From: a virus
IMG/VR virus record: IMGVR_UViG_3300046028_008523
Location: 1 to 58,790 of that record
Strand: one strand, 5' to 3'
Length of the DNA: 58,790 nucleotides
Made by a program: the position numbers and the translations under genes. This document shows positions 1 to 58,790 of this stretch, in pieces (the first letter of the stretch is position 1; every line of letters starts with the position of its first letter). The notes beneath the pieces are model-generated. The model was not told the DNA's origin. It searched no databases and saw nothing but the letters and a program-made list of their open reading frames with translations.

Positions 1-29
1 GGGACTCGATCCAGTACAAAAAGGGAGGA

Positions 30-269
30 ATGCATTGGCTGAGCGAGGAGCAGTTCCGCTCCAAAGTGCGCCGTGAGCTGAAGAAAGGATGTTCATTCAT
101 CCAACCTCATCAGCTGCGTATCGGGCTCTTAATCGCTGCTTGTTTTATTACAGGCCGTAAGAAGCAAGCGTTTCTTATTGCCTCTATCGCGGATGAGTAT
201 GTGGAGTCCCGCCCACAATATCTTACCCTCAGTACCTTCACAAGGTACGCTGAGAGTTTGGATTGGTAA
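30..269 (+). CDS. Small hypothetical protein
   Basis: A 79-residue reading frame with a strong Shine-Dalgarno-like sequence (GGGAGG) just before the ATG. The N-terminal third is basic (KVRRELKKG), followed by a moderately hydrophobic helix-forming centre. No recognisable domain, signal peptide or cysteine motif. It ends just upstream of a long non-coding structured region. It may be the last gene of an operon that starts outside the window. Function unknown. Confidence 0.6.
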   Translation: MHWLSEEQFRSKVRRELKKGCSFIQPHQLRIGLLIAACFITGRKKQAFLIASIADEYVESRPQYLTLSTFTRYAESLDW

Positions 270-284
270 GGAGGGTGTCCTCGT

Positions 285-795
285 CACAACTCGCGTTGTG
301 CTTACCAGCTATGGCCACTTAACAAAACGGGCGCTGATCCCGTGTTAATTACGAAAGTCAGCCGTTAAACCACTACTCCAGTGGAAACGTCAAAAGAAGC
401 CGAAGCCAATAGTGGGCATAGGGATGAGTCAGGAAGCCTTGTACAAGGTGAGACTGTAAAGAACTATGACATGATTTGGGAGCATTGCCACATTTTTGGT
501 ACTCGTTGCGCGGAAGCGCACGTGGTAATGTGACGCAAAGAAACTAGTACACATCTAACGAGGATAGGTATCCGTTAGTTGAGGAGAAACCTGAGTGCTG
601 GTCACATCAGTGTTGTGGAGACAACTCAATACTTACACATCTTGTCTAGGTTCTCCTATGGAGAACGCTAGTGAATCTGCAGTGTGTGCAGTGAATACAA
701 CTGTAAACTCTCCTTGGAATGGGGAGGATGATTTAAGCAGCGTTACCAAGAACGTATGCGGCGCATCCTAAAAGGTTGTAAGATAAAATTTAGGT
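285..795 (+). ncRNA. Candidate large structured non-coding RNA
   Basis: About 500 bases with no convincing reading frame but many clean hairpins: CACAAC/GTTGTG (285-290 with 295-300), ACGGG/CCCGT (327-331 with 339-343), TGCGC/GCGCA with a GGAA loop (507-520) inside a longer helix (484-491 with 522-529, one G-T wobble), CTAACG/CGTTAG (555-560 with 573-578), GTTGT/ACAAC with a GGAG loop (612-625), GTTCTCC/GGAGAAC (650-666) and CTGCA/TGCAG (677-691). It runs into a tRNA-like element at 797-841 and is followed by a terminator. Size, phage setting and closeness to tRNA-like sequence recall the ROOL and GOLLD families, but I cannot verify a match to either consensus. Exact ends are uncertain. Confidence 0.5.
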
Positions 796-796
796 C

Positions 797-841
797 TGCT
801 CAGACCATAAGGGGTATGTGGTTCGAATCCGCACTGAGCAA
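797..841 (+). ncRNA. tRNA-like T-arm and acceptor module A
   Basis: A T-arm (stem 817-821 with 829-833, loop TTCGAAT at 822-828) is followed by CTGAGCA (834-840), which pairs perfectly with TGCTCAG at 797-803. Only 30 bases lie between the two strands, too few for D and anticodon arms. It is therefore either a minihelix of acceptor plus T-arm, or the 3' part of a tRNA whose 5' part lies further upstream. A partial upstream match to the acceptor strand (TGCTTAC, about 298-304) would pair at six of seven positions. The same arrangement recurs at 3441-3480. Confidence 0.45.
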
Positions 842-955
842 CAAGCATAAAGATTGGTTTTAAAAAAGTAAAATGTCGCAAGATATTTTCTTTCTCCTGG
901 TTATTTAATAACTAAGGTTTTCTTTTAAAAAATTAAGCTGTTCGTTTTGTTGCCT
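842..955 (+). other. AT-rich 3' trailer without a gene
   Basis: Stretch between the tRNA-like module and the terminator. It begins with AAAGATTGGTTTT at about 849, a string that recurs as AAAGATTGTTTTT after the second tRNA-like module (3482). No open frame or other structure was seen. It is probably the 3' trailer of the non-coding transcript. Confidence 0.4.
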
Positions 956-990
956 GAGGGCTAGCTGTAAAAGTTGGCCCTCTATTTTAT
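956..990 (+). terminator. Intrinsic terminator
   Basis: GAGGGC (956-961) pairs with GCCCTC (977-982) around a 15-base loop and is followed by the T-rich TATTTTATTATT. It sits between the long non-coding RNA and the tRNA at 998, so it probably ends the non-coding transcript. Confidence 0.6.
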
Positions 991-997
991 TATTACC

Positions 998-1070
998 GGG
1001 TACGTAGCTCAACGGTAGAGCAGTCTGGCCTTTGCCTAGATTTGTGCTGGTTCGAATCCAGTCGTATCCA
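998..1070 (+). tRNA. tRNA, probably Lys (UUU), with unusual C33
   Basis: A 73-base cloverleaf: acceptor 998-1004 with 1063-1069 (one G-T pair), D stem GCTC/GAGC, anticodon stem TCTGG/CTAGA (1024-1028 with 1036-1040, one G-T), five-base variable loop, and T-arm GCTGG-TTCGAAT-CCAGT (1046-1062). Counting back from the T-arm places TTT at positions 34-36 and C, not the almost invariant U, at position 33. A one-base shift would give TTG (Gln) but breaks the anticodon stem. The discriminator is A and CCA is not encoded. Confidence 0.7.
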
Positions 1071-1098
1071 CATCTATTAATCATTAAATCATATCATC

Positions 1099-1695
1099 AT
1101 GATCAACAACACAACAAAACTCATCGTGGCGCTCTTAATGAGTGCCGCCTTATTCATGGGCTTAGTAATGGGCAACATGATCGGCAAGAGAGATGCCGAA
1201 CTTATCCAACCTGAAACAGTTTGTAGAATTGACACTGTTTACCTTTATGGCGTGCAAGATACACTCTTCATTCCAGTAAGAGAACCAGTCGTCATTTCCT
1301 CAGCCCGTAAAGCTGCACCGCCTCCAAAAGCACTCGCTTGGTACGAACCTGACAGTTGCCAATGTGGCACAGGCCGAGAGGCCTTGGTGTACTTCATTAA
1401 CGACAACAAGCTTATTCATTACTTTGAGAATGGTGAGACTGAGGTATACCACCTCAAGTCTAAGGAGTTTATCAAGGAGTTCGTAGAGAACTCCATTCAA
1501 GTGTATGGCTGGGCAACGCTGCGAAATCGCTCATACGAAATAACGGACTCTGATCATATTGTAATGAGGACCCCATATCGCGAGACTGGGGTACGACAGT
1601 TCAAGTTCACTGGCGAGCATTACGAGTACCCAAATGGTAAGCAGGGAAGAAGGTTGTCCTTCCCCATATCGGGAAATAAAATTATCTGGGAATAA
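1099..1695 (+). CDS. Membrane-anchored protein of unknown function
   Basis: 198 residues. Residues 8-27 form one hydrophobic segment rich in alanine, leucine and methionine, with a lysine before it and GKR after it, as expected of an N-terminal membrane anchor or signal. The rest (aromatic-rich, with a C-Q-C pair near residue 85) would lie outside the cytoplasm. It starts 28 bases after the tRNA. A role in the envelope is inferred from topology only; the fold is not recognised. Confidence 0.7.
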   Translation: MINNTTKLIVALLMSAALFMGLVMGNMIGKRDAELIQPETVCRIDTVYLYGVQDTLFIPVREPVVISSARKAAPPPKALAWYEPDSCQCGTGREALVYFINDNKLIHYFENGETEVYHLKSKEFIKEFVENSIQVYGWATLRNRSYEITDSDHIVMRTPYRETGVRQFKFTGEHYEYPNGKQGRRLSFPISGNKIIWE

Positions 1696-1950
1696 AAAAT
1701 CCCACTCCTAGACCCGATGAGCAGCACAAGGTATGTTCTTTTATCTTTGTCAAAAGTAAAAGGTGCTGTATTTGAAAGGGGGAGTGGGGGTATAGGCTGG
1801 TCGAGCAGCCATAAAAACCTGATTCAGCAGGTAATACCAAATATACTGAATGCTCAAGGGAGCACAAAACAATTGAGTTTTCTTATTCAGACAATAGAAA
1901 GTGTGTACGGGCGTATATGGCTACTATAGTCTATTTCTCATCACAATGCC
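1696..1950 (+). other. Intergenic region without a convincing gene
   Basis: TCCCACTCC near 1699 can pair with GGAGTGGGG near 1780, giving a long-range hairpin downstream of the preceding gene. A 70-codon frame from 1717 exists, but its composition is poor and it lacks a ribosome binding site, so I do not call it. Confidence 0.35.
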
Positions 1951-2014
1951 CCAGGTTCGACTTTTCTGACTTGACCGGAGATACATGCCGGAATGAATAG
2001 ATCGTTGAACCTGG
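1951..2014 (+). ncRNA. Small structured RNA element
   Basis: An 11-base-pair outer stem (1951-1961 with 2004-2014; CCAGGTTCGAC against GTTGAACCTGG, one wobble) encloses an inner CCGG/CCGG hairpin (1975-1978 with 1988-1991). There is no T-tract after it, so a simple terminator is unlikely. It resembles a free-standing structured RNA or a leader element for the small genes that follow. Function unknown. Confidence 0.45.
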
Positions 2015-2033
2015 AGCTATTTAAACACGTACA

Positions 2034-2219
2034 ATGAGATCCTTACACGCATCTTGGTATCAGATATTAGCTACGGCACCGATAAGTAAGGATTTCATTC
2101 TTTACAAACTTGCGATTAGCAGTGAAAAAGCAGCAATGCTATCCTTACTAGCTATAGCACTAATCCTAATACACAATGAAATATATCGTTATCGCAGTCG
2201 CCATGATATTTCTGGCTAG
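2034..2219 (+). CDS. Possible small membrane protein
   Basis: 61 residues with a plausible transmembrane segment at about 34-47 (AMLSLLAIALILI). It overlaps the start of the lipoprotein gene by 44 bases in another frame and has no clear ribosome binding site. It may be a chance frame; it is listed because small membrane proteins are common in this region. Confidence 0.3.
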   Translation: MRSLHASWYQILATAPISKDFILYKLAISSEKAAMLSLLAIALILIHNEIYRYRSRHDISG

Positions 2220-2391
2220 CTGCACACCGGAACCAAAGTTCATCCGTTGCCCTGTTCCGGGTTGCGGAGATCCGGTCTTCTATCCTGAGGATCAGATTGA
2301 TAAGGTCCATACGGATCACTATTCAAACAAGGAACACAAGTCTGATCTATCCAGCGCTCAGATCAAAGATCTTCTAACCCGCAAAAAATAG
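2176..2391 (+). CDS. Small lipoprotein
   Basis: 71 residues with a classical lipoprotein signal: hydrophobic core from residue 3, then lipobox L-A-S-C with cysteine at 16. The mature part holds a zinc-finger-like C-x4-C pair (CPVPGC) and histidines further on (HTDH, EHK), so a small metal-binding site is possible. Expected on the periplasmic face of a membrane. No family recognised. Confidence 0.75.
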   Translation: MKYIVIAVAMIFLASCTPEPKFIRCPVPGCGDPVFYPEDQIDKVHTDHYSNKEHKSDLSSAQIKDLLTRKK

Positions 2392-2399
2392 GAATCAGA

Positions 2400-2775
2400 C
2401 TTAGTTGAATGAGACTGGGATGCAGTTGTAAAACAGCTCCCGGTTTTAAAAAGAAATAGGTTAATAGGTGATAAGGGGAGTACCGCTGTAATAGTAGGAC
2501 TCCTCTACTTGTTAACTTTTAGAGACTTCATATTAAAATGGTTTTACCCAGTGGATGTCGAAAGATAGAAGCTGGGGTTTTAAAAGACTGTGCCGCTTTA
2601 GGTGCATTGGCCCGAAAGGGTCCCGTGGGTGCTTTGGGTGTAACCCTATGCAACCCCACACGCTCGTTCCACGCGAGCTTAACGGACTTTTGTCCAACGG
2701 AAGGCACACCGTCCAAATGTGCCAAATGGTGATCACCGGGGGGTAGGGAGTCTTCTCTGCCCCCACACTTTTAAA
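2400..2775 (+). ncRNA. Second structured non-coding region
   Basis: About 375 bases with overlapping open frames on both strands and in several phases, the usual sign of GC-rich non-coding sequence. Hairpins visible: CCCAG/CTGGG at about 2549-2579, GGCCC-GAAA-GGGTC (GNRA loop) at about 2609-2622, GCTCG/CGAGC around 2662-2678, and GGAC/GTCC around 2683-2697. These lie between a lipoprotein gene and a membrane-protein gene. It may be an independent RNA or a long 5' leader for the gene at 2780. Its boundaries are uncertain. Confidence 0.45.
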
Positions 2776-2779
2776 CAAC

Positions 2780-3028
2780 ATGGAAAAGAGATTACATTTA
2801 ATCTTTATGGTATATCAAGTAGTTATACTCATTCGACTACTCGCATCGCCGAGCCCGGAAGCAAGTGTGCTCAATGTGATTGCCAACTTCGCATTAGCCG
2901 GTGTCATGTTCTATGCATACTGCAAGAACAGAAACAAATGGCTCTTGTTTACAGGGATGAGTGCTTTAGCAGGAAATGCTGTACTACTTACAATGGTTGA
3001 TTTCTTAACAAAATTTTATAATTGGTAA
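2780..3028 (+). CDS. Small multi-pass membrane protein
   Basis: 82 residues with three hydrophobic stretches, at about 7-22, 31-47 and 54-75, separated by short polar loops (one with CKNRNK). This topology is compatible with a holin, but size and hydrophobicity alone do not prove that. The next gene begins 2 bases downstream, so they are probably co-translated. Confidence 0.65.
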   Translation: MEKRLHLIFMVYQVVILIRLLASPSPEASVLNVIANFALAGVMFYAYCKNRNKWLLFTGMSALAGNAVLLTMVDFLTKFYNW

Positions 3029-3030
3029 AT

Positions 3031-3258
3031 ATGGGGTATCTATTAGCGATCATAATCGCATTAGGAGTTATGCAGTTAATCATAACCATGAACCATGCCA
3101 AGTCAAAAGCAGGTCGGACAAACAAGCTCATTGAGGACGGATTCAGGATAACGCCTGAGCTGGTTAAGCTTAATGAGCAAAAAGCTCGTAATGAACGGCT
3201 GTTAGCTACAGCAATCGCTGCGATCGTACTACTCATCATATACGTCTTCATATTATGA
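3031..3258 (+). CDS. Small two-helix membrane protein
   Basis: 75 residues from ATG 3031; a TTG three codons earlier lies inside the preceding gene and is less likely. Transmembrane segments at about 2-20 and 56-75 flank a charged centre (KSKAGRTNKLIEDG). It follows the preceding membrane gene with a 2-base gap. Together the pair could be holin- or spanin-like, but no diagnostic feature is present. Confidence 0.6.
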   Translation: MGYLLAIIIALGVMQLIITMNHAKSKAGRTNKLIEDGFRITPELVKLNEQKARNERLLATAIAAIVLLIIYVFIL

Positions 3259-3436
3259 CAGAGTACGTCTTCGCACCAAAGAATTACAAAGAGGGAGAGG
3301 TGGAAACGCCTCTCTAAGCGGGGAATGCTCGAAAATCTACTCTCTCCAAATGAGGAGGGGGTTACCAGAGCGTTTCTTTAACACAGGAAGGATATTGCCG
3401 TATGCAGTCGGAAGATAGTATACGGATTTTTTAATC
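3259..3436 (+). ncRNA. Structured leader upstream of tRNA-like module B
   Basis: Contains a perfect 8-bp hairpin with a GAAA tetraloop (GAGAGGTG/CGCCTCTC, 3295-3314) and further short helices. No convincing coding frame. It probably belongs to the same transcript as the tRNA-like module at 3441, mirroring the arrangement at 285-841. Confidence 0.4.
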
Positions 3437-3440
3437 TAAG

Positions 3441-3480
3441 CCAGCCTATAGGGTAAGCAGTTCGAATCTGCGCTGGTCAC
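3441..3480 (+). ncRNA. tRNA-like T-arm and acceptor module B
   Basis: T-arm GCAG-TTCGAAT-CTGC (3457-3471) is flanked by CCAGC (3441-3445) and GCTGG (3472-3476), which pair with each other. The bases just before the T-arm read ATAGGGTA, close to ATAAGGGGTA in module A. No normal D or anticodon arm fits between the strands. The trailer starts AAAGATTGTTTTT, as after module A. It could be the 3' part of a tRNA with an unrecognised 5' half. Confidence 0.45.
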
Positions 3481-3506
3481 GAAAGATTGTTTTTGGTTGA
3501 ACACTC

Positions 3507-3540
3507 AAGGGGCTGTAGTAATATAGCCCCTTACCTTTTG
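3507..3540 (+). terminator. Intrinsic terminator
   Basis: AAGGGGCT (3507-3514) pairs with AGCCCCTT (3525-3532), followed by ACCTTTTG. It lies downstream of tRNA-like module B and upstream of the gene at 3577. Confidence 0.55.
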
Positions 3541-3576
3541 TATCCCCTAATTGTTCACATATAAATTCATATAGCA

Positions 3577-3978
3577 ATGAACTTAATTACTGGCGTTATC
3601 GCCGCAATCGCCCTCTTAGTAGGGTATCTTATCGGGGCAAGAAAAAAAGCTGCGGCTCCGGCAGCAATTGCAGTAGCGTCTGGAGAAGAAATACTTCAGA
3701 ATGCAGCTGTAAGAATTATTGAGACATCTGTCTCTCTATTTCTCTCTACCTTCGTAATGGAGATGAAGGCAGTTTCGGCTGCTGATGTCAAAATGTTGAT
3801 GGAGCAAAAGTACAAAGAGCAACTGTCTGCAATACGGCAGGCATGCATCTTGTTAACAGCTAATGATGGTTTATCATTAGCCATCCTTAAGGCTAGCGGA
3901 CTCAAGTTCACCGAGGAGGAGCGTGAACAATTCAACAACGCATCTAACCAGTACACTCATGAGCAATCTGCCGACTAA
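3577..3978 (+). CDS. Small membrane-anchored protein
   Basis: 133 residues. Residues 1-20 form a glycine- and alanine-rich transmembrane segment followed by ARKK, so the bulk probably faces the cytoplasm. An Ala-rich linker leads to predicted helices with a charged C-terminus. It overlaps the next gene by 20 bases, suggesting coupling with that cell-wall hydrolase. No known family recognised. Confidence 0.65.
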   Translation: MNLITGVIAAIALLVGYLIGARKKAAAPAAIAVASGEEILQNAAVRIIETSVSLFLSTFVMEMKAVSAADVKMLMEQKYKEQLSAIRQACILLTANDGLSLAILKASGLKFTEEEREQFNNASNQYTHEQSAD

Positions 3979-4714
3979 AGGAGGAGATATTAAGATATTT
4001 CCGGAACTAAAAATCGTATTTCCAGAACAAAAAGTGTCTCGTGCTAAGGTTGGCGACCTTATAAAAACTGTAGCTAAAGGCTATACGCCTGCCTTAATGA
4101 CGCTCTTATTATTTTTGTTTCTTTACTCAGCTTTCCAAGCACCACAAAAGAACCCTGTGCCTGCTCAAGGAAGCGCTATACTTATTGATTCTGTGAAAAC
4201 AGGGCATAATGAATATGTCGCTAAGAAGGTATGGATAAAGAAGGACAGGGTGACAAACTCGGCTGCGCCAGTTGCTAACCCCTTAAACGCTAACGAGTAT
4301 ATAACTCGTTTTTTAAGTATCGCCCAAACAGAGCAAGCTCTGTTTGGCATTCCGGCAAGTATAACTCTTGGCCAAGGGCTGATTGAATCGAATTCAGGTA
4401 ACTCTGGGATTGCCCAGTCTTGCAACAATCATTTCGGAATAAAGTGCTTTTCGAAGCATCACCGAGGCTGTTGTGAGAAATGGGCAGATGACAATAACCA
4501 TGATTCCTTTAGAAAGTTTACATCGCCTTGGTATTCTTTTAGAGAGCACTCTAAACTGCTCTCTAAGCCACACTACAAATCTCTGCACCAGTATGGTAAG
4601 GATTATAAGAAGTGGGCTTATGGACTGAAGCGTAAGGGTTATGCGACCGACAAAACTTATGCCGAAAAGCTCATCGGCATCATTGAGCGATATGATCTCC
4701 ACAAATATGACTAA
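3959..4714 (+). CDS. Peptidoglycan hydrolase, glucosaminidase (GH73-like)
   Basis: 251 residues from ATG 3959. After a cytoplasmic N-terminus of about 40 residues, a membrane anchor (about 47-60, LMTLLLFLFLYSAF) is followed by a linker and a glucosaminidase domain from about residue 115. The hallmark region reads ITLGQGLIESNSG, with the likely catalytic glutamate in LIES, then NNHFGIKC and later W-Y-S-F-R, as in FlgJ/autolysin-type enzymes that cleave the glycan strand between N-acetylglucosamine and N-acetylmuramic acid. The anchor would place the catalytic part in the periplasm, consistent with a role in lysis or envelope remodelling. The reading frame also opens at 3923, but that start lies deep in the upstream gene. 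Confidence 0.85.
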   Translation: MSNLPTKGGDIKIFPELKIVFPEQKVSRAKVGDLIKTVAKGYTPALMTLLLFLFLYSAFQAPQKNPVPAQGSAILIDSVKTGHNEYVAKKVWIKKDRVTNSAAPVANPLNANEYITRFLSIAQTEQALFGIPASITLGQGLIESNSGNSGIAQSCNNHFGIKCFSKHHRGCCEKWADDNNHDSFRKFTSPWYSFREHSKLLSKPHYKSLHQYGKDYKKWAYGLKRKGYATDKTYAEKLIGIIERYDLHKYD

Positions 4715-4964
4715 CACACCAGAGACACCACAGACAATTCAAGCTCGTGCCCTTGCGAACAAGGATGAATGGTGCTTTTACTATACTCTTACTGAGCTTT
4801 CCCAAACTGCTTTTCATGTTATGTGGAGCAGAGGAAAGTTCTACGTAAGAAGGGTTGAGCAATGTACTGTAATCGTAGGAGCGCATGTAGTTCATCGCCG
4901 AATCGAGTATACGGCTGACCATAGCAACTTCAATGTAGCTATGGACACAGCTCGGAAGTCATAA
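4707..4964 (+). CDS. Hypothetical protein
   Basis: 85 residues from ATG 4707, which overlaps the stop of the hydrolase gene in ATGACTAA; earlier in-frame ATGs at 4641 and 4692 lie further inside that gene. Aromatic-rich, with alternating strands (FHVMWSRGKFYVRRV) that suggest a small beta-rich fold. Function unknown. Confidence 0.6.
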   Translation: MTNTPETPQTIQARALANKDEWCFYYTLTELSQTAFHVMWSRGKFYVRRVEQCTVIVGAHVVHRRIEYTADHSNFNVAMDTARKS

Positions 4965-4965
4965 A

Positions 4966-5052
4966 GCCTGCTCGGTGAGAGGAAATCTGAAACAAGGATG
5001 TGCGGTGGTGCCTCTTGCTGGTGAAGTGAGAGCTCTCGTAAGCCGGGCAGGT
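4966..5052 (+). ncRNA. Small structured RNA closed by a 9-bp stem
   Basis: CCTGCTCGG (4967-4975) pairs with CCGGGCAGG (5043-5051), with one wobble, and encloses 67 bases that contain a second potential helix (GAGAGG at 4977 with CCTCTT near 5012) and a GAGAGCTCTC palindrome near 5029. The element starts two bases after the preceding stop codon. It is not a tRNA and no T-tract follows. A riboswitch-like or free RNA role is possible. Confidence 0.45.
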
Positions 5053-5141
5053 AAAAAGATAGCCTTTAATCTATATATAACGTTAACACACTTCCCCTCT
5101 GAAAGCAGTGGGGTTGTGTGTTGTTTAAAAATTGAAAAACT

Positions 5142-5345
5142 ATGGAAGAAGATAAATTCCCACGATATATGTGGGTAGTAGTAGGAATACTGTTAGTAGG
5201 ACTGATTGAGTTTGTGCTCTCCTTACTTAGGTATATCCCAAAGGACATGGTCTACCCAATCTGGGGACTCTGCCTATTAATCAGCTTAGTATTTCTCCTC
5301 GTTGTTGGCGGGGTAGCTACTTATAAGCATTTCAAAAAAAAATAG
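5142..5345 (+). CDS. Small two-helix membrane protein
   Basis: 67 residues with two strong transmembrane segments (about 9-29 and 36-58) joined by a short loop (RYIPKD), and a lysine-rich C-terminus (YKHFKKK). Class II holins have this general layout, but the sequence itself gives no family match. The stop codon lies in the first strand of a hairpin that precedes a tRNA. Confidence 0.65.
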   Translation: MEEDKFPRYMWVVVGILLVGLIEFVLSLLRYIPKDMVYPIWGLCLLISLVFLLVVGGVATYKHFKKK

Positions 5346-5385
5346 TTTGTTGACCCGAGCTCTCATTAAGCTCCCTCAAACTATT
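5341..5385 (+). other. Hairpin between a gene end and a tRNA
   Basis: AATAGTTTG (5341-5349) pairs perfectly with CAAACTATT (5377-5385), with an inner GAGCT/AGCTC stem. The hairpin abuts the first base of the tRNA at 5386. It could be a processing signal for the tRNA 5' end or protect the upstream mRNA. Confidence 0.5.
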
Positions 5386-5483
5386 GGGAAAGGGAATAGG
5401 TGTCATTAGGAAACCGAACGGTATGCCGGTCTCGCAACCTAGTGCCTGTGCAGGCTTGAGGGGTTCGAATCCCTGCTTTCCCA
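5386..5483 (+). tRNA. Probable class II tRNA, atypically long
   Basis: Acceptor GGGAAAG (5386-5392) pairs perfectly with CTTTCCC (5476-5482). A long variable arm GCCTG-TG-CAGGC and a T-loop TTCGAAT are clear. At 98 bases it exceeds the usual 85-90. The best anticodon stem (TTAGG/CCTAG) would enclose about 27 bases instead of 7, so the anticodon cannot be read with confidence. It may be a Leu- or Ser-type tRNA with an insertion, or a degenerate gene. Confidence 0.55.
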
Positions 5484-5520
5484 CTGATTTTATTATTTAA
5501 CGCTTTAAAAACATATAACT

Positions 5521-6402
5521 ATGTCCAAGCAAATTTTAGGTTCCATTTTCGTTTCGCTGTCATCCCCTTTCGCTGAAATTTCTGTCGCTGGTGATCCAGC
5601 GAAGAAGAACATTGCAAACCTTGCCGGAGTGTTCGGTCCTGATGACTGGAACAAACTCCCAAAGGAGTTCACCAGCGCTTTCGATGCGGTTATCAAAGCA
5701 AAGTCAGGTAAGGGGGAGGCTTACGAGCCGTTGTTCAATTCCAAGCCCGATAAAATGCGCACAAACAGGGCTAAAGTGCTAGGAGCGTATGAGGTGGGGT
5801 TACAAGAAGAAGTAAGTGCCGAAGACTTCGACAAAGTGTTGCTGTTGAACTATGCAGTAAAAGAAACCTGCGAAAAAATCGCAGGGGCCGCTGCAACTGA
5901 AAACAGCATCGAAGGACTCGAGTCCTTCTTGGTGTCGATCATCGAAGCTGAAGAAGCAGCACCAGAAGTGGTGGCAGAAGCTCCAGCTGCAATCGAAACA
6001 GCCCCAGAACAGGGTGTAAACGAAATCGCACCTGAAGTAACAGCTGAAGTGCTTACAGTTGAGGAGCAGGCAGAAAACCTGACTGAAGGCGCCGAACATG
6101 TAACCGACGCTATCGAAGAGGTACAGGAAGTTGCAAACTTCACGGCCAGCACGAACACTTTTCTTGAGCAGTTGAAAACTGCACTTGCAGCAGGATCTGA
6201 AACCCAAGAGGCAGTGTCCGCACTCTTGGAGAATCATGCTGCAGCAGCCAAAGCGATAGCTGAGGTGCATGCTAAGGCAACTGCACAATCCAAGGCAACT
6301 AATGCTGCAGTAGTTTCGTTCCTTACGATCCTTCAGGACTCAGGGGTGCAAATCGGAAGTGGTGCAGCAGCACCTACTTTGCCTGAAACAGTAACGGCGT
6401 AA
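5521..6402 (+). CDS. Acidic alanine/glutamate-rich protein
   Basis: 293 residues. An ordered-looking N-terminal part (about 1-140) is followed by a low-complexity Glu/Ala/Val tract (about 140-205, with repeats of the EAAPEV kind) and an Ala-rich helical C-terminal part (about 210-293) likely to form a coiled coil. No catalytic motif is visible. It is the first gene after the RNA-rich segment, with a 37-base gap from the tRNA. Function unknown; a structural or scaffold role is only a guess. Confidence 0.75.
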   Translation: MSKQILGSIFVSLSSPFAEISVAGDPAKKNIANLAGVFGPDDWNKLPKEFTSAFDAVIKAKSGKGEAYEPLFNSKPDKMRTNRAKVLGAYEVGLQEEVSAEDFDKVLLLNYAVKETCEKIAGAAATENSIEGLESFLVSIIEAEEAAPEVVAEAPAAIETAPEQGVNEIAPEVTAEVLTVEEQAENLTEGAEHVTDAIEEVQEVANFTASTNTFLEQLKTALAAGSETQEAVSALLENHAAAAKAIAEVHAKATAQSKATNAAVVSFLTILQDSGVQIGSGAAAPTLPETVTA

Positions 6403-6468
6403 GATCGGCCCAAAACCAGTGAAAACAATCTCCTACATTATTGTTAACAGATTCAAAACACTTCGAAA

Positions 6469-7248
6469 ATGAAGGAAGTTTTAAGTTACTATAAGGCTCA
6501 GGGAGGATTTCCTCCTGAATCTTTCGAGCATTATCTCCAGTTAATTCCAACGCAGCAAGGTCATCAATACGCCGCTGCTCTGTTTAACAAAACAGCAAGT
6601 AAGCAGGGCAGTCATGAGACTGTCGACCTAAGCGGGGATTTGCTTACTGCAATGTTGAAACTGGCAAAAGCAGAGAATCCCGCCGTACAACAGAGAAACG
6701 GCAACTTGGCGCTAATAAGTGCGAACTACGTTAATGACAGTGGTTTCGTAGACGGAAGCGATTTTCGCTTCCACGTAAATGCTAACAACCGTTTGGTGTG
6801 TGATGCGGGACTGGCGGTTAAGTTCGTCCCATACTTGCGAATTTTGTCAGGTACAGCCCATGCAGGTCTATCAATCGTAGATGAGCTGATGGAGATGTCT
6901 AGTCGCACAAACTGGGCAGTCCGTATGGTAAATCCTGCGGGTAAGAATACTCTGTCACTGTTAGTTCCTGATCAGGGTCCAATTCGCAAAGGAAACGATC
7001 AATATGATACAATAAATGAATTCCTAGAAGCCTTGACAACAGGTATGCTGATGCTCAAGAAGTATTCTCCAGAAGAGAAGCACTTCGCTCATGCGGCACA
7101 AGTAAGGAAGCTCATGCTGGTAGAGGCCATGAGGGCCAATCGGCCTTGGGATGTAGTCGACAAGGAAGTACTGAGTAGGGCCGCAGGGCCAAGCAGCGGA
7201 AAGTTTGAACGGTCACAACCCACTGTAGCAGATTGGGATGACGATTAA
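6469..7248 (+). CDS. Hypothetical protein with acidic Trp tail
   Basis: 259 residues, globular composition with mixed helices and strands and no recognised motif. It ends with the short acidic tail ADWDDD, which resembles tails or segments in several unrelated proteins of this window (see findings). A 9-bp GAAA hairpin follows 20 bases after the stop. Confidence 0.75.
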   Translation: MKEVLSYYKAQGGFPPESFEHYLQLIPTQQGHQYAAALFNKTASKQGSHETVDLSGDLLTAMLKLAKAENPAVQQRNGNLALISANYVNDSGFVDGSDFRFHVNANNRLVCDAGLAVKFVPYLRILSGTAHAGLSIVDELMEMSSRTNWAVRMVNPAGKNTLSLLVPDQGPIRKGNDQYDTINEFLEALTTGMLMLKKYSPEEKHFAHAAQVRKLMLVEAMRANRPWDVVDKEVLSRAAGPSSGKFERSQPTVADWDDD

Positions 7249-7268
7249 GGGATGTTTGAGACGTAAAA

Positions 7269-7290
7269 GCGGAGGAGGAAACTCCTCCGC
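7269..7290 (+). other. Perfect hairpin with GAAA tetraloop
   Basis: Nine perfect base pairs (GCGGAGGAG/CTCCTCCGC) closed by GAAA. No T-tract follows, so it is not a classic terminator. It lies between two genes and probably caps or protects mRNA ends, or hides a ribosome binding site (it contains GGAGG). Confidence 0.6.
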
Positions 7291-7378
7291 AAACGTTACG
7301 CCATTTGGAATCTCATATGAGATGTCCCTTTTTCCAAAAGGGAGAACTCAGAAGGGAAGTAAAGAAGTAAATGTGTAC

Positions 7379-7729
7379 ATGGTTACAACCTATTACCATT
7401 TTAAGCTTAAATTGCCGAAGTACTTAGTTGAGTGGTTAACAAACCCAAACTACAGTTTCAATAAGAGATCAGAAGAAGTTGGTAAGATCAGAGAACGAAT
7501 CGAGAAGTACTACTCACAACGTTACGACGTAAAGGTGTACAAAGTGCAGATCGACCCGTTGACTGAGACATTATTGATCAGTGGAGAGAGCAATCTCCCA
7601 TTCGAATCAGAAGCTCTACTCGAGCTAAGAAGAACTACCTACGCTCTTTACGCCGAATGGCGTGATGACGTATGCGAAATATACAATTTATATAGCCGTT
7701 ACAAGAGACGATTGTCCTTAGCGGCTTAA
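7379..7729 (+). CDS. Hypothetical protein
   Basis: 116 residues from ATG 7379. The frame is open back to 7238, but that part contains the 7269-7290 hairpin and reads as low-quality sequence, so the later start is preferred. The protein is rich in Tyr, Arg and Lys with a beta-strand-rich first half and a helical C-terminus (CEIYNLYSRYKRRL). Function unknown. Confidence 0.6.
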   Translation: MVTTYYHFKLKLPKYLVEWLTNPNYSFNKRSEEVGKIRERIEKYYSQRYDVKVYKVQIDPLTETLLISGESNLPFESEALLELRRTTYALYAEWRDDVCEIYNLYSRYKRRLSLAA

Positions 7730-7735
7730 AATTTT

Positions 7736-7802
7736 CCTAACGCCTGACGTGTGCCTCTCGTGTTGGTGGTCTTACTCCTGTAAGGAGGGGCGTTAGGTTT
7801 TA
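7736..7802 (+). terminator. Structured terminator-like element
   Basis: CCTAACGCC (7736-7744) pairs perfectly with GGCGTTAGG (7789-7797), followed by TTTTA. An inner hairpin CTCCT-GTA-AGGAG (7775-7787) sits near the 3' side. The long 44-base interior is unusual for a terminator, so it may be a small RNA or an attenuator for the gene that starts at 7813. Confidence 0.45.
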
Positions 7803-7812
7803 AACCTAAATC

Positions 7813-8043
7813 ATGTTAGTAAAAATAGAAGACCTTTTAAAGGTCATAAAATCCAATGACTCAGAGCACGTAGAGAAAATACTATCAGAAGTTAAAAATT
7901 TGTCTTATAAAGACAAGACGGAGTTTGAATTAAACGTAGATACACTGTTATACAGAGCGGATGCACTGGCCCGTAAGGCGGCAGAACTGAAGAAAGAATA
8001 CAAAGAGCTTCAACTTGCAATCACAAAAACTTTATTCTTATGA
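7813..8043 (+). CDS. Small helical protein
   Basis: 76 residues, almost entirely helix-forming and charged, with heptad-like spacing in the second half (ALARKAAELKKEYKELQ), so a short coiled coil is likely. Its stop overlaps the next start in ATGA. Function unknown. Confidence 0.7.
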   Translation: MLVKIEDLLKVIKSNDSEHVEKILSEVKNLSYKDKTEFELNVDTLLYRADALARKAAELKKEYKELQLAITKTLFL

Positions 8044-8459
8044 GCACTACTAAAAAGCTCACAGTAGCAGTACGAGTATATCTCACACCTCTTAAACCTA
8101 CTGAATTCCTTTCTCGTAAACAGGAGAAGTTCTTTACTCGTCACGGTCTGGCCATAATCAAAAACAAGGGTAAGAACCTTACCCGCTACGCACTTTCCGG
8201 TAATGAGCAGATCAACAGTAAGGGAGATATCTTCTTTACTGCTGCAGGCTTTATCACCCACCCGCCAAGTTATTGGCACGAGGAAGATCGTTGCCTTGAA
8301 ATTGAAGAGGATTCTCTCCTCAAACTCCACAATGAGCGCATCCTTCCGTCAAAAGACGAGATGCTAAACGGATACAAGATGTCTGCCGTAGTTCAGATGC
8401 AGTATAACCCGGAGACCGGAAAACTCAGATTCCCGCCACATGCGATGGCTGCCGCTTAA
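8040..8459 (+). CDS. Hypothetical protein
   Basis: 139 residues, translationally coupled to the previous gene by an ATGA overlap. Mixed fold with a basic first half (RKQEKFFTRHG) and a C-terminus ending AMAAA. No recognised domain. The next possible gene overlaps or follows its end within a few bases. Confidence 0.7.
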   Translation: MSTTKKLTVAVRVYLTPLKPTEFLSRKQEKFFTRHGLAIIKNKGKNLTRYALSGNEQINSKGDIFFTAAGFITHPPSYWHEEDRCLEIEEDSLLKLHNERILPSKDEMLNGYKMSAVVQMQYNPETGKLRFPPHAMAAA

Positions 8460-8469
8460 TGTTGCCTGT

Positions 8470-8874
8470 ATGGCAACATATGTGCTGCTGATATATATCA
8501 CAAGTAAGATGATTGACGCTAAATGGGTCTACCTGCCTTGCTACTTTAGCTTGGCGGTGATGAACGGGGCACGACTGTTAGCACAGGTGACCCAAGGAAC
8601 TCAGAATTCTTATGTTACATTCATTTATCACTTAATTACAATACTGCCATCATGGGTAAGAAAGGAAACCGCGCACAGCGCAGAGCAGCATTACCAACAA
8701 CTACCAGCAACAATTCTGGACAAAGTCGCCGAACCGCTACTCAAGTGGATGGGATCGCCGGGCTTACAAGCCTCTTACAAGAAGTTGTCCCAGAAAACCA
8801 AGTCGCTCAAGTCCAAGACGGCTGGGATGATGAAGACTTTGACCTCCCGGTCAAGATCGAAGAAAACCCAGTGA
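8470..8874 (+). CDS. Possible membrane protein overlapping the next gene
   Basis: 134 residues from ATG 8470 (an in-frame ATG at 8440 is also possible). The first 60 residues look like a real membrane protein with two hydrophobic segments (YVLLIYITSKM and VYLPCYFSLAVM). The last 74 residues are basic (Lys/Ser/Thr) and share DNA with the gene at 8652 in another frame. Either it is a true overlapping gene or only its first part was once coding. It fills a gap that would otherwise be empty. Confidence 0.4.
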   Translation: MATYVLLIYITSKMIDAKWVYLPCYFSLAVMNGARLLAQVTQGTQNSYVTFIYHLITILPSWVRKETAHSAEQHYQQLPATILDKVAEPLLKWMGSPGLQASYKKLSQKTKSLKSKTAGMMKTLTSRSRSKKTQ

Positions 8875-9293
8875 AAGTAACAAAACCAGTTGTAGAGCCA
8901 AAGGCCACACCTATTGTAAAAGAAGCATACAACTATGCTCAGTTCGTAGGCAATAAGAGTACAGGAACAGTCACTGAAGTGGCTAAGAGTTACATCAAGA
9001 TTAAAACGATCAACCCGCTCAATCAGCAGGATGTTACCATTCTTGCAGTCGGGGATACAAACTTTAAGGAAGGAAACATTGTTTCTTTTCAGTTTGACGT
9101 ATTCAGAGGCAAGCTTAGTGCTTGTAACGCAGTAATAATCGGCAACGACACAGTGCTCACAGAACTCGGAAAACTTGAAGTGCCGATAGTAGCAGTAGAA
9201 TACTCCGCTAACTTGAAAAAAGAACAATTGAAGAACGTAAGCGGAAAGTCCATTGATGGCAAATTTGTTGTCTTAAATGTGGGGAACTCTTAA
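8652..9293 (+). CDS. Hypothetical protein with acidic Trp segment
   Basis: 213 residues. A basic N-terminus (KKGNRAQRRAA) leads to a disordered linker containing GWDDEDFD at about residue 58, then a beta-rich domain from about residue 95. That domain (repeated strand patterns, GNIVSFQFDVF) could be an OB- or SH3-like barrel. This is inference from strand pattern only. It may bind nucleic acid given the basic start. Confidence 0.7.
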   Translation: MGKKGNRAQRRAALPTTTSNNSGQSRRTATQVDGIAGLTSLLQEVVPENQVAQVQDGWDDEDFDLPVKIEENPVKVTKPVVEPKATPIVKEAYNYAQFVGNKSTGTVTEVAKSYIKIKTINPLNQQDVTILAVGDTNFKEGNIVSFQFDVFRGKLSACNAVIIGNDTVLTELGKLEVPIVAVEYSANLKKEQLKNVSGKSIDGKFVVLNVGNS

Positions 9294-9300
9294 GATAGCC

Positions 9301-9750
9301 ATGACTGCGTGGCTTATGATTTGCGCAGTGAAAACGAATCAGAGGTATCAAGAGCAAGTAGAGGTAGGTAAGAAATCACAATCTCATCTAGAGATTATGA
9401 AAGAGATGGGCATCCAGTGTCCAGAAGTAGTATGCTGTCAAATGTTACACGAGACAGGCAATCTTACTTCTAAGATATACAAAGAGAATAACAATGGGTT
9501 TGGGATGAAGTACAATCAACGTGGGCACGCAGACTACGTACTAAATGGACACGCCCATTATCCAACTATATATGAGAGCATAGAAGACTATCGCGATTGG
9601 CAAAAGATGCGATTCAAAGATAGAGTATTTAAGTCTAACGACGAATATCTTTATGCTATTCAACACCTCCCCGGAGGAATGGCTTATGCAGAAGATCCAA
9701 AGTACATAGAGAAGATTAAACTCAAACTCAAAACATTTTACGGGCTATGA
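9301..9750 (+). CDS. Lysozyme-fold cell-wall hydrolase
   Basis: 149 residues from ATG 9301 (the frame opens at 9277 inside the previous gene, which would add 8 residues). A short hydrophobic N-terminus (AWLMICAV) is followed by a glucosaminidase-like core: CCQMLHETGNL with a glutamate in the catalytic position, NNGFGMKY, then YESIEDYRDW. The spacing matches the gene at 3959, so this is a second, smaller member of the same fold. It presumably cuts peptidoglycan glycan strands. It overlaps the following AAA+ gene in ATGA. Confidence 0.75.
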   Translation: MTAWLMICAVKTNQRYQEQVEVGKKSQSHLEIMKEMGIQCPEVVCCQMLHETGNLTSKIYKENNNGFGMKYNQRGHADYVLNGHAHYPTIYESIEDYRDWQKMRFKDRVFKSNDEYLYAIQHLPGGMAYAEDPKYIEKIKLKLKTFYGL

Positions 9751-11429
9751 CAGCAGCGTTTTTGACGATCATGATCGTCTTCATCATTCTAGCCGCATTC
9801 GTCGGCTACTCGACATATAATAATACTAAGAAGGAAACATATCGTTTCAGAGTTCAAACCTTCTTTAAAACAGAAGTGTACGAACAACTAGTAGGTAAAT
9901 TTCTTGATCACCAAGGAGATACCAGATTTGATAAAGAGAGTTGGGAGAGTTGGTCCCCCGAAGGAACTGACTACTCCTACATAGCAGTAGATCGTTTCTT
10001 AGAGGAGCTGCAAGATCAGGGATACGCAGTAGAGATTCAAAGCCGAGTATGCGACATATCCTCAGGACGCTGTAATGGAATCCTTAAAGTCGAGAAAGAC
10101 AAGCTGACAGGTTTCATGTCGATGAACTGGAATGAAGTGTCGGCTTTTATATCTAAAAAGCCTCGCTTCACAGCGAGTTTTGATATCGACGATTACTTAC
10201 TAAACGGCAACGACATCTCTGGAACAGACACAATTCATATTGTGTTCCCAATAGGTGAAAAAGAATTCGCAGCCGATATTCGGGAGATAGCTAATCAAGC
10301 TACTGTTCATACCATCCCGGTTAAAGAAGAAAAAGAGCAAGCAATCTCTTTCTACAAAGTAGCAAAGGGAGCATTCGGTTTATATTTGACGTCAATTCAA
10401 TCCGAAGTTAACCCGCTCACCAAGAAGATGTTGGAAGTGTCGTATGACAACTTCAACTTCAAGTGGAATAACCAAACAGTGTCATTAGCTCCAACAGCAA
10501 TGGCTCAGGTTTGCGTAGAAACCCTATTAGCAGGTGGTAACATATTCGCACACGGTCCGTATGGAACTGCTAAGACCACATGGGTTCATACGATCATGAA
10601 AATGTTACAGCGCTCGTCTCAACGAGTCGCTTGCATTTATCTGGACGCCGGTACTATCGGGGAGCTTGCTGAACTTGAGAATCAGGAAAAATTTGCCCAA
10701 GAGGTGATGGAGATCAAAAACGAAGGCTATAAAATTGTATTCGCGATTGACGAGGCTGAAGAAGCTATGATTTCTGATACAGGAGTACATTCTCCAATAA
10801 ACTCTTGGCTGTTGAAGTTGCTCGATAGCGAGCTCAAAAACCGGTTCAACTGCAGTACCCTTCTCATTTACAACGCAGCGAAAGCAAATCTGAATCAAGC
10901 TTTCTTCAGGGATATGCGCTGTACATTCGAGCTTGAATTCAAACCATTAACCTCAGCCAAAGCTGACCAGATGGTCGAGGCGCTCAAAACTCGTATGCCC
11001 GGTAAAGTCTTTGATGAAGCTCGCTACAAAGCAAGCCGGGATGAGATCACACTTAATGGTGCAGGAATGCCTATTGTACCTGCCGGTCAGATAACGCAGG
11101 CAAGTGTGGTAGCATGCTTCATTCCAACTGACGTGAACACGATAATCCATAACGCGATCAACAAGACGTTAAAGGATCTGTCTCCAGACTACAAGCCAGA
11201 ACCAAGACAGAACCCTAAGATCGCTACAGGAACTGTAGATGCTGCTGACACATCTGATTGGGATGAGTCTAATGAAGAAGTAGTGGCAGTGCCAATCCCT
11301 AAACCTCCAGTTCAACTCTCTAACAGAGAAAGAAAACGTCAAGCTGAAATGGCCCGTCGCAAAGGAAAAGGCAAAGGATACCAATCTATGCCTATAACGC
11401 AACCCGTACGGTTAACCCCAGAAGCATGA
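9747..11429 (+). CDS. Membrane-anchored MoxR-like AAA+ ATPase
   Basis: 560 residues. A transmembrane segment (about 3-22) precedes a 220-residue region without clear motifs. An AAA+ domain starts near residue 250: Walker A GPYGTAKT at about 270, Walker B IVFAIDEAEEA at about 329, a sensor 1-like LLIYNAAKAN near 373 and arginines after it (FFRDMR). MoxR-type ATPases remodel or load protein complexes. The C-terminal tail is disordered with the acidic Trp segment SDWDESNEE at about 508 and a basic end. The hydrolase gene just upstream is coupled to it. Membrane anchoring of such an ATPase is unusual. Confidence 0.75.
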   Translation: MTAAFLTIMIVFIILAAFVGYSTYNNTKKETYRFRVQTFFKTEVYEQLVGKFLDHQGDTRFDKESWESWSPEGTDYSYIAVDRFLEELQDQGYAVEIQSRVCDISSGRCNGILKVEKDKLTGFMSMNWNEVSAFISKKPRFTASFDIDDYLLNGNDISGTDTIHIVFPIGEKEFAADIREIANQATVHTIPVKEEKEQAISFYKVAKGAFGLYLTSIQSEVNPLTKKMLEVSYDNFNFKWNNQTVSLAPTAMAQVCVETLLAGGNIFAHGPYGTAKTTWVHTIMKMLQRSSQRVACIYLDAGTIGELAELENQEKFAQEVMEIKNEGYKIVFAIDEAEEAMISDTGVHSPINSWLLKLLDSELKNRFNCSTLLIYNAAKANLNQAFFRDMRCTFELEFKPLTSAKADQMVEALKTRMPGKVFDEARYKASRDEITLNGAGMPIVPAGQITQASVVACFIPTDVNTIIHNAINKTLKDLSPDYKPEPRQNPKIATGTVDAADTSDWDESNEEVVAVPIPKPPVQLSNRERKRQAEMARRKGKGKGYQSMPITQPVRLTPEA

Positions 11430-11974
11430 TGATGCTGAAAGAGCGATTTTCGATTGTAAAAATCCATATTGCTCTTGAGATTATGAAGATAGAGATTGAG
11501 GGTGAGGGGTACTGGGTACCAATTCATATCTCATCTTTAGGAATATATCCACCAATGTATGACTGGGAACTACCTGGTAGTAGATGCAATGACGTAGAAA
11601 ATTATTTCATAGAAGCTAAAAACTCTCCTTACAAAGGAGCAGTGAATGGTAAAACTGTATATGAGTGGCACGGAGTAGATGAAATGGTGATAAATATTCC
11701 TCCAGGTTTTATGTTAACTGGAGAGTACGAAATAAGTATAATAAGTAAAAAAACAATACTTAGCCCACCAGCACAGAAATTCACAAAGAGAACTAGTTTA
11801 AGAACTCAAAAGGATAGAATAGATAATGCCCATATATATCTCAATCAAGAGTTTGATGGATCAGTCATTAGTCTTAATTATATAGCGAAACTGAACGAAG
11901 AGTTAATTATTTTGGAGGATCCAGTAACTTTCGTTATCTTTGTCCTCCCAGCTTCACTTTTTAAAACAATATAA
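11426..11974 (+). CDS. Hypothetical protein
   Basis: 182 residues, overlapping the AAA+ gene by four bases. Mostly beta-strand pattern; first methionines are repeated (MMM), so the exact start may be 11426, 11429 or 11432. No family recognised. From here on the DNA is visibly more AT-rich than in the preceding 6 kb. Confidence 0.65.
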   Translation: MMMLKERFSIVKIHIALEIMKIEIEGEGYWVPIHISSLGIYPPMYDWELPGSRCNDVENYFIEAKNSPYKGAVNGKTVYEWHGVDEMVINIPPGFMLTGEYEISIISKKTILSPPAQKFTKRTSLRTQKDRIDNAHIYLNQEFDGSVISLNYIAKLNEELIILEDPVTFVIFVLPASLFKTI

Positions 11975-12531
11975 TGCCAGATGTAATAGCGTATCAAAAA
12001 ACGTACAGGGGGCAAATTCAACGTCGAACCATTTTAGATGGCTCCCTTCGTATCGTGTCAAATATAATTGTAGGAAATTATGTCGTAAACTACGGCATAA
12101 AGATAATATATTCAGAGGTTAAGGACAAAAAAAGTTATATCTTAGAATTCTTAAACCCACAGTTACGGGAAGAGTTTTTAGAGTTAAACGCAGAAAGACT
12201 GATGATTGAGTACACACCATTAATTTGGAATGACCAAAAGTCAGATCAAAAACTTCATTTAAGTGGTGTGTCATTGACACAACATTTAATTACATGCATT
12301 AATAAAATTTCTAAGAAAGAAGAATTAGATTTTGCAGGCCTAAGAAGCGTCAAAGCATTTGAGCATTTTGAAATACAGGATTTAAAGAATTTAGCTAAAG
12401 ATGTAAATTATATCATTCCAATGGAAAAAAGAAAACCAGAATTATGGGCGCTTACATTAGCACCATTACCAAGATTAAAAAAAGAGGGATTTTCTCATCT
12501 TCAAATTTGGAAAGCACTATGCGAAAAGTAA
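11974..12531 (+). CDS. Hypothetical protein
   Basis: 185 residues, starting on the last base of the previous stop. Basic N-terminus, beta-rich first half and a helical C-terminal half that ends with a tryptophan-containing helix (HLQIWKALCEK). No recognised catalytic motif. It overlaps the following lipoprotein gene by 13 bases. Confidence 0.65.
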   Translation: MPDVIAYQKTYRGQIQRRTILDGSLRIVSNIIVGNYVVNYGIKIIYSEVKDKKSYILEFLNPQLREEFLELNAERLMIEYTPLIWNDQKSDQKLHLSGVSLTQHLITCINKISKKEELDFAGLRSVKAFEHFEIQDLKNLAKDVNYIIPMEKRKPELWALTLAPLPRLKKEGFSHLQIWKALCEK

Positions 12532-13046
12532 TATTATTGTTAGCAGTGATACTAGGAATAGTAGCATGCTCAGAACCGGTTAGTTCAACTAAAGTTAATG
12601 ATGCACAGAAATTAGACTCAACTATTATAGTAGTTGACACACTAAAGACTCAAGACACTCTAAAAACGAATAACTCTCGTTACACAGTAACTATTCAGAT
12701 ATATGAAGATTTAGTGGAAATTAGACAACGAGACAATGATTTAAATAAAGATATATTTGTTGCAGACCATACTTTTGAGGATGCATGGGAGATAAAATTT
12801 AAACCTCCAGGTTTAATTTACGAAGTACGAAGTGAGGAAATACCTGAAAAGGCAAAAAATTTCCAACCATTTACACTGGTTGATGACTACACAACAAAAG
12901 CAAATCAGGGAAGTACAGCTGAGTTATTATGTCGTTACTATGATATTAGCATGAAAGAGTTTTTATCTTTAAATCCAAAAATCAAAAATAACAACCTTAT
13001 ATATGAAGGCAAGTCATATAAAATTAAAGAGTGCCACTGTGACTGA
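12519..13046 (+). CDS. Lipoprotein with C-terminal LysM domain
   Basis: 175 residues from ATG 12519. Lipoprotein signal peptide with lipobox V-A-C (cysteine at 17). The C-terminal 45 residues match a LysM domain: ELLCRYYDISMKEFLSLN followed by NNLIYEGKSYKI, the usual start, middle asparagine and final strand. LysM binds N-acetylglucosamine in peptidoglycan. The protein is therefore expected in the periplasm, tethered to a membrane and bound to the wall. Confidence 0.8.
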   Translation: MRKVILLLAVILGIVACSEPVSSTKVNDAQKLDSTIIVVDTLKTQDTLKTNNSRYTVTIQIYEDLVEIRQRDNDLNKDIFVADHTFEDAWEIKFKPPGLIYEVRSEEIPEKAKNFQPFTLVDDYTTKANQGSTAELLCRYYDISMKEFLSLNPKIKNNNLIYEGKSYKIKECHCD

Positions 13047-13050
13047 TGAA

Positions 13051-13308
13051 ATGCGTAAAGAACAATTGTTCCGAGTAAAGGAACGATTTGATGAGACAAT
13101 TGAAGACGTTTGGCATGAAGAATATATGGAAAAAGTAGGTTTAATAGAGAATGTGGATTTATATAAGCTAAGCACTAAGCAACAAAGAGATCGTGCTTTA
13201 CGACTAAAGAAACGAGACTATGAGATTAAGAAAGGGATACGCGCAAAGCAGAAACCTTCTCACCATGTTGAAAATGTGTTTTTCAAATGGGCATCCAAAT
13301 CGAGATAG
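13051..13308 (+). CDS. Small charged helical protein
   Basis: 85 residues from ATG 13051; the frame is open upstream to 13003 within the LysM gene, and a GTG at 13039 is another candidate start. Very rich in Lys, Arg and Glu, with predicted helices throughout (RALRLKKRDYEIKKG). A nucleic-acid-binding role is possible but unproven. Confidence 0.6.
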   Translation: MRKEQLFRVKERFDETIEDVWHEEYMEKVGLIENVDLYKLSTKQQRDRALRLKKRDYEIKKGIRAKQKPSHHVENVFFKWASKSR

Positions 13309-13478
13309 AAGATGGTACGAAGTACATCGCAACTCGGCACAAGAAATGTTTCGTAGTAAAGAACCTAACGACTAATCAGTCTCAGATATTCAAAAAGCGA
13401 AATAAACCAGAGCTCCTTCTTCGGGATTGGGAAATCCGTAACAATATAAAATGCTGGTATACATGGCAAAAAAATTAA
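13287..13478 (+). CDS. Small basic protein
   Basis: 63 residues, beta-rich start and basic composition, overlapping its neighbours on both sides. The N-terminal half (IEIEDGTKYIATRHKKCFVVKN) suggests a small beta-hairpin. Function unknown and start uncertain. Confidence 0.5.
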   Translation: MGIQIEIEDGTKYIATRHKKCFVVKNLTTNQSQIFKKRNKPELLLRDWEIRNNIKCWYTWQKN

Positions 13479-14017
13479 AAGTGGGCTTAGTACCGTCTGT
13501 ATGGCACGACATTTCAGTAATGAGTATGTTAGGTCATATTGCAAATGTAACAGTACTTTCAGAGGCACAGGAAATAAAAGAAAGTGAATTCGATCTATTA
13601 GTTATAGGAAATCACATAGGAATAAACCCCTATAATTCTTTTATTATAGGGTACACTGAAGATCTTACTGATCCGATAGCACACAGATTTTTAGCTAAGC
13701 ATTTAGCATCGTCACTTACTACTCAAATTAAAATTGTAGGAATTGGAGACGGCGCTATAAATTTATATGCTGAATTAGGATTAAAAATATCAGTAGGAGG
13801 ACCTTCTGATAAGAAAATTAAGTTTCAAGAAAATGATAGCGTTGAGTACACAAACAGTGGGTTTGTGTTTAACAACTGCTATGGGATGATAGAGTTTGAT
13901 CGCAAAATGTGGGAGCGAATCATTCTCGACTGTTTTAACGACGGAACGTCCTTACAAGGGAGTTTTGTAACTAACCCCCAAGGTCCCACTGAGGACGATG
14001 ACGAAAACGATTGGTAG
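13463..14017 (+). CDS. Hypothetical protein, faintly amidotransferase-like
   Basis: 184 residues from ATG 13463 (an in-frame ATG lies 12 bases earlier). Alternating strands and helices with LLVIGNH near residue 46 and VGIGDGAINLYAELG near 95. This resembles the fold of class I glutamine amidotransferases, in which a cysteine sits in the G-x-C-x-G turn; here an aspartate takes that place, so amidotransferase chemistry would be lost. The resemblance is weak. The C-terminus is acidic and ends in ENDW, similar to other Trp-acidic tails in the window. Confidence 0.6.
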   Translation: MAKKLKVGLVPSVWHDISVMSMLGHIANVTVLSEAQEIKESEFDLLVIGNHIGINPYNSFIIGYTEDLTDPIAHRFLAKHLASSLTTQIKIVGIGDGAINLYAELGLKISVGGPSDKKIKFQENDSVEYTNSGFVFNNCYGMIEFDRKMWERIILDCFNDGTSLQGSFVTNPQGPTEDDDENDW

Positions 14018-14023
14018 AAACCA

Positions 14024-14437
14024 ATGAGCACAGAAGATTTAATTAAGAGTTCAGATTTAGTAGTTTTAAGAAGTAGCCTCAACCATCGCGCACTTAACGT
14101 GAGTTTCAGTGAAGAAGGGCTGACATATACTCTCGATAATCAAGGAAAATTCATTTTCTTTAAAAATGCGTGGGTAAGTATACAGAATGGTTATTTAATA
14201 TTCAAAGGAGATACCAGACTGAATGATAAAGTTTATGTTGAAAAGTTTATACCTAAAGACTTCCTTACTTATAGTAAAGACCCTGAAGGTAATAAAATTC
14301 TTGACGATCGAGGAAAACCAATTTCCTCAGGACCAATGAACTTACAAAAAGCGGAGTACACATTTATGAATAAAGCTTTAAAGCTTTTATCATACAATGC
14401 GCTCGAAAACCAACGAGGTACGAATAGTTGGGTTTAG
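14024..14437 (+). CDS. Hypothetical protein
   Basis: 137 residues, starting 6 bases after the preceding stop. Beta-rich composition with repeated aromatic residues in strands (FIFFKNAWVSI) and a helical C-terminus. No known domain. It is followed by a short gap and the secreted peptidase gene. Confidence 0.65.
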   Translation: MSTEDLIKSSDLVVLRSSLNHRALNVSFSEEGLTYTLDNQGKFIFFKNAWVSIQNGYLIFKGDTRLNDKVYVEKFIPKDFLTYSKDPEGNKILDDRGKPISSGPMNLQKAEYTFMNKALKLLSYNALENQRGTNSWV

Positions 14438-14455
14438 ATATTTAAATTAAGAATT

Positions 14456-14938
14456 ATGGTTAAGTATGGTTTAGCAGCGTTATTATTGCTGGGTAGTACG
14501 GTCACTAACTCTACAAGTATACCAATAAGAAGCGATTTTTATTCAGTACCTGAAGTGATAGTAAGTGCTAAGAAAGCTCGTAAGCATAAAACTCACGGGA
14601 AACTCAATACAAACATTACTCCAGAGTTGAAACTCGCTATGGATACGTATGAAGGACCTACAGTCCTTATTACATCCTTAGTGCGACACTGGAACTGTAA
14701 GTCAGCTCATGCACATGGTAAAGCTGTAGACTATAATTGGTCAGAGGCATTGATTGATTATTTAGTCACAAGTAAGGGTGAGGAATGGTTGGCTGCTCAC
14801 TCTTTAATGTATTACATTGAAGATAGGCCCGGCTCAAAAAAACTACTTCCTTACAAAGCAAGTGAGATACACAGTAAATTCGTATTTGAAAATCCGCATG
14901 CAACGGGTCCTCATATACACATTCAAATTAAGAAATGA
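14456..14938 (+). CDS. Secreted M15-like peptidase
   Basis: 160 residues. An N-terminal signal peptide (about 5-20) precedes a domain with the metal-binding layout of M15 D-Ala-D-Ala carboxypeptidases: AHAHGKAVDYNW near residue 84 (His and Asp ligands) and a C-terminal H-I-H near 154 (third ligand and general base region). Such enzymes cut peptide cross-links in peptidoglycan and act in the periplasm as lysis enzymes. Spacing is shorter than in the typical VanY family, but the order of ligands is right. Confidence 0.8.
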   Translation: MVKYGLAALLLLGSTVTNSTSIPIRSDFYSVPEVIVSAKKARKHKTHGKLNTNITPELKLAMDTYEGPTVLITSLVRHWNCKSAHAHGKAVDYNWSEALIDYLVTSKGEEWLAAHSLMYYIEDRPGSKKLLPYKASEIHSKFVFENPHATGPHIHIQIKK

Positions 14939-14969
14939 CAGTAGAAGAAGATTTTATATTTATAAGAGG

Positions 14970-15977
14970 ATGATTTATGAGTATTCAGATTACGAGTTTA
15001 AAGTAGTTACTAAGTATGAGGTGCTGAAGTACCTTAAGAATAAGAAAGTTGTTTTCTTAGATAGTGAGACTACAATAGAAGATTTCCCTAGAATGCTGTC
15101 ATTTCAAATTGGTGATGGATTTAAACAATTCATTATTGATGTGAGATATGGAGATATGAGTTTTCTATTTCCAATACTACGTTCTAAGGAAGTGACAAAG
15201 GTCGGACATAATATAAAGTTCGATTATAAAGTACTGAAGCACAACTTTGGATTAGTCATGGAGAATATCTTTGACACAATGTTAGGAGAGCAGGTGTTGT
15301 ACACCGGACTTTCTCAAGCAAAAGGTTTCTATTCTTTAGAGCAAACCGCGATTCGATATACAAAGATTAGCTATTACAGCAGTCAGTTGTCGCTATTTAC
15401 GCCGTATGCTCCTAAGAAAACTCGAATGGAGATATCTAAAAACCTAGTAAACCCATTTAGTGATGCTGAATTGTATTACATGGCTGCAGATATTATGTCT
15501 GTAGTTGCTGTATTTGCCAAACAAACCGCAAAACTTAAAGAAGAAAGTCTATTAACTGTAGCCGAGGAAGAAAGTGAAGTAGCCCTAGCAGTAGGCGATA
15601 TGGAGCTAAACGGTATGAAGATAGACACTAAAAGATGGATGCAACTAGGTGACTGGGCTGTGGGGAAGAAAGAAGAACAGTTAGCTATCTTAAAAGAGTT
15701 AGCTGACATCAACTGGAACTCCCATCTCCAAGTAAAAAAGGTTTTTAAAGAGCGAGGTCTAAACCTGATGTATAAAGGAAAGGAAAGTGTAGAGGAGAAA
15801 GCGATCTCTAAATATAAAAACGATCCAGTCATCGACGCTTATCTTAAGTATAAAGGATTTGAAAAGTTAAACACAACTTATGGATTCTCTTTCTTAAAGC
15901 ATGTAGCTGATGATAACCGAATACATTCTAATTTTCAGCAGATTATGGTTACTGGTAGGATGTCTTCCCAATCTCCT
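14970..15977 (+). CDS. polA: DNA polymerase I (family A), exon 1
   Basis: First 336 codons of the replicative DNA polymerase. I choose ATG 14970 because earlier in-frame methionines lie inside the preceding peptidase gene. The exon holds the 3'-5' proofreading exonuclease: motif I LDSET (about residue 30), motif II GHNIKFDYK (about 79) and motif III YMAAD (about 170). It then enters the polymerase domain and stops inside the conserved T-G-R-x-S-S-x-x-P-N-L-Q-N-I-P motif, at codon P (15975-15977). Without splicing, translation would end at a TAG 24 bases into the intron. The joined protein is about 593 residues, near the size of other short phage family A polymerases. Confidence 0.9.
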
Positions 15978-16269
15978 AATTTAAATTGGGCGTTTAGGTA
16001 GTGATATCTAAAATGAATCGGATGAACTCAGGGAAACCCTTCATAAAATGGGCAATCCTGAGCCAAGCTCTTAACGCTTTAAGAGAAGGTGCAGAGACTA
16101 GTTGGTGTGAATAGCGATTCACGTAATACAACATTAGCGTCCGAATACTTTACTATATACAATTAGCAGATTAGATTAGGAAAAAAGCTAGCTTAAAAAG
16201 TAAAGTATGTGATATAGTCCGTTCCCATAAGATGATAAATTATGGGTCGTGGGGATTAACTCCATAACG
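15978..16269 (+). mobile_element. Group I intron 1 in the DNA polymerase gene
   Basis: 292 bases with no open frame. Core elements are clear: the P3-P4 type sequence AATCCTGAGCCAAGC (16054-16068), the P7-region GGTGCAGAGACTAG (16088-16101) and the matching GATATAGTCC (16211-16220). The upstream exon ends in T and the intron ends in G at 16269, as the splicing mechanism requires. Joining the exons restores S-P-N-L-Q-N-I-P in frame. It lacks its own endonuclease gene, so it is a mini-intron. Confidence 0.9.
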
Positions 16270-16380
16270 AATTTGCAGAATATACCAAGTAAGAAGGAAG
16301 ACTTCCCAGAAGGTAACTGGTGGAGAGAGGCATTTATACCAGAAGAAGATAACGTATTTGTTATTGCAGATTATAGTAGT
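16270..16380 (+). CDS. polA: DNA polymerase I, exon 2
   Basis: A 37-codon exon bounded by two group I introns. It begins N-L-Q-N-I-P-S and ends with the start of polymerase motif A, VIADYSS, where the aspartate is a catalytic metal ligand. Both ends fall on codon boundaries. It is too short and too precisely in frame on both sides to be a pseudogene fragment. Confidence 0.88.
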
Positions 16381-17362
16381 TATGTATAAAAACAACATAT
16401 TATTTGCATGATCGTAATAATCTTCGTAACTTTACACAAAAAGTTTATGAAGTACAACGAGAAGAAAATAATAACACGTTATGAAGGTGGTGAGCATGCA
16501 AATTCGATAGCTAAAAGCTTAGGAACATACAACACCACGATTAGAAGAATATTGCTTAGAAATAATATAAAACTCAGAGGTTGCCATGAAGCTCAAAGAA
16601 CAGTCCATCACAATCCATTTCTAAAACCCCAATCCGACTACTGGTTAGGTTTATTAGCTACGGATGGTTGTAATACAAATGGGGCCTTAGTCCTTGAGCT
16701 AAAAGAAAATGATGAGTATATATTAGAAGAGTATGTTAAACATATAGGTACGCCAATTAACATAACAAAAACCTATTCTAAGAAATTTGATAGCTACCAG
16801 AGTAGGGTAGCTTTCCGGAATAGAGAAGTTATTGAGTTTATGAATTCGATAGGCATAGTACCTAGGAAATCTCTAACATTAGATTTAAAATACCCTATAT
16901 CTTGGGATTTTTTTCGAGGTGTTGTGGATGGGGATGGACATATACATACGACCAGAGATAAGAGAAGAGTTTCTATCTGTATAGGATTAGGAGCGAGAAA
17001 GTTTAGAGATCAATTATCTGAATTTTTAACCGCTAACGATATCGCTCATATGTGCAATGATAGAACTTTATATTTTGTTGAGGTGCATAGAAAAGAAGCA
17101 ATATTAAAGTGTTATAATAATATGTACAAGGAAGGCGTACCTTTTCTGAAAAGAAAATACGAAAAATTTGGCTACGCTTTTGAGAAATCAAGAGTTTTGG
17201 ATCTCGCTAAAACGGGGAAAGTTCCTTCAACCAATCCCGTGCTAGCAAGTAGTTGAGTACTGTAATACTTTGAAACTACTGGGCAAGTGTAGAGACTTTA
17301 CACGAGATACCTAAGGCTTACAGGCACGGTAAAGAGAAAGTCCAGCTGGAGACAACCAGCCG
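16381..17362 (+). mobile_element. Group I intron 2 with endonuclease gene
   Basis: 982 bases. The upstream exon ends in T (16380) and the intron ends in G (17362). Removal joins DYSS to QELR, restoring polymerase motif A. Core sequences lie at the 3' end: AATCCCGTGCTAGCAAG (17233-17249, P3-P4 type), AAGTGTAGAGACTTTAC (17285-17301, P7 region) and AAAGTCC near 17337. Nearly all of the extra length is the homing endonuclease gene, inserted upstream of the core. Confidence 0.85.
16447..17256 (+). CDS. LAGLIDADG homing endonuclease
   Basis: 269 residues from ATG 16447 (an ATG at 16408 would add 13 hydrophobic residues that do not look native). The N-terminus has a helix-turn-helix-like segment (HANSIAKSLGTYNTTIRRIL), followed by two LAGLIDADG motifs: WLGLLATDG at about 66 and FFRGVVDGDGHI at about 154. 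The terminal aspartates are catalytic metal ligands. Two motifs imply a monomer that cuts an asymmetric site, here expected to be the intronless polymerase allele. The last codons overlap the intron core. Confidence 0.88.
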   Translation: MKYNEKKIITRYEGGEHANSIAKSLGTYNTTIRRILLRNNIKLRGCHEAQRTVHHNPFLKPQSDYWLGLLATDGCNTNGALVLELKENDEYILEEYVKHIGTPINITKTYSKKFDSYQSRVAFRNREVIEFMNSIGIVPRKSLTLDLKYPISWDFFRGVVDGDGHIHTTRDKRRVSICIGLGARKFRDQLSEFLTANDIAHMCNDRTLYFVEVHRKEAILKCYNNMYKEGVPFLKRKYEKFGYAFEKSRVLDLAKTGKVPSTNPVLASS

Positions 17363-18025
17363 CAAGAATTAAGGATAATCGCACAATTATCTGGAGAAAA
17401 GAAACTGCAAGAAGCATTCCGTAATAATTTAGATGTGCACTCTTTGACAGCTTCATTAGTATATAAGAAGCCAATTGAGGAAGTAACTAAGCTAGAACGT
17501 TCTATAGGTAAAAAAACAAACTTTAGTGTGCTATATGGCTCGGGAGCTTCAAACTTAGGAGATAATATAGGTAAAAGTACACATGAAGCTAAGAAAATAA
17601 TTGATGCTTTTTACAAAGCGTACCCTTCTCTAAAGGCATACTTTGATAGAGGTTATCAAGACGCATTAGAACGAGGATATATTCTTATTGACAGTATCAT
17701 AGGTCGAAAGAGTTATCTTGGTCCTGAGCGTGATACAAAGGCCTTAGCAGAGATTTACAGGCACAATCAGAACTACAAGATTCAAGGGAATGGCGCTAAT
17801 ATCTCCAAACGCGCTCTAATCTATCTTCGAAATCACGCAGAAGCATACAAGTACAAGATTGTATTAGCAGTTCACGATGAATGTATAGTAGAATGTGCTA
17901 AAGAACACGCAGAAGAAGTACAACATATATTAACTTTCTGTATGGAAGAAGCCTCTAAAGATTTTAATCAGGGAGTCGTAATTCCAGCAGAAGCAATCAT
18001 AAATAAAATGTGGCTAAAGGATTAG
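17363..18025 (+). CDS. polA: DNA polymerase I, exon 3
   Basis: 220 codons plus stop. It begins with Q-E-L-R, completing motif A, then carries motif B (ERSIGKKTNFSVLYGSG, with the conserved lysine and tyrosine) and motif C (AVHDEC, with the second metal-binding aspartate). It is thus a complete palm and fingers domain when spliced. The first methionine in this exon is internal and not a real start. The 3' end overlaps the next gene by 16 bases. Confidence 0.9.
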   Translation, partial: QELRIIAQLSGEKKLQEAFRNNLDVHSLTASLVYKKPIEEVTKLERSIGKKTNFSVLYGSGASNLGDNIGKSTHEAKKIIDAFYKAYPSLKAYFDRGYQDALERGYILIDSIIGRKSYLGPERDTKALAEIYRHNQNYKIQGNGANISKRALIYLRNHAEAYKYKIVLAVHDECIVECAKEHAEEVQHILTFCMEEASKDFNQGVVIPAEAIINKMWLKD

Positions 18026-18285
18026 GCATTTTACTATTGTTACCAGTATTAGGAGTGCTAGTAGTAGGGCATAATAAACAGTACAAAAGCATACTACTAG
18101 CATACTCCGCAATACTAGTTTCATCGGTTATCTGGAAAAAAGAGTATAAGCAGATAGACAGTTTAACAAGAATAATTTGGATGGCAATAGGGTTTATACT
18201 GTTGTTTAATAATATAAAAATCATACAATATGAAATCGCTCCAATTTTTGATATCTTTAGCGTGTGTGACAGTGTTATTGATTAG
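18010..18285 (+). CDS. Small multi-pass membrane protein
   Basis: 91 residues from a GTG at 18010, within the end of the polymerase gene. Three hydrophobic stretches, at about 4-20, 28-42 and 57-75. No signature of a known family. It overlaps the following membrane protein, and the three membrane genes here form a coupled group. Confidence 0.6.
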   Translation: MAKGLGILLLLPVLGVLVVGHNKQYKSILLAYSAILVSSVIWKKEYKQIDSLTRIIWMAIGFILLFNNIKIIQYEIAPIFDIFSVCDSVID

Positions 18286-18475
18286 TTACCAAGAGAAAAT
18301 TCTGACACCAGATTGGAAGACATTGATTGGAGGAATTTGCTTAACAGCACTTTTCCAAAATGAAATTATGCGTAGAGTGAACGAAGAAAGAGGATATCTA
18401 TCACATTATAGCACATATAGTAAATGGGTGCAAATTATTTCTCTATGCTGGGCATTGGCTTGGCATCTCTTATAG
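18230..18475 (+). CDS. Small membrane protein
   Basis: 81 residues with hydrophobic segments at about 5-18, 30-42 and 67-81, overlapping both neighbours. The central segment is followed by a basic stretch (MRRVNEERG). Function unknown; co-translation with the larger membrane protein at 18424 suggests a joint role. Confidence 0.6.
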   Translation: MKSLQFLISLACVTVLLISYQEKILTPDWKTLIGGICLTALFQNEIMRRVNEERGYLSHYSTYSKWVQIISLCWALAWHLL

Positions 18476-19494
18476 CATTAATCTATCTTTTCTGGAATCT
18501 GAAAAAGAATAATCCAGATAAAAAGTTAGGTGAGCTACTATCTAGAGAGACTATCAAGAACAACGAATTTATACTTGAAGCAATACTTATGGTATTGTTT
18601 TTAAGTGAGGCCATGACAGCTGCTACGGTAATAAGTGGCGATCAAAACCAAGGATTTGCATTCGGACGATTCTTAATGCATATGTCCATCTCTTTTGTAG
18701 GTGCGGTATGTGCTATAACTTTAGTTCGAGATATAGCATCCATGTTTGAGAAAAAAAGTCATTTTGGCTTTTATATCAACAATTTCTTAATTGCCATAAT
18801 ACTTGCAAGTATTGCTTTCTACGTACCATTCTTTAACGTACAAGCTATTGCAAGTAATCTTAACTCTTCGTATGAGTTTCAGGAATGGATTTATAAGTGG
18901 ACACACTCAGATGCTGCTTACAACACATACCTCATAAAACATAGATTTCCTGAGATTCGAGATGTCTTTGCTGAATTTGAGACAGTACTAAAAGTAAGCA
19001 TTGGACAAGGTGTACTTCATATAGCAGTAACAATACTTCTTGGTTTACGAGCGACATCTACAGCAGGGAGACTAAAAGCTCTGATGGATAAAGAGGAAGA
19101 AGGTGATAAAAAGAAAGAAGAAAAGAAGGAAGAAAAAAACGAAGATAAGAGTGATGAAAAGAAGAAAGATCCTGAAAAAGGCTTAGCTGATCTTGTAGAA
19201 TTTCTATTACGTAGAATTGGTTATTCTGATACTACTAAAATAGCAAACATCATTACACAAGTTAATGGGGCACTTGAGAAACTTAGCCAAACAGATCGTG
19301 CAGTAATTGGCACAAACTTAGGTAACTTGAGAATAGCTGCAATGAAAGTAGATTCTACAAAAGATCCTACTGAAAAAGGCAAAGCAAAAGCATCTCATAA
19401 GAAAGATATTGTAAAGATCTTTACAAATAAACCGACTGAATCTAAACCTGAAGATAAAGGCTTGGGTATTAACGTAAAGAACTCGGGAAACTGA
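18424..19494 (+). CDS. Multi-pass membrane protein with charged C-terminus
   Basis: 356 residues in the zero frame. Transmembrane segments at about 7-24, 52-70, 82-102, 118-138 and 196-212, then a Lys/Glu-rich linker (about 222-255) and a soluble helical domain (about 258-356). The last codons before the TGA contain a slippery heptamer, G GGA AAC, so a fraction of ribosomes could shift to the -1 frame and add two zinc ribbons (see next entries). Function unknown. The long soluble part would face the cytoplasm. Confidence 0.75.
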   Translation: MGANYFSMLGIGLASLIALIYLFWNLKKNNPDKKLGELLSRETIKNNEFILEAILMVLFLSEAMTAATVISGDQNQGFAFGRFLMHMSISFVGAVCAITLVRDIASMFEKKSHFGFYINNFLIAIILASIAFYVPFFNVQAIASNLNSSYEFQEWIYKWTHSDAAYNTYLIKHRFPEIRDVFAEFETVLKVSIGQGVLHIAVTILLGLRATSTAGRLKALMDKEEEGDKKKEEKKEEKNEDKSDEKKKDPEKGLADLVEFLLRRIGYSDTTKIANIITQVNGALEKLSQTDRAVIGTNLGNLRIAAMKVDSTKDPTEKGKAKASHKKDIVKIFTNKPTESKPEDKGLGINVKNSGN

Positions 19495-19517
19495 TAGGGC
19501 CGGTAAATCCGCGCCCT
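19485..19517 (+). promoter_or_regulatory. Programmed -1 ribosomal frameshift signal
   Basis: Slippery heptamer G GGA AAC (19485-19491), correctly phased as X XXY YYZ in the frame of the membrane protein and directly before its TGA stop. After a 4-base spacer comes a stem-loop: AGGGC/GCCCT (19496-19500 with 19513-19517) stacked on CGG/CCG (19501-19503 with 19509-19511) with one bulged C and a TAAAT loop. Phage tail genes such as lambda G-GT use a very similar heptamer. The -1 frame downstream is open to 19793. Confidence 0.75.
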
Positions 19518-19793
19518 GTACGAATACCTGAGAAAATATTATACGAAGAAGTTGGAATATGCAGTGAATGCGAAGAAAACTTACCGCTAAATAATATCGG
19601 TATATGTAAGTATTGCATGATTGATATGCACAATAGAATGGGGCTTTGTAATAACTGTGGAGACTATGAACCTTTAGATCATTACGATAAAATTTGCATA
19701 AAATGCCAACAAAGAGCCAAGAACAAGAAGAAATTAGCGAAAGAGGCCGCATCCAGAATGAGGCGAATGAGCGGTGGTTGGGATCTGGATTAG
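19491..19793 (+). CDS. Tandem zinc-ribbon extension in -1 frame
   Basis: About 100 codons with four C-x2-C pairs: CSEC, CKYC, CNNC and CIKC, making two zinc ribbons, then a basic helix and the C-terminus GGWDLD. No ATG, GTG or TTG occurs in this frame before ATG 19617, which lies after the first two cysteine pairs. Intact cysteine pairs upstream of any start show that the region is translated from outside, best explained by frameshifting from the membrane protein. A shorter protein from 19617 with one ribbon might also be made. It overlaps the helicase gene start. Confidence 0.75.
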   Translation: MIGPVNPRPVRIPEKILYEEVGICSECEENLPLNNIGICKYCMIDMHNRMGLCNNCGDYEPLDHYDKICIKCQQRAKNKKKLAKEAASRMRRMSGGWDLD

Positions 19794-20833
19794 GAACGAT
19801 TGTACTTGCACCCGGCTTCGGTAAAACTCGAGTAGGTATAGAAATATCAAAAAAGTACAATAAAGTCTTAATCGTAGTTCCAACTACTAATCTAAGAGAT
19901 CAATGGAGAAGAGAACTAATTAAGTGGGGAAATACTTCTGAAGTACGAATAGAGTGTACTAAAAGTGCGATCAAAATTTCAGAGCATTACGACCTTATCA
20001 TTTATGATGAGATTCATATGATGCTAAGCGAGATATATCGAAAAGTATTAGAAATACCAGCTAAACATAGATTAGGCCTGACAGGAACTCCCCCTCTTAA
20101 TAATCTAAAAGTTTTAGAGAGTTTATGTCCAATCATCTATAAGAAAACATTACAAGATGCACTAGATGCAGAAGCGATATCTGAATATACTGTTCAGAAT
20201 ATTGGAGTCAAATTTAATGCTAAAGATGGGTATAAATATAGATTATTTGATATGAAATTTAAAGAGGCTGCACTTGCATTAAACAAACAAAAAGCAGTTC
20301 TAGGTCTTGCAGATTCAGTATTTGATTTAGCTCGTAAGTATAATAAAGAAGATGATAAATCTTTGCTTACTAAGTTTGCTAAACAATACTGGTCTGCAAT
20401 GACCATGAGAAAATGGATGTGTTACGAAAATGAATCAAAACTTCTTGAAGTATTAAAAATACTTCAAGCTTACCCAGATAAAAAATGGATATTGTTTAAT
20501 AAAAGTATTAAGTTTGCAGAAAAATTACAGAAACTAATTCCTCAAAGTCTGATATACCACTCTAAACTTAATAACGCAAAACGAGAAGAGGTACTTGAAA
20601 AGTACAGTAACACAAAAAAAGCAGTTCTTATAGCAGTAGACGCGTTAAATGCAGGTTTAGATGTACCGGATGCTAACGCAGCACTTGAAATCAGTTACAC
20701 CTCAGTACCGCTGACTTACCAACAAAGAGTAGGACGTGTAACACGTAAAGAAGAAAACAAAATCGCTCTCTTAATCAATCTCTATACTATTGGTACGGTA
20801 GAAGAGAAGTGGCTTGCTAAAAAAAATGAGTAA
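19703..20833 (+). CDS. Superfamily 2 DNA helicase
   Basis: 376 residues from ATG 19703. Motif I APGFGKTR (about residue 37), motif Ia VVPTTNLRDQW, motif II DEIH (about 102), motif III LTGTPP (about 126), motif IV ILFNKS, motif V DALNAGLDVPDA (about 317) and motif VI QRVGRVTR (about 345). This is a full helicase core without extra domains, closest to the SNF2/UvsW-type helicases common in crAss-like phages. It may drive branch migration or remodel replication forks. It overlaps the zinc-ribbon frame at its 5' end and the next gene at its 3' end. Confidence 0.88.
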   Translation: MPTKSQEQEEISERGRIQNEANERWLGSGLGTIVLAPGFGKTRVGIEISKKYNKVLIVVPTTNLRDQWRRELIKWGNTSEVRIECTKSAIKISEHYDLIIYDEIHMMLSEIYRKVLEIPAKHRLGLTGTPPLNNLKVLESLCPIIYKKTLQDALDAEAISEYTVQNIGVKFNAKDGYKYRLFDMKFKEAALALNKQKAVLGLADSVFDLARKYNKEDDKSLLTKFAKQYWSAMTMRKWMCYENESKLLEVLKILQAYPDKKWILFNKSIKFAEKLQKLIPQSLIYHSKLNNAKREEVLEKYSNTKKAVLIAVDALNAGLDVPDANAALEISYTSVPLTYQQRVGRVTRKEENKIALLINLYTIGTVEEKWLAKKNE

Positions 20834-22067
20834 GTACAAAGGATTACTTGAGAAATATATTCAAACACACGGGCAGCGGTTAGAAACGCATCTACCCGAT
20901 TTTTACAAAGGAGGTAATAAAGAATCTTTATGCATATTTTGTGAAGATACGCACGATAAAAATCGAGTATATATTCTTTTTGGAGAAATACATAAAAGTA
21001 TAGACACAGGAGTTTTTGCATGTAACATGTGTGAAAATGAGATAGATGAAATGATTGAAGTAGTTTACTTTTTTTCAAAACAAGAAATAGATAATATCAT
21101 TCCAATTGAAAAAATTGAAAACGGAATTTACGAAAATGATGACGATGATATAGATGAACTGTTTGACCCAAATAAGCAAATTGGATACGACAAAGAAGAA
21201 AGATCTTTACAGTTGCAGATAGAAGCTAAATTATATAATATCAATACTAAATACAGCTTTCCGCACAATATACATGAATACTATTTGCATTTGCATGAAG
21301 GAATAGATAGGTATGCTAAAGTAGCAACCTGTTGCACTTGTGATAGGATCATTAATGTATCAAGCGCAATGACTTTAGACGTACCTGTTTATTCTAATGA
21401 AACAATGACAGGAGGAAAAGTAGCAATATGTAATGATTGTGAATTATATTTACCAGATATTAAAAAGACAATAGAACAACTGCTTAAAGAGGCAACTCTG
21501 TTTAAAGAAATTTGTCAAACATCTAGAAAAAGCTATCTTGTAGAAGCTAATGAGCATATGGCTAGAATGGATTATAATACTCCAAAAGGTGAAATGCCTC
21601 CAGAATATTTATGTCCGGAAATAGCATACAAATGCACAACTATGGGAGAGTGGGCAAACATTTTTGCTTGCCCTGAAAATATGAGTGCGAGAGATTTACC
21701 ACCTGATAGATTTGTAACATTAAAAGGTCTTTGTGATTGTAAATTTACAGTAGATTTAACTATGAATCCTGCTTACGTAAATGTATTCCATAGAATAAAT
21801 AACAAAGGCTCAGAATATGCAGTATGCCAACGTTGTAGAGTGTATAGAGATTTATTGAATGATGAAGCTACTAATATTATTCAACAAGATGGAGGAGGAG
21901 TATTTCTTTTATGTGCTAATCAAGTAGATTGGAGCGGTGTTGTTAAACAGTTAGATTCAGGAAGATTATTAGATTTATTTGAAGAAGAAGAATCTAGTTC
22001 TGTAGAAGAATTCATCGCTAAAGCTATAAATACATATGCGGGACAAAATTCTAACTCTGACAAGTAA
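20826..22067 (+). CDS. Multi-zinc-site protein of unknown function
   Basis: 413 residues from ATG 20826, overlapping the helicase stop. At least four cysteine pairs: CIFC (about 37), CNMC (about 66), CCTC (about 158) and CNDC (about 188), plus later CDC and CQRC pairs. An acidic run (ENDDDDIDE) lies near residue 100 and another (FEEEESSSVEE) near the end. Such spacing suggests several structural zinc sites, as in DNA- or RNA-polymerase-associated proteins. No family recognised. Confidence 0.7.
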   Translation: MSKYKGLLEKYIQTHGQRLETHLPDFYKGGNKESLCIFCEDTHDKNRVYILFGEIHKSIDTGVFACNMCENEIDEMIEVVYFFSKQEIDNIIPIEKIENGIYENDDDDIDELFDPNKQIGYDKEERSLQLQIEAKLYNINTKYSFPHNIHEYYLHLHEGIDRYAKVATCCTCDRIINVSSAMTLDVPVYSNETMTGGKVAICNDCELYLPDIKKTIEQLLKEATLFKEICQTSRKSYLVEANEHMARMDYNTPKGEMPPEYLCPEIAYKCTTMGEWANIFACPENMSARDLPPDRFVTLKGLCDCKFTVDLTMNPAYVNVFHRINNKGSEYAVCQRCRVYRDLLNDEATNIIQQDGGGVFLLCANQVDWSGVVKQLDSGRLLDLFEEEESSSVEEFIAKAINTYAGQNSNSDK

Positions 22068-22320
22068 CAAATATACTTACTATTTGTACTATATAGGTAA
22101 TCAAAAATACGTAGGAGAAGTTCAAAAGAAAATGGGAAGAGGAGAACTCAAATCTCATGAGTTGTTAGAAGCAGACTCTCCTGAAGAATTAGCGATAATG
22201 ATAACTACTTCAGTTTACGAAGATATGGTTAGAATTAAAAACTCTCTTACTTCGGTAGAAGATGTGAGAGACTATGCGTTAAGATATATAACTAAACGAA
22301 TAAACGATGAAAATAGTTGA
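22036..22320 (+). CDS. Small alpha/beta protein, tandem set member 1
   Basis: 94 residues. A Tyr-rich beta-hairpin (YTYYLYYIGNQKYVGEV) is followed by an acidic turn (EADSPEELA) and a helix. The next three genes share this size and layout. It overlaps the previous gene by 32 bases. Function unknown. Confidence 0.6.
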   Translation: MRDKILTLTSNKYTYYLYYIGNQKYVGEVQKKMGRGELKSHELLEADSPEELAIMITTSVYEDMVRIKNSLTSVEDVRDYALRYITKRINDENS

Positions 22321-22537
22321 TATACCTTACGGGGAATACAACTTAGAGATATATCAATACGATGACATGCCAGAATATGTGGGATATGTGGCATACATAA
22401 ATGCACGAGACCCAGAAGAAGTGGCAGACTTTAGAACAAGAAATATAGAAACCATTGTCTTCTTATACGCAGAATTCCTGATTAAAAGAAGCGCTAATGG
22501 TAGAAGATTAACAGCAATATTTTATGACGATACTTAA
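22307..22537 (+). CDS. Small alpha/beta protein, tandem set member 2
   Basis: 76 residues, overlapping both neighbours by 14 bases. Layout as in member 1: strands (YNLEIYQYD, YVGYVAYI), an acidic turn (ARDPEEVAD), then a helix (TIVFLYAEFLIKR). The shared element YVG(E/Y)V supports common origin with member 1. Function unknown. Confidence 0.6.
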   Translation: MKIVDIPYGEYNLEIYQYDDMPEYVGYVAYINARDPEEVADFRTRNIETIVFLYAEFLIKRSANGRRLTAIFYDDT

Positions 22538-22784
22538 ATCTAGTGTCCGGGTAGCGAAGAAACGACTAACGAAATTTCTATCTATAGTAGTCACCTTAGA
22601 TACCTTGACAAAAACTTTAGATATTTTTGTAATAGACAATTCTTATAACGAAGCTAAAACTTTAAAAAAGTTTACTGGGGATATAGAAGAAATAATAGAA
22701 GCATTTAATTATGCGGAAAAATACATTTCCGCTTTAGGAGTATTTGAAAATGAAAAAAGTAGAGCTTTGTTTGGGGAACTTTAG
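22524..22784 (+). CDS. Small alpha/beta protein, tandem set member 3
   Basis: 86 residues. A basic N-terminus, two strands (SIVVTLDTLTKTLDIFVID), an acidic turn (TGDIEEI) and a helix. Sequence identity to the other members is low; similarity is mainly in layout and size. Function unknown. Confidence 0.55.
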   Translation: MTILKSSVRVAKKRLTKFLSIVVTLDTLTKTLDIFVIDNSYNEAKTLKKFTGDIEEIIEAFNYAEKYISALGVFENEKSRALFGEL

Positions 22785-22977
22785 ATTAATTGTACAGGAT
22801 TCCACAGAGCGTTTTCTACATAAGAATGCACCAAAGTACGCATCAGCAATACTTACTGATGCAGGAGATTTAGAAGACTGGAATAATGGAAATGACACAC
22901 TCACTCTGATTACAAACGGAACACTAAGAATGATAGAATTACATGAAGATTACGAAAGAAACAATCAACATAGCTAA
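22750..22977 (+). CDS. Small alpha/beta protein, tandem set member 4
   Basis: 75 residues from ATG 22750; a TTG two codons earlier is less likely. Strands (KVELCLGNFRLIVQD), then an acidic segment (DAGDLEDWNNG) and a C-terminal strand and helix. It overlaps the preceding and following genes by about 35 bases each, so the group is probably read as one coupled unit. Confidence 0.55.
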   Translation: MKKVELCLGNFRLIVQDSTERFLHKNAPKYASAILTDAGDLEDWNNGNDTLTLITNGTLRMIELHEDYERNNQHS

Positions 22978-23494
22978 CATAAATTTCATATCTGTAGAAG
23001 AATTAATTTTCTTGCACACAAGAATAATTGGAGAAGATTGGGAAATTAAAATTTCACCAAATTCTATCTCTAAACTTGTAAGAATGGGGTTTTTGAAAGA
23101 TATAAACACAATTACTCCTACAGGTGAAACTGTCGTAGGATGTTGTGACACAAGCGTACCAATTGCAGTAACTAAGAGTGGTAATTTTGAAGAATTTTGG
23201 AAAGCCTATCCACAACATGATGGACATGACAAATTCTTAAGAAGCAGACTTTTAAGACTAAATAAACTGCAAACTAATATAGAATATAATCTTGTAATTT
23301 CCTCAGGAGTAAATCCATCTTCCCTATTAAAGGCATTACTATCAGAAATAAAATTTAGATCACAGCCAGGTCCAAATAATGCATTTAAGTACATGAAAAA
23401 CAGTGTTAACTACCTGAAAACTCAAGCTTATATGGATTATATGGACTTTGAAAACGAAGAGACAAGAGATGAGTATGGAAAATCGGTCATATAA
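22943..23494 (+). CDS. Probable helicase loader or replication initiation protein
   Basis: 183 residues. The middle carries F-E-E-F-W-K-A-Y-P (about residue 83), followed by a basic helix. This signature is common in the C-terminal domains of phage replication initiators and DnaD-like or DnaC-partner proteins. The gene lies directly upstream of the DnaB-like helicase and overlaps it, which fits a loader. The N-terminal part looks like a winged-helix segment (ISKLVRMGFLKDINTITPTG). The role is inferred from motif and position. Confidence 0.65.
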   Translation: MKITKETINIANINFISVEELIFLHTRIIGEDWEIKISPNSISKLVRMGFLKDINTITPTGETVVGCCDTSVPIAVTKSGNFEEFWKAYPQHDGHDKFLRSRLLRLNKLQTNIEYNLVISSGVNPSSLLKALLSEIKFRSQPGPNNAFKYMKNSVNYLKTQAYMDYMDFENEETRDEYGKSVI

Positions 23495-24467
23495 ATCGTT
23501 ACCTATAAAAGGTATTGATGAAGTGGCTGTAGAAACAAAAAAATACATCGTAGCAAGACAATCAGGCACTGAGAAATCTTTACAAGTCTCTTCTAAAAAA
23601 CTCAATTCATGTTTCATGAATGGTTTTGACTGGAATAGGATTGTAACCATAGCTGGTTTGTCAGGTGTAGGTAAGTCAACAATAGCGAAACAATGGATAA
23701 GAGAAATCTTATTGCACAATGATCATAATTTCGAAGTTCTCGCATTCCAATTTGAGATGATGGGTATTGACGAAGTTGCTAGAGATCTATCTTTCCATAC
23801 CGGAAAAAATATAAAAGAACTCTACTCTGCTAATGAGAAATTAAAAGACACTTTTGCTGTTGATAAAGCACTGGAGATTATCTCTAAGCACCCAGTTTCA
23901 ATAGTAGATACTCATGGTACGGTAGATGATATACGCGACACTATCAAAAACTTTATATACTCCAAAAAGCTAGTTGAAAACAAAAAGAATATTATAGTTA
24001 CTATTGACCACACCTTGCTTATTAAAGGTAAGGATGACAAGGCTACAATAGATGACTTAATGCTGATGTTGATAGATTTGAAAAAGTTTATTGCGTCATT
24101 GGGAATAAAGTCTCTTTTCTTTGTGGTATCACAGTTGAATCGGAACATAGAAAATCCAGAAAGGAGTCAAAACCCTAAGTTGCATTACCCGAATAAGACA
24201 GATCTTTTCGGAGCTAGTTCTGTTTATTTTGGCTCTGATTATGTAATAATCGCTCACAAGCCTTGTTTGATAGATGGAATTGGTAACTATTACGGCCCAG
24301 CAGTTAAAGGCTATGATTCGGGGCTACCGGTTTTTAATCCTAAGGATAAGGACCAACCAATGATTTATCTTCATGTCATCAAGGAACGTTTTGGCACTAC
24401 CAAAATTGTTCCGTTTGTGGACAACCTTAAATTTGCCAATATCGAGGAATTTACTCATACGGCATAA
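23469..24467 (+). CDS. dnaB: DnaB-type replicative helicase (RecA-like core)
   Basis: 332 residues from ATG 23469 (a second ATG is two codons later). RecA-like core: Walker A GLSGVGKST near residue 64, QFEMM near 95, Walker B-like IIVTIDH near 175, and SQLNR near 219, the last being typical of DnaB. The N-terminal collar domain of cellular DnaB is absent, as in several phage helicases. It would unwind DNA ahead of the polymerase. Weak terminator-like sequence follows. Confidence 0.85.
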   Translation: MSMENRSYKSLPIKGIDEVAVETKKYIVARQSGTEKSLQVSSKKLNSCFMNGFDWNRIVTIAGLSGVGKSTIAKQWIREILLHNDHNFEVLAFQFEMMGIDEVARDLSFHTGKNIKELYSANEKLKDTFAVDKALEIISKHPVSIVDTHGTVDDIRDTIKNFIYSKKLVENKKNIIVTIDHTLLIKGKDDKATIDDLMLMLIDLKKFIASLGIKSLFFVVSQLNRNIENPERSQNPKLHYPNKTDLFGASSVYFGSDYVIIAHKPCLIDGIGNYYGPAVKGYDSGLPVFNPKDKDQPMIYLHVIKERFGTTKIVPFVDNLKFANIEEFTHTA

Positions 24468-24494
24468 TGTTTGTAGAAATGTTGATTGGGTTCG

Positions 24495-24525
24495 GGAAAT
24501 TATATTTCCTGTTCCTATTTTTTAA
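24495..24525 (+). terminator. Weak terminator-like hairpin
   Basis: GGAAAT (24495-24500) pairs with ATTTCC (24504-24509), then TGTTCCTA and a run of six T. The stem is AT-rich and the T-run starts 8 bases after it, so termination may be partial. This is one of the few real gaps in the replication cluster. Confidence 0.35.
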
Positions 24526-24555
24526 ATAGTATTTAGATAACAGTAACCACTAAGA

Positions 24556-25212
24556 ATGAAGTTTTATTACAAAGTATTACAGATAGGTGCAAGTGGCGGA
24601 GGTAAAACCTTCTCATTTAGAAACCTAGGGAAAGAAACAGGATATATTAATGTAGAAAACAAGCCGCTTCCATTTCCTGATAAGTTTGGCAAGCATATAG
24701 CAATACAAGATCGTAATCCTACAGCAGCTCTCTCTGCACTCATCGAACTGGCAAAAGACCCTACAATCGAGGTCATTGTCTTTGATTCATTTTCTGAGTA
24801 TATGGATATGGTCTTGGCTGAAGCCAGAAAAACTAAGAAAGGGTTTGACATATGGAGCTCGTATTCCGAGGAAATTGCAAAATTTCATACTATCCTGAAA
24901 AAAATTCAGAAAACTGTTTTTGTAACGGGGCACTATGAGATCCTTAATATAGAAGGCGCACCAGAGAAACGACTTAAAGTGAGCGGGAAAGAGCACGAAG
25001 GTCAAGTAGAGAAACATTATACAATGGTTCTCTATGCTGATAAAACATGGTCTGATGCAAAACAGAATTTTAAATACGAATACCAATTGGCGGGTGAGAA
25101 TATCTCAGCGAAATGCCCACCCCAGATATTCGGTGAAGATGTATTGAGGATTCCAAACGATTCAGACTTCATTAATAAACAGATAAACGAATTTACAAAG
25201 CTAAACGACTAA
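24556..25212 (+). CDS. Sak4-like RecA-family recombination ATPase
   Basis: 218 residues. Walker A GASGGGKT (about residue 10-17) at the very N-terminus, Walker B EVIVFDSFSEY (about 75), and a conserved VFVTGHYE strand (about 120), the layout of AAA_24/Sak4 proteins. These are single-domain RecA-like proteins that promote single-strand annealing or strand exchange with a partner SSB. The adjacent downstream gene is a good candidate for that partner. Confidence 0.8.
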   Translation: MKFYYKVLQIGASGGGKTFSFRNLGKETGYINVENKPLPFPDKFGKHIAIQDRNPTAALSALIELAKDPTIEVIVFDSFSEYMDMVLAEARKTKKGFDIWSSYSEEIAKFHTILKKIQKTVFVTGHYEILNIEGAPEKRLKVSGKEHEGQVEKHYTMVLYADKTWSDAKQNFKYEYQLAGENISAKCPPQIFGEDVLRIPNDSDFINKQINEFTKLND

Positions 25213-25216
25213 TACT

Positions 25217-25768
25217 ATGAGCAAGCAGACAGAATTGAAATTTGATTCGGAATTTGAGGAAACACTCGTATCCATTCCAGTAGGTATCCACACAAACGTT
25301 AGTGTCAAATCCGTCGAGATTGGCGACACATACTTTGATATTAATTTCGAAGATGATAAAAAACGCACAATGAGACACCGCGTATTCGAACCGAACGGGA
25401 AATTCCCTAATACTAAGAATGGGGTAACAGAATCTACTGAAGAAGCTATCATCCGTGAAGAGCGTGATAAAGCAGCAGTACTTTCTAAACTCGTAAAGAT
25501 ATTTGAAGCGCCACGAGTAATTTCTGAGAACTACTTTGATTATGTGGAGAAATGCGTAAAAGCGCTTACTCCAAGGCTAAGCAAAGCTAAAGTTAATGTA
25601 AAGCTTATCTATGATGCAGACTTTAAGTTTTCTCGGGTACCAAACTGGTCCTTCATTGAGAAATACGTTGAAGGTGAAGAGCCTACCCTCGCTTACAGTG
25701 AGTGGGAGTTGGCTAATCGGGTTACTAAACCTGAGCCAAAAACCTCCAATAGCCACGATATACTTTAA
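25217..25768 (+). CDS. Putative single-stranded DNA-binding protein
   Basis: 183 residues, starting four bases after the Sak4-like gene. The N-terminal half is strand-rich with alternating charges (HTNVSVKSVEIGDTYFDINF), compatible with an OB fold; the middle is helical and the tail is polar, ending SHDIL. Sak4 genes are usually paired with an SSB, so the role is inferred mostly from position. A strong terminator follows directly. Confidence 0.55.
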   Translation: MSKQTELKFDSEFEETLVSIPVGIHTNVSVKSVEIGDTYFDINFEDDKKRTMRHRVFEPNGKFPNTKNGVTESTEEAIIREERDKAAVLSKLVKIFEAPRVISENYFDYVEKCVKALTPRLSKAKVNVKLIYDADFKFSRVPNWSFIEKYVEGEEPTLAYSEWELANRVTKPEPKTSNSHDIL

Positions 25769-25776
25769 TCTCACAC

Positions 25777-25810
25777 AGGAGGCTCGTAAAAGCGGGCCTC
25801 CTTTTTTTAG
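25777..25810 (+). terminator. Strong intrinsic terminator
   Basis: AGGAGGC (25777-25783) pairs with GCCTCCT (25796-25802), with additional pairing inside, followed by a run of seven T (25802-25808). It ends the Sak4-SSB transcript. Confidence 0.85.
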
Positions 25811-25815
25811 CTTTT

Positions 25816-26178
25816 ATGTACAATATATCAGTATCATATCTCTATTCTTTATACAAAACTCGATTCATCACTCACCGAATCCACTCTTACATCCTCTATT
25901 CTCATAAAGGACTGTCAGCCTCCAACTGTTTAGAAATCTATATACGTCACGGTGTCATTTACCCAACGTATCAAGTAACCAAACTCGCTCGGTTGCTTTC
26001 ATCATATCACACTTTGCTAGACATCATTAATCACTATATCATTTACGGAGATCCGTGCAAGATGGCAGTTTATCACTTCCTTAAAGAAGATCTAAAAATG
26101 CCACTGGACATGCGTCTCTATTTTTCTAACTATATAAGATATAAACATGCTCAAAATTTCATACTCCATCAAGTTTAA
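25816..26178 (+). CDS. Hypothetical protein
   Basis: 120 residues, unusually rich in Tyr, His and Ile, starting just after the terminator. Mostly helical. No recognised domain. Overlap with the next gene is 32 bases. Confidence 0.55.
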   Translation: MYNISVSYLYSLYKTRFITHRIHSYILYSHKGLSASNCLEIYIRHGVIYPTYQVTKLARLLSSYHTLLDIINHYIIYGDPCKMAVYHFLKEDLKMPLDMRLYFSNYIRYKHAQNFILHQV

Positions 26179-26581
26179 GCTTGGTGAAGAAGCCGCATAT
26201 CGAGAAACCATAGTATTCGAAAATGTGCCTGAAGAAGGTGCCCCTGATTACATAATGGATTTCTATGTAGAATCTGAGTTAAGGGAAATTGATACGGAAT
26301 ACATCTGTCCGGTAATTGAAATCCTCAGCATCACTGAAGTGCCCAGATTGCCAGAGACATACTCTCCATTCAATACGACTTCACCTATAGAAAGTGTTCA
26401 TCCAGCTGAGGAAGTTATAGTTCCGCACTTTGATTCGGACAGTACGAACGAACCCGAAGAAAACAATGTGCACCAAGATGAATATGATAGTACTGGAGCA
26501 AGGAATTACATGGATGAGCTATTGAACGAAGAGCCACAAGAAATTAACATAAACACACTTTACGATGGCGAACGCACTTAA
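26147..26581 (+). CDS. Hypothetical acidic protein
   Basis: 144 residues. A short beta-rich N-terminus (ISYSIKFKLGEEAAYRETIVFENV) and a long acidic, probably disordered C-terminal half with many Glu, Asp and Asn. Overlaps both neighbours. Function unknown. Confidence 0.6.
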   Translation: MLKISYSIKFKLGEEAAYRETIVFENVPEEGAPDYIMDFYVESELREIDTEYICPVIEILSITEVPRLPETYSPFNTTSPIESVHPAEEVIVPHFDSDSTNEPEENNVHQDEYDSTGARNYMDELLNEEPQEININTLYDGERT

Positions 26582-26819
26582 TCTATCAGTTTATTTTTCA
26601 CAAGACAACTCAGTAGGCCCAATTGATGAAGTCAACGATGATGTAATCATCAACAAATTCTTTTTGGACCCGGATGACAGCACAGATGAAGTTATATTCA
26701 ACGAAGTGAAAAGCTTCTTGAAGAAGGCACGAGCAGGACAGATGTTTAGCACCAGAGATAACGACTGTATTGTCGTAAATACAATTTTCAAATCAAAAAC
26801 AGAAGATAACGAGAATTAG
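26565..26819 (+). CDS. Hypothetical acidic protein
   Basis: 84 residues, strongly acidic, with strands at both ends and a central helix (EVKSFLKKARAGQM). Lies 11 bases before the primase gene, so it probably shares its transcript. No family recognised. Confidence 0.6.
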   Translation: MANALNLSVYFSQDNSVGPIDEVNDDVIINKFFLDPDDSTDEVIFNEVKSFLKKARAGQMFSTRDNDCIVVNTIFKSKTEDNEN

Positions 26820-26830
26820 AATAAGAGAAA

Positions 26831-27796
26831 ATGTTTGACTCCGATTTTGACCCATTCAGATTTATCCTAGAGAACCAAGAATCCATTATAGAACACTTCT
26901 TCAATATTAAACTTGACGGTAAGAATATTATTTGCTTGTTTAGGGAAGACAAAAACCCAACTTGTGGATTTTATTATGCTAAAACTGGTAGGCTCTACTA
27001 CCACGATTTTAAGACTGGAGATAACTTTGATGCTGTGGGAATGGTGATGAACTTGAAAAAGATTAATCGTTCCCAAGCATTAAAATTAATATTAGATAAT
27101 AAACAAAGATATACTAAGAAAGAAAAGAAAGCAGTGGAAGAAAGAATTTATTCCTACTTAGAACACGAAAACTTTTCGTACTTTGAGAAATATTATATAA
27201 GTAAGAGAACTTTAAATTACTTTAGAGTAAAAGCAATTAAAACGCTGTATATCAATGGTAATGTATACAAGAGATGGAGAGATTTAAACCCAATTTTTAG
27301 TTACGGGTATTCTTCTAAGCGACAAAAGTTCTATCGACCAATAACTAAAAATGATGATAAATGGTTTGGAGATTCTAACCATGATGACGTATTCGGATTA
27401 GAACGCTTGCCTTGGGTAGGGCAAACAGTCATTATTACCTCCTCCGCTAAAGATACGATGGTACTTAAAGAGCTTGGCTTCAATGCTATTAACTTTGACT
27501 CCGAAACTATCTCTTTACGAAACACTACTATTAAGTCCACTCTCTCGTCTCTTAAACGGAGATTCAAGTATCTATTTGTATATATGGATAATGATGCTGC
27601 AGGACTAGCTACTAACAAGAAAATATCCGAATTTATAGGAGCTATGCCTTTAGTCAATCCTTACTCATTTAAAGATGTATCTGACCACTGCAAGCATTAC
27701 GGATTAAAAACCACAAAACGTATGGTAGAGAAAATGATATCTAAACAAGTGAGAAACTATGTCATTCCAAACGTCACATTCGATGTCCCATTTTAA
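26831..27796 (+). CDS. DnaG-type primase
   Basis: 321 residues. The N-terminal domain resembles the CHC2 zinc-binding region of primases: CLFREDKNPTCGFY near 37 and YYHDFKTGDNFDAVGMVM near 58, although only two cysteines are present, so zinc binding may be lost or altered. A TOPRIM-like domain follows: IITSSAKDTMVLKELGFNAIN (about 199) and YMDNDAAG (about 253), with the metal-binding aspartates. The usual glutamate of the first TOPRIM motif is replaced by serine. It would make RNA primers with the DnaB-type helicase. Confidence 0.8.
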   Translation: MFDSDFDPFRFILENQESIIEHFFNIKLDGKNIICLFREDKNPTCGFYYAKTGRLYYHDFKTGDNFDAVGMVMNLKKINRSQALKLILDNKQRYTKKEKKAVEERIYSYLEHENFSYFEKYYISKRTLNYFRVKAIKTLYINGNVYKRWRDLNPIFSYGYSSKRQKFYRPITKNDDKWFGDSNHDDVFGLERLPWVGQTVIITSSAKDTMVLKELGFNAINFDSETISLRNTTIKSTLSSLKRRFKYLFVYMDNDAAGLATNKKISEFIGAMPLVNPYSFKDVSDHCKHYGLKTTKRMVEKMISKQVRNYVIPNVTFDVPF

Positions 27797-27812
27797 TTAT
27801 AATAAACTACGC

Positions 27813-28511
27813 ATGACAAAAACAGAAATATTAATAGATAGAAATATCATATCTCCGGATTGGGCTGAAGCAATACCAGAAGCATTTACTTATTTCTACG
27901 ATAACATCGCTCCCGAGATAAAAACAAAAGCCCAAAAAGCTCCAGTATACCCAGAAGCACTCAGTATATTCCGTGCGTTTAAAGAATGTTCAGAAGATAA
28001 GGTAAAAGTAGTTATCATTGGACAGGATCCATACCATGATGGTAGCGCAATAGGAGTGTGTTTCGATAATCCTGTAAAAAGTAAAAAGGTTTCCCCGTCT
28101 TTACGGAACATCTTAATAGAGTTAGAAAGTGATTTAAATGGCTACTTAGAAGGTATAAAAAGAAAAGTTTCTTCTTCTTATTTAGAACACTTGCCAGCAC
28201 AAGGAGTATTGCTACTAAATACAGCACTAAGTGTAGAACATGGCAAACCAAACTCTCACTCTGAACTTTGGGCACCATTTACTAAACAGATCATAGAACA
28301 CTTGAATACTAAAAATGATATCATTTGGGTAATGTGGGGAAATTATGCAAAAAGCTACAAGAAAGTGATAACGAACACAACTCATCATTTTATTGAGGGC
28401 GCACACCCATCTCCACTCAGTGCAAATCGAGCTGGATTCTTTGGTGGTAAATACTTCTCTAAAACAAATGAGATTCTCAAATCACTCAAAAAGAAAGAAA
28501 TTGTATGGTGA
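27813..28511 (+). CDS. ung: Uracil-DNA glycosylase (family 1)
   Basis: 232 residues from ATG 27813; the open frame extends upstream into the primase end, but the residues there are not conserved-looking. Motif A GQDPYHDG (about residue 69, with the catalytic aspartate), LLLNTALSVEHGKPNSHS (about 132) and motif B HPSPLSANRAGFFGGKYF (about 194, the DNA-intercalation loop). The enzyme removes uracil from DNA. A UDG is a known member of the crAss-like replication set. Confidence 0.93.
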   Translation: MTKTEILIDRNIISPDWAEAIPEAFTYFYDNIAPEIKTKAQKAPVYPEALSIFRAFKECSEDKVKVVIIGQDPYHDGSAIGVCFDNPVKSKKVSPSLRNILIELESDLNGYLEGIKRKVSSSYLEHLPAQGVLLLNTALSVEHGKPNSHSELWAPFTKQIIEHLNTKNDIIWVMWGNYAKSYKKVITNTTHHFIEGAHPSPLSANRAGFFGGKYFSKTNEILKSLKKKEIVW

Positions 28512-28789
28512 TATGTATAATACCTTGGTATTTAGCAGTTGGTGTCATGGCGCTAACTATAATCTTTGCTTGGTGGGCAACTAAACCAAAGAAATATGAA
28601 TATGATCTAACTCAGATCACAGAAGTAGATGAACTTCTTCTTCGTCTAGATGAACTAAATGGAGGTTTGTATGAAACAACTCCTATTGTATTTATCAGTA
28701 TTGATGTCGTTGCAAAACTACTTTCATCTAATTGTAGTTACAACAATATGAAAAATAGTTACCCAAAACTGCAAATAAAAATAACGTAA
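28505..28789 (+). CDS. Small membrane-anchored protein
   Basis: 94 residues, starting within the end of the glycosylase gene. Transmembrane segment at about 3-24 (IIPWYLAVGVMALTIIFAWWA), then a charged, helical soluble part. Function unknown. Confidence 0.6.
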   Translation: MVICIIPWYLAVGVMALTIIFAWWATKPKKYEYDLTQITEVDELLLRLDELNGGLYETTPIVFISIDVVAKLLSSNCSYNNMKNSYPKLQIKIT

Positions 28790-29442
28790 TGGACGTTAAA
28801 GTACGAAGACGAGGAGCAGCAAAAGAGATAATCGTAGATGGTGTTAAGTATAAGTCTCTGTTAGAAGGAGCAGCTGCTACACTACTTAAAGAAGCAGGCC
28901 TTGAGTTTAAATACGAACCGACTAAGTACGTTCTCTTAGAAGGATTTAAAGGCCAAAACTTTTGCGTAGAAGAAGACAAATTATCCCCTACTAATATACA
29001 GGTAACATATACGCCTGACTTTGTAGGGCCGTATTGGATAATGGAGACTAAAGGAATGAAGACTCCTGACTTTATGATTAAGTGGAAGTTCTTCAAGCAG
29101 AAACTTGAGGAAGAAGGTGATAAGAAGATATTATTCATGCCGCGAAACAAAAAACAGATTATGGGCGCCATAAAGAAGATCAAGAACTTACGAGTGTTTC
29201 AAGAGTGCTTCATGATGATTGATGTGAGAATCGCTTATATCAATAAGTTGATACGAGAGGATAAGATATTTGCAGAGCGTATGAATGAAGACTATGCAAC
29301 TGAGGAGCAGCGTAATACTCTAATGAAAGCTCACATGGATAACACTCTTACTTATGATGAAGCAGAAGAGCTTATTTACGAAGCATTCCCTGTTATGAGT
29401 AGCAGATTAACAAAACTTGAAAAATTAATTTCAGCAATATGA
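28789..29442 (+). CDS. PD-(D/E)XK endonuclease (DUF1064-like)
   Basis: 217 residues. Nuclease core: LLEGAAATLL near residue 22 (first acidic ligand), YTPDF near 70 (catalytic Asp), WIMETKGMKT near 79 (Glu-x-Lys pair) and IKWKFFKQK. This is the pattern of DUF1064-type phage endonucleases related to Holliday-junction resolvases. The second half is helical. It probably cuts branched recombination or replication intermediates. It shares one base with the upstream stop. Confidence 0.8.
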   Translation: MDVKVRRRGAAKEIIVDGVKYKSLLEGAAATLLKEAGLEFKYEPTKYVLLEGFKGQNFCVEEDKLSPTNIQVTYTPDFVGPYWIMETKGMKTPDFMIKWKFFKQKLEEEGDKKILFMPRNKKQIMGAIKKIKNLRVFQECFMMIDVRIAYINKLIREDKIFAERMNEDYATEEQRNTLMKAHMDNTLTYDEAEELIYEAFPVMSSRLTKLEKLISAI

Positions 29443-29804
29443 AACAAGAAACATTAGAAGCTATCATGGAGAGAGAAGCTTTATGGGAGCTAGAAATAAG
29501 TATAAAGAACAACTGGTCACGTACAGAATTTGATAGTATTGATAATGCTATACTAGACAAGCTTAGAGAATCGCATTCAGAAGAAGCTATGGCTGAAGCT
29601 AGAATGTATCATCTTGTTTGTATAACAAAAAGCACGGTAGCTTTAAAAGCTGGTGAACAGACAAGTTTCATTGTATTACAAGATAACGAAACTGAAGCAA
29701 TAGCTAGTTATGGAACCATAGTCGATACTGCAAATAGCAGCACAATGACGGCTTACGAAACACCTAAGCAAGTAAAAGAAGTAATTACATACAAAGAAAT
29801 TTAG
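29439..29804 (+). CDS. Hypothetical protein
   Basis: 121 residues, overlapping the nuclease by four bases (ATGA). Helical first half with many Glu, then a strand-rich part and a Thr/Lys-rich tail. No recognised domain. Confidence 0.6.
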   Translation: MKQETLEAIMEREALWELEISIKNNWSRTEFDSIDNAILDKLRESHSEEAMAEARMYHLVCITKSTVALKAGEQTSFIVLQDNETEAIASYGTIVDTANSSTMTAYETPKQVKEVITYKEI

Positions 29805-29808
29805 AAAA

Positions 29809-30282
29809 ATGGCAAACTTGACAAAAGACGAAGTAAATGTTCTTGCACAAAGAGCATATGATATTAAAGCAGCAGAGATAGTTCTTCATAATGAAGCTAT
29901 CAAAGAATCTGAAAAATATAAAGAGTTTGTAAAAGATGTAGAACGCAAGCATATTTTAAAGTTAATTAAAGACCGAGAAGAAATACAAGAACAGCACGCT
30001 GAAATGGTGGCTACAGGACTTGCTAAACTTGAAGTTCTACGACAAGAAATTAATGATCTTGATAAAGACCAAGAATATATCAATCATAGGTGGGGAATCC
30101 CTTCTTATGAAGCTGTAAAGAATCAAATCGTCGCTAACGAAGGTAAAGTGTTGTTCCCAACTAAGCACATTAGAAATAATGAGCGATTTGAAAACAAACT
30201 TAAGTCAGTAGCGGTAATGAACAAAACTAAGACACCAACAGAAGTGTTAGAGATATTACTAACAGTTAACGAAGATGAATAA
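29809..30282 (+). CDS. Coiled-coil protein
   Basis: 157 residues. Residues 15-90 are almost continuous charged helix with heptad spacing (RKHILKLIKDREEIQEQH), predicting a coiled coil and oligomer. The C-terminal part (KHIRNNERFENKLKSV) is basic. Function unknown. Confidence 0.65.
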   Translation: MANLTKDEVNVLAQRAYDIKAAEIVLHNEAIKESEKYKEFVKDVERKHILKLIKDREEIQEQHAEMVATGLAKLEVLRQEINDLDKDQEYINHRWGIPSYEAVKNQIVANEGKVLFPTKHIRNNERFENKLKSVAVMNKTKTPTEVLEILLTVNEDE

Positions 30283-30541
30283 AAAGACAGAAAACTTGTA
30301 CAAAGAGCTTGAAGAGTTAGTCCCACTATACGTTAAATATATATTCTTAGGGCAGATCTTAGGTACAAAAGAAAGAGATATTATAGATCGCTACTCAGGT
30401 TTAGGCTTTACTGCTGAAGAACTTGAAGCTGCTTCTAAAGAAGTGTATGCTAAGTTAGTTGAAAAAGAAGCAATACCACCATTACCAGAAATCACGGAAG
30501 TACTCCCAGGATCTAACTCAGAATTAATTACAGAACTATGA
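30275..30541 (+). CDS. Hypothetical protein
   Basis: 88 residues, helical, with a moderately hydrophobic patch (LVPLYVKYIFLGQILG) and an acidic, proline-rich C-terminus. Overlaps the previous gene by 8 bases and the next by four. Confidence 0.6.
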   Translation: MNKKTENLYKELEELVPLYVKYIFLGQILGTKERDIIDRYSGLGFTAEELEAASKEVYAKLVEKEAIPPLPEITEVLPGSNSELITEL

Positions 30542-30672
30542 TAGCATTAGCAGCAATATTAGGAATTTTTGGATTGTGTTTTCTCTTCGGGGAAGTTAAA
30601 TTAAGCGTCACTTATAACGCTAAGACACGTGTATATACAAACAAGAGAACAGATGAAAAACTGCAAGAATAA
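30538..30672 (+). CDS. Very small membrane protein
   Basis: A 44-codon gene fitting exactly between its neighbours: ATGA overlap upstream and TAATG overlap downstream. Hydrophobic N-terminus (MIALAAILGIFGLCFLFG) followed by a soluble charged tail. The precise coupling on both sides argues that it is real despite its size. Confidence 0.65.
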   Translation: MIALAAILGIFGLCFLFGEVKLSVTYNAKTRVYTNKRTDEKLQE

Positions 30673-31727
30673 TGGATACTAAAATAACGGATTACTTTAA
30701 GAGCAAGAGGGTGAGTAACTCTATGTTAAGTGGATTACACAATCCTCGATGGATAAAAATCAAGTTTAACAACCCAGACACAGAAGATGAAGATCGAAAA
30801 GCATTTCGTATTGGCGGTGCCTTGGACTGCCTTCTCACTTCACCAGATCGTTGGGAAAATGATTACCATGTAAGTGATGCTATACGCCCATCAGGATACA
30901 TGGGGAAATTTGTAGAGCATCTACCATGCGGACTCGACGAATCATCCGCATCTGAACTCTATCAAGTGGGATATGAAAAGTCCGGGTATAAAATGAAGAT
31001 AGAACGTGTTATCGAAAACATGTGGAAGAATGAAGAAACAGCTAAATATTATAGGTCTGTATGCGAAGTTACTGGAAAAGTAATCATAAGTAAAGATGAA
31101 TATGAGTTAGTATTGAAATGTAAGGACCTGATTCTCGCTAATGAATTTACCCACCCCTACTTTGTTACTTGGGATGATTGGATGGATAACCATATAGAAC
31201 TAATACACCAATACCCTATCTACTTTGATTATAACGGGTTTGAATGTAAAGGGTTGCTAGACGGCATACGAATTGATCACAAGGAAAAGAAGATATACCC
31301 ATTTGATTTGAAGACTACCTCAGGAGGTGTTTATAACTTTCATGAGAGTTTCTTAAAGTGGGGATATTACAGACAATGCGCTTTTTACGAGCAAGCAATG
31401 CTTACTGATGAGCTAATTAGCAACTTAGTAGCAGATGGCTACACTATTGAAGATTTTGTATTTGTAGTTGTAGACTCTAAGCTAAGCTCATCGCAAGCTG
31501 CAGTGATCTATAAAACAAGTAAAAGGGATAGAGAGTGTGGTTTAACAGGTTGTTACGTAGGAAATAAGTATTATAAAGGAATCAATGAATTAATGGAGGA
31601 ACTTAGGTTCCATATCGAAACGGATTACTGGGACCTTCCTAAAGACGTGTACCTTAGTAACGGTGTAATTAAACTAGACGTATTTAATGACGCAGAAAAG
31701 CAGATCGTTCATTCTCCCGATGCTTAA
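30672..31727 (+). CDS. PD-(D/E)XK exonuclease, RecE/Cas4-like
   Basis: 351 residues. The first part holds SNSMLSGL and AFRIGGALDCLL (about 15-50), typical of exonuclease VIII/YqaJ-related nucleases (Ser and His positions in related enzymes). The catalytic region reads GLLDGIRID (about 194, metal-binding Asp) and YPFDLKTT (about 211, Asp-x-Lys), followed by WGYYRQCAFYEQA (about 233), the conserved Gln/Tyr helix. This is the layout of phage 5'-3' exonucleases that produce single strands for an annealing partner, here the Sak4-like protein and SSB. Confidence 0.8.
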   Translation: MDTKITDYFKSKRVSNSMLSGLHNPRWIKIKFNNPDTEDEDRKAFRIGGALDCLLTSPDRWENDYHVSDAIRPSGYMGKFVEHLPCGLDESSASELYQVGYEKSGYKMKIERVIENMWKNEETAKYYRSVCEVTGKVIISKDEYELVLKCKDLILANEFTHPYFVTWDDWMDNHIELIHQYPIYFDYNGFECKGLLDGIRIDHKEKKIYPFDLKTTSGGVYNFHESFLKWGYYRQCAFYEQAMLTDELISNLVADGYTIEDFVFVVVDSKLSSSQAAVIYKTSKRDRECGLTGCYVGNKYYKGINELMEELRFHIETDYWDLPKDVYLSNGVIKLDVFNDAEKQIVHSPDA

Positions 31728-32205
31728 ATTGGGAGTACCGCAGAACTACATTATCAACACCTACTTAGGTAACTCAGAATATGAAAGTAACGAGGATTGG
31801 GGAAATTTCTTTTACGTAGAATTACGTGAGGACACCCCCACTATCTTACTGTCTAAAGCAAGAATTAATGAAGCATACCAACATGAATACGATACCTTAA
31901 CAGGATCTATCATGCTAATATTTAGAATATCGGACTACCAAAAAGACCACATAGTTACTCCTTTTATTAAAGGCAAGTACTCTGAAATTGATCGCGCTTA
32001 TGTTCGAGAACACTTCTCTCAATATATACAAGGCCAGCTATCATTCGATTATAGAATCCTCACCAAAGATAAATATACCCCCTCAAGATTTATCCTTATC
32101 CGAGATTACTGGAAACGTCAGATTGGAATAGCGCTTCCTGAAGATGCTGAGATCTGGAGTATCCCGAGTAAGGAAGATGAAATATATTTGCACTTATCAC
32201 TTTAA
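31720..32205 (+). CDS. Hypothetical protein
   Basis: 161 residues from ATG 31720, within the end of the exonuclease gene; earlier in-frame methionines lie deeper inside it. Alternating strands and helices with many Tyr and Asp. No family recognised. Confidence 0.65.
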   Translation: MLKLGVPQNYIINTYLGNSEYESNEDWGNFFYVELREDTPTILLSKARINEAYQHEYDTLTGSIMLIFRISDYQKDHIVTPFIKGKYSEIDRAYVREHFSQYIQGQLSFDYRILTKDKYTPSRFILIRDYWKRQIGIALPEDAEIWSIPSKEDEIYLHLSL

Positions 32206-32217
32206 ATTTTATATAAC

Positions 32218-32376
32218 ATGCGTTCTAAAAAAGGTCAGCTCACTAACACACAGATGAAGAATTCACTTAAAGCACAAGGCTTTACTAACACTAAGAAATC
32301 CTCATTGGGTTTTCAAAAGTGGGTACACGCAGATGGAAAGACTCTATTAGTAAATGGAATTCAGATCCTTAAGTAA
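32218..32376 (+). CDS. Small basic protein
   Basis: A 52-codon gene with a basic N-terminus (RSKKGQL) and a compact beta-rich C-terminus (SLGFQKWVHADGKTLLVNG). Composition is coherent and it lies 12 bases after the previous stop and directly before a strong terminator. It is the last gene of the plus-strand operon. Confidence 0.6.
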   Translation: MRSKKGQLTNTQMKNSLKAQGFTNTKKSSLGFQKWVHADGKTLLVNGIQILK

Positions 32377-32396
32377 ATAATCGAGATTAAACACAA

Positions 32397-32436
32397 AAGG
32401 GGGTACTTCGCTATGAAGTACCCCCTTATTTTTTTC
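32397..32436. terminator. Bidirectional terminator between converging operons
   Basis: GGGGGTACTTC (32399-32409) pairs perfectly with GAAGTACCCCC (32415-32425), loop GCTAT, extended by AA/TT. On the plus strand it is followed by TTATTTTTTTCC; on the minus strand by TTTTGTGTTT. It stops the plus-strand replication operon and the minus-strand virion operon. Confidence 0.9.
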
Positions 32437-32443
32437 CTAACGC

Positions 32444-35400
32444 TTAATAAGTTCTCACATCCAAAAACTGTTGAAAGTAAGAATCATTTTCCATCTTAGA
32501 ATATAAATCGTGATATGCAGAAATAAAAGGAATACTTCTCTGAAGATCTTTACTCCCTCGGAAATTACCGTCTCGTGTTAATGCTTTATCATCCATACCA
32601 ACTGTGTACATAAGCACACTCCAAAAAAACTTAGAAGATGAATCTAACATTGCAATTGACTTCTTAGCTGTAACTGGAGCTGAAAGATTAATCGCATTCT
32701 TAAGAATCTCTATTGGAGAAACATACGAACCAAAATCATCAGTGATCCGGTAGAACATTTTCTTAGTAGTGTCTTTATCGTCATCATCCCACATACTCTT
32801 ACCTGCAAGTATCATAAAGAAGTAGAGTGCTGAAGTAATGGCAAAGTCTTTAAGATCTTCTTTCTGTTGCTCAGAAAGCTTATCCCAATCGTAAGACTCA
32901 TCAAACTGAAAACCAAAGAACTCACGTATTTTAGAACCTTTATCTCCTGGAGTAGAATTTTGTATAGCTAACCTATTAAAAAGTAAACCTAACAACATTC
33001 TCCAACGGCCTTCTACAATAGATGCATCCCACTTAAGTATCTCCTTACCGTGGATATCAACTTCCTTCTTAAAAAAGCCTTCTCCTTGTCTCGTTCCACG
33101 CGATGCCCAAACATTTTTAAGTATTGAAGGAAGATAACGTTTTAACTGCATCATAAGTTCACCAAGTATATAATACTCAGCAGCTACTCTTTCATCTAAC
33201 CTATAACCTCCATGAATCTTCTCATAAAGAAATTTCATAGCATTTACTTCTTCTATTTCTAAGCCCAGTACTTCCTTATACGAAGGTTTGTCTGAGAAAT
33301 TAGAGGTGCTACGCTGTCCACGAGATCCTCCTTGGTAAGTAATATTGCCATCTACAACTTCATAAGCATCCCACATTGAGATCTCGTTACCATTCTTATC
33401 TACAGTTTTCATAGCTTTTAGTTGCGCTATAAACATAGAAGTCGCAAGTACTTCTTCAGGTAAAGAGTGAAAAAGTGTTAAAGTTTTAGTAGTGAATAAA
33501 TTATTGTTAGCTGTCAACATTTCATTCTTAGATGAGTACCAATCCACATTATCAGGCATATATCCAAATTGTTCCATGAGTAACCAACCTTTAGTGGTGC
33601 GAAAGTTACCTGTAAATGCATCTCGACCAAACATGCCAATTGCTTCAGCATATCCTTCTCGAAGATGAGAAAGACCAAAAGACGCATTGCCTACCTTAGA
33701 ACCAAAAGAGTTACGAGCTGCTTCTTTAAGAGTTACAAGATTAGCAAACACAGCGTTTACAGAACCTGAAACAGGTTTTAACCACATAGTAACTCCACTA
33801 AAATAAGATTTAACTGAACGAAGAAACTTAACTCCACTAAACTGTTTATAACCTTCTTCTGTTACTTTGCCAAACGAACGGCCACTAAAATCAATTCCTG
33901 TAGATTTCTTACCTAAAATATGAAGATTAACTGAGTCTTCTATATATGCTTCAAGTCTTGGCTTTTCTGCACCATTTTCCATTCGCTTATTAAAGTCAAG
34001 ATATAACTTAAGACCTAACCCATAAGCATAAACCTCATCCATATGAAGCTTGTAAAAGTTCTGTTTTACAAAGTTATCTAACGAAAGCTCAAGGTTCAGT
34101 GTGTAGGCTTGTTGATCCATGATATGATCATTATCTAAATACTTCATAGGAATAGCTTCACGAGAAGCATCCCACTTGTCAAACACCATTTCGTAGTAAT
34201 ACGTGAAAGTACGATTGTAGATAAACTTTAACGTTTCTTTAGAGAAAGTGCTGTACCTTCTAGCTACATCATATAACTGAGGAGCATACTTAGGAAAGAA
34301 TCCTTTATAGTAAGCAAACTCAGGACGAGAAGAGTTGGAGTACTTACCATTAAACAGGTCAAGGTTGGTCACATTAAGTTTGCGGCCAGCGCGCTCTGTA
34401 AATGTAACTACTCGATTAGCTAGTGCAGTGTTGCCTTTAGGAATATTCTCATAGTTAGCTAACTTGTCGTTAAAGAACATCTCAACAGAGTTGTTTACAA
34501 AGTTTAAAAAGTTCTGTTGCGCCTGAGAAAAACTCTTAAACTCAGAGTCATCAGCATGATATAACCGAGTTCCTTTATATGCCCATTCGAAAAGCTTTGT
34601 GCGATCTATTCCACCTATTACTTTAGAGTACGGCTTACCTGTACGCTCTTCTATTAGCGGGTTCAGTACATCATCAAAAGCAGCTCTCCACTTACCATGC
34701 GCTGTTCTAGCATGCTGTTTCTTTTCAGAAAGTATCGAGTAATAAGCCTTGATATAAGGATTAGTAGAAGCTGTATTAGTTCCCATCCAACGATCCATCC
34801 AACCCATATCAGTATCCCAAGACTTGAGATCCATTTCAGGATCTCTCTTTAACTCGTTAATCTCTTTAATAAGCTCAGCTATCTGCACATATCTCTCCTT
34901 ACCTGAGTGCTTACCTACTGTTATGTTCTTATATAGATTAGTATCAAACATAACTAAAGATTGAAGTTCTAACATCTTAAGTTTAAGCACTTCTCCAGCT
35001 TCCTTGTTACCATACTTGTTAGCAGAGACATAGTTATATGTGGCTGTATCAAATATAGAAGGGGAAGCTTCTAACATAGCTTTGTAAGTAGAAGGACGCT
35101 CAGCCTGTAAATACGACTTAATCATCTTAAGGTAAGCGGGTGTGTTGATGAATCGTGCAGAGTCTATCTCATCTATATTGTAACGATTAGTTACGTGCAC
35201 CACTTCCAAATTCTTAAATCGCGCTTTAGGATTGTTCAGCTTAATCATCATAGCGTATAGCATGATCTGAAGCTTAGCCTTGTTACGAGGGTTTACGAAG
35301 ATATCAGCATCTCCAGCTCTTCCATATTTAAAGAAATCAAGTTCAAAGTTTCTATCAAAATGCTTACCTGTCTTTAAATCAAACACACTAAAGATATCTC

Positions 35401-36754
35401 CACCATGATCTATTACTAAGTCAGGTGTTCCTCCCACATTCATAATCTTACTTACCATAGAAGGTTCCGCAATAAGCTTATCAGTTCGTAATGAAGGATT
35501 ATCGTTATATGCATTTGTGCCTGTTCGACCAATAATACGCTTTATTGCTTCAGCATCTAACCAATCAAATTCTTTAGGCGCAATACCTGATACCGAATAC
35601 ATCTCAGATAAACCCGTGTTATCACCAGAAATAAAGTTAGAAATAATTTTGTGAAAGATTATTCCTTTGTACTTACCTATCTCATAGGTCTCATCTACTA
35701 ATCGTTTATATGTTTCATAATCTACTGCAGTAACGAACTGAGAGAACTTCTTCTTTTCAGTCTTGTCAGTATCTTTCCAAAAGTTATCAGCTTGACGAGT
35801 TCCGAAAGTATCCACAAGAGTAAATGGTTTATGTTGCATAGCAGGCATAAACTCATTAGTCACTGTCTGGTATTCTTCACCATCCATTGTATACACCTGT
35901 TTAATCTCATCTTTAACTGCATTAGACAACACAGAGTAAGAGGGAGAAACGGGGTACTTAAGAGTAAGGAAATCTCTGAATGCTTTTACATCTTCAGGAG
36001 TGCCAATAAAATGTACCTGCTCTGGTTCATGTACTGCAATCTCATCGTACTCATCATTGTATACACCATCATATCCTTGATCCTTACCTAATGATGGGAG
36101 TATGTGTTTAGATCTCTGCTCTCTGAAATCGTCCATAATAGCAGGAAAATCATTAGACTTAGAAGTGAGAAGGTTCTTTATATTCACTAAGAATAGCCCA
36201 GGTTCTCCATATTCACTAACAGTACTTTCATAACCAAGACCAAAATAAAAACCAGCTCCTGAAGGGTATAGTCCTGAATACCCAGACAAACCTATAGCAC
36301 TCTTGTCAAACTTCTTAGGTTGCTTTAAATATTCTTCCAGACTTTGTAATCTTTGCAGATCGAATCCTTCTAAAGTACCTTGTTGTTTTTGTAATCTGAG
36401 ACTTTCTAATTCTCCATTACGAACATCCATGTATTCTGGAAATTGCGTATTAATTTGCCCAGCATGATAAACAATATCTTTAATCGCTGATTTAGGGAAA
36501 ATAGAATTTAAGTAAGCTGCATATTCTTGCTGGTTACCAACAGTACTTAACTGTGGATATTTTCTAAAGGCTATATCAACTCCTGAAATTGAGGGGGCCG
36601 AAGCCCCTACTATCTCATTCGCATTTGGAAAATGATCCGCATTATTCTTATCCTGCCAGATAGCAACCTTAGCAGATAACAATGGTACTGAAAGGCCAGT
36701 TTGTTCTTGGAGGGCCTTAAACTCCGGATTATTAATATTTACGCATTTAGCCAT
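32444..36754 (-). CDS. Virion polyvalent protein with ART-like and nuclease domains
   Basis: 1436 residues, last gene of the minus-strand operon; its ATG overlaps the end of the giant gene (ATGGCTAA). Residues about 90-260 resemble an ADP-ribosyltransferase-type domain of polyvalent proteins (IVYHAG, GAGFYFGLG, YGEPGLFLVNI, QGYDGVY, EPEQVHFIG). Residues about 365-520 form a PD-(D/E)XK nuclease of RecB type: GTPDLVI (441), FDLKTG (458), LQIMLYAMMI. The remaining 900 residues are not recognised. Long multi-domain proteins like this are packaged and injected in crAss-like phages; that localisation is inferred from the family. Confidence 0.75.
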   Translation of the reverse strand: MAKCVNINNPEFKALQEQTGLSVPLLSAKVAIWQDKNNADHFPNANEIVGASAPSISGVDIAFRKYPQLSTVGNQQEYAAYLNSIFPKSAIKDIVYHAGQINTQFPEYMDVRNGELESLRLQKQQGTLEGFDLQRLQSLEEYLKQPKKFDKSAIGLSGYSGLYPSGAGFYFGLGYESTVSEYGEPGLFLVNIKNLLTSKSNDFPAIMDDFREQRSKHILPSLGKDQGYDGVYNDEYDEIAVHEPEQVHFIGTPEDVKAFRDFLTLKYPVSPSYSVLSNAVKDEIKQVYTMDGEEYQTVTNEFMPAMQHKPFTLVDTFGTRQADNFWKDTDKTEKKKFSQFVTAVDYETYKRLVDETYEIGKYKGIIFHKIISNFISGDNTGLSEMYSVSGIAPKEFDWLDAEAIKRIIGRTGTNAYNDNPSLRTDKLIAEPSMVSKIMNVGGTPDLVIDHGGDIFSVFDLKTGKHFDRNFELDFFKYGRAGDADIFVNPRNKAKLQIMLYAMMIKLNNPKARFKNLEVVHVTNRYNIDEIDSARFINTPAYLKMIKSYLQAERPSTYKAMLEASPSIFDTATYNYVSANKYGNKEAGEVLKLKMLELQSLVMFDTNLYKNITVGKHSGKERYVQIAELIKEINELKRDPEMDLKSWDTDMGWMDRWMGTNTASTNPYIKAYYSILSEKKQHARTAHGKWRAAFDDVLNPLIEERTGKPYSKVIGGIDRTKLFEWAYKGTRLYHADDSEFKSFSQAQQNFLNFVNNSVEMFFNDKLANYENIPKGNTALANRVVTFTERAGRKLNVTNLDLFNGKYSNSSRPEFAYYKGFFPKYAPQLYDVARRYSTFSKETLKFIYNRTFTYYYEMVFDKWDASREAIPMKYLDNDHIMDQQAYTLNLELSLDNFVKQNFYKLHMDEVYAYGLGLKLYLDFNKRMENGAEKPRLEAYIEDSVNLHILGKKSTGIDFSGRSFGKVTEEGYKQFSGVKFLRSVKSYFSGVTMWLKPVSGSVNAVFANLVTLKEAARNSFGSKVGNASFGLSHLREGYAEAIGMFGRDAFTGNFRTTKGWLLMEQFGYMPDNVDWYSSKNEMLTANNNLFTTKTLTLFHSLPEEVLATSMFIAQLKAMKTVDKNGNEISMWDAYEVVDGNITYQGGSRGQRSTSNFSDKPSYKEVLGLEIEEVNAMKFLYEKIHGGYRLDERVAAEYYILGELMMQLKRYLPSILKNVWASRGTRQGEGFFKKEVDIHGKEILKWDASIVEGRWRMLLGLLFNRLAIQNSTPGDKGSKIREFFGFQFDESYDWDKLSEQQKEDLKDFAITSALYFFMILAGKSMWDDDDKDTTKKMFYRITDDFGSYVSPIEILKNAINLSAPVTAKKSIAMLDSSSKFFWSVLMYTVGMDDKALTRDGNFRGSKDLQRSIPFISAYHDLYSKMENDSYFQQFLDVRTY

Positions 36755-39700
36755 TGCAATCTAATAATTTTTGTTGCTCTTCTGGACTGTATTGTGAAAA
36801 TTCCTCAAGACTTAAACCGAAGGCTCTTAACACGTTATCTACTGACTTAGGTACTCCGTCTTCATCCCAATCAGATAATACTGCTGTATCGGAGATGTCT
36901 TGAAACTTTATGATAATACCTGAACCTGTTGGGTTCTTAGTAACGCTTCCTACTTGTACTTTCCTACGTAATGAGCGATCATAGTTATAACTAGGAGTTA
37001 TAAAAATTATATCATCCTTTTTAACTCCGTTAATTAATTTAGAGTAAGTAAGTGCAGTAGTTGGAGACTCTTGAACTGTATGAACAGTAAGTTCTGTAGG
37101 AGTAAAGTTTGTTGCTATATTGTAGTTATCAGGAGTTTCTGTATAATAAACATCATTTATATTTCCCACTTTCTGGTAATACCCGTAATCTGGGGTAAAA
37201 AGAACAAGCTTAAACACAGTAGTTTTTTGCTTGTATGTATCCTTAATGTAAGGTGGGAAAGCTTTGGCTTCTCCTTTATCGTTCTTCTCAGGAGTAAACC
37301 TTTTATCAAAGAACACCTTAATACGAGTATCCGTGTTAGGTAATGTTATTATTTCATAACCAGCATCTATAGCTTTAGCCTGTGTAACTGGATCATATGG
37401 AATGAACGAAGCAGATCTATCGTAATAGATCTTAGGTAGCCTATTTGCATTTGTAATTACGTTAAACAACGCAAAGTGATTAAGCTGCGCACCTGTAACA
37501 CCTTCAGAAGCGTTTGTCAACTTAGTTACATATCTATCTATAACGTTTTTAAACATTGTAGATGGAATATATGCTGCGTAAGAAGAGGATGAGTTGTCCA
37601 AGCCAAGATTAAGTAGTGCGTACACTAAAAGATCTCGTTGTATTGGAGATACCTTAGACGAATCAAGAACTAAGGATCTTGTAACTTCACCATTGATGAT
37701 TGTATACTGGTTAAGTTGTTTAAAACCTAATGCAAGTTTAGCAATATCTTCTGGTTGAATACCTATACCTGCTCTAAAACTAAGTGTACGAACTTTCTGA
37801 TCATTAAACTGTATAGAAAGCGTGTTTAAGAATTCGTTACGTTCACCTAATGGGTGAGTTCTGTCATAAGCTTGTAACTTCTGAATAAACGTAGCAACTT
37901 CATCATTAAATGTTCTTTGTTTAGAAAGTACATATGAACCTCCATCAGAAAGAGTAACTGCTTTAGGAGTTACTAAGGAAAGCCTCGACTTGATTAACGG
38001 GTCAGAAGCTAGCAGGTAATTAGAGAATGCACGGCGAATTTTAACATACTCTTCTCCAGTTTCATCTGCAGAGTTAAGCGTTACTGCTTTGTAAACTTCT
38101 TTAGACATATGTATCATAGGATCAGAGTGGAGTGACCACTTGTCTTTAATAAAGGAAATCAGATCCGTGTTTACTTCGTAAGCAGCTTTTAAATGTGCCG
38201 CAGAGTTGAACATGTTAGGAATAATGAATGAGAAGTCTTGACGAGACTTAAGTACTCCATCTTTATATGTACCTATCTTAGCTTCTAGCAACTCTTGGTT
38301 CTTAAAGATATTCTGAACAAACACTTCCTGCTCTTTAACAATGTTAAGGAACGTAGATAATGATCTCATATCCCCACCAATCTTAAAGCCTTTAGCGAAA
38401 AGATGAACCGCAGCTGCAGTGATTTCATCATTAGGAGTTGTTATATTATTTTTCAGATCTTCGAGAGACAACACCTTAGTACTTACTGGGTACTTCTTTA
38501 AAAGATCAGCTACAAACGTACTAGCGTTCTTAACTTTAGATTTAGTTAATGGTTTGAATACATCTTGATATAATAACGCAATTATAGCTTCCATTGGCAT
38601 ACCTGTAGAAACAAGTCCTACTACTGCATTACCTATGTTCTGGTTAATACCAGCGCGATATAAATAACCAAGTTTCAAGTTATCTATCGCAGCATTAGTA
38701 AGTGTATCAAGAACTTGAGTAACTAAGTATTTGCCTTCAGCATCTTTAGTAGCGATCCTATCAAACAGTGTATCTTCTCCGTTTATATTGAAGCGATAGC
38801 GAGTATCATAATTTAGAACCGGTGAACGGTACTCTTTAAACTCGAAAGTTTTATAATAGTCGTCCTTAGCTTTCTGTAAATTATCTATCTGTTTATTAAG
38901 CGCAGTTTTCTTATCAGCATCAGAAGTCATCAATAACTCTTGTTGAAGTTCTCCAATAGAAATATAAATTTTATTTAAAGTTTCCTCCGCACCAGCAGTA
39001 GCTAAGTAACCAAATGATTTAGCTGCATTAGCAAAGGCACCAGTTAATACAACACCAGCTGTAAGCATTTCGAATGCTTGAAACTCATCTTCTAAGTTAG
39101 TTAAATCTAAGTCCTTACCTTGTTGAAACTGTTTGTAGAAATCATCATCAATGATGTCTGTAAGAGCAGTAAAGGCAATTGGGGTAGTCATACGATACTT
39201 ATTGTTCTCGTCCGTAATAACATCTAACATAGTCTCTGTGACAGAGTTCTTAAGGTACTTAGCTTTGAGAGACTTGAGAGATTTAATACTTTTAGAAATT
39301 AATCCTCCAAACCCAGCTTTTAACTCCTCTTGTAGAGAACCTTCTAAGCTTTCTAGTGCAGCTAAGTTATATTTGATATAGTTTAGGTATTCTTTAGATA
39401 AAGAATACTTGTTGTTTACAACCTCATAACCTACTGGAGTATCGGCATTAGTATTTATCATCACATCTTCAGTAGAAACTATCTCAGTTATAAACTTAAG
39501 AACTGTCTCGAGATAAGGAATAAATGAAGGATTTAAGGTTGAGAAGTCTTCAATCTTAGTAATCATTTCTGAAAACGCACTTAATACAGTAGGTTCCATA
39601 ATTTTATCTGGACCCATTACTATGTGATTACGTTTCATCCAAGATTTACGGAATGTAGCTTCATTAGGAGCTTTAGAAGCTATGAACGCCTCTTGGAACT

Positions 39701-42700
39701 TACGTTCTAACTCAAGTCCACTATCAGTAGTAGCTGTAGCAACTTCTACGGATAACTTAAATTGTTCTTTAAACGTACGCTTTAATTCCTGCAGTTTTAA
39801 TATGTCTTCTTGACTTTCAAGTGTATCTTCTAAACTTTTTAACTCATTAAACACTTGTCCAAGTTTAGATATAAGTCCTGTTAACACAATTCCATCTACA
39901 TAAGAAGCTTCAGAAATGCTTACAGTCTCACGCATAATTACAAAGAGACTATCTACGTCAAAGTCACTACCATGAATAGGCACTAACTCTTTAGGAGCTA
40001 TAATCACGTTTGTTTTACCACCAGGATATGTGTCTACAATACGAAATGCAATTGCAGAGTGGAGTTCAGTAGAAGGAATACGAAATGCCATACCATCAGG
40101 CATAGTATAAATACTCTGGCCGTTCTTAAGCGCCACACGCTGTTCTGTAGTAAGTAACTCAGCAGGAACTACAACTTCAGCTACTAACATTTTTCTCCCA
40201 TTTACTTCTTCATACTTGTAAGTAAGCGCATCTAGATTTGTTTTGTTAGTTGCAACTATATCTGTTCCTGTATCCCAAGACACACCTTCTGCTGTTTGAA
40301 GTACAAGCTTACCACCTTTAAACTTAATCTTGGTAGTAGATTTTCCTAAACCAGAAGCAAGTGCAATGATACCTTTCTTCTCAAGAATTGGGTGATTATG
40401 GTTTACACCATTATATATAAGGTCAAGAGCTCTTTCAGATCCTGAACCTCCCAAGTTCTTAGCTAAGTATTTATTCAACCCTTCTTTAGTTAAAGTATCG
40501 AAGAACTCTTTCTTACCATCGTTTATTAACTCTGCTATCAAATCATACACCTGTCTTGCTGCAACTTGTGTATTCTCGTAAGCAGGATTCTTAAGCTTGT
40601 CTCCATATACATTTAAGAAGTACATCAACTGAGAGTAAACTGAAACATCTTTCTCTACGTCTGTAGTAGCATTGAACTGTAACCGATAATTGTGATTAGA
40701 TAGCGTAAGAGATGGCAGTACTGGCGCAGAATCATATGCATCTGCAAAATCACTTAACATTCCAACAGCTCCTATTCCTTCTAAAGAAGATAAATCAGTA
40801 TCCTTGCCAGCTACTTTTTTCATAATATTAGCCATCGTAGGATATTTCAAAGGCACACCTTCTTCAGAATATAAAATAGGCAATCCAACTTTGACAGCGG
40901 ATCTAAAGACAGCTTCATCATTACCCTGACTCTCCATCACTTCTCGTAACCTTGCAAGATACTTAAACTTAGCACATAACTCGTCAGTAAGGACTACTGT
41001 AGAGTTTTTAACATACCGAGCGATTGAAGTACTCATTACAGGGTTACCATCTTTATCATTGAAAGTATGTGGGTCTATACCGAAGTACACAGGCTTGTGG
41101 ACATTACCTAATGTCCAAGATTTCTCAAAGCCTTTAGAAAGATCTGCTAAGCGAGCAGGAGTCATAAACCCTTGCGCATCTGTAGACTCAAACTCATCAC
41201 CAAAAAATGTCATAAAGTTTTCGAACTCTTCTTTCTCATTCTCAGGTACTACGCCGCCGAAGAACAGCTCTGCAAACTTAGCTCGTGTAGTTTCTAATCC
41301 GACTACTGTATCAGCAAGGATAGCAAGTTTGTAGGTCTCTTTCATACCTATTATTGGGTCAACTAACCCACGAATACCAGGAGCTTTTGTCCCAGCAAAA
41401 CGTTTAATAATCATATCTACAGAAGGAAACGCTGAGTAGTCACCTAAATATAATTGATTTAAATGATAAGAGTTAACAGTGTTATTTAAGTAAAAAAGAG
41501 TAAACAATGGTAAAATTAAATTTATATTGCCCTTATCACTAGATTTAAAATTAATAATTTCCTCACCTTTAGTAAAGTCATATTGAATAGTATCTAAAAG
41601 TTCATTAAACTCACCACTAAAGAGGTTCTTTTCTTTTTCAGCGTTTCGTAAAGAAAGCATGGTAGCGATCATTCGTTTATCAAAAGAAGGTTCTAACTCT
41701 TTAATATTGTTCTCTAAGTAAGTAAGCGCTTCTTTCTTTAAGTAATCGTAAGCACGAGCTGCGAGTTCATCAGAAGGAATCTCTCTCCAATTAGGAAACT
41801 CAGTACTTACCTTTAAGCCAACTTTAAAGTTAGCGAATAGATTAGAACTAAGTGACTTCTCATACTTCTCGATATCTATGATACCTCTTTCTAATAGATT
41901 TGCTTTCGCTTTTAAAGAATCAAACATTTCTGCTATACCATATTTTGTCTTGTCCATAGAAAGTAATCCTAAACGAACTAATGGATGCTTAGGAGAGTCT
42001 GAAGGAACAAAAGAAAACTGGTGGTAAGAATTTCCATATTGACGAATGCCGTCTACAAATCCAGTAATAAACTTACGCTGGAAGAAAAAGAACTTGTTCT
42101 CACGTAGGTACTCGGTTGAAGAGCCATTGTCTTTATTCTTAGCGCCAGCATACTCACCTACAGCATAGATTCTATTCGCAGCTCTTTTTGGAGACTGTAT
42201 AAATATATTATGCTTATGTAAGTCGGTAAGTAGGTGATCGGGCACAACTCTAAATTTAGAATTCTTAGTTGATTGTGAGTTGATTAAAGAAGAATCTATA
42301 TCTATAATGTTGTTGAGTACATCATACATAAAGGAAGACTCGTGATACTTATAGAACTTATTACCATTAAGATCGAGTACAGATGGGTTACGAATAAACT
42401 CATCAGATCTAGCCATTGGTTTATTGATCTCAGAGATATAACCATCGACACTCTCTAGCCATTCAGGGAAGTTAAACACCTTAACAGTATCATCTTCAGA
42501 AGTAACAATGTCAGAAGTGACTTTAGCAGTATGGCTAAGCAATCCTTTTATCTTCTCTGCAAGCTCAGCAACCTCCTCATCTTTAATCGTCAGATTATTA
42601 GCTGGAAGATTCAGCATCTTATAGAAATATCGAATAGCCACTTTCTTAGCTTTTGGGTTACTACTTAGTGCAGCCCGTATTGTTGTAGGCTTGCCTTCTG

Positions 42701-45700
42701 ACACGAACTTATGATCGTAATAAAGTGTGTGCAGACTTTTCAAAGTGCCGTTACCAAAACGCTCATACAATTCATTAGAGATAAACTCTTTAATAGTGAC
42801 AGAAACGTCAGAAGAACGAGACTTAACCATACGGAATGTATTACCTTCTGCAGATGTACGTGTAGAGATAAACAAATCTGTTTCCTTCATTGAAGCCATA
42901 GTATTATGAACACCTCGTAAGACGTTTATAGCATCTGCCTTGTGTAACATCTTATTGAACTGTGCAATCGTAAGAGCATTATTCTTCGCCTTAAGGAAAA
43001 GGAATAGTGAGTTAGATGTCATCTGCTTACCTGATGTAGGAAGCTTCTCTAACTCAGCAAGAGTTTTTATACCGTCTGCTTCATAAGCAATGTAAGCATT
43101 TACGCCTGCAATAGAATTCACTGCTGTAATATGAAGATTCGTAGGGATGGTTACGCCATCTACAAAACTGTTATTAGTAGCAAGGATTATATTGTTATAT
43201 AAGTTATCTATGATTGCAAGATCTAACCCTGAAAGACCAGAATCAGATTTAAGTTTTAACAACTGCGCACTGATAGAGTTCTTGGTACTCGAAAGACTTT
43301 GAGTCCAATCAAGAGTAGAAGCGAGCTGCATTGTCTTAATGTACACAAGTGCTGATGATAGATACCTATTACCTACCTGCACAAAAGACAAGAAGTCCTT
43401 CATACTTTCAGAGAGTGTGGTCTCATAAGACTTGTTATATAACTTAAGATATTCTAAGATACCAGAAGACTCTTTTAACTCAGTATCACCTGAATAGAAT
43501 TCCTCTTCTCCTAACTCAGCAAGCTCCAAGTTCACACGTCCAATAGCATTCTCATCAAAGTTTGTGTTAGGATAGATATCCTTGATAATGTCCTTAAGAA
43601 CTAAAGTGTTAGTTTTAGTATTGCTTGACGTAAGAGAATCAATACCAGCTAACATATCTTCGAGAGCAGGCAATTCATTATATAGAATTTCAACTTTACG
43701 ATTAGAATTCGCTGTTCCTAATTCAGCATACAACGCTTTGATTGCTTTAGCAGATCCTGAGCGAGTCAATCCATTAGGGAAAACATATGCTGGATTAGAA
43801 AGATTAGTTTTAAGCTCTGCGAATAACTCATTCCTAATCTTCATCACTTCAGTTGTCTTAGCCATATTAGCAGAAACCGTATTAAGAACTAAGTTCTTAG
43901 CTACTATATAACGTGCAGCTGAACGATCTTCAACCTTCTGAATCGCGAGTGCAATCTCAGGCATAACCAAGTAACCTAATGCTTCAAACAGTTTGTTAAA
44001 CTCTGGCAAGGTCATCATCTTAGTGAAGGCTTCACGATTAGTAGTCGAGTTAGTTTTTATAAGGAACTCTGACTTGTCTTTGTTATTGAAGACTTGAGTA
44101 AACAGAATATCATATAACGCATCCCGGTCATTGGTAACTGCTTTAAGGATGTTAGGAATTAACTTAGTAGTTGGATTAGAAGCATCTAAGAATATGATAG
44201 ACTTGATTAAGTTAATCTGTTCTTTAGTTAGTTCCTTACCAGCAAGTAGTGTGTCTAAGTACAAACCCATTGATTTGGATGTGTAGATAGTTCCTAAGTG
44301 CGTGTATACCTGTTCCACATTCTGATTAACGTAGGCGAATGAAGATGTGCCTATACTACTAAGAATTCGTAATTGCTCTTCTTCTGGGAGAAGCAAGAAG
44401 CTATCCCTGAACTTAAGGTTAGAAGTTTCACCATATGTAGGGATTCTCTCCAACATAGGAAAACTACTAGTTACATTAGCTGCAAGTTCATCAAACTCAT
44501 ATTCATCTGCATCATTCAATTGTTTGTTCAGCCGGCCAAGAGTCTCAGCTTTCACTTCGGTAACAGATCTCGTTACTACAACTGGTGGAGCAGGCCGTAA
44601 GAATTGAGCCTTTGTGTCACCATAGAAGTTCTCAAGTACGGCAAGTGTTGCATCATAAACATTAGCATCCAGTCCTAAGATATCCGCTAAGTAATCTAAG
44701 ATCGTTTGAAGTAACCGTTTTAGGATAGAGTCTTTAGACTTAGGTAACACTTCTATTGACTTAGCAAGCTCTCTGAACTTAGGATTAGATAACGATGCAA
44801 CGAACTCAAAAATGTCAAGTTCAGAAGGTGTTGTTTCATATACCTCAGTTAGCTTATATTTACTTCCTGTGTCAGGATTAATTTTACCTTTGACAGCACC
44901 ATCAAAACGTTTCTTAAGTGCTGCTATACGTTGATATAATAAGGCTTCAGGAGTATCTTTTTTAGATAACCTATCCTTTTTTCCTTTCATTAATGAAGCT
45001 TTAGTAACAGCATGCAATCCTTCATGCAACATAAGATGAGACTCTATTTTACCCACGGGTAACCCAACACTAATGGAAAATACTCCATTTTCATCTAAAG
45101 CTGTCATAGCTAAATCCTTACGGTACTCACCATTAAGATATATACCTTTAAGAGATTCATATACTTTAGCTTGCTCAGGTAATGCCGTTTCCACTAGCAA
45201 ACGTATTCGCTCGAGTTCACCTACAACCTTCATTTCACTAAACAATTCCTTAGCTCCATAAGTTTTTCCTTTCTCAACTTCAGGCCCCACTACAATCGCA
45301 TCTGTTAACTTGTAAGTAACAGTTGTAGGATTAACTTTAATGAAGCTAGACGAAAGTTGTTGAGATACAGTTTTGTGATCTTTCGCAAGATTAGTTCTGC
45401 TGATCTCTGACATCTTTAAAGGAGTGTTCAAATTTCCATTTGCTCCCTCTTCTAAGATAGGATTAACAATTGCTTGTAAGAATGGGAGTGTGGTCTCGGC
45501 AGAAGTAAAGAAGAAAATTACATTCTCTGCTTGTCCTCGTGCTGTAGCTGCATCACTGCCTCTATCTTGGTACGCACGTTGTAGCGCAGTACGCAGATCA
45601 GAAAGTTTATCTTGGTCCGTAAACTGCACACCTTCTCCAAGTAATGCGATTACATCAGGATTAGCGTAGAGCCTATCATAATCAACAAACTCTTTTACGA

Positions 45701-48700
45701 AACTATCTCCAGTTTTCTCATCTGTTTCATAGTTAGTGAGCAACGAACCTGCCCGATACATACCAGACTGTTTCACATTCTTCTTTTGCACTGGATCCCA
45801 CTTCATCAAGTTTCTCCGGAGCTGTTCTCCATTTACATTAGAGTTAGCTTTAGCTAGGTTGTTAAATTCATGCTGAGCTGGGCCCATACCTTCACGCATT
45901 TGCAACTGCTTATATGGGATTGTGTTCTCTTCTCGATTAGTTGCATCAGTAGAAGCTTCTAATCTGAATCGCTTATTCTTAGTCTCAGTAATAGCTACAA
46001 TTACATCTCCATTTACTTTAAAGTAATCAGTGCCTTCGATGGTAGTTCCATTCTCATTTAGATACTCAACTGCTTCATCTTCAGTTTCGAACGTGACCAT
46101 CCTACGAGTTCCACCAAACACACCTCTTACAACCTGATCCATTGCGGAAGAGATAGGAGGAGCAGTAGATTTCTTTTTAATTCCGTAAGTGTTTTCTCCA
46201 GTATGCGTATCAATATCTACTTCATAATGTTCAGAAGCAGAACGTACAGTATCACCAAACTCTTCTGAACCAAGTGGAATTCCAAGTTCTTGCTCTAACA
46301 CTTCTGCAGCACGTGTGAACTCTATTAAATTAGAAACTGAAGATGCATCTAATGGTGAAGAGTTAAGAGGTATTACAAAAGGTTTCTCTGAAGCTGTTAC
46401 AATACCTTCCCTACCAACACGTTTAAGGTTGCTAAAGATTAAGTAAGGAAAGCCTGGAGCAGGCGTGACGTGAGCTAACTCCTTAGGGGGTTTGTTTTTA
46501 TGCTTGTCAAAGATCTTAAGATTGATATCAGAAACAATCACATCATTACCTGATGGGTCTTTAACTGTACGCTGTATTGCTTTCCAGTTAACAGTGTACG
46601 TACCATCTGCATTTTTATTTACCCAACGTTCTTCCGGATTAAGAGATTGAATGAATTCTAAACCTGAAGGGTGTGTACCGTAGTAAGAAGTGTAGAACTT
46701 AATGATTACATCCTCGATTAACGAAGTAGCTCCATTGTCGTAAGCAGGCTGTGCTGTTTCAAATGCTCCAGGAATGTAAGAGATGGATAATGCATCAGCT
46801 CGTGTGATCTCAATTTCTCCAGCAGAGATTAAAGAGATATCTGGGATGACTTCAGTAAGTGCTGCTTCATTTAATACAGGCATTCCTTTAAGCGGAATAG
46901 TCTTCGCTTCCTCTTCGGAGAGAACCGCAACTCTATAGTACTTACCTTCGTTACCTTTCATTACTACCTGATAGAAGTTTACTCCATTACGTGATAAAGG
47001 AATAATATGGCCAATACCTGAAGTAGGCACGTTTCCTCTTGAAAAAGCGTAGTTAGTAGGGTTGATAAGGAAAGCTTCTCCTTCTTGAAGTTCAGGAGTT
47101 GGAAGAACGACATCAGCTGGATCTATTGCAGCAAAGCTTTCGCTTGTTATAGCAACGTCTTCAGATGAGTTAGTTTCAACATCTTCCTCAGTAGCAGTAA
47201 CCTCAGTTAGCGCACTAGGAGAAATAATCGTAACACCAGCTAAGATGTTTTGAAGATTCTTAGCAGAATTGATATTAGAGTTAAAGTAATCCTTTGTCTT
47301 AGTAAGCTCTTCTACAGAGTTAGTGATCGTAGAACTCATGTCAGTATTAGGAGCACCATTCACAACAGAAGGAGAAGTAGTGACTAATAGAGACTTAGTT
47401 CGAGAATACGCTGTGTAGTAAACCTTATTCATTTCGAAAGGCTCTGCAGGTAAATCAAGTTCATTGATATCTACAAACACTTCATCCCACTGATATCCTT
47501 GTGCTTCTGCTACTGTAAGGACAGTTACACCTGAATACTTAGCTTTATCTTCTTGTGAAGAAACTAAAACTACTCTTGAACGTGTAGTAGGTGTAGACAA
47601 GAGTTTTTGAAACTCAGTATCTTTAGCACCTATTACTCCAAAGACTGCGGATGTGTCTGTGATAGAAGATAGTTCTTCTGAAGCAGTAGCAATTGGAGAT
47701 TGTACCTCCTTAGCATTCAACTGGTACTTAGACATAAACGAAGCTATATAACCTACATTTGTGCGGTACGAAGTTGTAAGAGGAATAGTGTTATAAGCAC
47801 GTAGCGATTTATCGAGTGAAGACTCAGCCTCAGCTTTAAGCTGTGAAGGGTCGCCTAAGGCAATAATCCTCTTAGACTTTATCTTAGCAGTGATAGCATC
47901 TAGTTCTTCCTTAGAAAAGGTATAGACCTCATCTATAACTATGTAATCATAAGGGGAGATATCTGCAGCCATAAAGGCTTCAAACGAACCTTTAGTTTTA
48001 TCTCCAAAGATTGCGTTATTGATATTCTCTGAAGTAAGTTTTGTCTTAGAGAATGCGTAGACTTTAGCTGCTGGGTTCAGCGACTTGTACATCTCATATA
48101 GCGAACTAGCTAGTAAGAATGTCTTACCGCTACCACCAATACCTTTAGATAGTAATACGTTATCTCCAGCATGCGAAACAGTTAGCGGAGGATTAGTAAG
48201 GAACAACATCCCTTGAGTAAGAACAATGTTCTGTTGTAAGGAAGGCGGTTGTGCTAATTTCTCTTTAAGAGCAACAAACTTTACGTAATCTAAGTTCGAA
48301 CCCATGAGCTTAGTAATTAACCCTAAAGCTAATGCTTGCTCATAGTAGTCTTTAATTTTAAGAGCGAACTTATCGTCTACGGGCTTAGCAACTTTAGCTA
48401 AGTAGTTAAAGTCATAGTCGTTAGAGAACTTAGTGATGTACGGAGGCACATCATCTCCATAATGATCTCGTATGAGATTGTCTATGACTGCTATAGGACC
48501 TGTTAAGGAGTAGGTATCCAACTCCTTTACACGAGCAGGTTTTAACCCAAACGCTTCAAAATCTTTTGAGAACTTAATCTCTTTTAGTGAATCTAAGAAC
48601 TCATGTTCTTGTTCTGCAGTAGAAAGATTTCTAAATGTAGAAACGATAGATAGAACACCATCAAAAGGAAGTACATCATTTTCACCTTCATTAAGCTCCT

Positions 48701-51700
48701 CTTTAATTTTTGCCATTTTCTCAGCACCTATTACAGACTCAAACAACTTACTCATCTTGGGAGTAAAGATTGCCCTTACTAAATGTGCTGTCAATGCATT
48801 GTTTACCTCACGGTGTTTCTCAGAACGCTGATTCACATTCTTAATTAATGCAGGGAATATTTTATTCTCAAGCACATCTAAGAATGCATTTATCTGAGCG
48901 AGTTTCTTTGTGTCTTCATGTGCAGTAAAGTAAGCTTTGGCTGCAAGTAGATTAGAGTGCACTGCTTCGTACGCAGTTTCATCTTCAATCAACTCTTCCC
49001 TAAACTCAGCAATGTATGCTTTTGTAGGTAATAAGATCTTTTCTTTATAGAACAGCTCATTAACAAATGCATCTTGATCTTCAGCATCTAATGCTTTATA
49101 GTCTTTCAACACAGTAGCACTTTCATCTAACTGAGGATCGTACTCACCATCCATGAATCTATTGATGGTGGATTGTCTTGCAGCGATATTTTCTAAAGCT
49201 CGAGTATGTTCTGCTATCTTACCTTGTATTAATAATGAACTATTGTTGTAAGCAGCGCTAGTCCAAGGCATGTCACGTAATCCGAAAGCTTCAATAGCTT
49301 CTGGTTCCATGATTTCAGATAACATCATAGGATCTTCATCATTTATATGATCTTGAAGAGCATCTAACTCATTCACGTTTGCTTCAAAGTTCGCAGCAAC
49401 TTCAGAAAGCTTGGCAGACTCTTCTGCTAACTTATTATCTAATGTTACTTTCAAAGCCCTTGTCTCATCATTGCTGTACGGAAGTCCTTTGTACATACCC
49501 ATTAAGGAAGTGGCAGGTGCTCCCGCTGCTAACTTAGTTTTTATGTCTTCGATACGAATAAGATTATTCGCAGCTGCAGTTTCTAACGAGGCCTTCTTAC
49601 CTATAGGTGCTCGTGCTAATCTAGTTTCTGTTGTATCAAAGGGACCATTTGCATAAGCATTCTGTGAAAGACTGTATGCAAGTTCATTCAACCTTGCTAT
49701 GTCCTCAGGAGTTTTGTTTGCTTTCTTACCTAGAGCCTTAGCTTCATTTCTAGCAGCTTCTACATCTAAGTAGAGTTCTTTAAAAGTCTTCTTAAGTTCT
49801 GCACGCTTTGAGGTTAGTTCAGTATCTAAACCGTCTAAGTCTTTAAGCATGTTATCTATTACTTCCTTCGCACCATCAGTGGTTGCTTTGGATCTTGCAG
49901 ATTCTAAGGCTTTCCGTTTAGTTGCGGAGTAGAATAAATTCTTCTTTACCCAAAGATCAAATTGACCATCGGCCATCTCTTTAGCTTTAGAAGATGTAGT
50001 ACTAGATATGTTCTCGAATGTAGTGGCTAATGATTTGCCTAGAGCAATATTAGCTTTTATATCTGACTCAATCCCTAAGGCAGACAGATCAGCATTCGCA
50101 CCTTCTTCTAAGGAATCGAAGTAACTACCAATCTCTTCTTTAGAGTAGCCTTTGTTCATAAGTGTGTAGACATGAGAAGCCATAGCTGTGTGCTTGTTCA
50201 TCTCTGCCATAACAGGATCATTGTTAAAGGCTGCTACAGTCTGAGCATCCCAGAATCTTTTCTCACGCAATTGATTAGTTGTCACTTGAGTAACAGCTTC
50301 TGGGTCTACAATCGTATTACCATCCTCATCTAACTCGTAATTAGTTATCTCATGATCTTGATCTCCTAATTTAATAGTCTTTGTAGGTTCGGCCTTGCTA
50401 ATTTTATTAATAGAGTTAGCATTCTCTCTAAAAGCTACGTGAGCAGCTTTAGAAAAAGAACCTCCGAAAAGATCAGCTCTACGAGCTAACTCCTCAGTTC
50501 TCATTCCTTTCTCTTGCTTCTTATCTAACATAGCTCCATAAACACCAGACAGTCCGCCTATCGTAGCACCCAATCCAATAGCTACACTACCTTCTATTTC
50601 ATCAGCAGTTAGCTCAGCTCCAGGAACAAATGACTTTGCAAAACCTAGGATGTTTGATCCCATGTTAGAGATGATCTGATCTATGTAATCATCCTCATCA
50701 TCAAGTCTTCCTTTAGCAAGGTTCTTCTCATATTGCTGCATAGAGGTTTGAATGTTCTCTTCCCAGAAACCTTCTGAGAGAATACCTGTCCCAGCTTTAG
50801 ACCAGAGCTTCGCTTTAACCGCAGCTTCTTCAACTGCTTTCGCTCCACCCTTAGCCCAGATCTTAGATCGTAAACTCTTTTGTGAAGAGCTCCACGCTCC
50901 GTGTAAGAAGGTGTTCTCTATGAAGTTAGGCACTATAAGCGCACCTACGTTTGTTTTAAATACACGAGCAGCTGCTTGTCCCGCTTGGAACTTAGCTGTT
51001 TCTTCATCTACGCCTTTCTCAATAAGAATCTCATATACATCCTTACGTGTACCGTACGCTTCAGCTGCAGCCTCTGCTACAGTATTGTAACCTGTGCTTG
51101 TAGCAAGCTTAATCTGTTGTCCTGTAGGCGCAACACTCTTTAAGAACTCAGCAGTATTCTTTACGAGGTCACGAGTACCAAGTATTGTCTTAGCAACCGG
51201 ACGTGCAAATCCTTTTAGGATAGCATCATCTACAGCTTGTAGGCCGGCATCAGCGAGTCTAGATACAGGCACGGCTCCTTCTAATTGTCCAAATGCTTTT
51301 GTAGCAGCTACTAAGGATTCATCAAGCGCACCAAACTTAGAGCCTATGGTTAATGCCCTAGCTCCTGTTCCAACTGCTCCACCCACTTTACCAATCACGG
51401 CACCGGGTACATACGCAGATGCTACGTACGCTATTCCATCTGCAAGGTCAGTTGTCCAGAACTTAGCAGTTCCCATCTTACCGATCCAACCGGAGTCATT
51501 GTATTGTGCGGAAGAGTATGTAGGTAATACATCACGTAACTTCTCATCAGCTTCTTGGCCCCACTTAGTAATAGAGTTATCCCATAACGGAGAGAGATCT
51601 TGGTCAGCTATAGCTTTGGGAATGCTAAGTACAGAACCAAATCCTCCTACTACTTTAGGGATAATAGATAAGGAACGTGAGAGTAGCCCACTACCTGCTG

Positions 51701-51881
51701 CATCCCAGAAGCTCTGGTTCTCAGCTCGGTTTTCTTCTTGATTATAATCTGGGCGATAGTTCCTATCGTACGAATTAGAGTTAGCTGCTAATGGTACGGT
51801 TACATCTCGTCTAAGATCTATTCGTGTTAATTTAGGAACTCCAAGTTCAACTAAACTTTTTCCTTTTACGACCTCTGGCAT
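36747..51881 (-). CDS. Giant virion protein with helicase, peptidase and RNA polymerase
   Basis: 5044 residues. (1) About 1-470: Gly/Ala-rich hydrophobic segments (YVASAYVPGAVIG, IGLGATIGGLSGVYGAML), possibly membrane-active in DNA ejection. (2) About 470-1200: long helical coiled-coil stretch. (3) About 1215-1530: full superfamily 1 helicase: GIGGSGKT (lysine 1253), IVIDEVYT (about 1316), ALGDPSQL, TTSYRTN, YYTAYSRTK. (4) About 2285: HEGLH, a zinc metallopeptidase-like motif as in polyvalent proteins. (5) About 3900-4000: GSDFDVDSLFVI, the D-x-D-x-D catalytic site of the two-barrel RNA polymerase of crAss-like virions. This polymerase enters with the DNA and transcribes early genes. The sequence flows without a stop, so it may be one polypeptide or be cleaved later. 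Confidence 0.9.
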   Translation of the reverse strand: MPEVVKGKSLVELGVPKLTRIDLRRDVTVPLAANSNSYDRNYRPDYNQEENRAENQSFWDAAGSGLLSRSLSIIPKVVGGFGSVLSIPKAIADQDLSPLWDNSITKWGQEADEKLRDVLPTYSSAQYNDSGWIGKMGTAKFWTTDLADGIAYVASAYVPGAVIGKVGGAVGTGARALTIGSKFGALDESLVAATKAFGQLEGAVPVSRLADAGLQAVDDAILKGFARPVAKTILGTRDLVKNTAEFLKSVAPTGQQIKLATSTGYNTVAEAAAEAYGTRKDVYEILIEKGVDEETAKFQAGQAAARVFKTNVGALIVPNFIENTFLHGAWSSSQKSLRSKIWAKGGAKAVEEAAVKAKLWSKAGTGILSEGFWEENIQTSMQQYEKNLAKGRLDDEDDYIDQIISNMGSNILGFAKSFVPGAELTADEIEGSVAIGLGATIGGLSGVYGAMLDKKQEKGMRTEELARRADLFGGSFSKAAHVAFRENANSINKISKAEPTKTIKLGDQDHEITNYELDEDGNTIVDPEAVTQVTTNQLREKRFWDAQTVAAFNNDPVMAEMNKHTAMASHVYTLMNKGYSKEEIGSYFDSLEEGANADLSALGIESDIKANIALGKSLATTFENISSTTSSKAKEMADGQFDLWVKKNLFYSATKRKALESARSKATTDGAKEVIDNMLKDLDGLDTELTSKRAELKKTFKELYLDVEAARNEAKALGKKANKTPEDIARLNELAYSLSQNAYANGPFDTTETRLARAPIGKKASLETAAANNLIRIEDIKTKLAAGAPATSLMGMYKGLPYSNDETRALKVTLDNKLAEESAKLSEVAANFEANVNELDALQDHINDEDPMMLSEIMEPEAIEAFGLRDMPWTSAAYNNSSLLIQGKIAEHTRALENIAARQSTINRFMDGEYDPQLDESATVLKDYKALDAEDQDAFVNELFYKEKILLPTKAYIAEFREELIEDETAYEAVHSNLLAAKAYFTAHEDTKKLAQINAFLDVLENKIFPALIKNVNQRSEKHREVNNALTAHLVRAIFTPKMSKLFESVIGAEKMAKIKEELNEGENDVLPFDGVLSIVSTFRNLSTAEQEHEFLDSLKEIKFSKDFEAFGLKPARVKELDTYSLTGPIAVIDNLIRDHYGDDVPPYITKFSNDYDFNYLAKVAKPVDDKFALKIKDYYEQALALGLITKLMGSNLDYVKFVALKEKLAQPPSLQQNIVLTQGMLFLTNPPLTVSHAGDNVLLSKGIGGSGKTFLLASSLYEMYKSLNPAAKVYAFSKTKLTSENINNAIFGDKTKGSFEAFMAADISPYDYIVIDEVYTFSKEELDAITAKIKSKRIIALGDPSQLKAEAESSLDKSLRAYNTIPLTTSYRTNVGYIASFMSKYQLNAKEVQSPIATASEELSSITDTSAVFGVIGAKDTEFQKLLSTPTTRSRVVLVSSQEDKAKYSGVTVLTVAEAQGYQWDEVFVDINELDLPAEPFEMNKVYYTAYSRTKSLLVTTSPSVVNGAPNTDMSSTITNSVEELTKTKDYFNSNINSAKNLQNILAGVTIISPSALTEVTATEEDVETNSSEDVAITSESFAAIDPADVVLPTPELQEGEAFLINPTNYAFSRGNVPTSGIGHIIPLSRNGVNFYQVVMKGNEGKYYRVAVLSEEEAKTIPLKGMPVLNEAALTEVIPDISLISAGEIEITRADALSISYIPGAFETAQPAYDNGATSLIEDVIIKFYTSYYGTHPSGLEFIQSLNPEERWVNKNADGTYTVNWKAIQRTVKDPSGNDVIVSDINLKIFDKHKNKPPKELAHVTPAPGFPYLIFSNLKRVGREGIVTASEKPFVIPLNSSPLDASSVSNLIEFTRAAEVLEQELGIPLGSEEFGDTVRSASEHYEVDIDTHTGENTYGIKKKSTAPPISSAMDQVVRGVFGGTRRMVTFETEDEAVEYLNENGTTIEGTDYFKVNGDVIVAITETKNKRFRLEASTDATNREENTIPYKQLQMREGMGPAQHEFNNLAKANSNVNGEQLRRNLMKWDPVQKKNVKQSGMYRAGSLLTNYETDEKTGDSFVKEFVDYDRLYANPDVIALLGEGVQFTDQDKLSDLRTALQRAYQDRGSDAATARGQAENVIFFFTSAETTLPFLQAIVNPILEEGANGNLNTPLKMSEISRTNLAKDHKTVSQQLSSSFIKVNPTTVTYKLTDAIVVGPEVEKGKTYGAKELFSEMKVVGELERIRLLVETALPEQAKVYESLKGIYLNGEYRKDLAMTALDENGVFSISVGLPVGKIESHLMLHEGLHAVTKASLMKGKKDRLSKKDTPEALLYQRIAALKKRFDGAVKGKINPDTGSKYKLTEVYETTPSELDIFEFVASLSNPKFRELAKSIEVLPKSKDSILKRLLQTILDYLADILGLDANVYDATLAVLENFYGDTKAQFLRPAPPVVVTRSVTEVKAETLGRLNKQLNDADEYEFDELAANVTSSFPMLERIPTYGETSNLKFRDSFLLLPEEEQLRILSSIGTSSFAYVNQNVEQVYTHLGTIYTSKSMGLYLDTLLAGKELTKEQINLIKSIIFLDASNPTTKLIPNILKAVTNDRDALYDILFTQVFNNKDKSEFLIKTNSTTNREAFTKMMTLPEFNKLFEALGYLVMPEIALAIQKVEDRSAARYIVAKNLVLNTVSANMAKTTEVMKIRNELFAELKTNLSNPAYVFPNGLTRSGSAKAIKALYAELGTANSNRKVEILYNELPALEDMLAGIDSLTSSNTKTNTLVLKDIIKDIYPNTNFDENAIGRVNLELAELGEEEFYSGDTELKESSGILEYLKLYNKSYETTLSESMKDFLSFVQVGNRYLSSALVYIKTMQLASTLDWTQSLSSTKNSISAQLLKLKSDSGLSGLDLAIIDNLYNNIILATNNSFVDGVTIPTNLHITAVNSIAGVNAYIAYEADGIKTLAELEKLPTSGKQMTSNSLFLFLKAKNNALTIAQFNKMLHKADAINVLRGVHNTMASMKETDLFISTRTSAEGNTFRMVKSRSSDVSVTIKEFISNELYERFGNGTLKSLHTLYYDHKFVSEGKPTTIRAALSSNPKAKKVAIRYFYKMLNLPANNLTIKDEEVAELAEKIKGLLSHTAKVTSDIVTSEDDTVKVFNFPEWLESVDGYISEINKPMARSDEFIRNPSVLDLNGNKFYKYHESSFMYDVLNNIIDIDSSLINSQSTKNSKFRVVPDHLLTDLHKHNIFIQSPKRAANRIYAVGEYAGAKNKDNGSSTEYLRENKFFFFQRKFITGFVDGIRQYGNSYHQFSFVPSDSPKHPLVRLGLLSMDKTKYGIAEMFDSLKAKANLLERGIIDIEKYEKSLSSNLFANFKVGLKVSTEFPNWREIPSDELAARAYDYLKKEALTYLENNIKELEPSFDKRMIATMLSLRNAEKEKNLFSGEFNELLDTIQYDFTKGEEIINFKSSDKGNINLILPLFTLFYLNNTVNSYHLNQLYLGDYSAFPSVDMIIKRFAGTKAPGIRGLVDPIIGMKETYKLAILADTVVGLETTRAKFAELFFGGVVPENEKEEFENFMTFFGDEFESTDAQGFMTPARLADLSKGFEKSWTLGNVHKPVYFGIDPHTFNDKDGNPVMSTSIARYVKNSTVVLTDELCAKFKYLARLREVMESQGNDEAVFRSAVKVGLPILYSEEGVPLKYPTMANIMKKVAGKDTDLSSLEGIGAVGMLSDFADAYDSAPVLPSLTLSNHNYRLQFNATTDVEKDVSVYSQLMYFLNVYGDKLKNPAYENTQVAARQVYDLIAELINDGKKEFFDTLTKEGLNKYLAKNLGGSGSERALDLIYNGVNHNHPILEKKGIIALASGLGKSTTKIKFKGGKLVLQTAEGVSWDTGTDIVATNKTNLDALTYKYEEVNGRKMLVAEVVVPAELLTTEQRVALKNGQSIYTMPDGMAFRIPSTELHSAIAFRIVDTYPGGKTNVIIAPKELVPIHGSDFDVDSLFVIMRETVSISEASYVDGIVLTGLISKLGQVFNELKSLEDTLESQEDILKLQELKRTFKEQFKLSVEVATATTDSGLELERKFQEAFIASKAPNEATFRKSWMKRNHIVMGPDKIMEPTVLSAFSEMITKIEDFSTLNPSFIPYLETVLKFITEIVSTEDVMINTNADTPVGYEVVNNKYSLSKEYLNYIKYNLAALESLEGSLQEELKAGFGGLISKSIKSLKSLKAKYLKNSVTETMLDVITDENNKYRMTTPIAFTALTDIIDDDFYKQFQQGKDLDLTNLEDEFQAFEMLTAGVVLTGAFANAAKSFGYLATAGAEETLNKIYISIGELQQELLMTSDADKKTALNKQIDNLQKAKDDYYKTFEFKEYRSPVLNYDTRYRFNINGEDTLFDRIATKDAEGKYLVTQVLDTLTNAAIDNLKLGYLYRAGINQNIGNAVVGLVSTGMPMEAIIALLYQDVFKPLTKSKVKNASTFVADLLKKYPVSTKVLSLEDLKNNITTPNDEITAAAVHLFAKGFKIGGDMRSLSTFLNIVKEQEVFVQNIFKNQELLEAKIGTYKDGVLKSRQDFSFIIPNMFNSAAHLKAAYEVNTDLISFIKDKWSLHSDPMIHMSKEVYKAVTLNSADETGEEYVKIRRAFSNYLLASDPLIKSRLSLVTPKAVTLSDGGSYVLSKQRTFNDEVATFIQKLQAYDRTHPLGERNEFLNTLSIQFNDQKVRTLSFRAGIGIQPEDIAKLALGFKQLNQYTIINGEVTRSLVLDSSKVSPIQRDLLVYALLNLGLDNSSSSYAAYIPSTMFKNVIDRYVTKLTNASEGVTGAQLNHFALFNVITNANRLPKIYYDRSASFIPYDPVTQAKAIDAGYEIITLPNTDTRIKVFFDKRFTPEKNDKGEAKAFPPYIKDTYKQKTTVFKLVLFTPDYGYYQKVGNINDVYYTETPDNYNIATNFTPTELTVHTVQESPTTALTYSKLINGVKKDDIIFITPSYNYDRSLRRKVQVGSVTKNPTGSGIIIKFQDISDTAVLSDWDEDGVPKSVDNVLRAFGLSLEEFSQYSPEEQQKLLDCNG

Positions 51882-51882
51882 A

Positions 51883-53808
51883 TTATTTTAATTTTTTGTA
51901 AATTCCGTTTTTGTAACTAGGAATATTATTAATTAGTTCACTTACGGGTAAGTCGTATTGAATCGGTTCCTGCTTACCTGTTTCCTTATTGAACTGAGTA
52001 TCTTGTACACCATTGCGGTATAAGAAGTAAGTAAGTTGAAGATCTTTTCCTGAGCGCTCTCGTGAGTTTTCTATGTTTAAATTTGGAGCAGCACTAACAC
52101 CATCCCCTATTTGAAATTGTCTTCCCGTAGTTTTACCTCTTGTATAAATGTCTTGGTATGATTCACCCATTGCTTTGTTTTGTGTATATCGCTCTTGGTC
52201 CTGATCCACAATTACGTATTGCTTACCATTTTTAGGTATAGTAAGTCCTCCTCTTGGAACAAAAGGTTGCGGCACTATGTATTTAACATCTTGAGATACT
52301 TCAGTGCCATTAGAAGATGATGTCTTATTCATTAATAGATCACTGCCTTCTATTCCAGCTGCTTCAGCAGTCATTTGATTACCAGTGCCTAACTCATATA
52401 CTTGTACTGATTTAGGAGATTGCACTAACGCCGAGTACGCAGAAGTCATAAGTTCTTTACCGCCATTATCATAAGGAATAGTAAGTGCTATAGGTTCAGC
52501 TCTTTGATGGTTCTTAATATCGGTATTGTAATCATTGATTACACCAGCATCAAAATTCTTTGTCCAGGTCGCATCCTTACCATACTTAGTGTCATAGATT
52601 GCTTTTGCTTGCGATGGGTCTTTATGTAAGCCCGCTATATGATCCTGTATAAAAGCTTGAGCTAATTGTGGCATAATACCTCTCTCACGAACTAACTCAG
52701 GATCAGCTAGTACTTTAGAAAGATTTTGTTGGCGCTTGTAACGTTCTGATGAGCTTTCTTCGATTTGGTAGTTAAATAGATTGCCATACGAAGATCCTGA
52801 TAAAGCAGTGTTATTAGGTCTGTAGTTTACGTCTTTAAACATAGCGTCTTGGTCTAGTGGTTTATACGGCGTTACATTTTCTACTGTAGATAGAAAATTA
52901 TATCTCGGAGTAAAATCTTCTTTTAATCTAGCATCTTGACGATCTTGATTGTACTTAGCAAGTGAGAGTGGATCACGCTCTGATTTTTGAAGATCCTCTA
53001 CTTCATCAGTTGCAAGTTCTTTACCTCGTGCAGCAGCGTACGCTGAAAGATAAGTTCCTACAGCTGCAGGATCTTGACCATTAAATCTAAGCTTCTGCTC
53101 TAAGTAACCAGTAAGTTTTTGGTTCCCGTTTAATCCTTGTTCAAATGCAGCAGTAAGTCGTTCAGCACTTACTTGCTTATGTGATTCAGTTACTTCAGTT
53201 TGTAATCCATTCTTAAAGACAGTTCGTGTTTTCTTATATGAGTTAGGGCCCACAGTGGGTTTAACTATTTGAATAATATCGTTAGGATTAACATACTCAG
53301 CTATTTCTTCTAGGCCATTAGAGATATCATTGTAAGTGCCATATTCATTTTTTTGACCTGTTCCTTGAAATCCTTGTAAGAAATAATTTCGTGCAACATC
53401 GTAATCCTCAGCAAGTATTTCTTTCTTCTCTAAGCGTTTTTGTTGACGCTCATTCCAACCTAAATAACTATCATAGTTAGATTGTATAGCAGAAGCTTCT
53501 CCACCTTTGCCAAAGTCACGCTTCATTGCAGACTGCACTTCGTACAATGCATTTGTAGCTTTGGAGTAATCTCCTTTGTAAGCAGCAACAGTATTATCAA
53601 TCTGTTTAGCATACTTTTCTTGTAACTCATTTGCACGTGCACGATCTTGTGGCAGTGCGTCTATAAGAGTATTTTTTAGTTGGTCTGCTAGTAACTTGTT
53701 AGCATCATGCCGTTTCTGCAATACTGCAAGTACTGATGATAAAGCTGGAATGTTTGGCTTATCTAAATCAAACGTGTAGGGAGTAAAATTAGTATATCTA
53801 TTTACCAT
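51883..53808 (-). CDS. Virion-associated protein of unknown function
   Basis: 641 residues, ending 1 base before the giant gene begins, so translation is probably coupled. The first 150 residues are helical and charged (LQEKYAKQIDNTVAAYKGDYSKA), then a Gln/Asn/Lys-rich body with strand-rich C-terminal part (FVPRGGLTIPKNGKQYVIVDQ). Its place in the block suggests an internal or tail-associated virion protein. Confidence 0.7.
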   Translation of the reverse strand: MVNRYTNFTPYTFDLDKPNIPALSSVLAVLQKRHDANKLLADQLKNTLIDALPQDRARANELQEKYAKQIDNTVAAYKGDYSKATNALYEVQSAMKRDFGKGGEASAIQSNYDSYLGWNERQQKRLEKKEILAEDYDVARNYFLQGFQGTGQKNEYGTYNDISNGLEEIAEYVNPNDIIQIVKPTVGPNSYKKTRTVFKNGLQTEVTESHKQVSAERLTAAFEQGLNGNQKLTGYLEQKLRFNGQDPAAVGTYLSAYAAARGKELATDEVEDLQKSERDPLSLAKYNQDRQDARLKEDFTPRYNFLSTVENVTPYKPLDQDAMFKDVNYRPNNTALSGSSYGNLFNYQIEESSSERYKRQQNLSKVLADPELVRERGIMPQLAQAFIQDHIAGLHKDPSQAKAIYDTKYGKDATWTKNFDAGVINDYNTDIKNHQRAEPIALTIPYDNGGKELMTSAYSALVQSPKSVQVYELGTGNQMTAEAAGIEGSDLLMNKTSSSNGTEVSQDVKYIVPQPFVPRGGLTIPKNGKQYVIVDQDQERYTQNKAMGESYQDIYTRGKTTGRQFQIGDGVSAAPNLNIENSRERSGKDLQLTYFLYRNGVQDTQFNKETGKQEPIQYDLPVSELINNIPSYKNGIYKKLK

Positions 53809-53811
53809 AAT

Positions 53812-56800
53812 TTAATAAACTTTTCCTCCTGTTTTCTTTTTTACTGTATTGCCATACACATTAGGGTACAATGCTTTAAGTAATTCAAGTTGATCAATTG
53901 CACTCTTACGTTCATCCATAGCACGTCCGAAATTAGAAAGAGTGTTAAAAGCTGTATCCTTAGCATTGTTTTGTGCTCCAAGATCTCTTGCATCTAACTC
54001 ATTCTTATATTGAGCAAGTTGTACGTTTTGCCCTTGACGTTGCGCTAACCGATTCTCATAATCTATGTTAGCAGTTCTGTTCATATCACTCGTCTGAGAG
54101 ATAACTTGGTTATCTGCGCTAAGCTTAGAAGCATATAAAGAATTATTAATAGCACGTCTAGTGTTAACAGATCCAGCATCAATAGAGTTCCGAGCTTGTG
54201 CATAATTTGATTGATTTTGTTGTAATGCTTGATCTGCTGCGTAATAGTTCTTAGATATCGGAGTTGTAATTTGATAGTCCTTATTAGCTGGAGATTTTCC
54301 CATAGAGCGAATCATTTGAGAAGCAGCCGAAATACCTTGTAACGCAGTTCCTGCTGAGACACCTAATCCTCTATCAGTAGTGTTGACATCTTTAGATGCA
54401 TTTGGAACTACAGGAATAGTAATGCCTTTAATATTAGGAACCCCATTAGCATTTAAATTACGTCTTCTATTATTTTGTAATTCAAAAGCTCCAGTGACTG
54501 AGGCAGGATCTATAATTTGCCCTGTAAGTGGATCTCGTTCTGAAACAGGTAATCTTTGATTTAACGACGTAAGAGATGGGATTGTTGGAGTTACTCTCGA
54601 AGCAAGCGCTCTACTACTCTGTGTGTAACCACTTATTTTTTGTCCAGCGGAGTTATTCCAAGTAGTTAAATTAGCATTATCTTTATTAATATTTCTAGCC
54701 GGTAAAGACAGATTGTAAGTGTTACCAATAGCTTTATAAGCAGCTTCTGTTTTTGATCCCCATTTACCATCAGGAGTGATAGCAAAACCATTGTTAGAAG
54801 CCCATGTTTGAAACTTTTTAAGTTCTTCCCCATTAGGAATTGGGCCCCCAGCAGCCATTGCTACTTCATTATTTTGCGGCTGTCTTAGTCCCATCTGAGT
54901 CGCCATTTCTTCTTGTATTTGGGTTATTGTATCTAGATCTTTATTTAATCTGGTAATAGTTGCTTTATCTACGGGTGTTCCACGTTTACTAAGTTTTTCT
55001 ATAAGCTTTTCAGACTTAGAAGCATCTTGTGCAAATGTCTTACCTGTAAGAGGGTTAGTGAGTTTATTAGATAACACCATATTACCGCGCACTACTTCAC
55101 CATCATCTAAGTGAACTTTAGTATCACCCATTTGATATTGATTACCATCAGTCATATGCGCATTACCATTTACTTGCACTGCATTATTAGATAACCTAGT
55201 ATCAGTATCTCCAACCATTTTAGTACCAGACATGTGTGATAATGCACCGCCAGACGCAGCATAATTATCATAGTTCTTAGTCCCAACTTGTTGAAAAGCC
55301 TCGCTAATATCTTGTCCAGGCAATGCTTGCTTAGGAGCCATCGCCCTACCAGAAGCATTAATTGCCATACTTCCTAATGCGCCTATCCCAGGTATCATGC
55401 CTGCGATACCTTGAACAACTGGATTAGAAGCAAACTTTCCTAACTGTTGCCCAAATGAAGTTTCTGAAGCTTTCTTTTGTGCTGCTATTGCTTCAGGAGT
55501 AACTGGTAATCCTACTGGGGAGTAAGGAAGTTCTCCACCTGCAGCCTGCTTACGGTACATATTTGGGTATGCTTGACGAGGCTTTCCTGTAGTAGAGTCA
55601 AATATCATTTTTTGACCCTTGTAATCTTCAGTGTTCCATGAAGGTAGACTTACAGGATTTAGTGAACCACCAGTTTTATATTTTTTTGTTTTCATTTGTT
55701 CGTTGTCTAAATAAATTCTATCATATATTTCAAAAGGTTTTCCCATAATGTTAACATCATTAACTAGTCCTTTTGGGTTTAAGTCGTATTTGTCATAATA
55801 GGAAACATAGTCGCCTTTTGCATCTTTTCCTCTAGAAACAGTGAAATTGCCTAAAGCCATAGCAGGATCATCGCCAGCAGTTGAGTTTTTTATAGAAGCT
55901 TCTGCAAATCTTGCATTAGGGATACTATCGCCTGTTACATAATCTGCTGATCCTATTATTGCGTTTTTTCCAAGTGGCAAATCTTTACCCGCAGCTAAAA
56001 TACTTTTTTGAAAATTAGGGTCTTTAATATTGTAATAAAAATCTATCTGTTCTTTTGATACACTAGGTTTATAATCAGACACACCAAACTTTTTATTTTC
56101 TCCTGGGAGCCCTAAAAATAAATTTAATGCATCTTCTTCACTTGGTTCTCGTTTACCATAAAGTGTGGTGTTTAAACCTGTGCCATTATTATTATAATAA
56201 GATGCGTGATCTGCTGAAGCTTTACGTAATTCAGGATTCCCTAAAACGTCTGTTAAATGGGAAGCATCTCCTGTAGGAATTAATGTTCTACCACCTGAGC
56301 TTTTTAAGCTTTCCGAATAAGCATCTAATAGATCAAGTTTTTGAAAAGAATTTAAGTCTTCAACTCTAGAAACTTTTGGTATTCCAACAGCGCGTAACCC
56401 TATATCACCTTGATCTTTTTTGAAAGCTTGAAAAGCTTCATAAATTTCATTTGTATATTTGTCATTTAACTCTTTAACTTTAGGAGAAGCATTAAGATTT
56501 TTATCTAAACCAGATTCAAATTCTTTACTATTAAACCTATTATGTCCTTCAGCAATACGTTTTAGTGTGCCAAAATTTACATCGTATTCGGCAACATCCT
56601 TAGGCGTTATACTATTAAATAATGATTTTGCTAAAGTTTTTTCTTTTTTTCCTTGTGCCGCTTGTTTTGGAAGAATCCCATTTTTTTCCATATACATATT
56701 TGCATATTCAGATCCGCCTGTATCTCCCATACTTGCTCTATTAATAGAACCATTTGTTACTGTAGGTGAATAGGTAGAAGAGGCTGGGATCCTATTTTCA

Positions 56801-56955
56801 GCTTCAACAGCCTTCTTAGTAAGTGGCCCATAGATTCCATCTATCTTACCTTTGTAAAGTCCTTGTTCTTTCAACTGCTTTTGCAATGCTTTAGTCTCTT
56901 CAATAGGCCCGCCCTTCGCATACTTAGACATCTTCTTATCTATTCCTATTTTCAT
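53812..56955 (-). CDS. Virion protein with two peptidoglycan-binding domains
   Basis: 1047 residues. N-terminal PG-binding domain at about 22-54 (LQKQLKEQGLYKGKIDGIYGPLT) and a second copy at about 706-745 (FQTWASNNGFAITPDGKWGS). Between them is a Gly/Ala-rich hydrophobic segment near 500-535 (VVQGIAGMIPGIGALGSMAI) and a region at about 590-640 with HMTDGNQYQMGDTKVHLDDGEVV, seen in proteins of crAss-like virions. The C-terminal part is Gln/Asn-rich and helical. It would contact the cell wall during entry. It overlaps the next upstream gene by 20 bases. Confidence 0.75.
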   Translation of the reverse strand: MKIGIDKKMSKYAKGGPIEETKALQKQLKEQGLYKGKIDGIYGPLTKKAVEAENRIPASSTYSPTVTNGSINRASMGDTGGSEYANMYMEKNGILPKQAAQGKKEKTLAKSLFNSITPKDVAEYDVNFGTLKRIAEGHNRFNSKEFESGLDKNLNASPKVKELNDKYTNEIYEAFQAFKKDQGDIGLRAVGIPKVSRVEDLNSFQKLDLLDAYSESLKSSGGRTLIPTGDASHLTDVLGNPELRKASADHASYYNNNGTGLNTTLYGKREPSEEDALNLFLGLPGENKKFGVSDYKPSVSKEQIDFYYNIKDPNFQKSILAAGKDLPLGKNAIIGSADYVTGDSIPNARFAEASIKNSTAGDDPAMALGNFTVSRGKDAKGDYVSYYDKYDLNPKGLVNDVNIMGKPFEIYDRIYLDNEQMKTKKYKTGGSLNPVSLPSWNTEDYKGQKMIFDSTTGKPRQAYPNMYRKQAAGGELPYSPVGLPVTPEAIAAQKKASETSFGQQLGKFASNPVVQGIAGMIPGIGALGSMAINASGRAMAPKQALPGQDISEAFQQVGTKNYDNYAASGGALSHMSGTKMVGDTDTRLSNNAVQVNGNAHMTDGNQYQMGDTKVHLDDGEVVRGNMVLSNKLTNPLTGKTFAQDASKSEKLIEKLSKRGTPVDKATITRLNKDLDTITQIQEEMATQMGLRQPQNNEVAMAAGGPIPNGEELKKFQTWASNNGFAITPDGKWGSKTEAAYKAIGNTYNLSLPARNINKDNANLTTWNNSAGQKISGYTQSSRALASRVTPTIPSLTSLNQRLPVSERDPLTGQIIDPASVTGAFELQNNRRRNLNANGVPNIKGITIPVVPNASKDVNTTDRGLGVSAGTALQGISAASQMIRSMGKSPANKDYQITTPISKNYYAADQALQQNQSNYAQARNSIDAGSVNTRRAINNSLYASKLSADNQVISQTSDMNRTANIDYENRLAQRQGQNVQLAQYKNELDARDLGAQNNAKDTAFNTLSNFGRAMDERKSAIDQLELLKALYPNVYGNTVKKKTGGKVY

Positions 56956-58790
56956 AATTAGTAGTTATTAAATCTGTTGTTAATTTTATATTCATTGGGT
57001 TAGTAAAAAAGAAGCGAAGCCCTAAGTAATAATCTCGTAATCGTGCTTGCTCAAACTCTGAGGTAAAAGGATCTATATTTGAAATGTTTACTACTTTATC
57101 TATATAAGGAGTGTTTTTTACATCGTCCCACGAATAGGACCATATAGGATTGTTCTTATCTATCACTAAGTCACGGAGATCGTTGATTCGATACAAATTA
57201 TCTATCTTAGATACATAAGCATTAGAAGTATTAGATATTGAAAAAGCTTCTGCTAATGTAAGATCCTTATATCCAGTAGATTGGTAATCATTGTAGCCAA
57301 TGAGGCCGGAGAAGGTAGCCGGATAATTTTTATAAGTAAGTTTGTTGCCATCGTACAGTTTAGCTTTTGAAGAATAATAAATAGAAGAAAACACCTTAGC
57401 ATTTATTGGATCATGCTTAGCAATTATATCTACAATGTGTGGATACTTAATCCCATAGAATGTTTGAAAATTTCCAGTATTGTGTTTATAAATTCCATTA
57501 GAATAAAACGTGTTGTAATCATTCATCATATAATAAGGCGAGTAAGAATGGAAAGATACCCAAGAATTTGTAATGAATGAATACGAGATAGTGAAAGAAT
57601 GATCTTCAAAATAAAGTGAATTATCTAAAAATACTTCAGTAGGAGTGCCGGATGAATTATTGTAATAGAATTTCTCACCATCACTCCAGAGTGTAAGCGG
57701 AGTAATTATTGAGGTAGTAGTAGAAGTCTGGAATAAAGACACATACTTACTAGCAATCTTATAATCTTTTTTGTGAACAATTACTCTTTTAAATCGAGGG
57801 TCGTATGCCATAGTATAACCAATAGTATGAATAGGACTATACGGAGTGTAACTATAACCAGTAAGTTCTTTGACTTGTGTTTTTAATTTAAAGCTTCCAT
57901 TTTCTTCCCAAAAGTTTCTCATTGATTGCAACGCAAGATCATTAATGTTAGAAGTAAGCAAGAATGGGCGACCTGAGAGAGAGTCAATATAGAAAAGCCC
58001 AAACTCTGTTTGTACGCGATCTTTAAAAGCTTGTATACCACCAAGTGCGAAGTCAGGTGATTTAAGAGACTTAAAAGGAAGAGAAAGAATATCTCCTGTT
58101 CCTAAGTAAGTAGTGTTTCCTGATGCTTGGATTGTCTGTGGGCGAAGAAAAGCTTTATATAGTGTTTGCGGAGTTCCTACATATGCCTCATCAAAAGCAA
58201 TAAATAAATCTGTTATACCACCTGTAACGGCTGGGATATCTCGATAGTTGTTTATTTTAAATTGCCTTAATAAGTCAGTTACATTTTCTGTATTATCTTC
58301 TTGAGAATATGCGATTCTAAATGGTGTGTCTTCTATGCAAAGATTACAAAAATCGTAAGTTGCATCCATAGGAAAGTATGGTCGATCTGATAAAATATTA
58401 GAATACTTTTTATCTAATACATAACTTTCTGGATAAAACAATGGAAACGATGCTTCTAATTCATAATACTTTGTAGGAACATATTTACGTATAATTCTAT
58501 AATCATGTCCAGTAAAGTTAATATACTTATACTTACCTTCATTATTAGTAGATCTGGCTTCTATGTTTAAACGATAGTCAAACTTACCAGTTACAAAATC
58601 AGCCCATGTATCAAATGCAGTTGGAGGAGAGCCATCAGGAGTCCAATAGTTTTCTATTGTATCAAAAAAAACGCCATAAGCATTTCCACCGTTAAGTGTT
58701 ACAGGGGATTCCGTAAAGTTAGGAGTTGCACATAATCTTTTGTACGTAATAATATTCAAGTCTGTAAATACTTCTTTTGTTGTTTTCAGT
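56936..58790 (-). CDS. Virion structural protein, 5' end outside the window
   Basis: At least 617 codons. A TTG exists at 58757-58759, but the frame stays open upstream to the window edge with coherent residues, so the true start lies beyond 58790. Rich in Tyr, Phe, Asn and Asp with alternating strand patterns and a Cys pair (CNLC), typical of large beta-rich tail or muzzle proteins. Gene order next to the PG-binding protein and giant polymerase fits a tail-associated protein of crAss-like phages. The exact role is not identified. Confidence 0.7.
   Translation of the reverse strand, partial: LKTTKEVFTDLNIITYKRLCATPNFTESPVTLNGGNAYGVFFDTIENYWTPDGSPPTAFDTWADFVTGKFDYRLNIEARSTNNEGKYKYINFTGHDYRIIRKYVPTKYYELEASFPLFYPESYVLDKKYSNILSDRPYFPMDATYDFCNLCIEDTPFRIAYSQEDNTENVTDLLRQFKINNYRDIPAVTGGITDLFIAFDEAYVGTPQTLYKAFLRPQTIQASGNTTYLGTGDILSLPFKSLKSPDFALGGIQAFKDRVQTEFGLFYIDSLSGRPFLLTSNINDLALQSMRNFWEENGSFKLKTQVKELTGYSYTPYSPIHTIGYTMAYDPRFKRVIVHKKDYKIASKYVSLFQTSTTTSIITPLTLWSDGEKFYYNNSSGTPTEVFLDNSLYFEDHSFTISYSFITNSWVSFHSYSPYYMMNDYNTFYSNGIYKHNTGNFQTFYGIKYPHIVDIIAKHDPINAKVFSSIYYSSKAKLYDGNKLTYKNYPATFSGLIGYNDYQSTGYKDLTLAEAFSISNTSNAYVSKIDNLYRINDLRDLVIDKNNPIWSYSWDDVKNTPYIDKVVNISNIDPFTSEFEQARLRDYYLGLRFFFTNPMNIKLTTDLITTNYENRNR

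Follow-up and report, generated by a model that had tools for sequence, protein, structure and literature searches.

A probable long structured non-coding RNA with a tRNA-like 3′ element beside a tRNA gene in a Crassvirales-type phage contig

The window analysed here is a linear viral contig of 58,790 bases (about 58.8 kb; record IMGVR_UViG_3300046028_008523). Its DnaB-like helicase is 34-37% identical to the DnaB of human-gut crAss-like phages, its polymerase A exon is similar to crAss-like polymerases, and its − strand carries giant frames of 1,436 and 5,044 amino acids. Judged by these three features of its sequence, the window is a fragment of a Crassvirales-type (crAss-like) phage, distant from the sequenced gut members. 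The most abundant phages of the human gut belong to the order Crassvirales. A close DnaB was present in only four IMG/VR contigs. In addition, the 5,044-aa frame (36747-51881, −) belongs to a set of giant proteins on its strand, and the polymerase A (polA) exon ends at a group I intron (15968-16246; Rfam, 90 bits), near which there is an ORF with a LAGLIDADG domain (16408-17256).

At the left end of the window, the gap from 270 to 1098 contains no plausible gene other than a tRNA-Lys. The features of this gap and of the neighbouring left end that are discussed below are the following.

1-269, + strand: left-end stretch carrying ORF 3-269, which runs off the contig end; either a small gene or a 5′ portion of the same structured RNA is possible
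270-796, + strand: putative body of the structured RNA, non-coding
309-421, + strand: 113-nt domain closed by 309-319/411-421 and enclosing hairpins 333-362 and 363-389
327-362, + strand: H-type pseudoknot ACGGG-C-GCTGAT-CCCGT-13 nt-GTCAGC (S1 5 bp, S2 6 bp, L1 1, L2 0, L3 13)
507-520, + strand: perfect hairpin with a GGAA (GNRA) loop
612-625, + strand: perfect hairpin with a GGAG loop
646-671, + strand: 11-bp hairpin CTAGGTTCTCC-TAT-GGAGAACGCTAG, mean pair probability 0.93
797-840, + strand: tRNA-like element 1, with acceptor TGCTCAG/CTGAGCA, D-loop-like linker ACCATAAGGGGTA and T-arm TGTGG-TTCGAAT-CCGCA, then A and C
956-982, + strand: intrinsic terminator, an 11-bp stem then TATTTTATTA
998-1071, + strand: tRNA-Lys(TTT), found by ARAGORN and by Rfam (54 bits)
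3259-3439, + strand: second structured non-coding stretch, upstream of element 2
3440-3477, + strand: tRNA-like element 2, GCCAGC-CTATAGGGTAA-GCAG-TTCGAAT-CTGC-GCTGGT
3507-3532, + strand: terminator-like hairpin (11 bp), 3′ of element 2
5385-5485, + strand: third tRNA-like element, with 8-bp acceptor TGGGAAAG/CTTTCCCA, T-loop TTCGAAT at 5464 and a 67-nt insert

The earlier note on this DNA had described a gene-free stretch of more than 500 bases, and this description was upheld: there is no ORF of at least 60 aa within 270-860, and the small ORFs of the region gave no credible match to Pfam or PHROG. The sole PHROG match among them, a weak one at E 0.009, corresponds to the T-arm read in antisense. 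Thus, a protein frame in the gap was rejected, since the small ORFs match no family and their codon use is mostly noncoding-like. Meanwhile, Bacteroidetes −7 promoter motifs (TAnnTTTG) occurred only at chance frequency.

We found no support for a left boundary at 285, which had also been proposed. The ORF at 3-269 has a codon-usage score below that of every sampled real-gene stretch and no match among protein families, and its DNA folds at z −2.8 to −4. For instance, no shuffle of 200 reached the energy of 1-270 (z −2.82), and sub-windows of this stretch, which includes hairpins at 229-255 and 75-115, gave z −3 to −4. A value of −8.7 for 61-180 came from 20 shuffles only, and a repeat with 200 shuffles on 60-180 gave −3.2. 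The poor codon score and the folded DNA together suggest that the 5′ end of the RNA may coincide with the contig end or lie beyond the contig. A longer RNA, which includes 1-269 and runs past the contig end, is therefore a possible but tentative alternative; the fold of 1-860 (z −3.37) points in this direction, and such an RNA would be compatible with the explanation that we prefer below. However, the frame 3-269 is open for 88 codons with coding-like GC at the three codon positions (GC1/2/3 0.51/0.41/0.57), and small genes in the GC-richer left end of the window also have low codon scores.

At least seven clean hairpins had been claimed for 285-841, two of them with GNRA-type or GGAG loops. 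We counted eight non-overlapping perfect Watson-Crick hairpins (stem of at least 5), while dinucleotide shuffles gave 2.8 ± 1.5 and none of 300 reached eight, although 8% of the other windows of equal size in this genome also carry eight or more such hairpins. Both loop types are present, at 507-520 and 612-625. In addition, the domain at 309-421 showed mean pair probabilities of 0.6-0.98 across five folding contexts. The H-type pseudoknot at 327-362 was spotted before being tested, and one like it appeared in 0.9% of shuffles; only three pseudoknots of this type were found in the 58.8 kb on both strands.

The folding energies of the window were scanned by sampling against shuffles. The energy of 270-860 is mildly low (z −2.19; 3 of 100 shuffles), and the − strand of the same stretch folds less well (z −1.43). 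The 150-nt sub-windows inside 270-860 mostly gave z −0.7 to −2.6, which is weaker than in other nearby gaps. Furthermore, a competing GGTCT/AGACC hairpin at 793-806 overlaps the 5′ strand of the element 1 acceptor.

At the 3′ end of this stretch, element 1 has an acceptor stem of 7 bp, then a linker of 13 nt and a T-arm whose loop is TTCGAAT, and the acceptor strands are 30 nt apart. Alignment with the tRNA-Lys places the linker on the D-loop. Thus, the element has an acceptor stem, a D-loop and a T-arm without an anticodon arm, which agrees with the tRNA-like 3′ module of the earlier note. Element 1 is not a canonical tRNA: the anticodon arm is missing, and the element was called neither by ARAGORN, with introns of up to 1 kb allowed, nor by the Rfam tRNA model at E ≤ 10. 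It lies within the presumed transcript, and the canonical tRNA-Lys lies downstream of the terminator. The terminator that had been claimed for the same stretch does exist as a strong one at 956-982, but this falls outside 285-841. A weak match to the L20_leader family at 860-996 (28.9 bits, cut-off 58.7) was rejected as an A/U-rich stretch plus the terminator. The L20_leader reading is also contradicted by the next gene, which is the tRNA-Lys and not a ribosomal-protein gene.

A second copy of this tail, element 2, was found 2.6 kb away. The two elements have GGGTANNNNGTTCGAATC in common, for which the chance expectation in the window is 0.00. Between them, four of the seven acceptor pairs are changed on both sides with the pairing kept (element 1/element 2, outward from the T-stem: G-C/C-G, A-U/G-C, C-G/A-U and U-A/C-G); of the remaining pairs, one is unchanged, one is G-U, and the last is lost. 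The T-stem of element 2 carries one more two-sided change relative to element 1. Compensatory changes were seen only between these two elements. When 0.91 Mb of Crassvirales-type sequence, this window included, was scanned for the shared motif, it was found outside tRNA genes only at 797-840 and 3440-3477. In addition, both copies come after structured stretches and before terminator-like hairpins. The tail is the best-supported part of the putative RNA, and the second copy, by its sequence, shows the tail to be a real element. The third tRNA-like element (5385-5485) is likewise read as a tRNA neither by ARAGORN nor by Rfam.

The chief alternative to a large functional RNA is a spacer with tRNA relics. 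In this case, elements 1-3 would be tRNA genes with lost or scrambled anticodon arms, the hairpins would be terminators and chance structures, and the whole region would derive from a tRNA array as in Steigviridae. This is consistent with the tRNA arrays of crAss001, DAC15 and cr111_1, which hold roughly 12 to 24 tRNAs each, with the only modestly low folding energy of the body, and with the lack of homologs in our searches of phages and Crassvirales genomes. The window shares with these arrays a non-coding, tRNA-rich Crassvirales region, but it combines a single canonical tRNA with several folded stretches and three tRNA-like elements that are non-canonical. Furthermore, the same part is lost in two elements, both of which retain six to seven acceptor pairs, the T-stem, the TTCGAAT loop and a GGGTA D-loop-like linker, and this is unlike decay. 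The strong terminator-like hairpins after both elements and the excess of hairpins over shuffles also argue against relics. We consider tRNA relics a less likely, though serious, explanation.

A ROOL- or GOLLD-type RNA had been suggested for the region, together with an Infernal search using the Rfam models. This search was run, and the identity did not survive it. The ROOL covariance model (RF03087) gave no match in the region at E ≤ 10 with permissive filters, whereas the positive control, L. salivarius plasmid pMP118, was found at 130.4 bits. The GOLLD model (RF02032) was also silent in the region at E ≤ 10, and its control genomes gave only weak matches below the cut-off. The ROOL and GOLLD identities were rejected on this basis.

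The region still has a context like that of ROOL, being on a phage record with the tRNA-Lys at 998. It also shares with ROOL the size range (about 550-580 nt) and the many hairpins, and with GOLLD the position of a large phage RNA near tRNAs. In passages of PMC12286853 on these RNAs, ROOL and GOLLD are known from phages and often lie near tRNA islands, the linkers of GOLLD can hold tRNAs, and ROOL is a homo-octameric RNA cage. The position of the window RNA thus resembles theirs, while the models place it in neither family. It differs from ROOL by its tRNA-like 3′ end, which those passages do not mention for ROOL, and from GOLLD by carrying the tRNA-like element at the 3′ end and without an anticodon arm. 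If the RNA were instead a divergent, cage-forming member of ROOL or GOLLD, its size, its phage origin and the adjacent tRNA would fit. Nevertheless, with no match in the models at E ≤ 10 or in the family searches, this explanation was already disfavoured and is highly improbable.

Another alternative is that the T-arm forms the 3′ end of a tmRNA, or of a tRNA gene interrupted by an intron of group I or II. The 3′ T-arm with its acceptor strand is indeed present, polA in this genome carries a group I intron, and an alternative acceptor strand matching at six of seven positions lies at 299-305. However, ARAGORN reported no tmRNA and no intron-bearing tRNA of up to 1 kb, and the perfect 7-bp acceptor partner of element 1 is local, as is the partner of element 2. 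A tmRNA was rejected on the ARAGORN result and the lack of any Rfam tmRNA match at E ≤ 10. A group I or II intron was rejected as well, as no intron model matched 1-1100 at E ≤ 10 while the polA intron served as a control at 90 bits. The tRNA-like domain of tmRNA is similar to element 1 in having an acceptor stem, a D-loop without a full stem and a T-arm, but element 1 has no long helix and message domain between the D-loop and the T-arm. A tmRNA or split tRNA is thus very unlikely.

Taken together, the best reading is that the region probably encodes a long, folded non-coding RNA that has a tRNA-like module at its 3′ end and a tRNA as its neighbour, the evidence for the body coming from a single sequence. 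Of the structured RNA claimed by the earlier note, the hairpins and the tRNA-like tail stood, but the folding energy is only mildly low, the left boundary found no support and the terminator lies outside the stated interval.

As an overall explanation, to which we give about an even chance, we propose a folded RNA on the + strand with a trans-acting body, processed at its anticodon-less tRNA-like tail. The transcript would run from a 5′ end at or before about 285 to the terminator at 956-982, and its body would end in element 1. The acceptor stem and the D-loop/T-loop elbow are the part of a tRNA bound by RNase P, RNase Z and the CCA-adding enzyme. As element 1 keeps the parts bound by tRNA end-processing enzymes, we infer possible cleavage by RNase P near 796/797 and possible action of RNase Z or 3′ exonucleases near 840/841.

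Such cutting would set the upstream RNA free or shield it, as mascRNA does at the end of MALAT1. MALAT1/mascRNA is a eukaryotic non-coding RNA with a small tRNA-like 3′ element. The likeness is that a small tRNA-like element, a plausible RNase P substrate, comes directly after a non-coding RNA; the difference is that MALAT1 is eukaryotic, while the phage element entirely lacks the anticodon arm. By this analogy, the tail is most likely a processing or stability handle of a structured phage RNA. As a working guess, the released body might be a structured RNA acting in trans during infection, and it would sit where ROOL and GOLLD sit near phage tRNAs.

The reported gap is not the most strongly folded one in the left 5.5 kb, where several other non-coding gaps fold more strongly. 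For example, the gap at 3259-3545 has z −4.3, and no shuffle of 200 reached the energy of 3280-3428 within it (z −6.24). This gap repeats the layout of the first RNA, with a folded stretch, element 2 and a terminator-like hairpin. The 389-nt non-coding gap at 2392-2780 is the most strongly folded one of the left end (z −6.65). It looks like a tandem series of two or three units, with terminator-like hairpins at their ends (near 2450, 2585 and 2765). The gap at 1696-2175 (z −4.3) contains a long CCAGGTTCGAC...GTTGAACCTGG hairpin around 1950-2015, and it is crossed by two ORFs of 60-70 aa with weak coding scores. Meanwhile, 4961-5060 gives a compact multi-branched fold (z −4.2) followed by a strong terminator-like hairpin at about 5084-5123. 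It should be noted that terminators account for part of the folding signal at the left end. The Rfam scan of 1600-5600 gave no match beyond chance, even at E ≤ 5.

Thus, the 270-840 RNA may be one of several in an RNA island within the first 5.5 kb. A stronger version, which we regard as rather doubtful, is that the first 5.5 kb form an island of unrelated structured RNAs, two of which carry a 3′ anticodon-less tRNA tag for end-processing or tRNA mimicry, with the 270-840 RNA founding a new class of large phage RNA.

Large phage RNAs such as ROOL and GOLLD are abundant and have striking structures, and to our knowledge no function has been assigned to them. If a distinct large RNA is indeed present in Crassvirales, it would widen the set of large phage RNAs. 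In addition, a repeated anticodon-less tRNA tail, if true, would give a clue to how such RNAs get their ends, and it could serve as a cheap search motif for more of them.

The searches for relatives by blastn found no homolog of the region in 50,697 phage records, in 72,556 plasmids or in eight Crassvirales genomes. These eight genomes were also searched with a covariance model built from the single sequence 305-425, which in 0.92 Mb matched nothing but itself. Homologs of the region were also absent from the IMG/VR motif scans, from the protein-guided scans (AAA ATPase, endolysin, DnaB and a 137-aa gene) and from the GTDB genomes searched with a DnaB profile. The nearest relative contig (L004/L008, DnaB 58%) stops short of the region. 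On that contig, a 505-nt non-coding gap (L008:17972-18476, −; z −3.7) lies between small genes near an endolysin, and it has no sequence similarity to the gaps of the window. Finally, in crAss001 (L036:16453-16596, −), the Rfam tRNA model spans 144 nt at 46.6 bits, which suggests an insert-bearing tRNA (insert of about 70 nt) that is absent from the ARAGORN calls.
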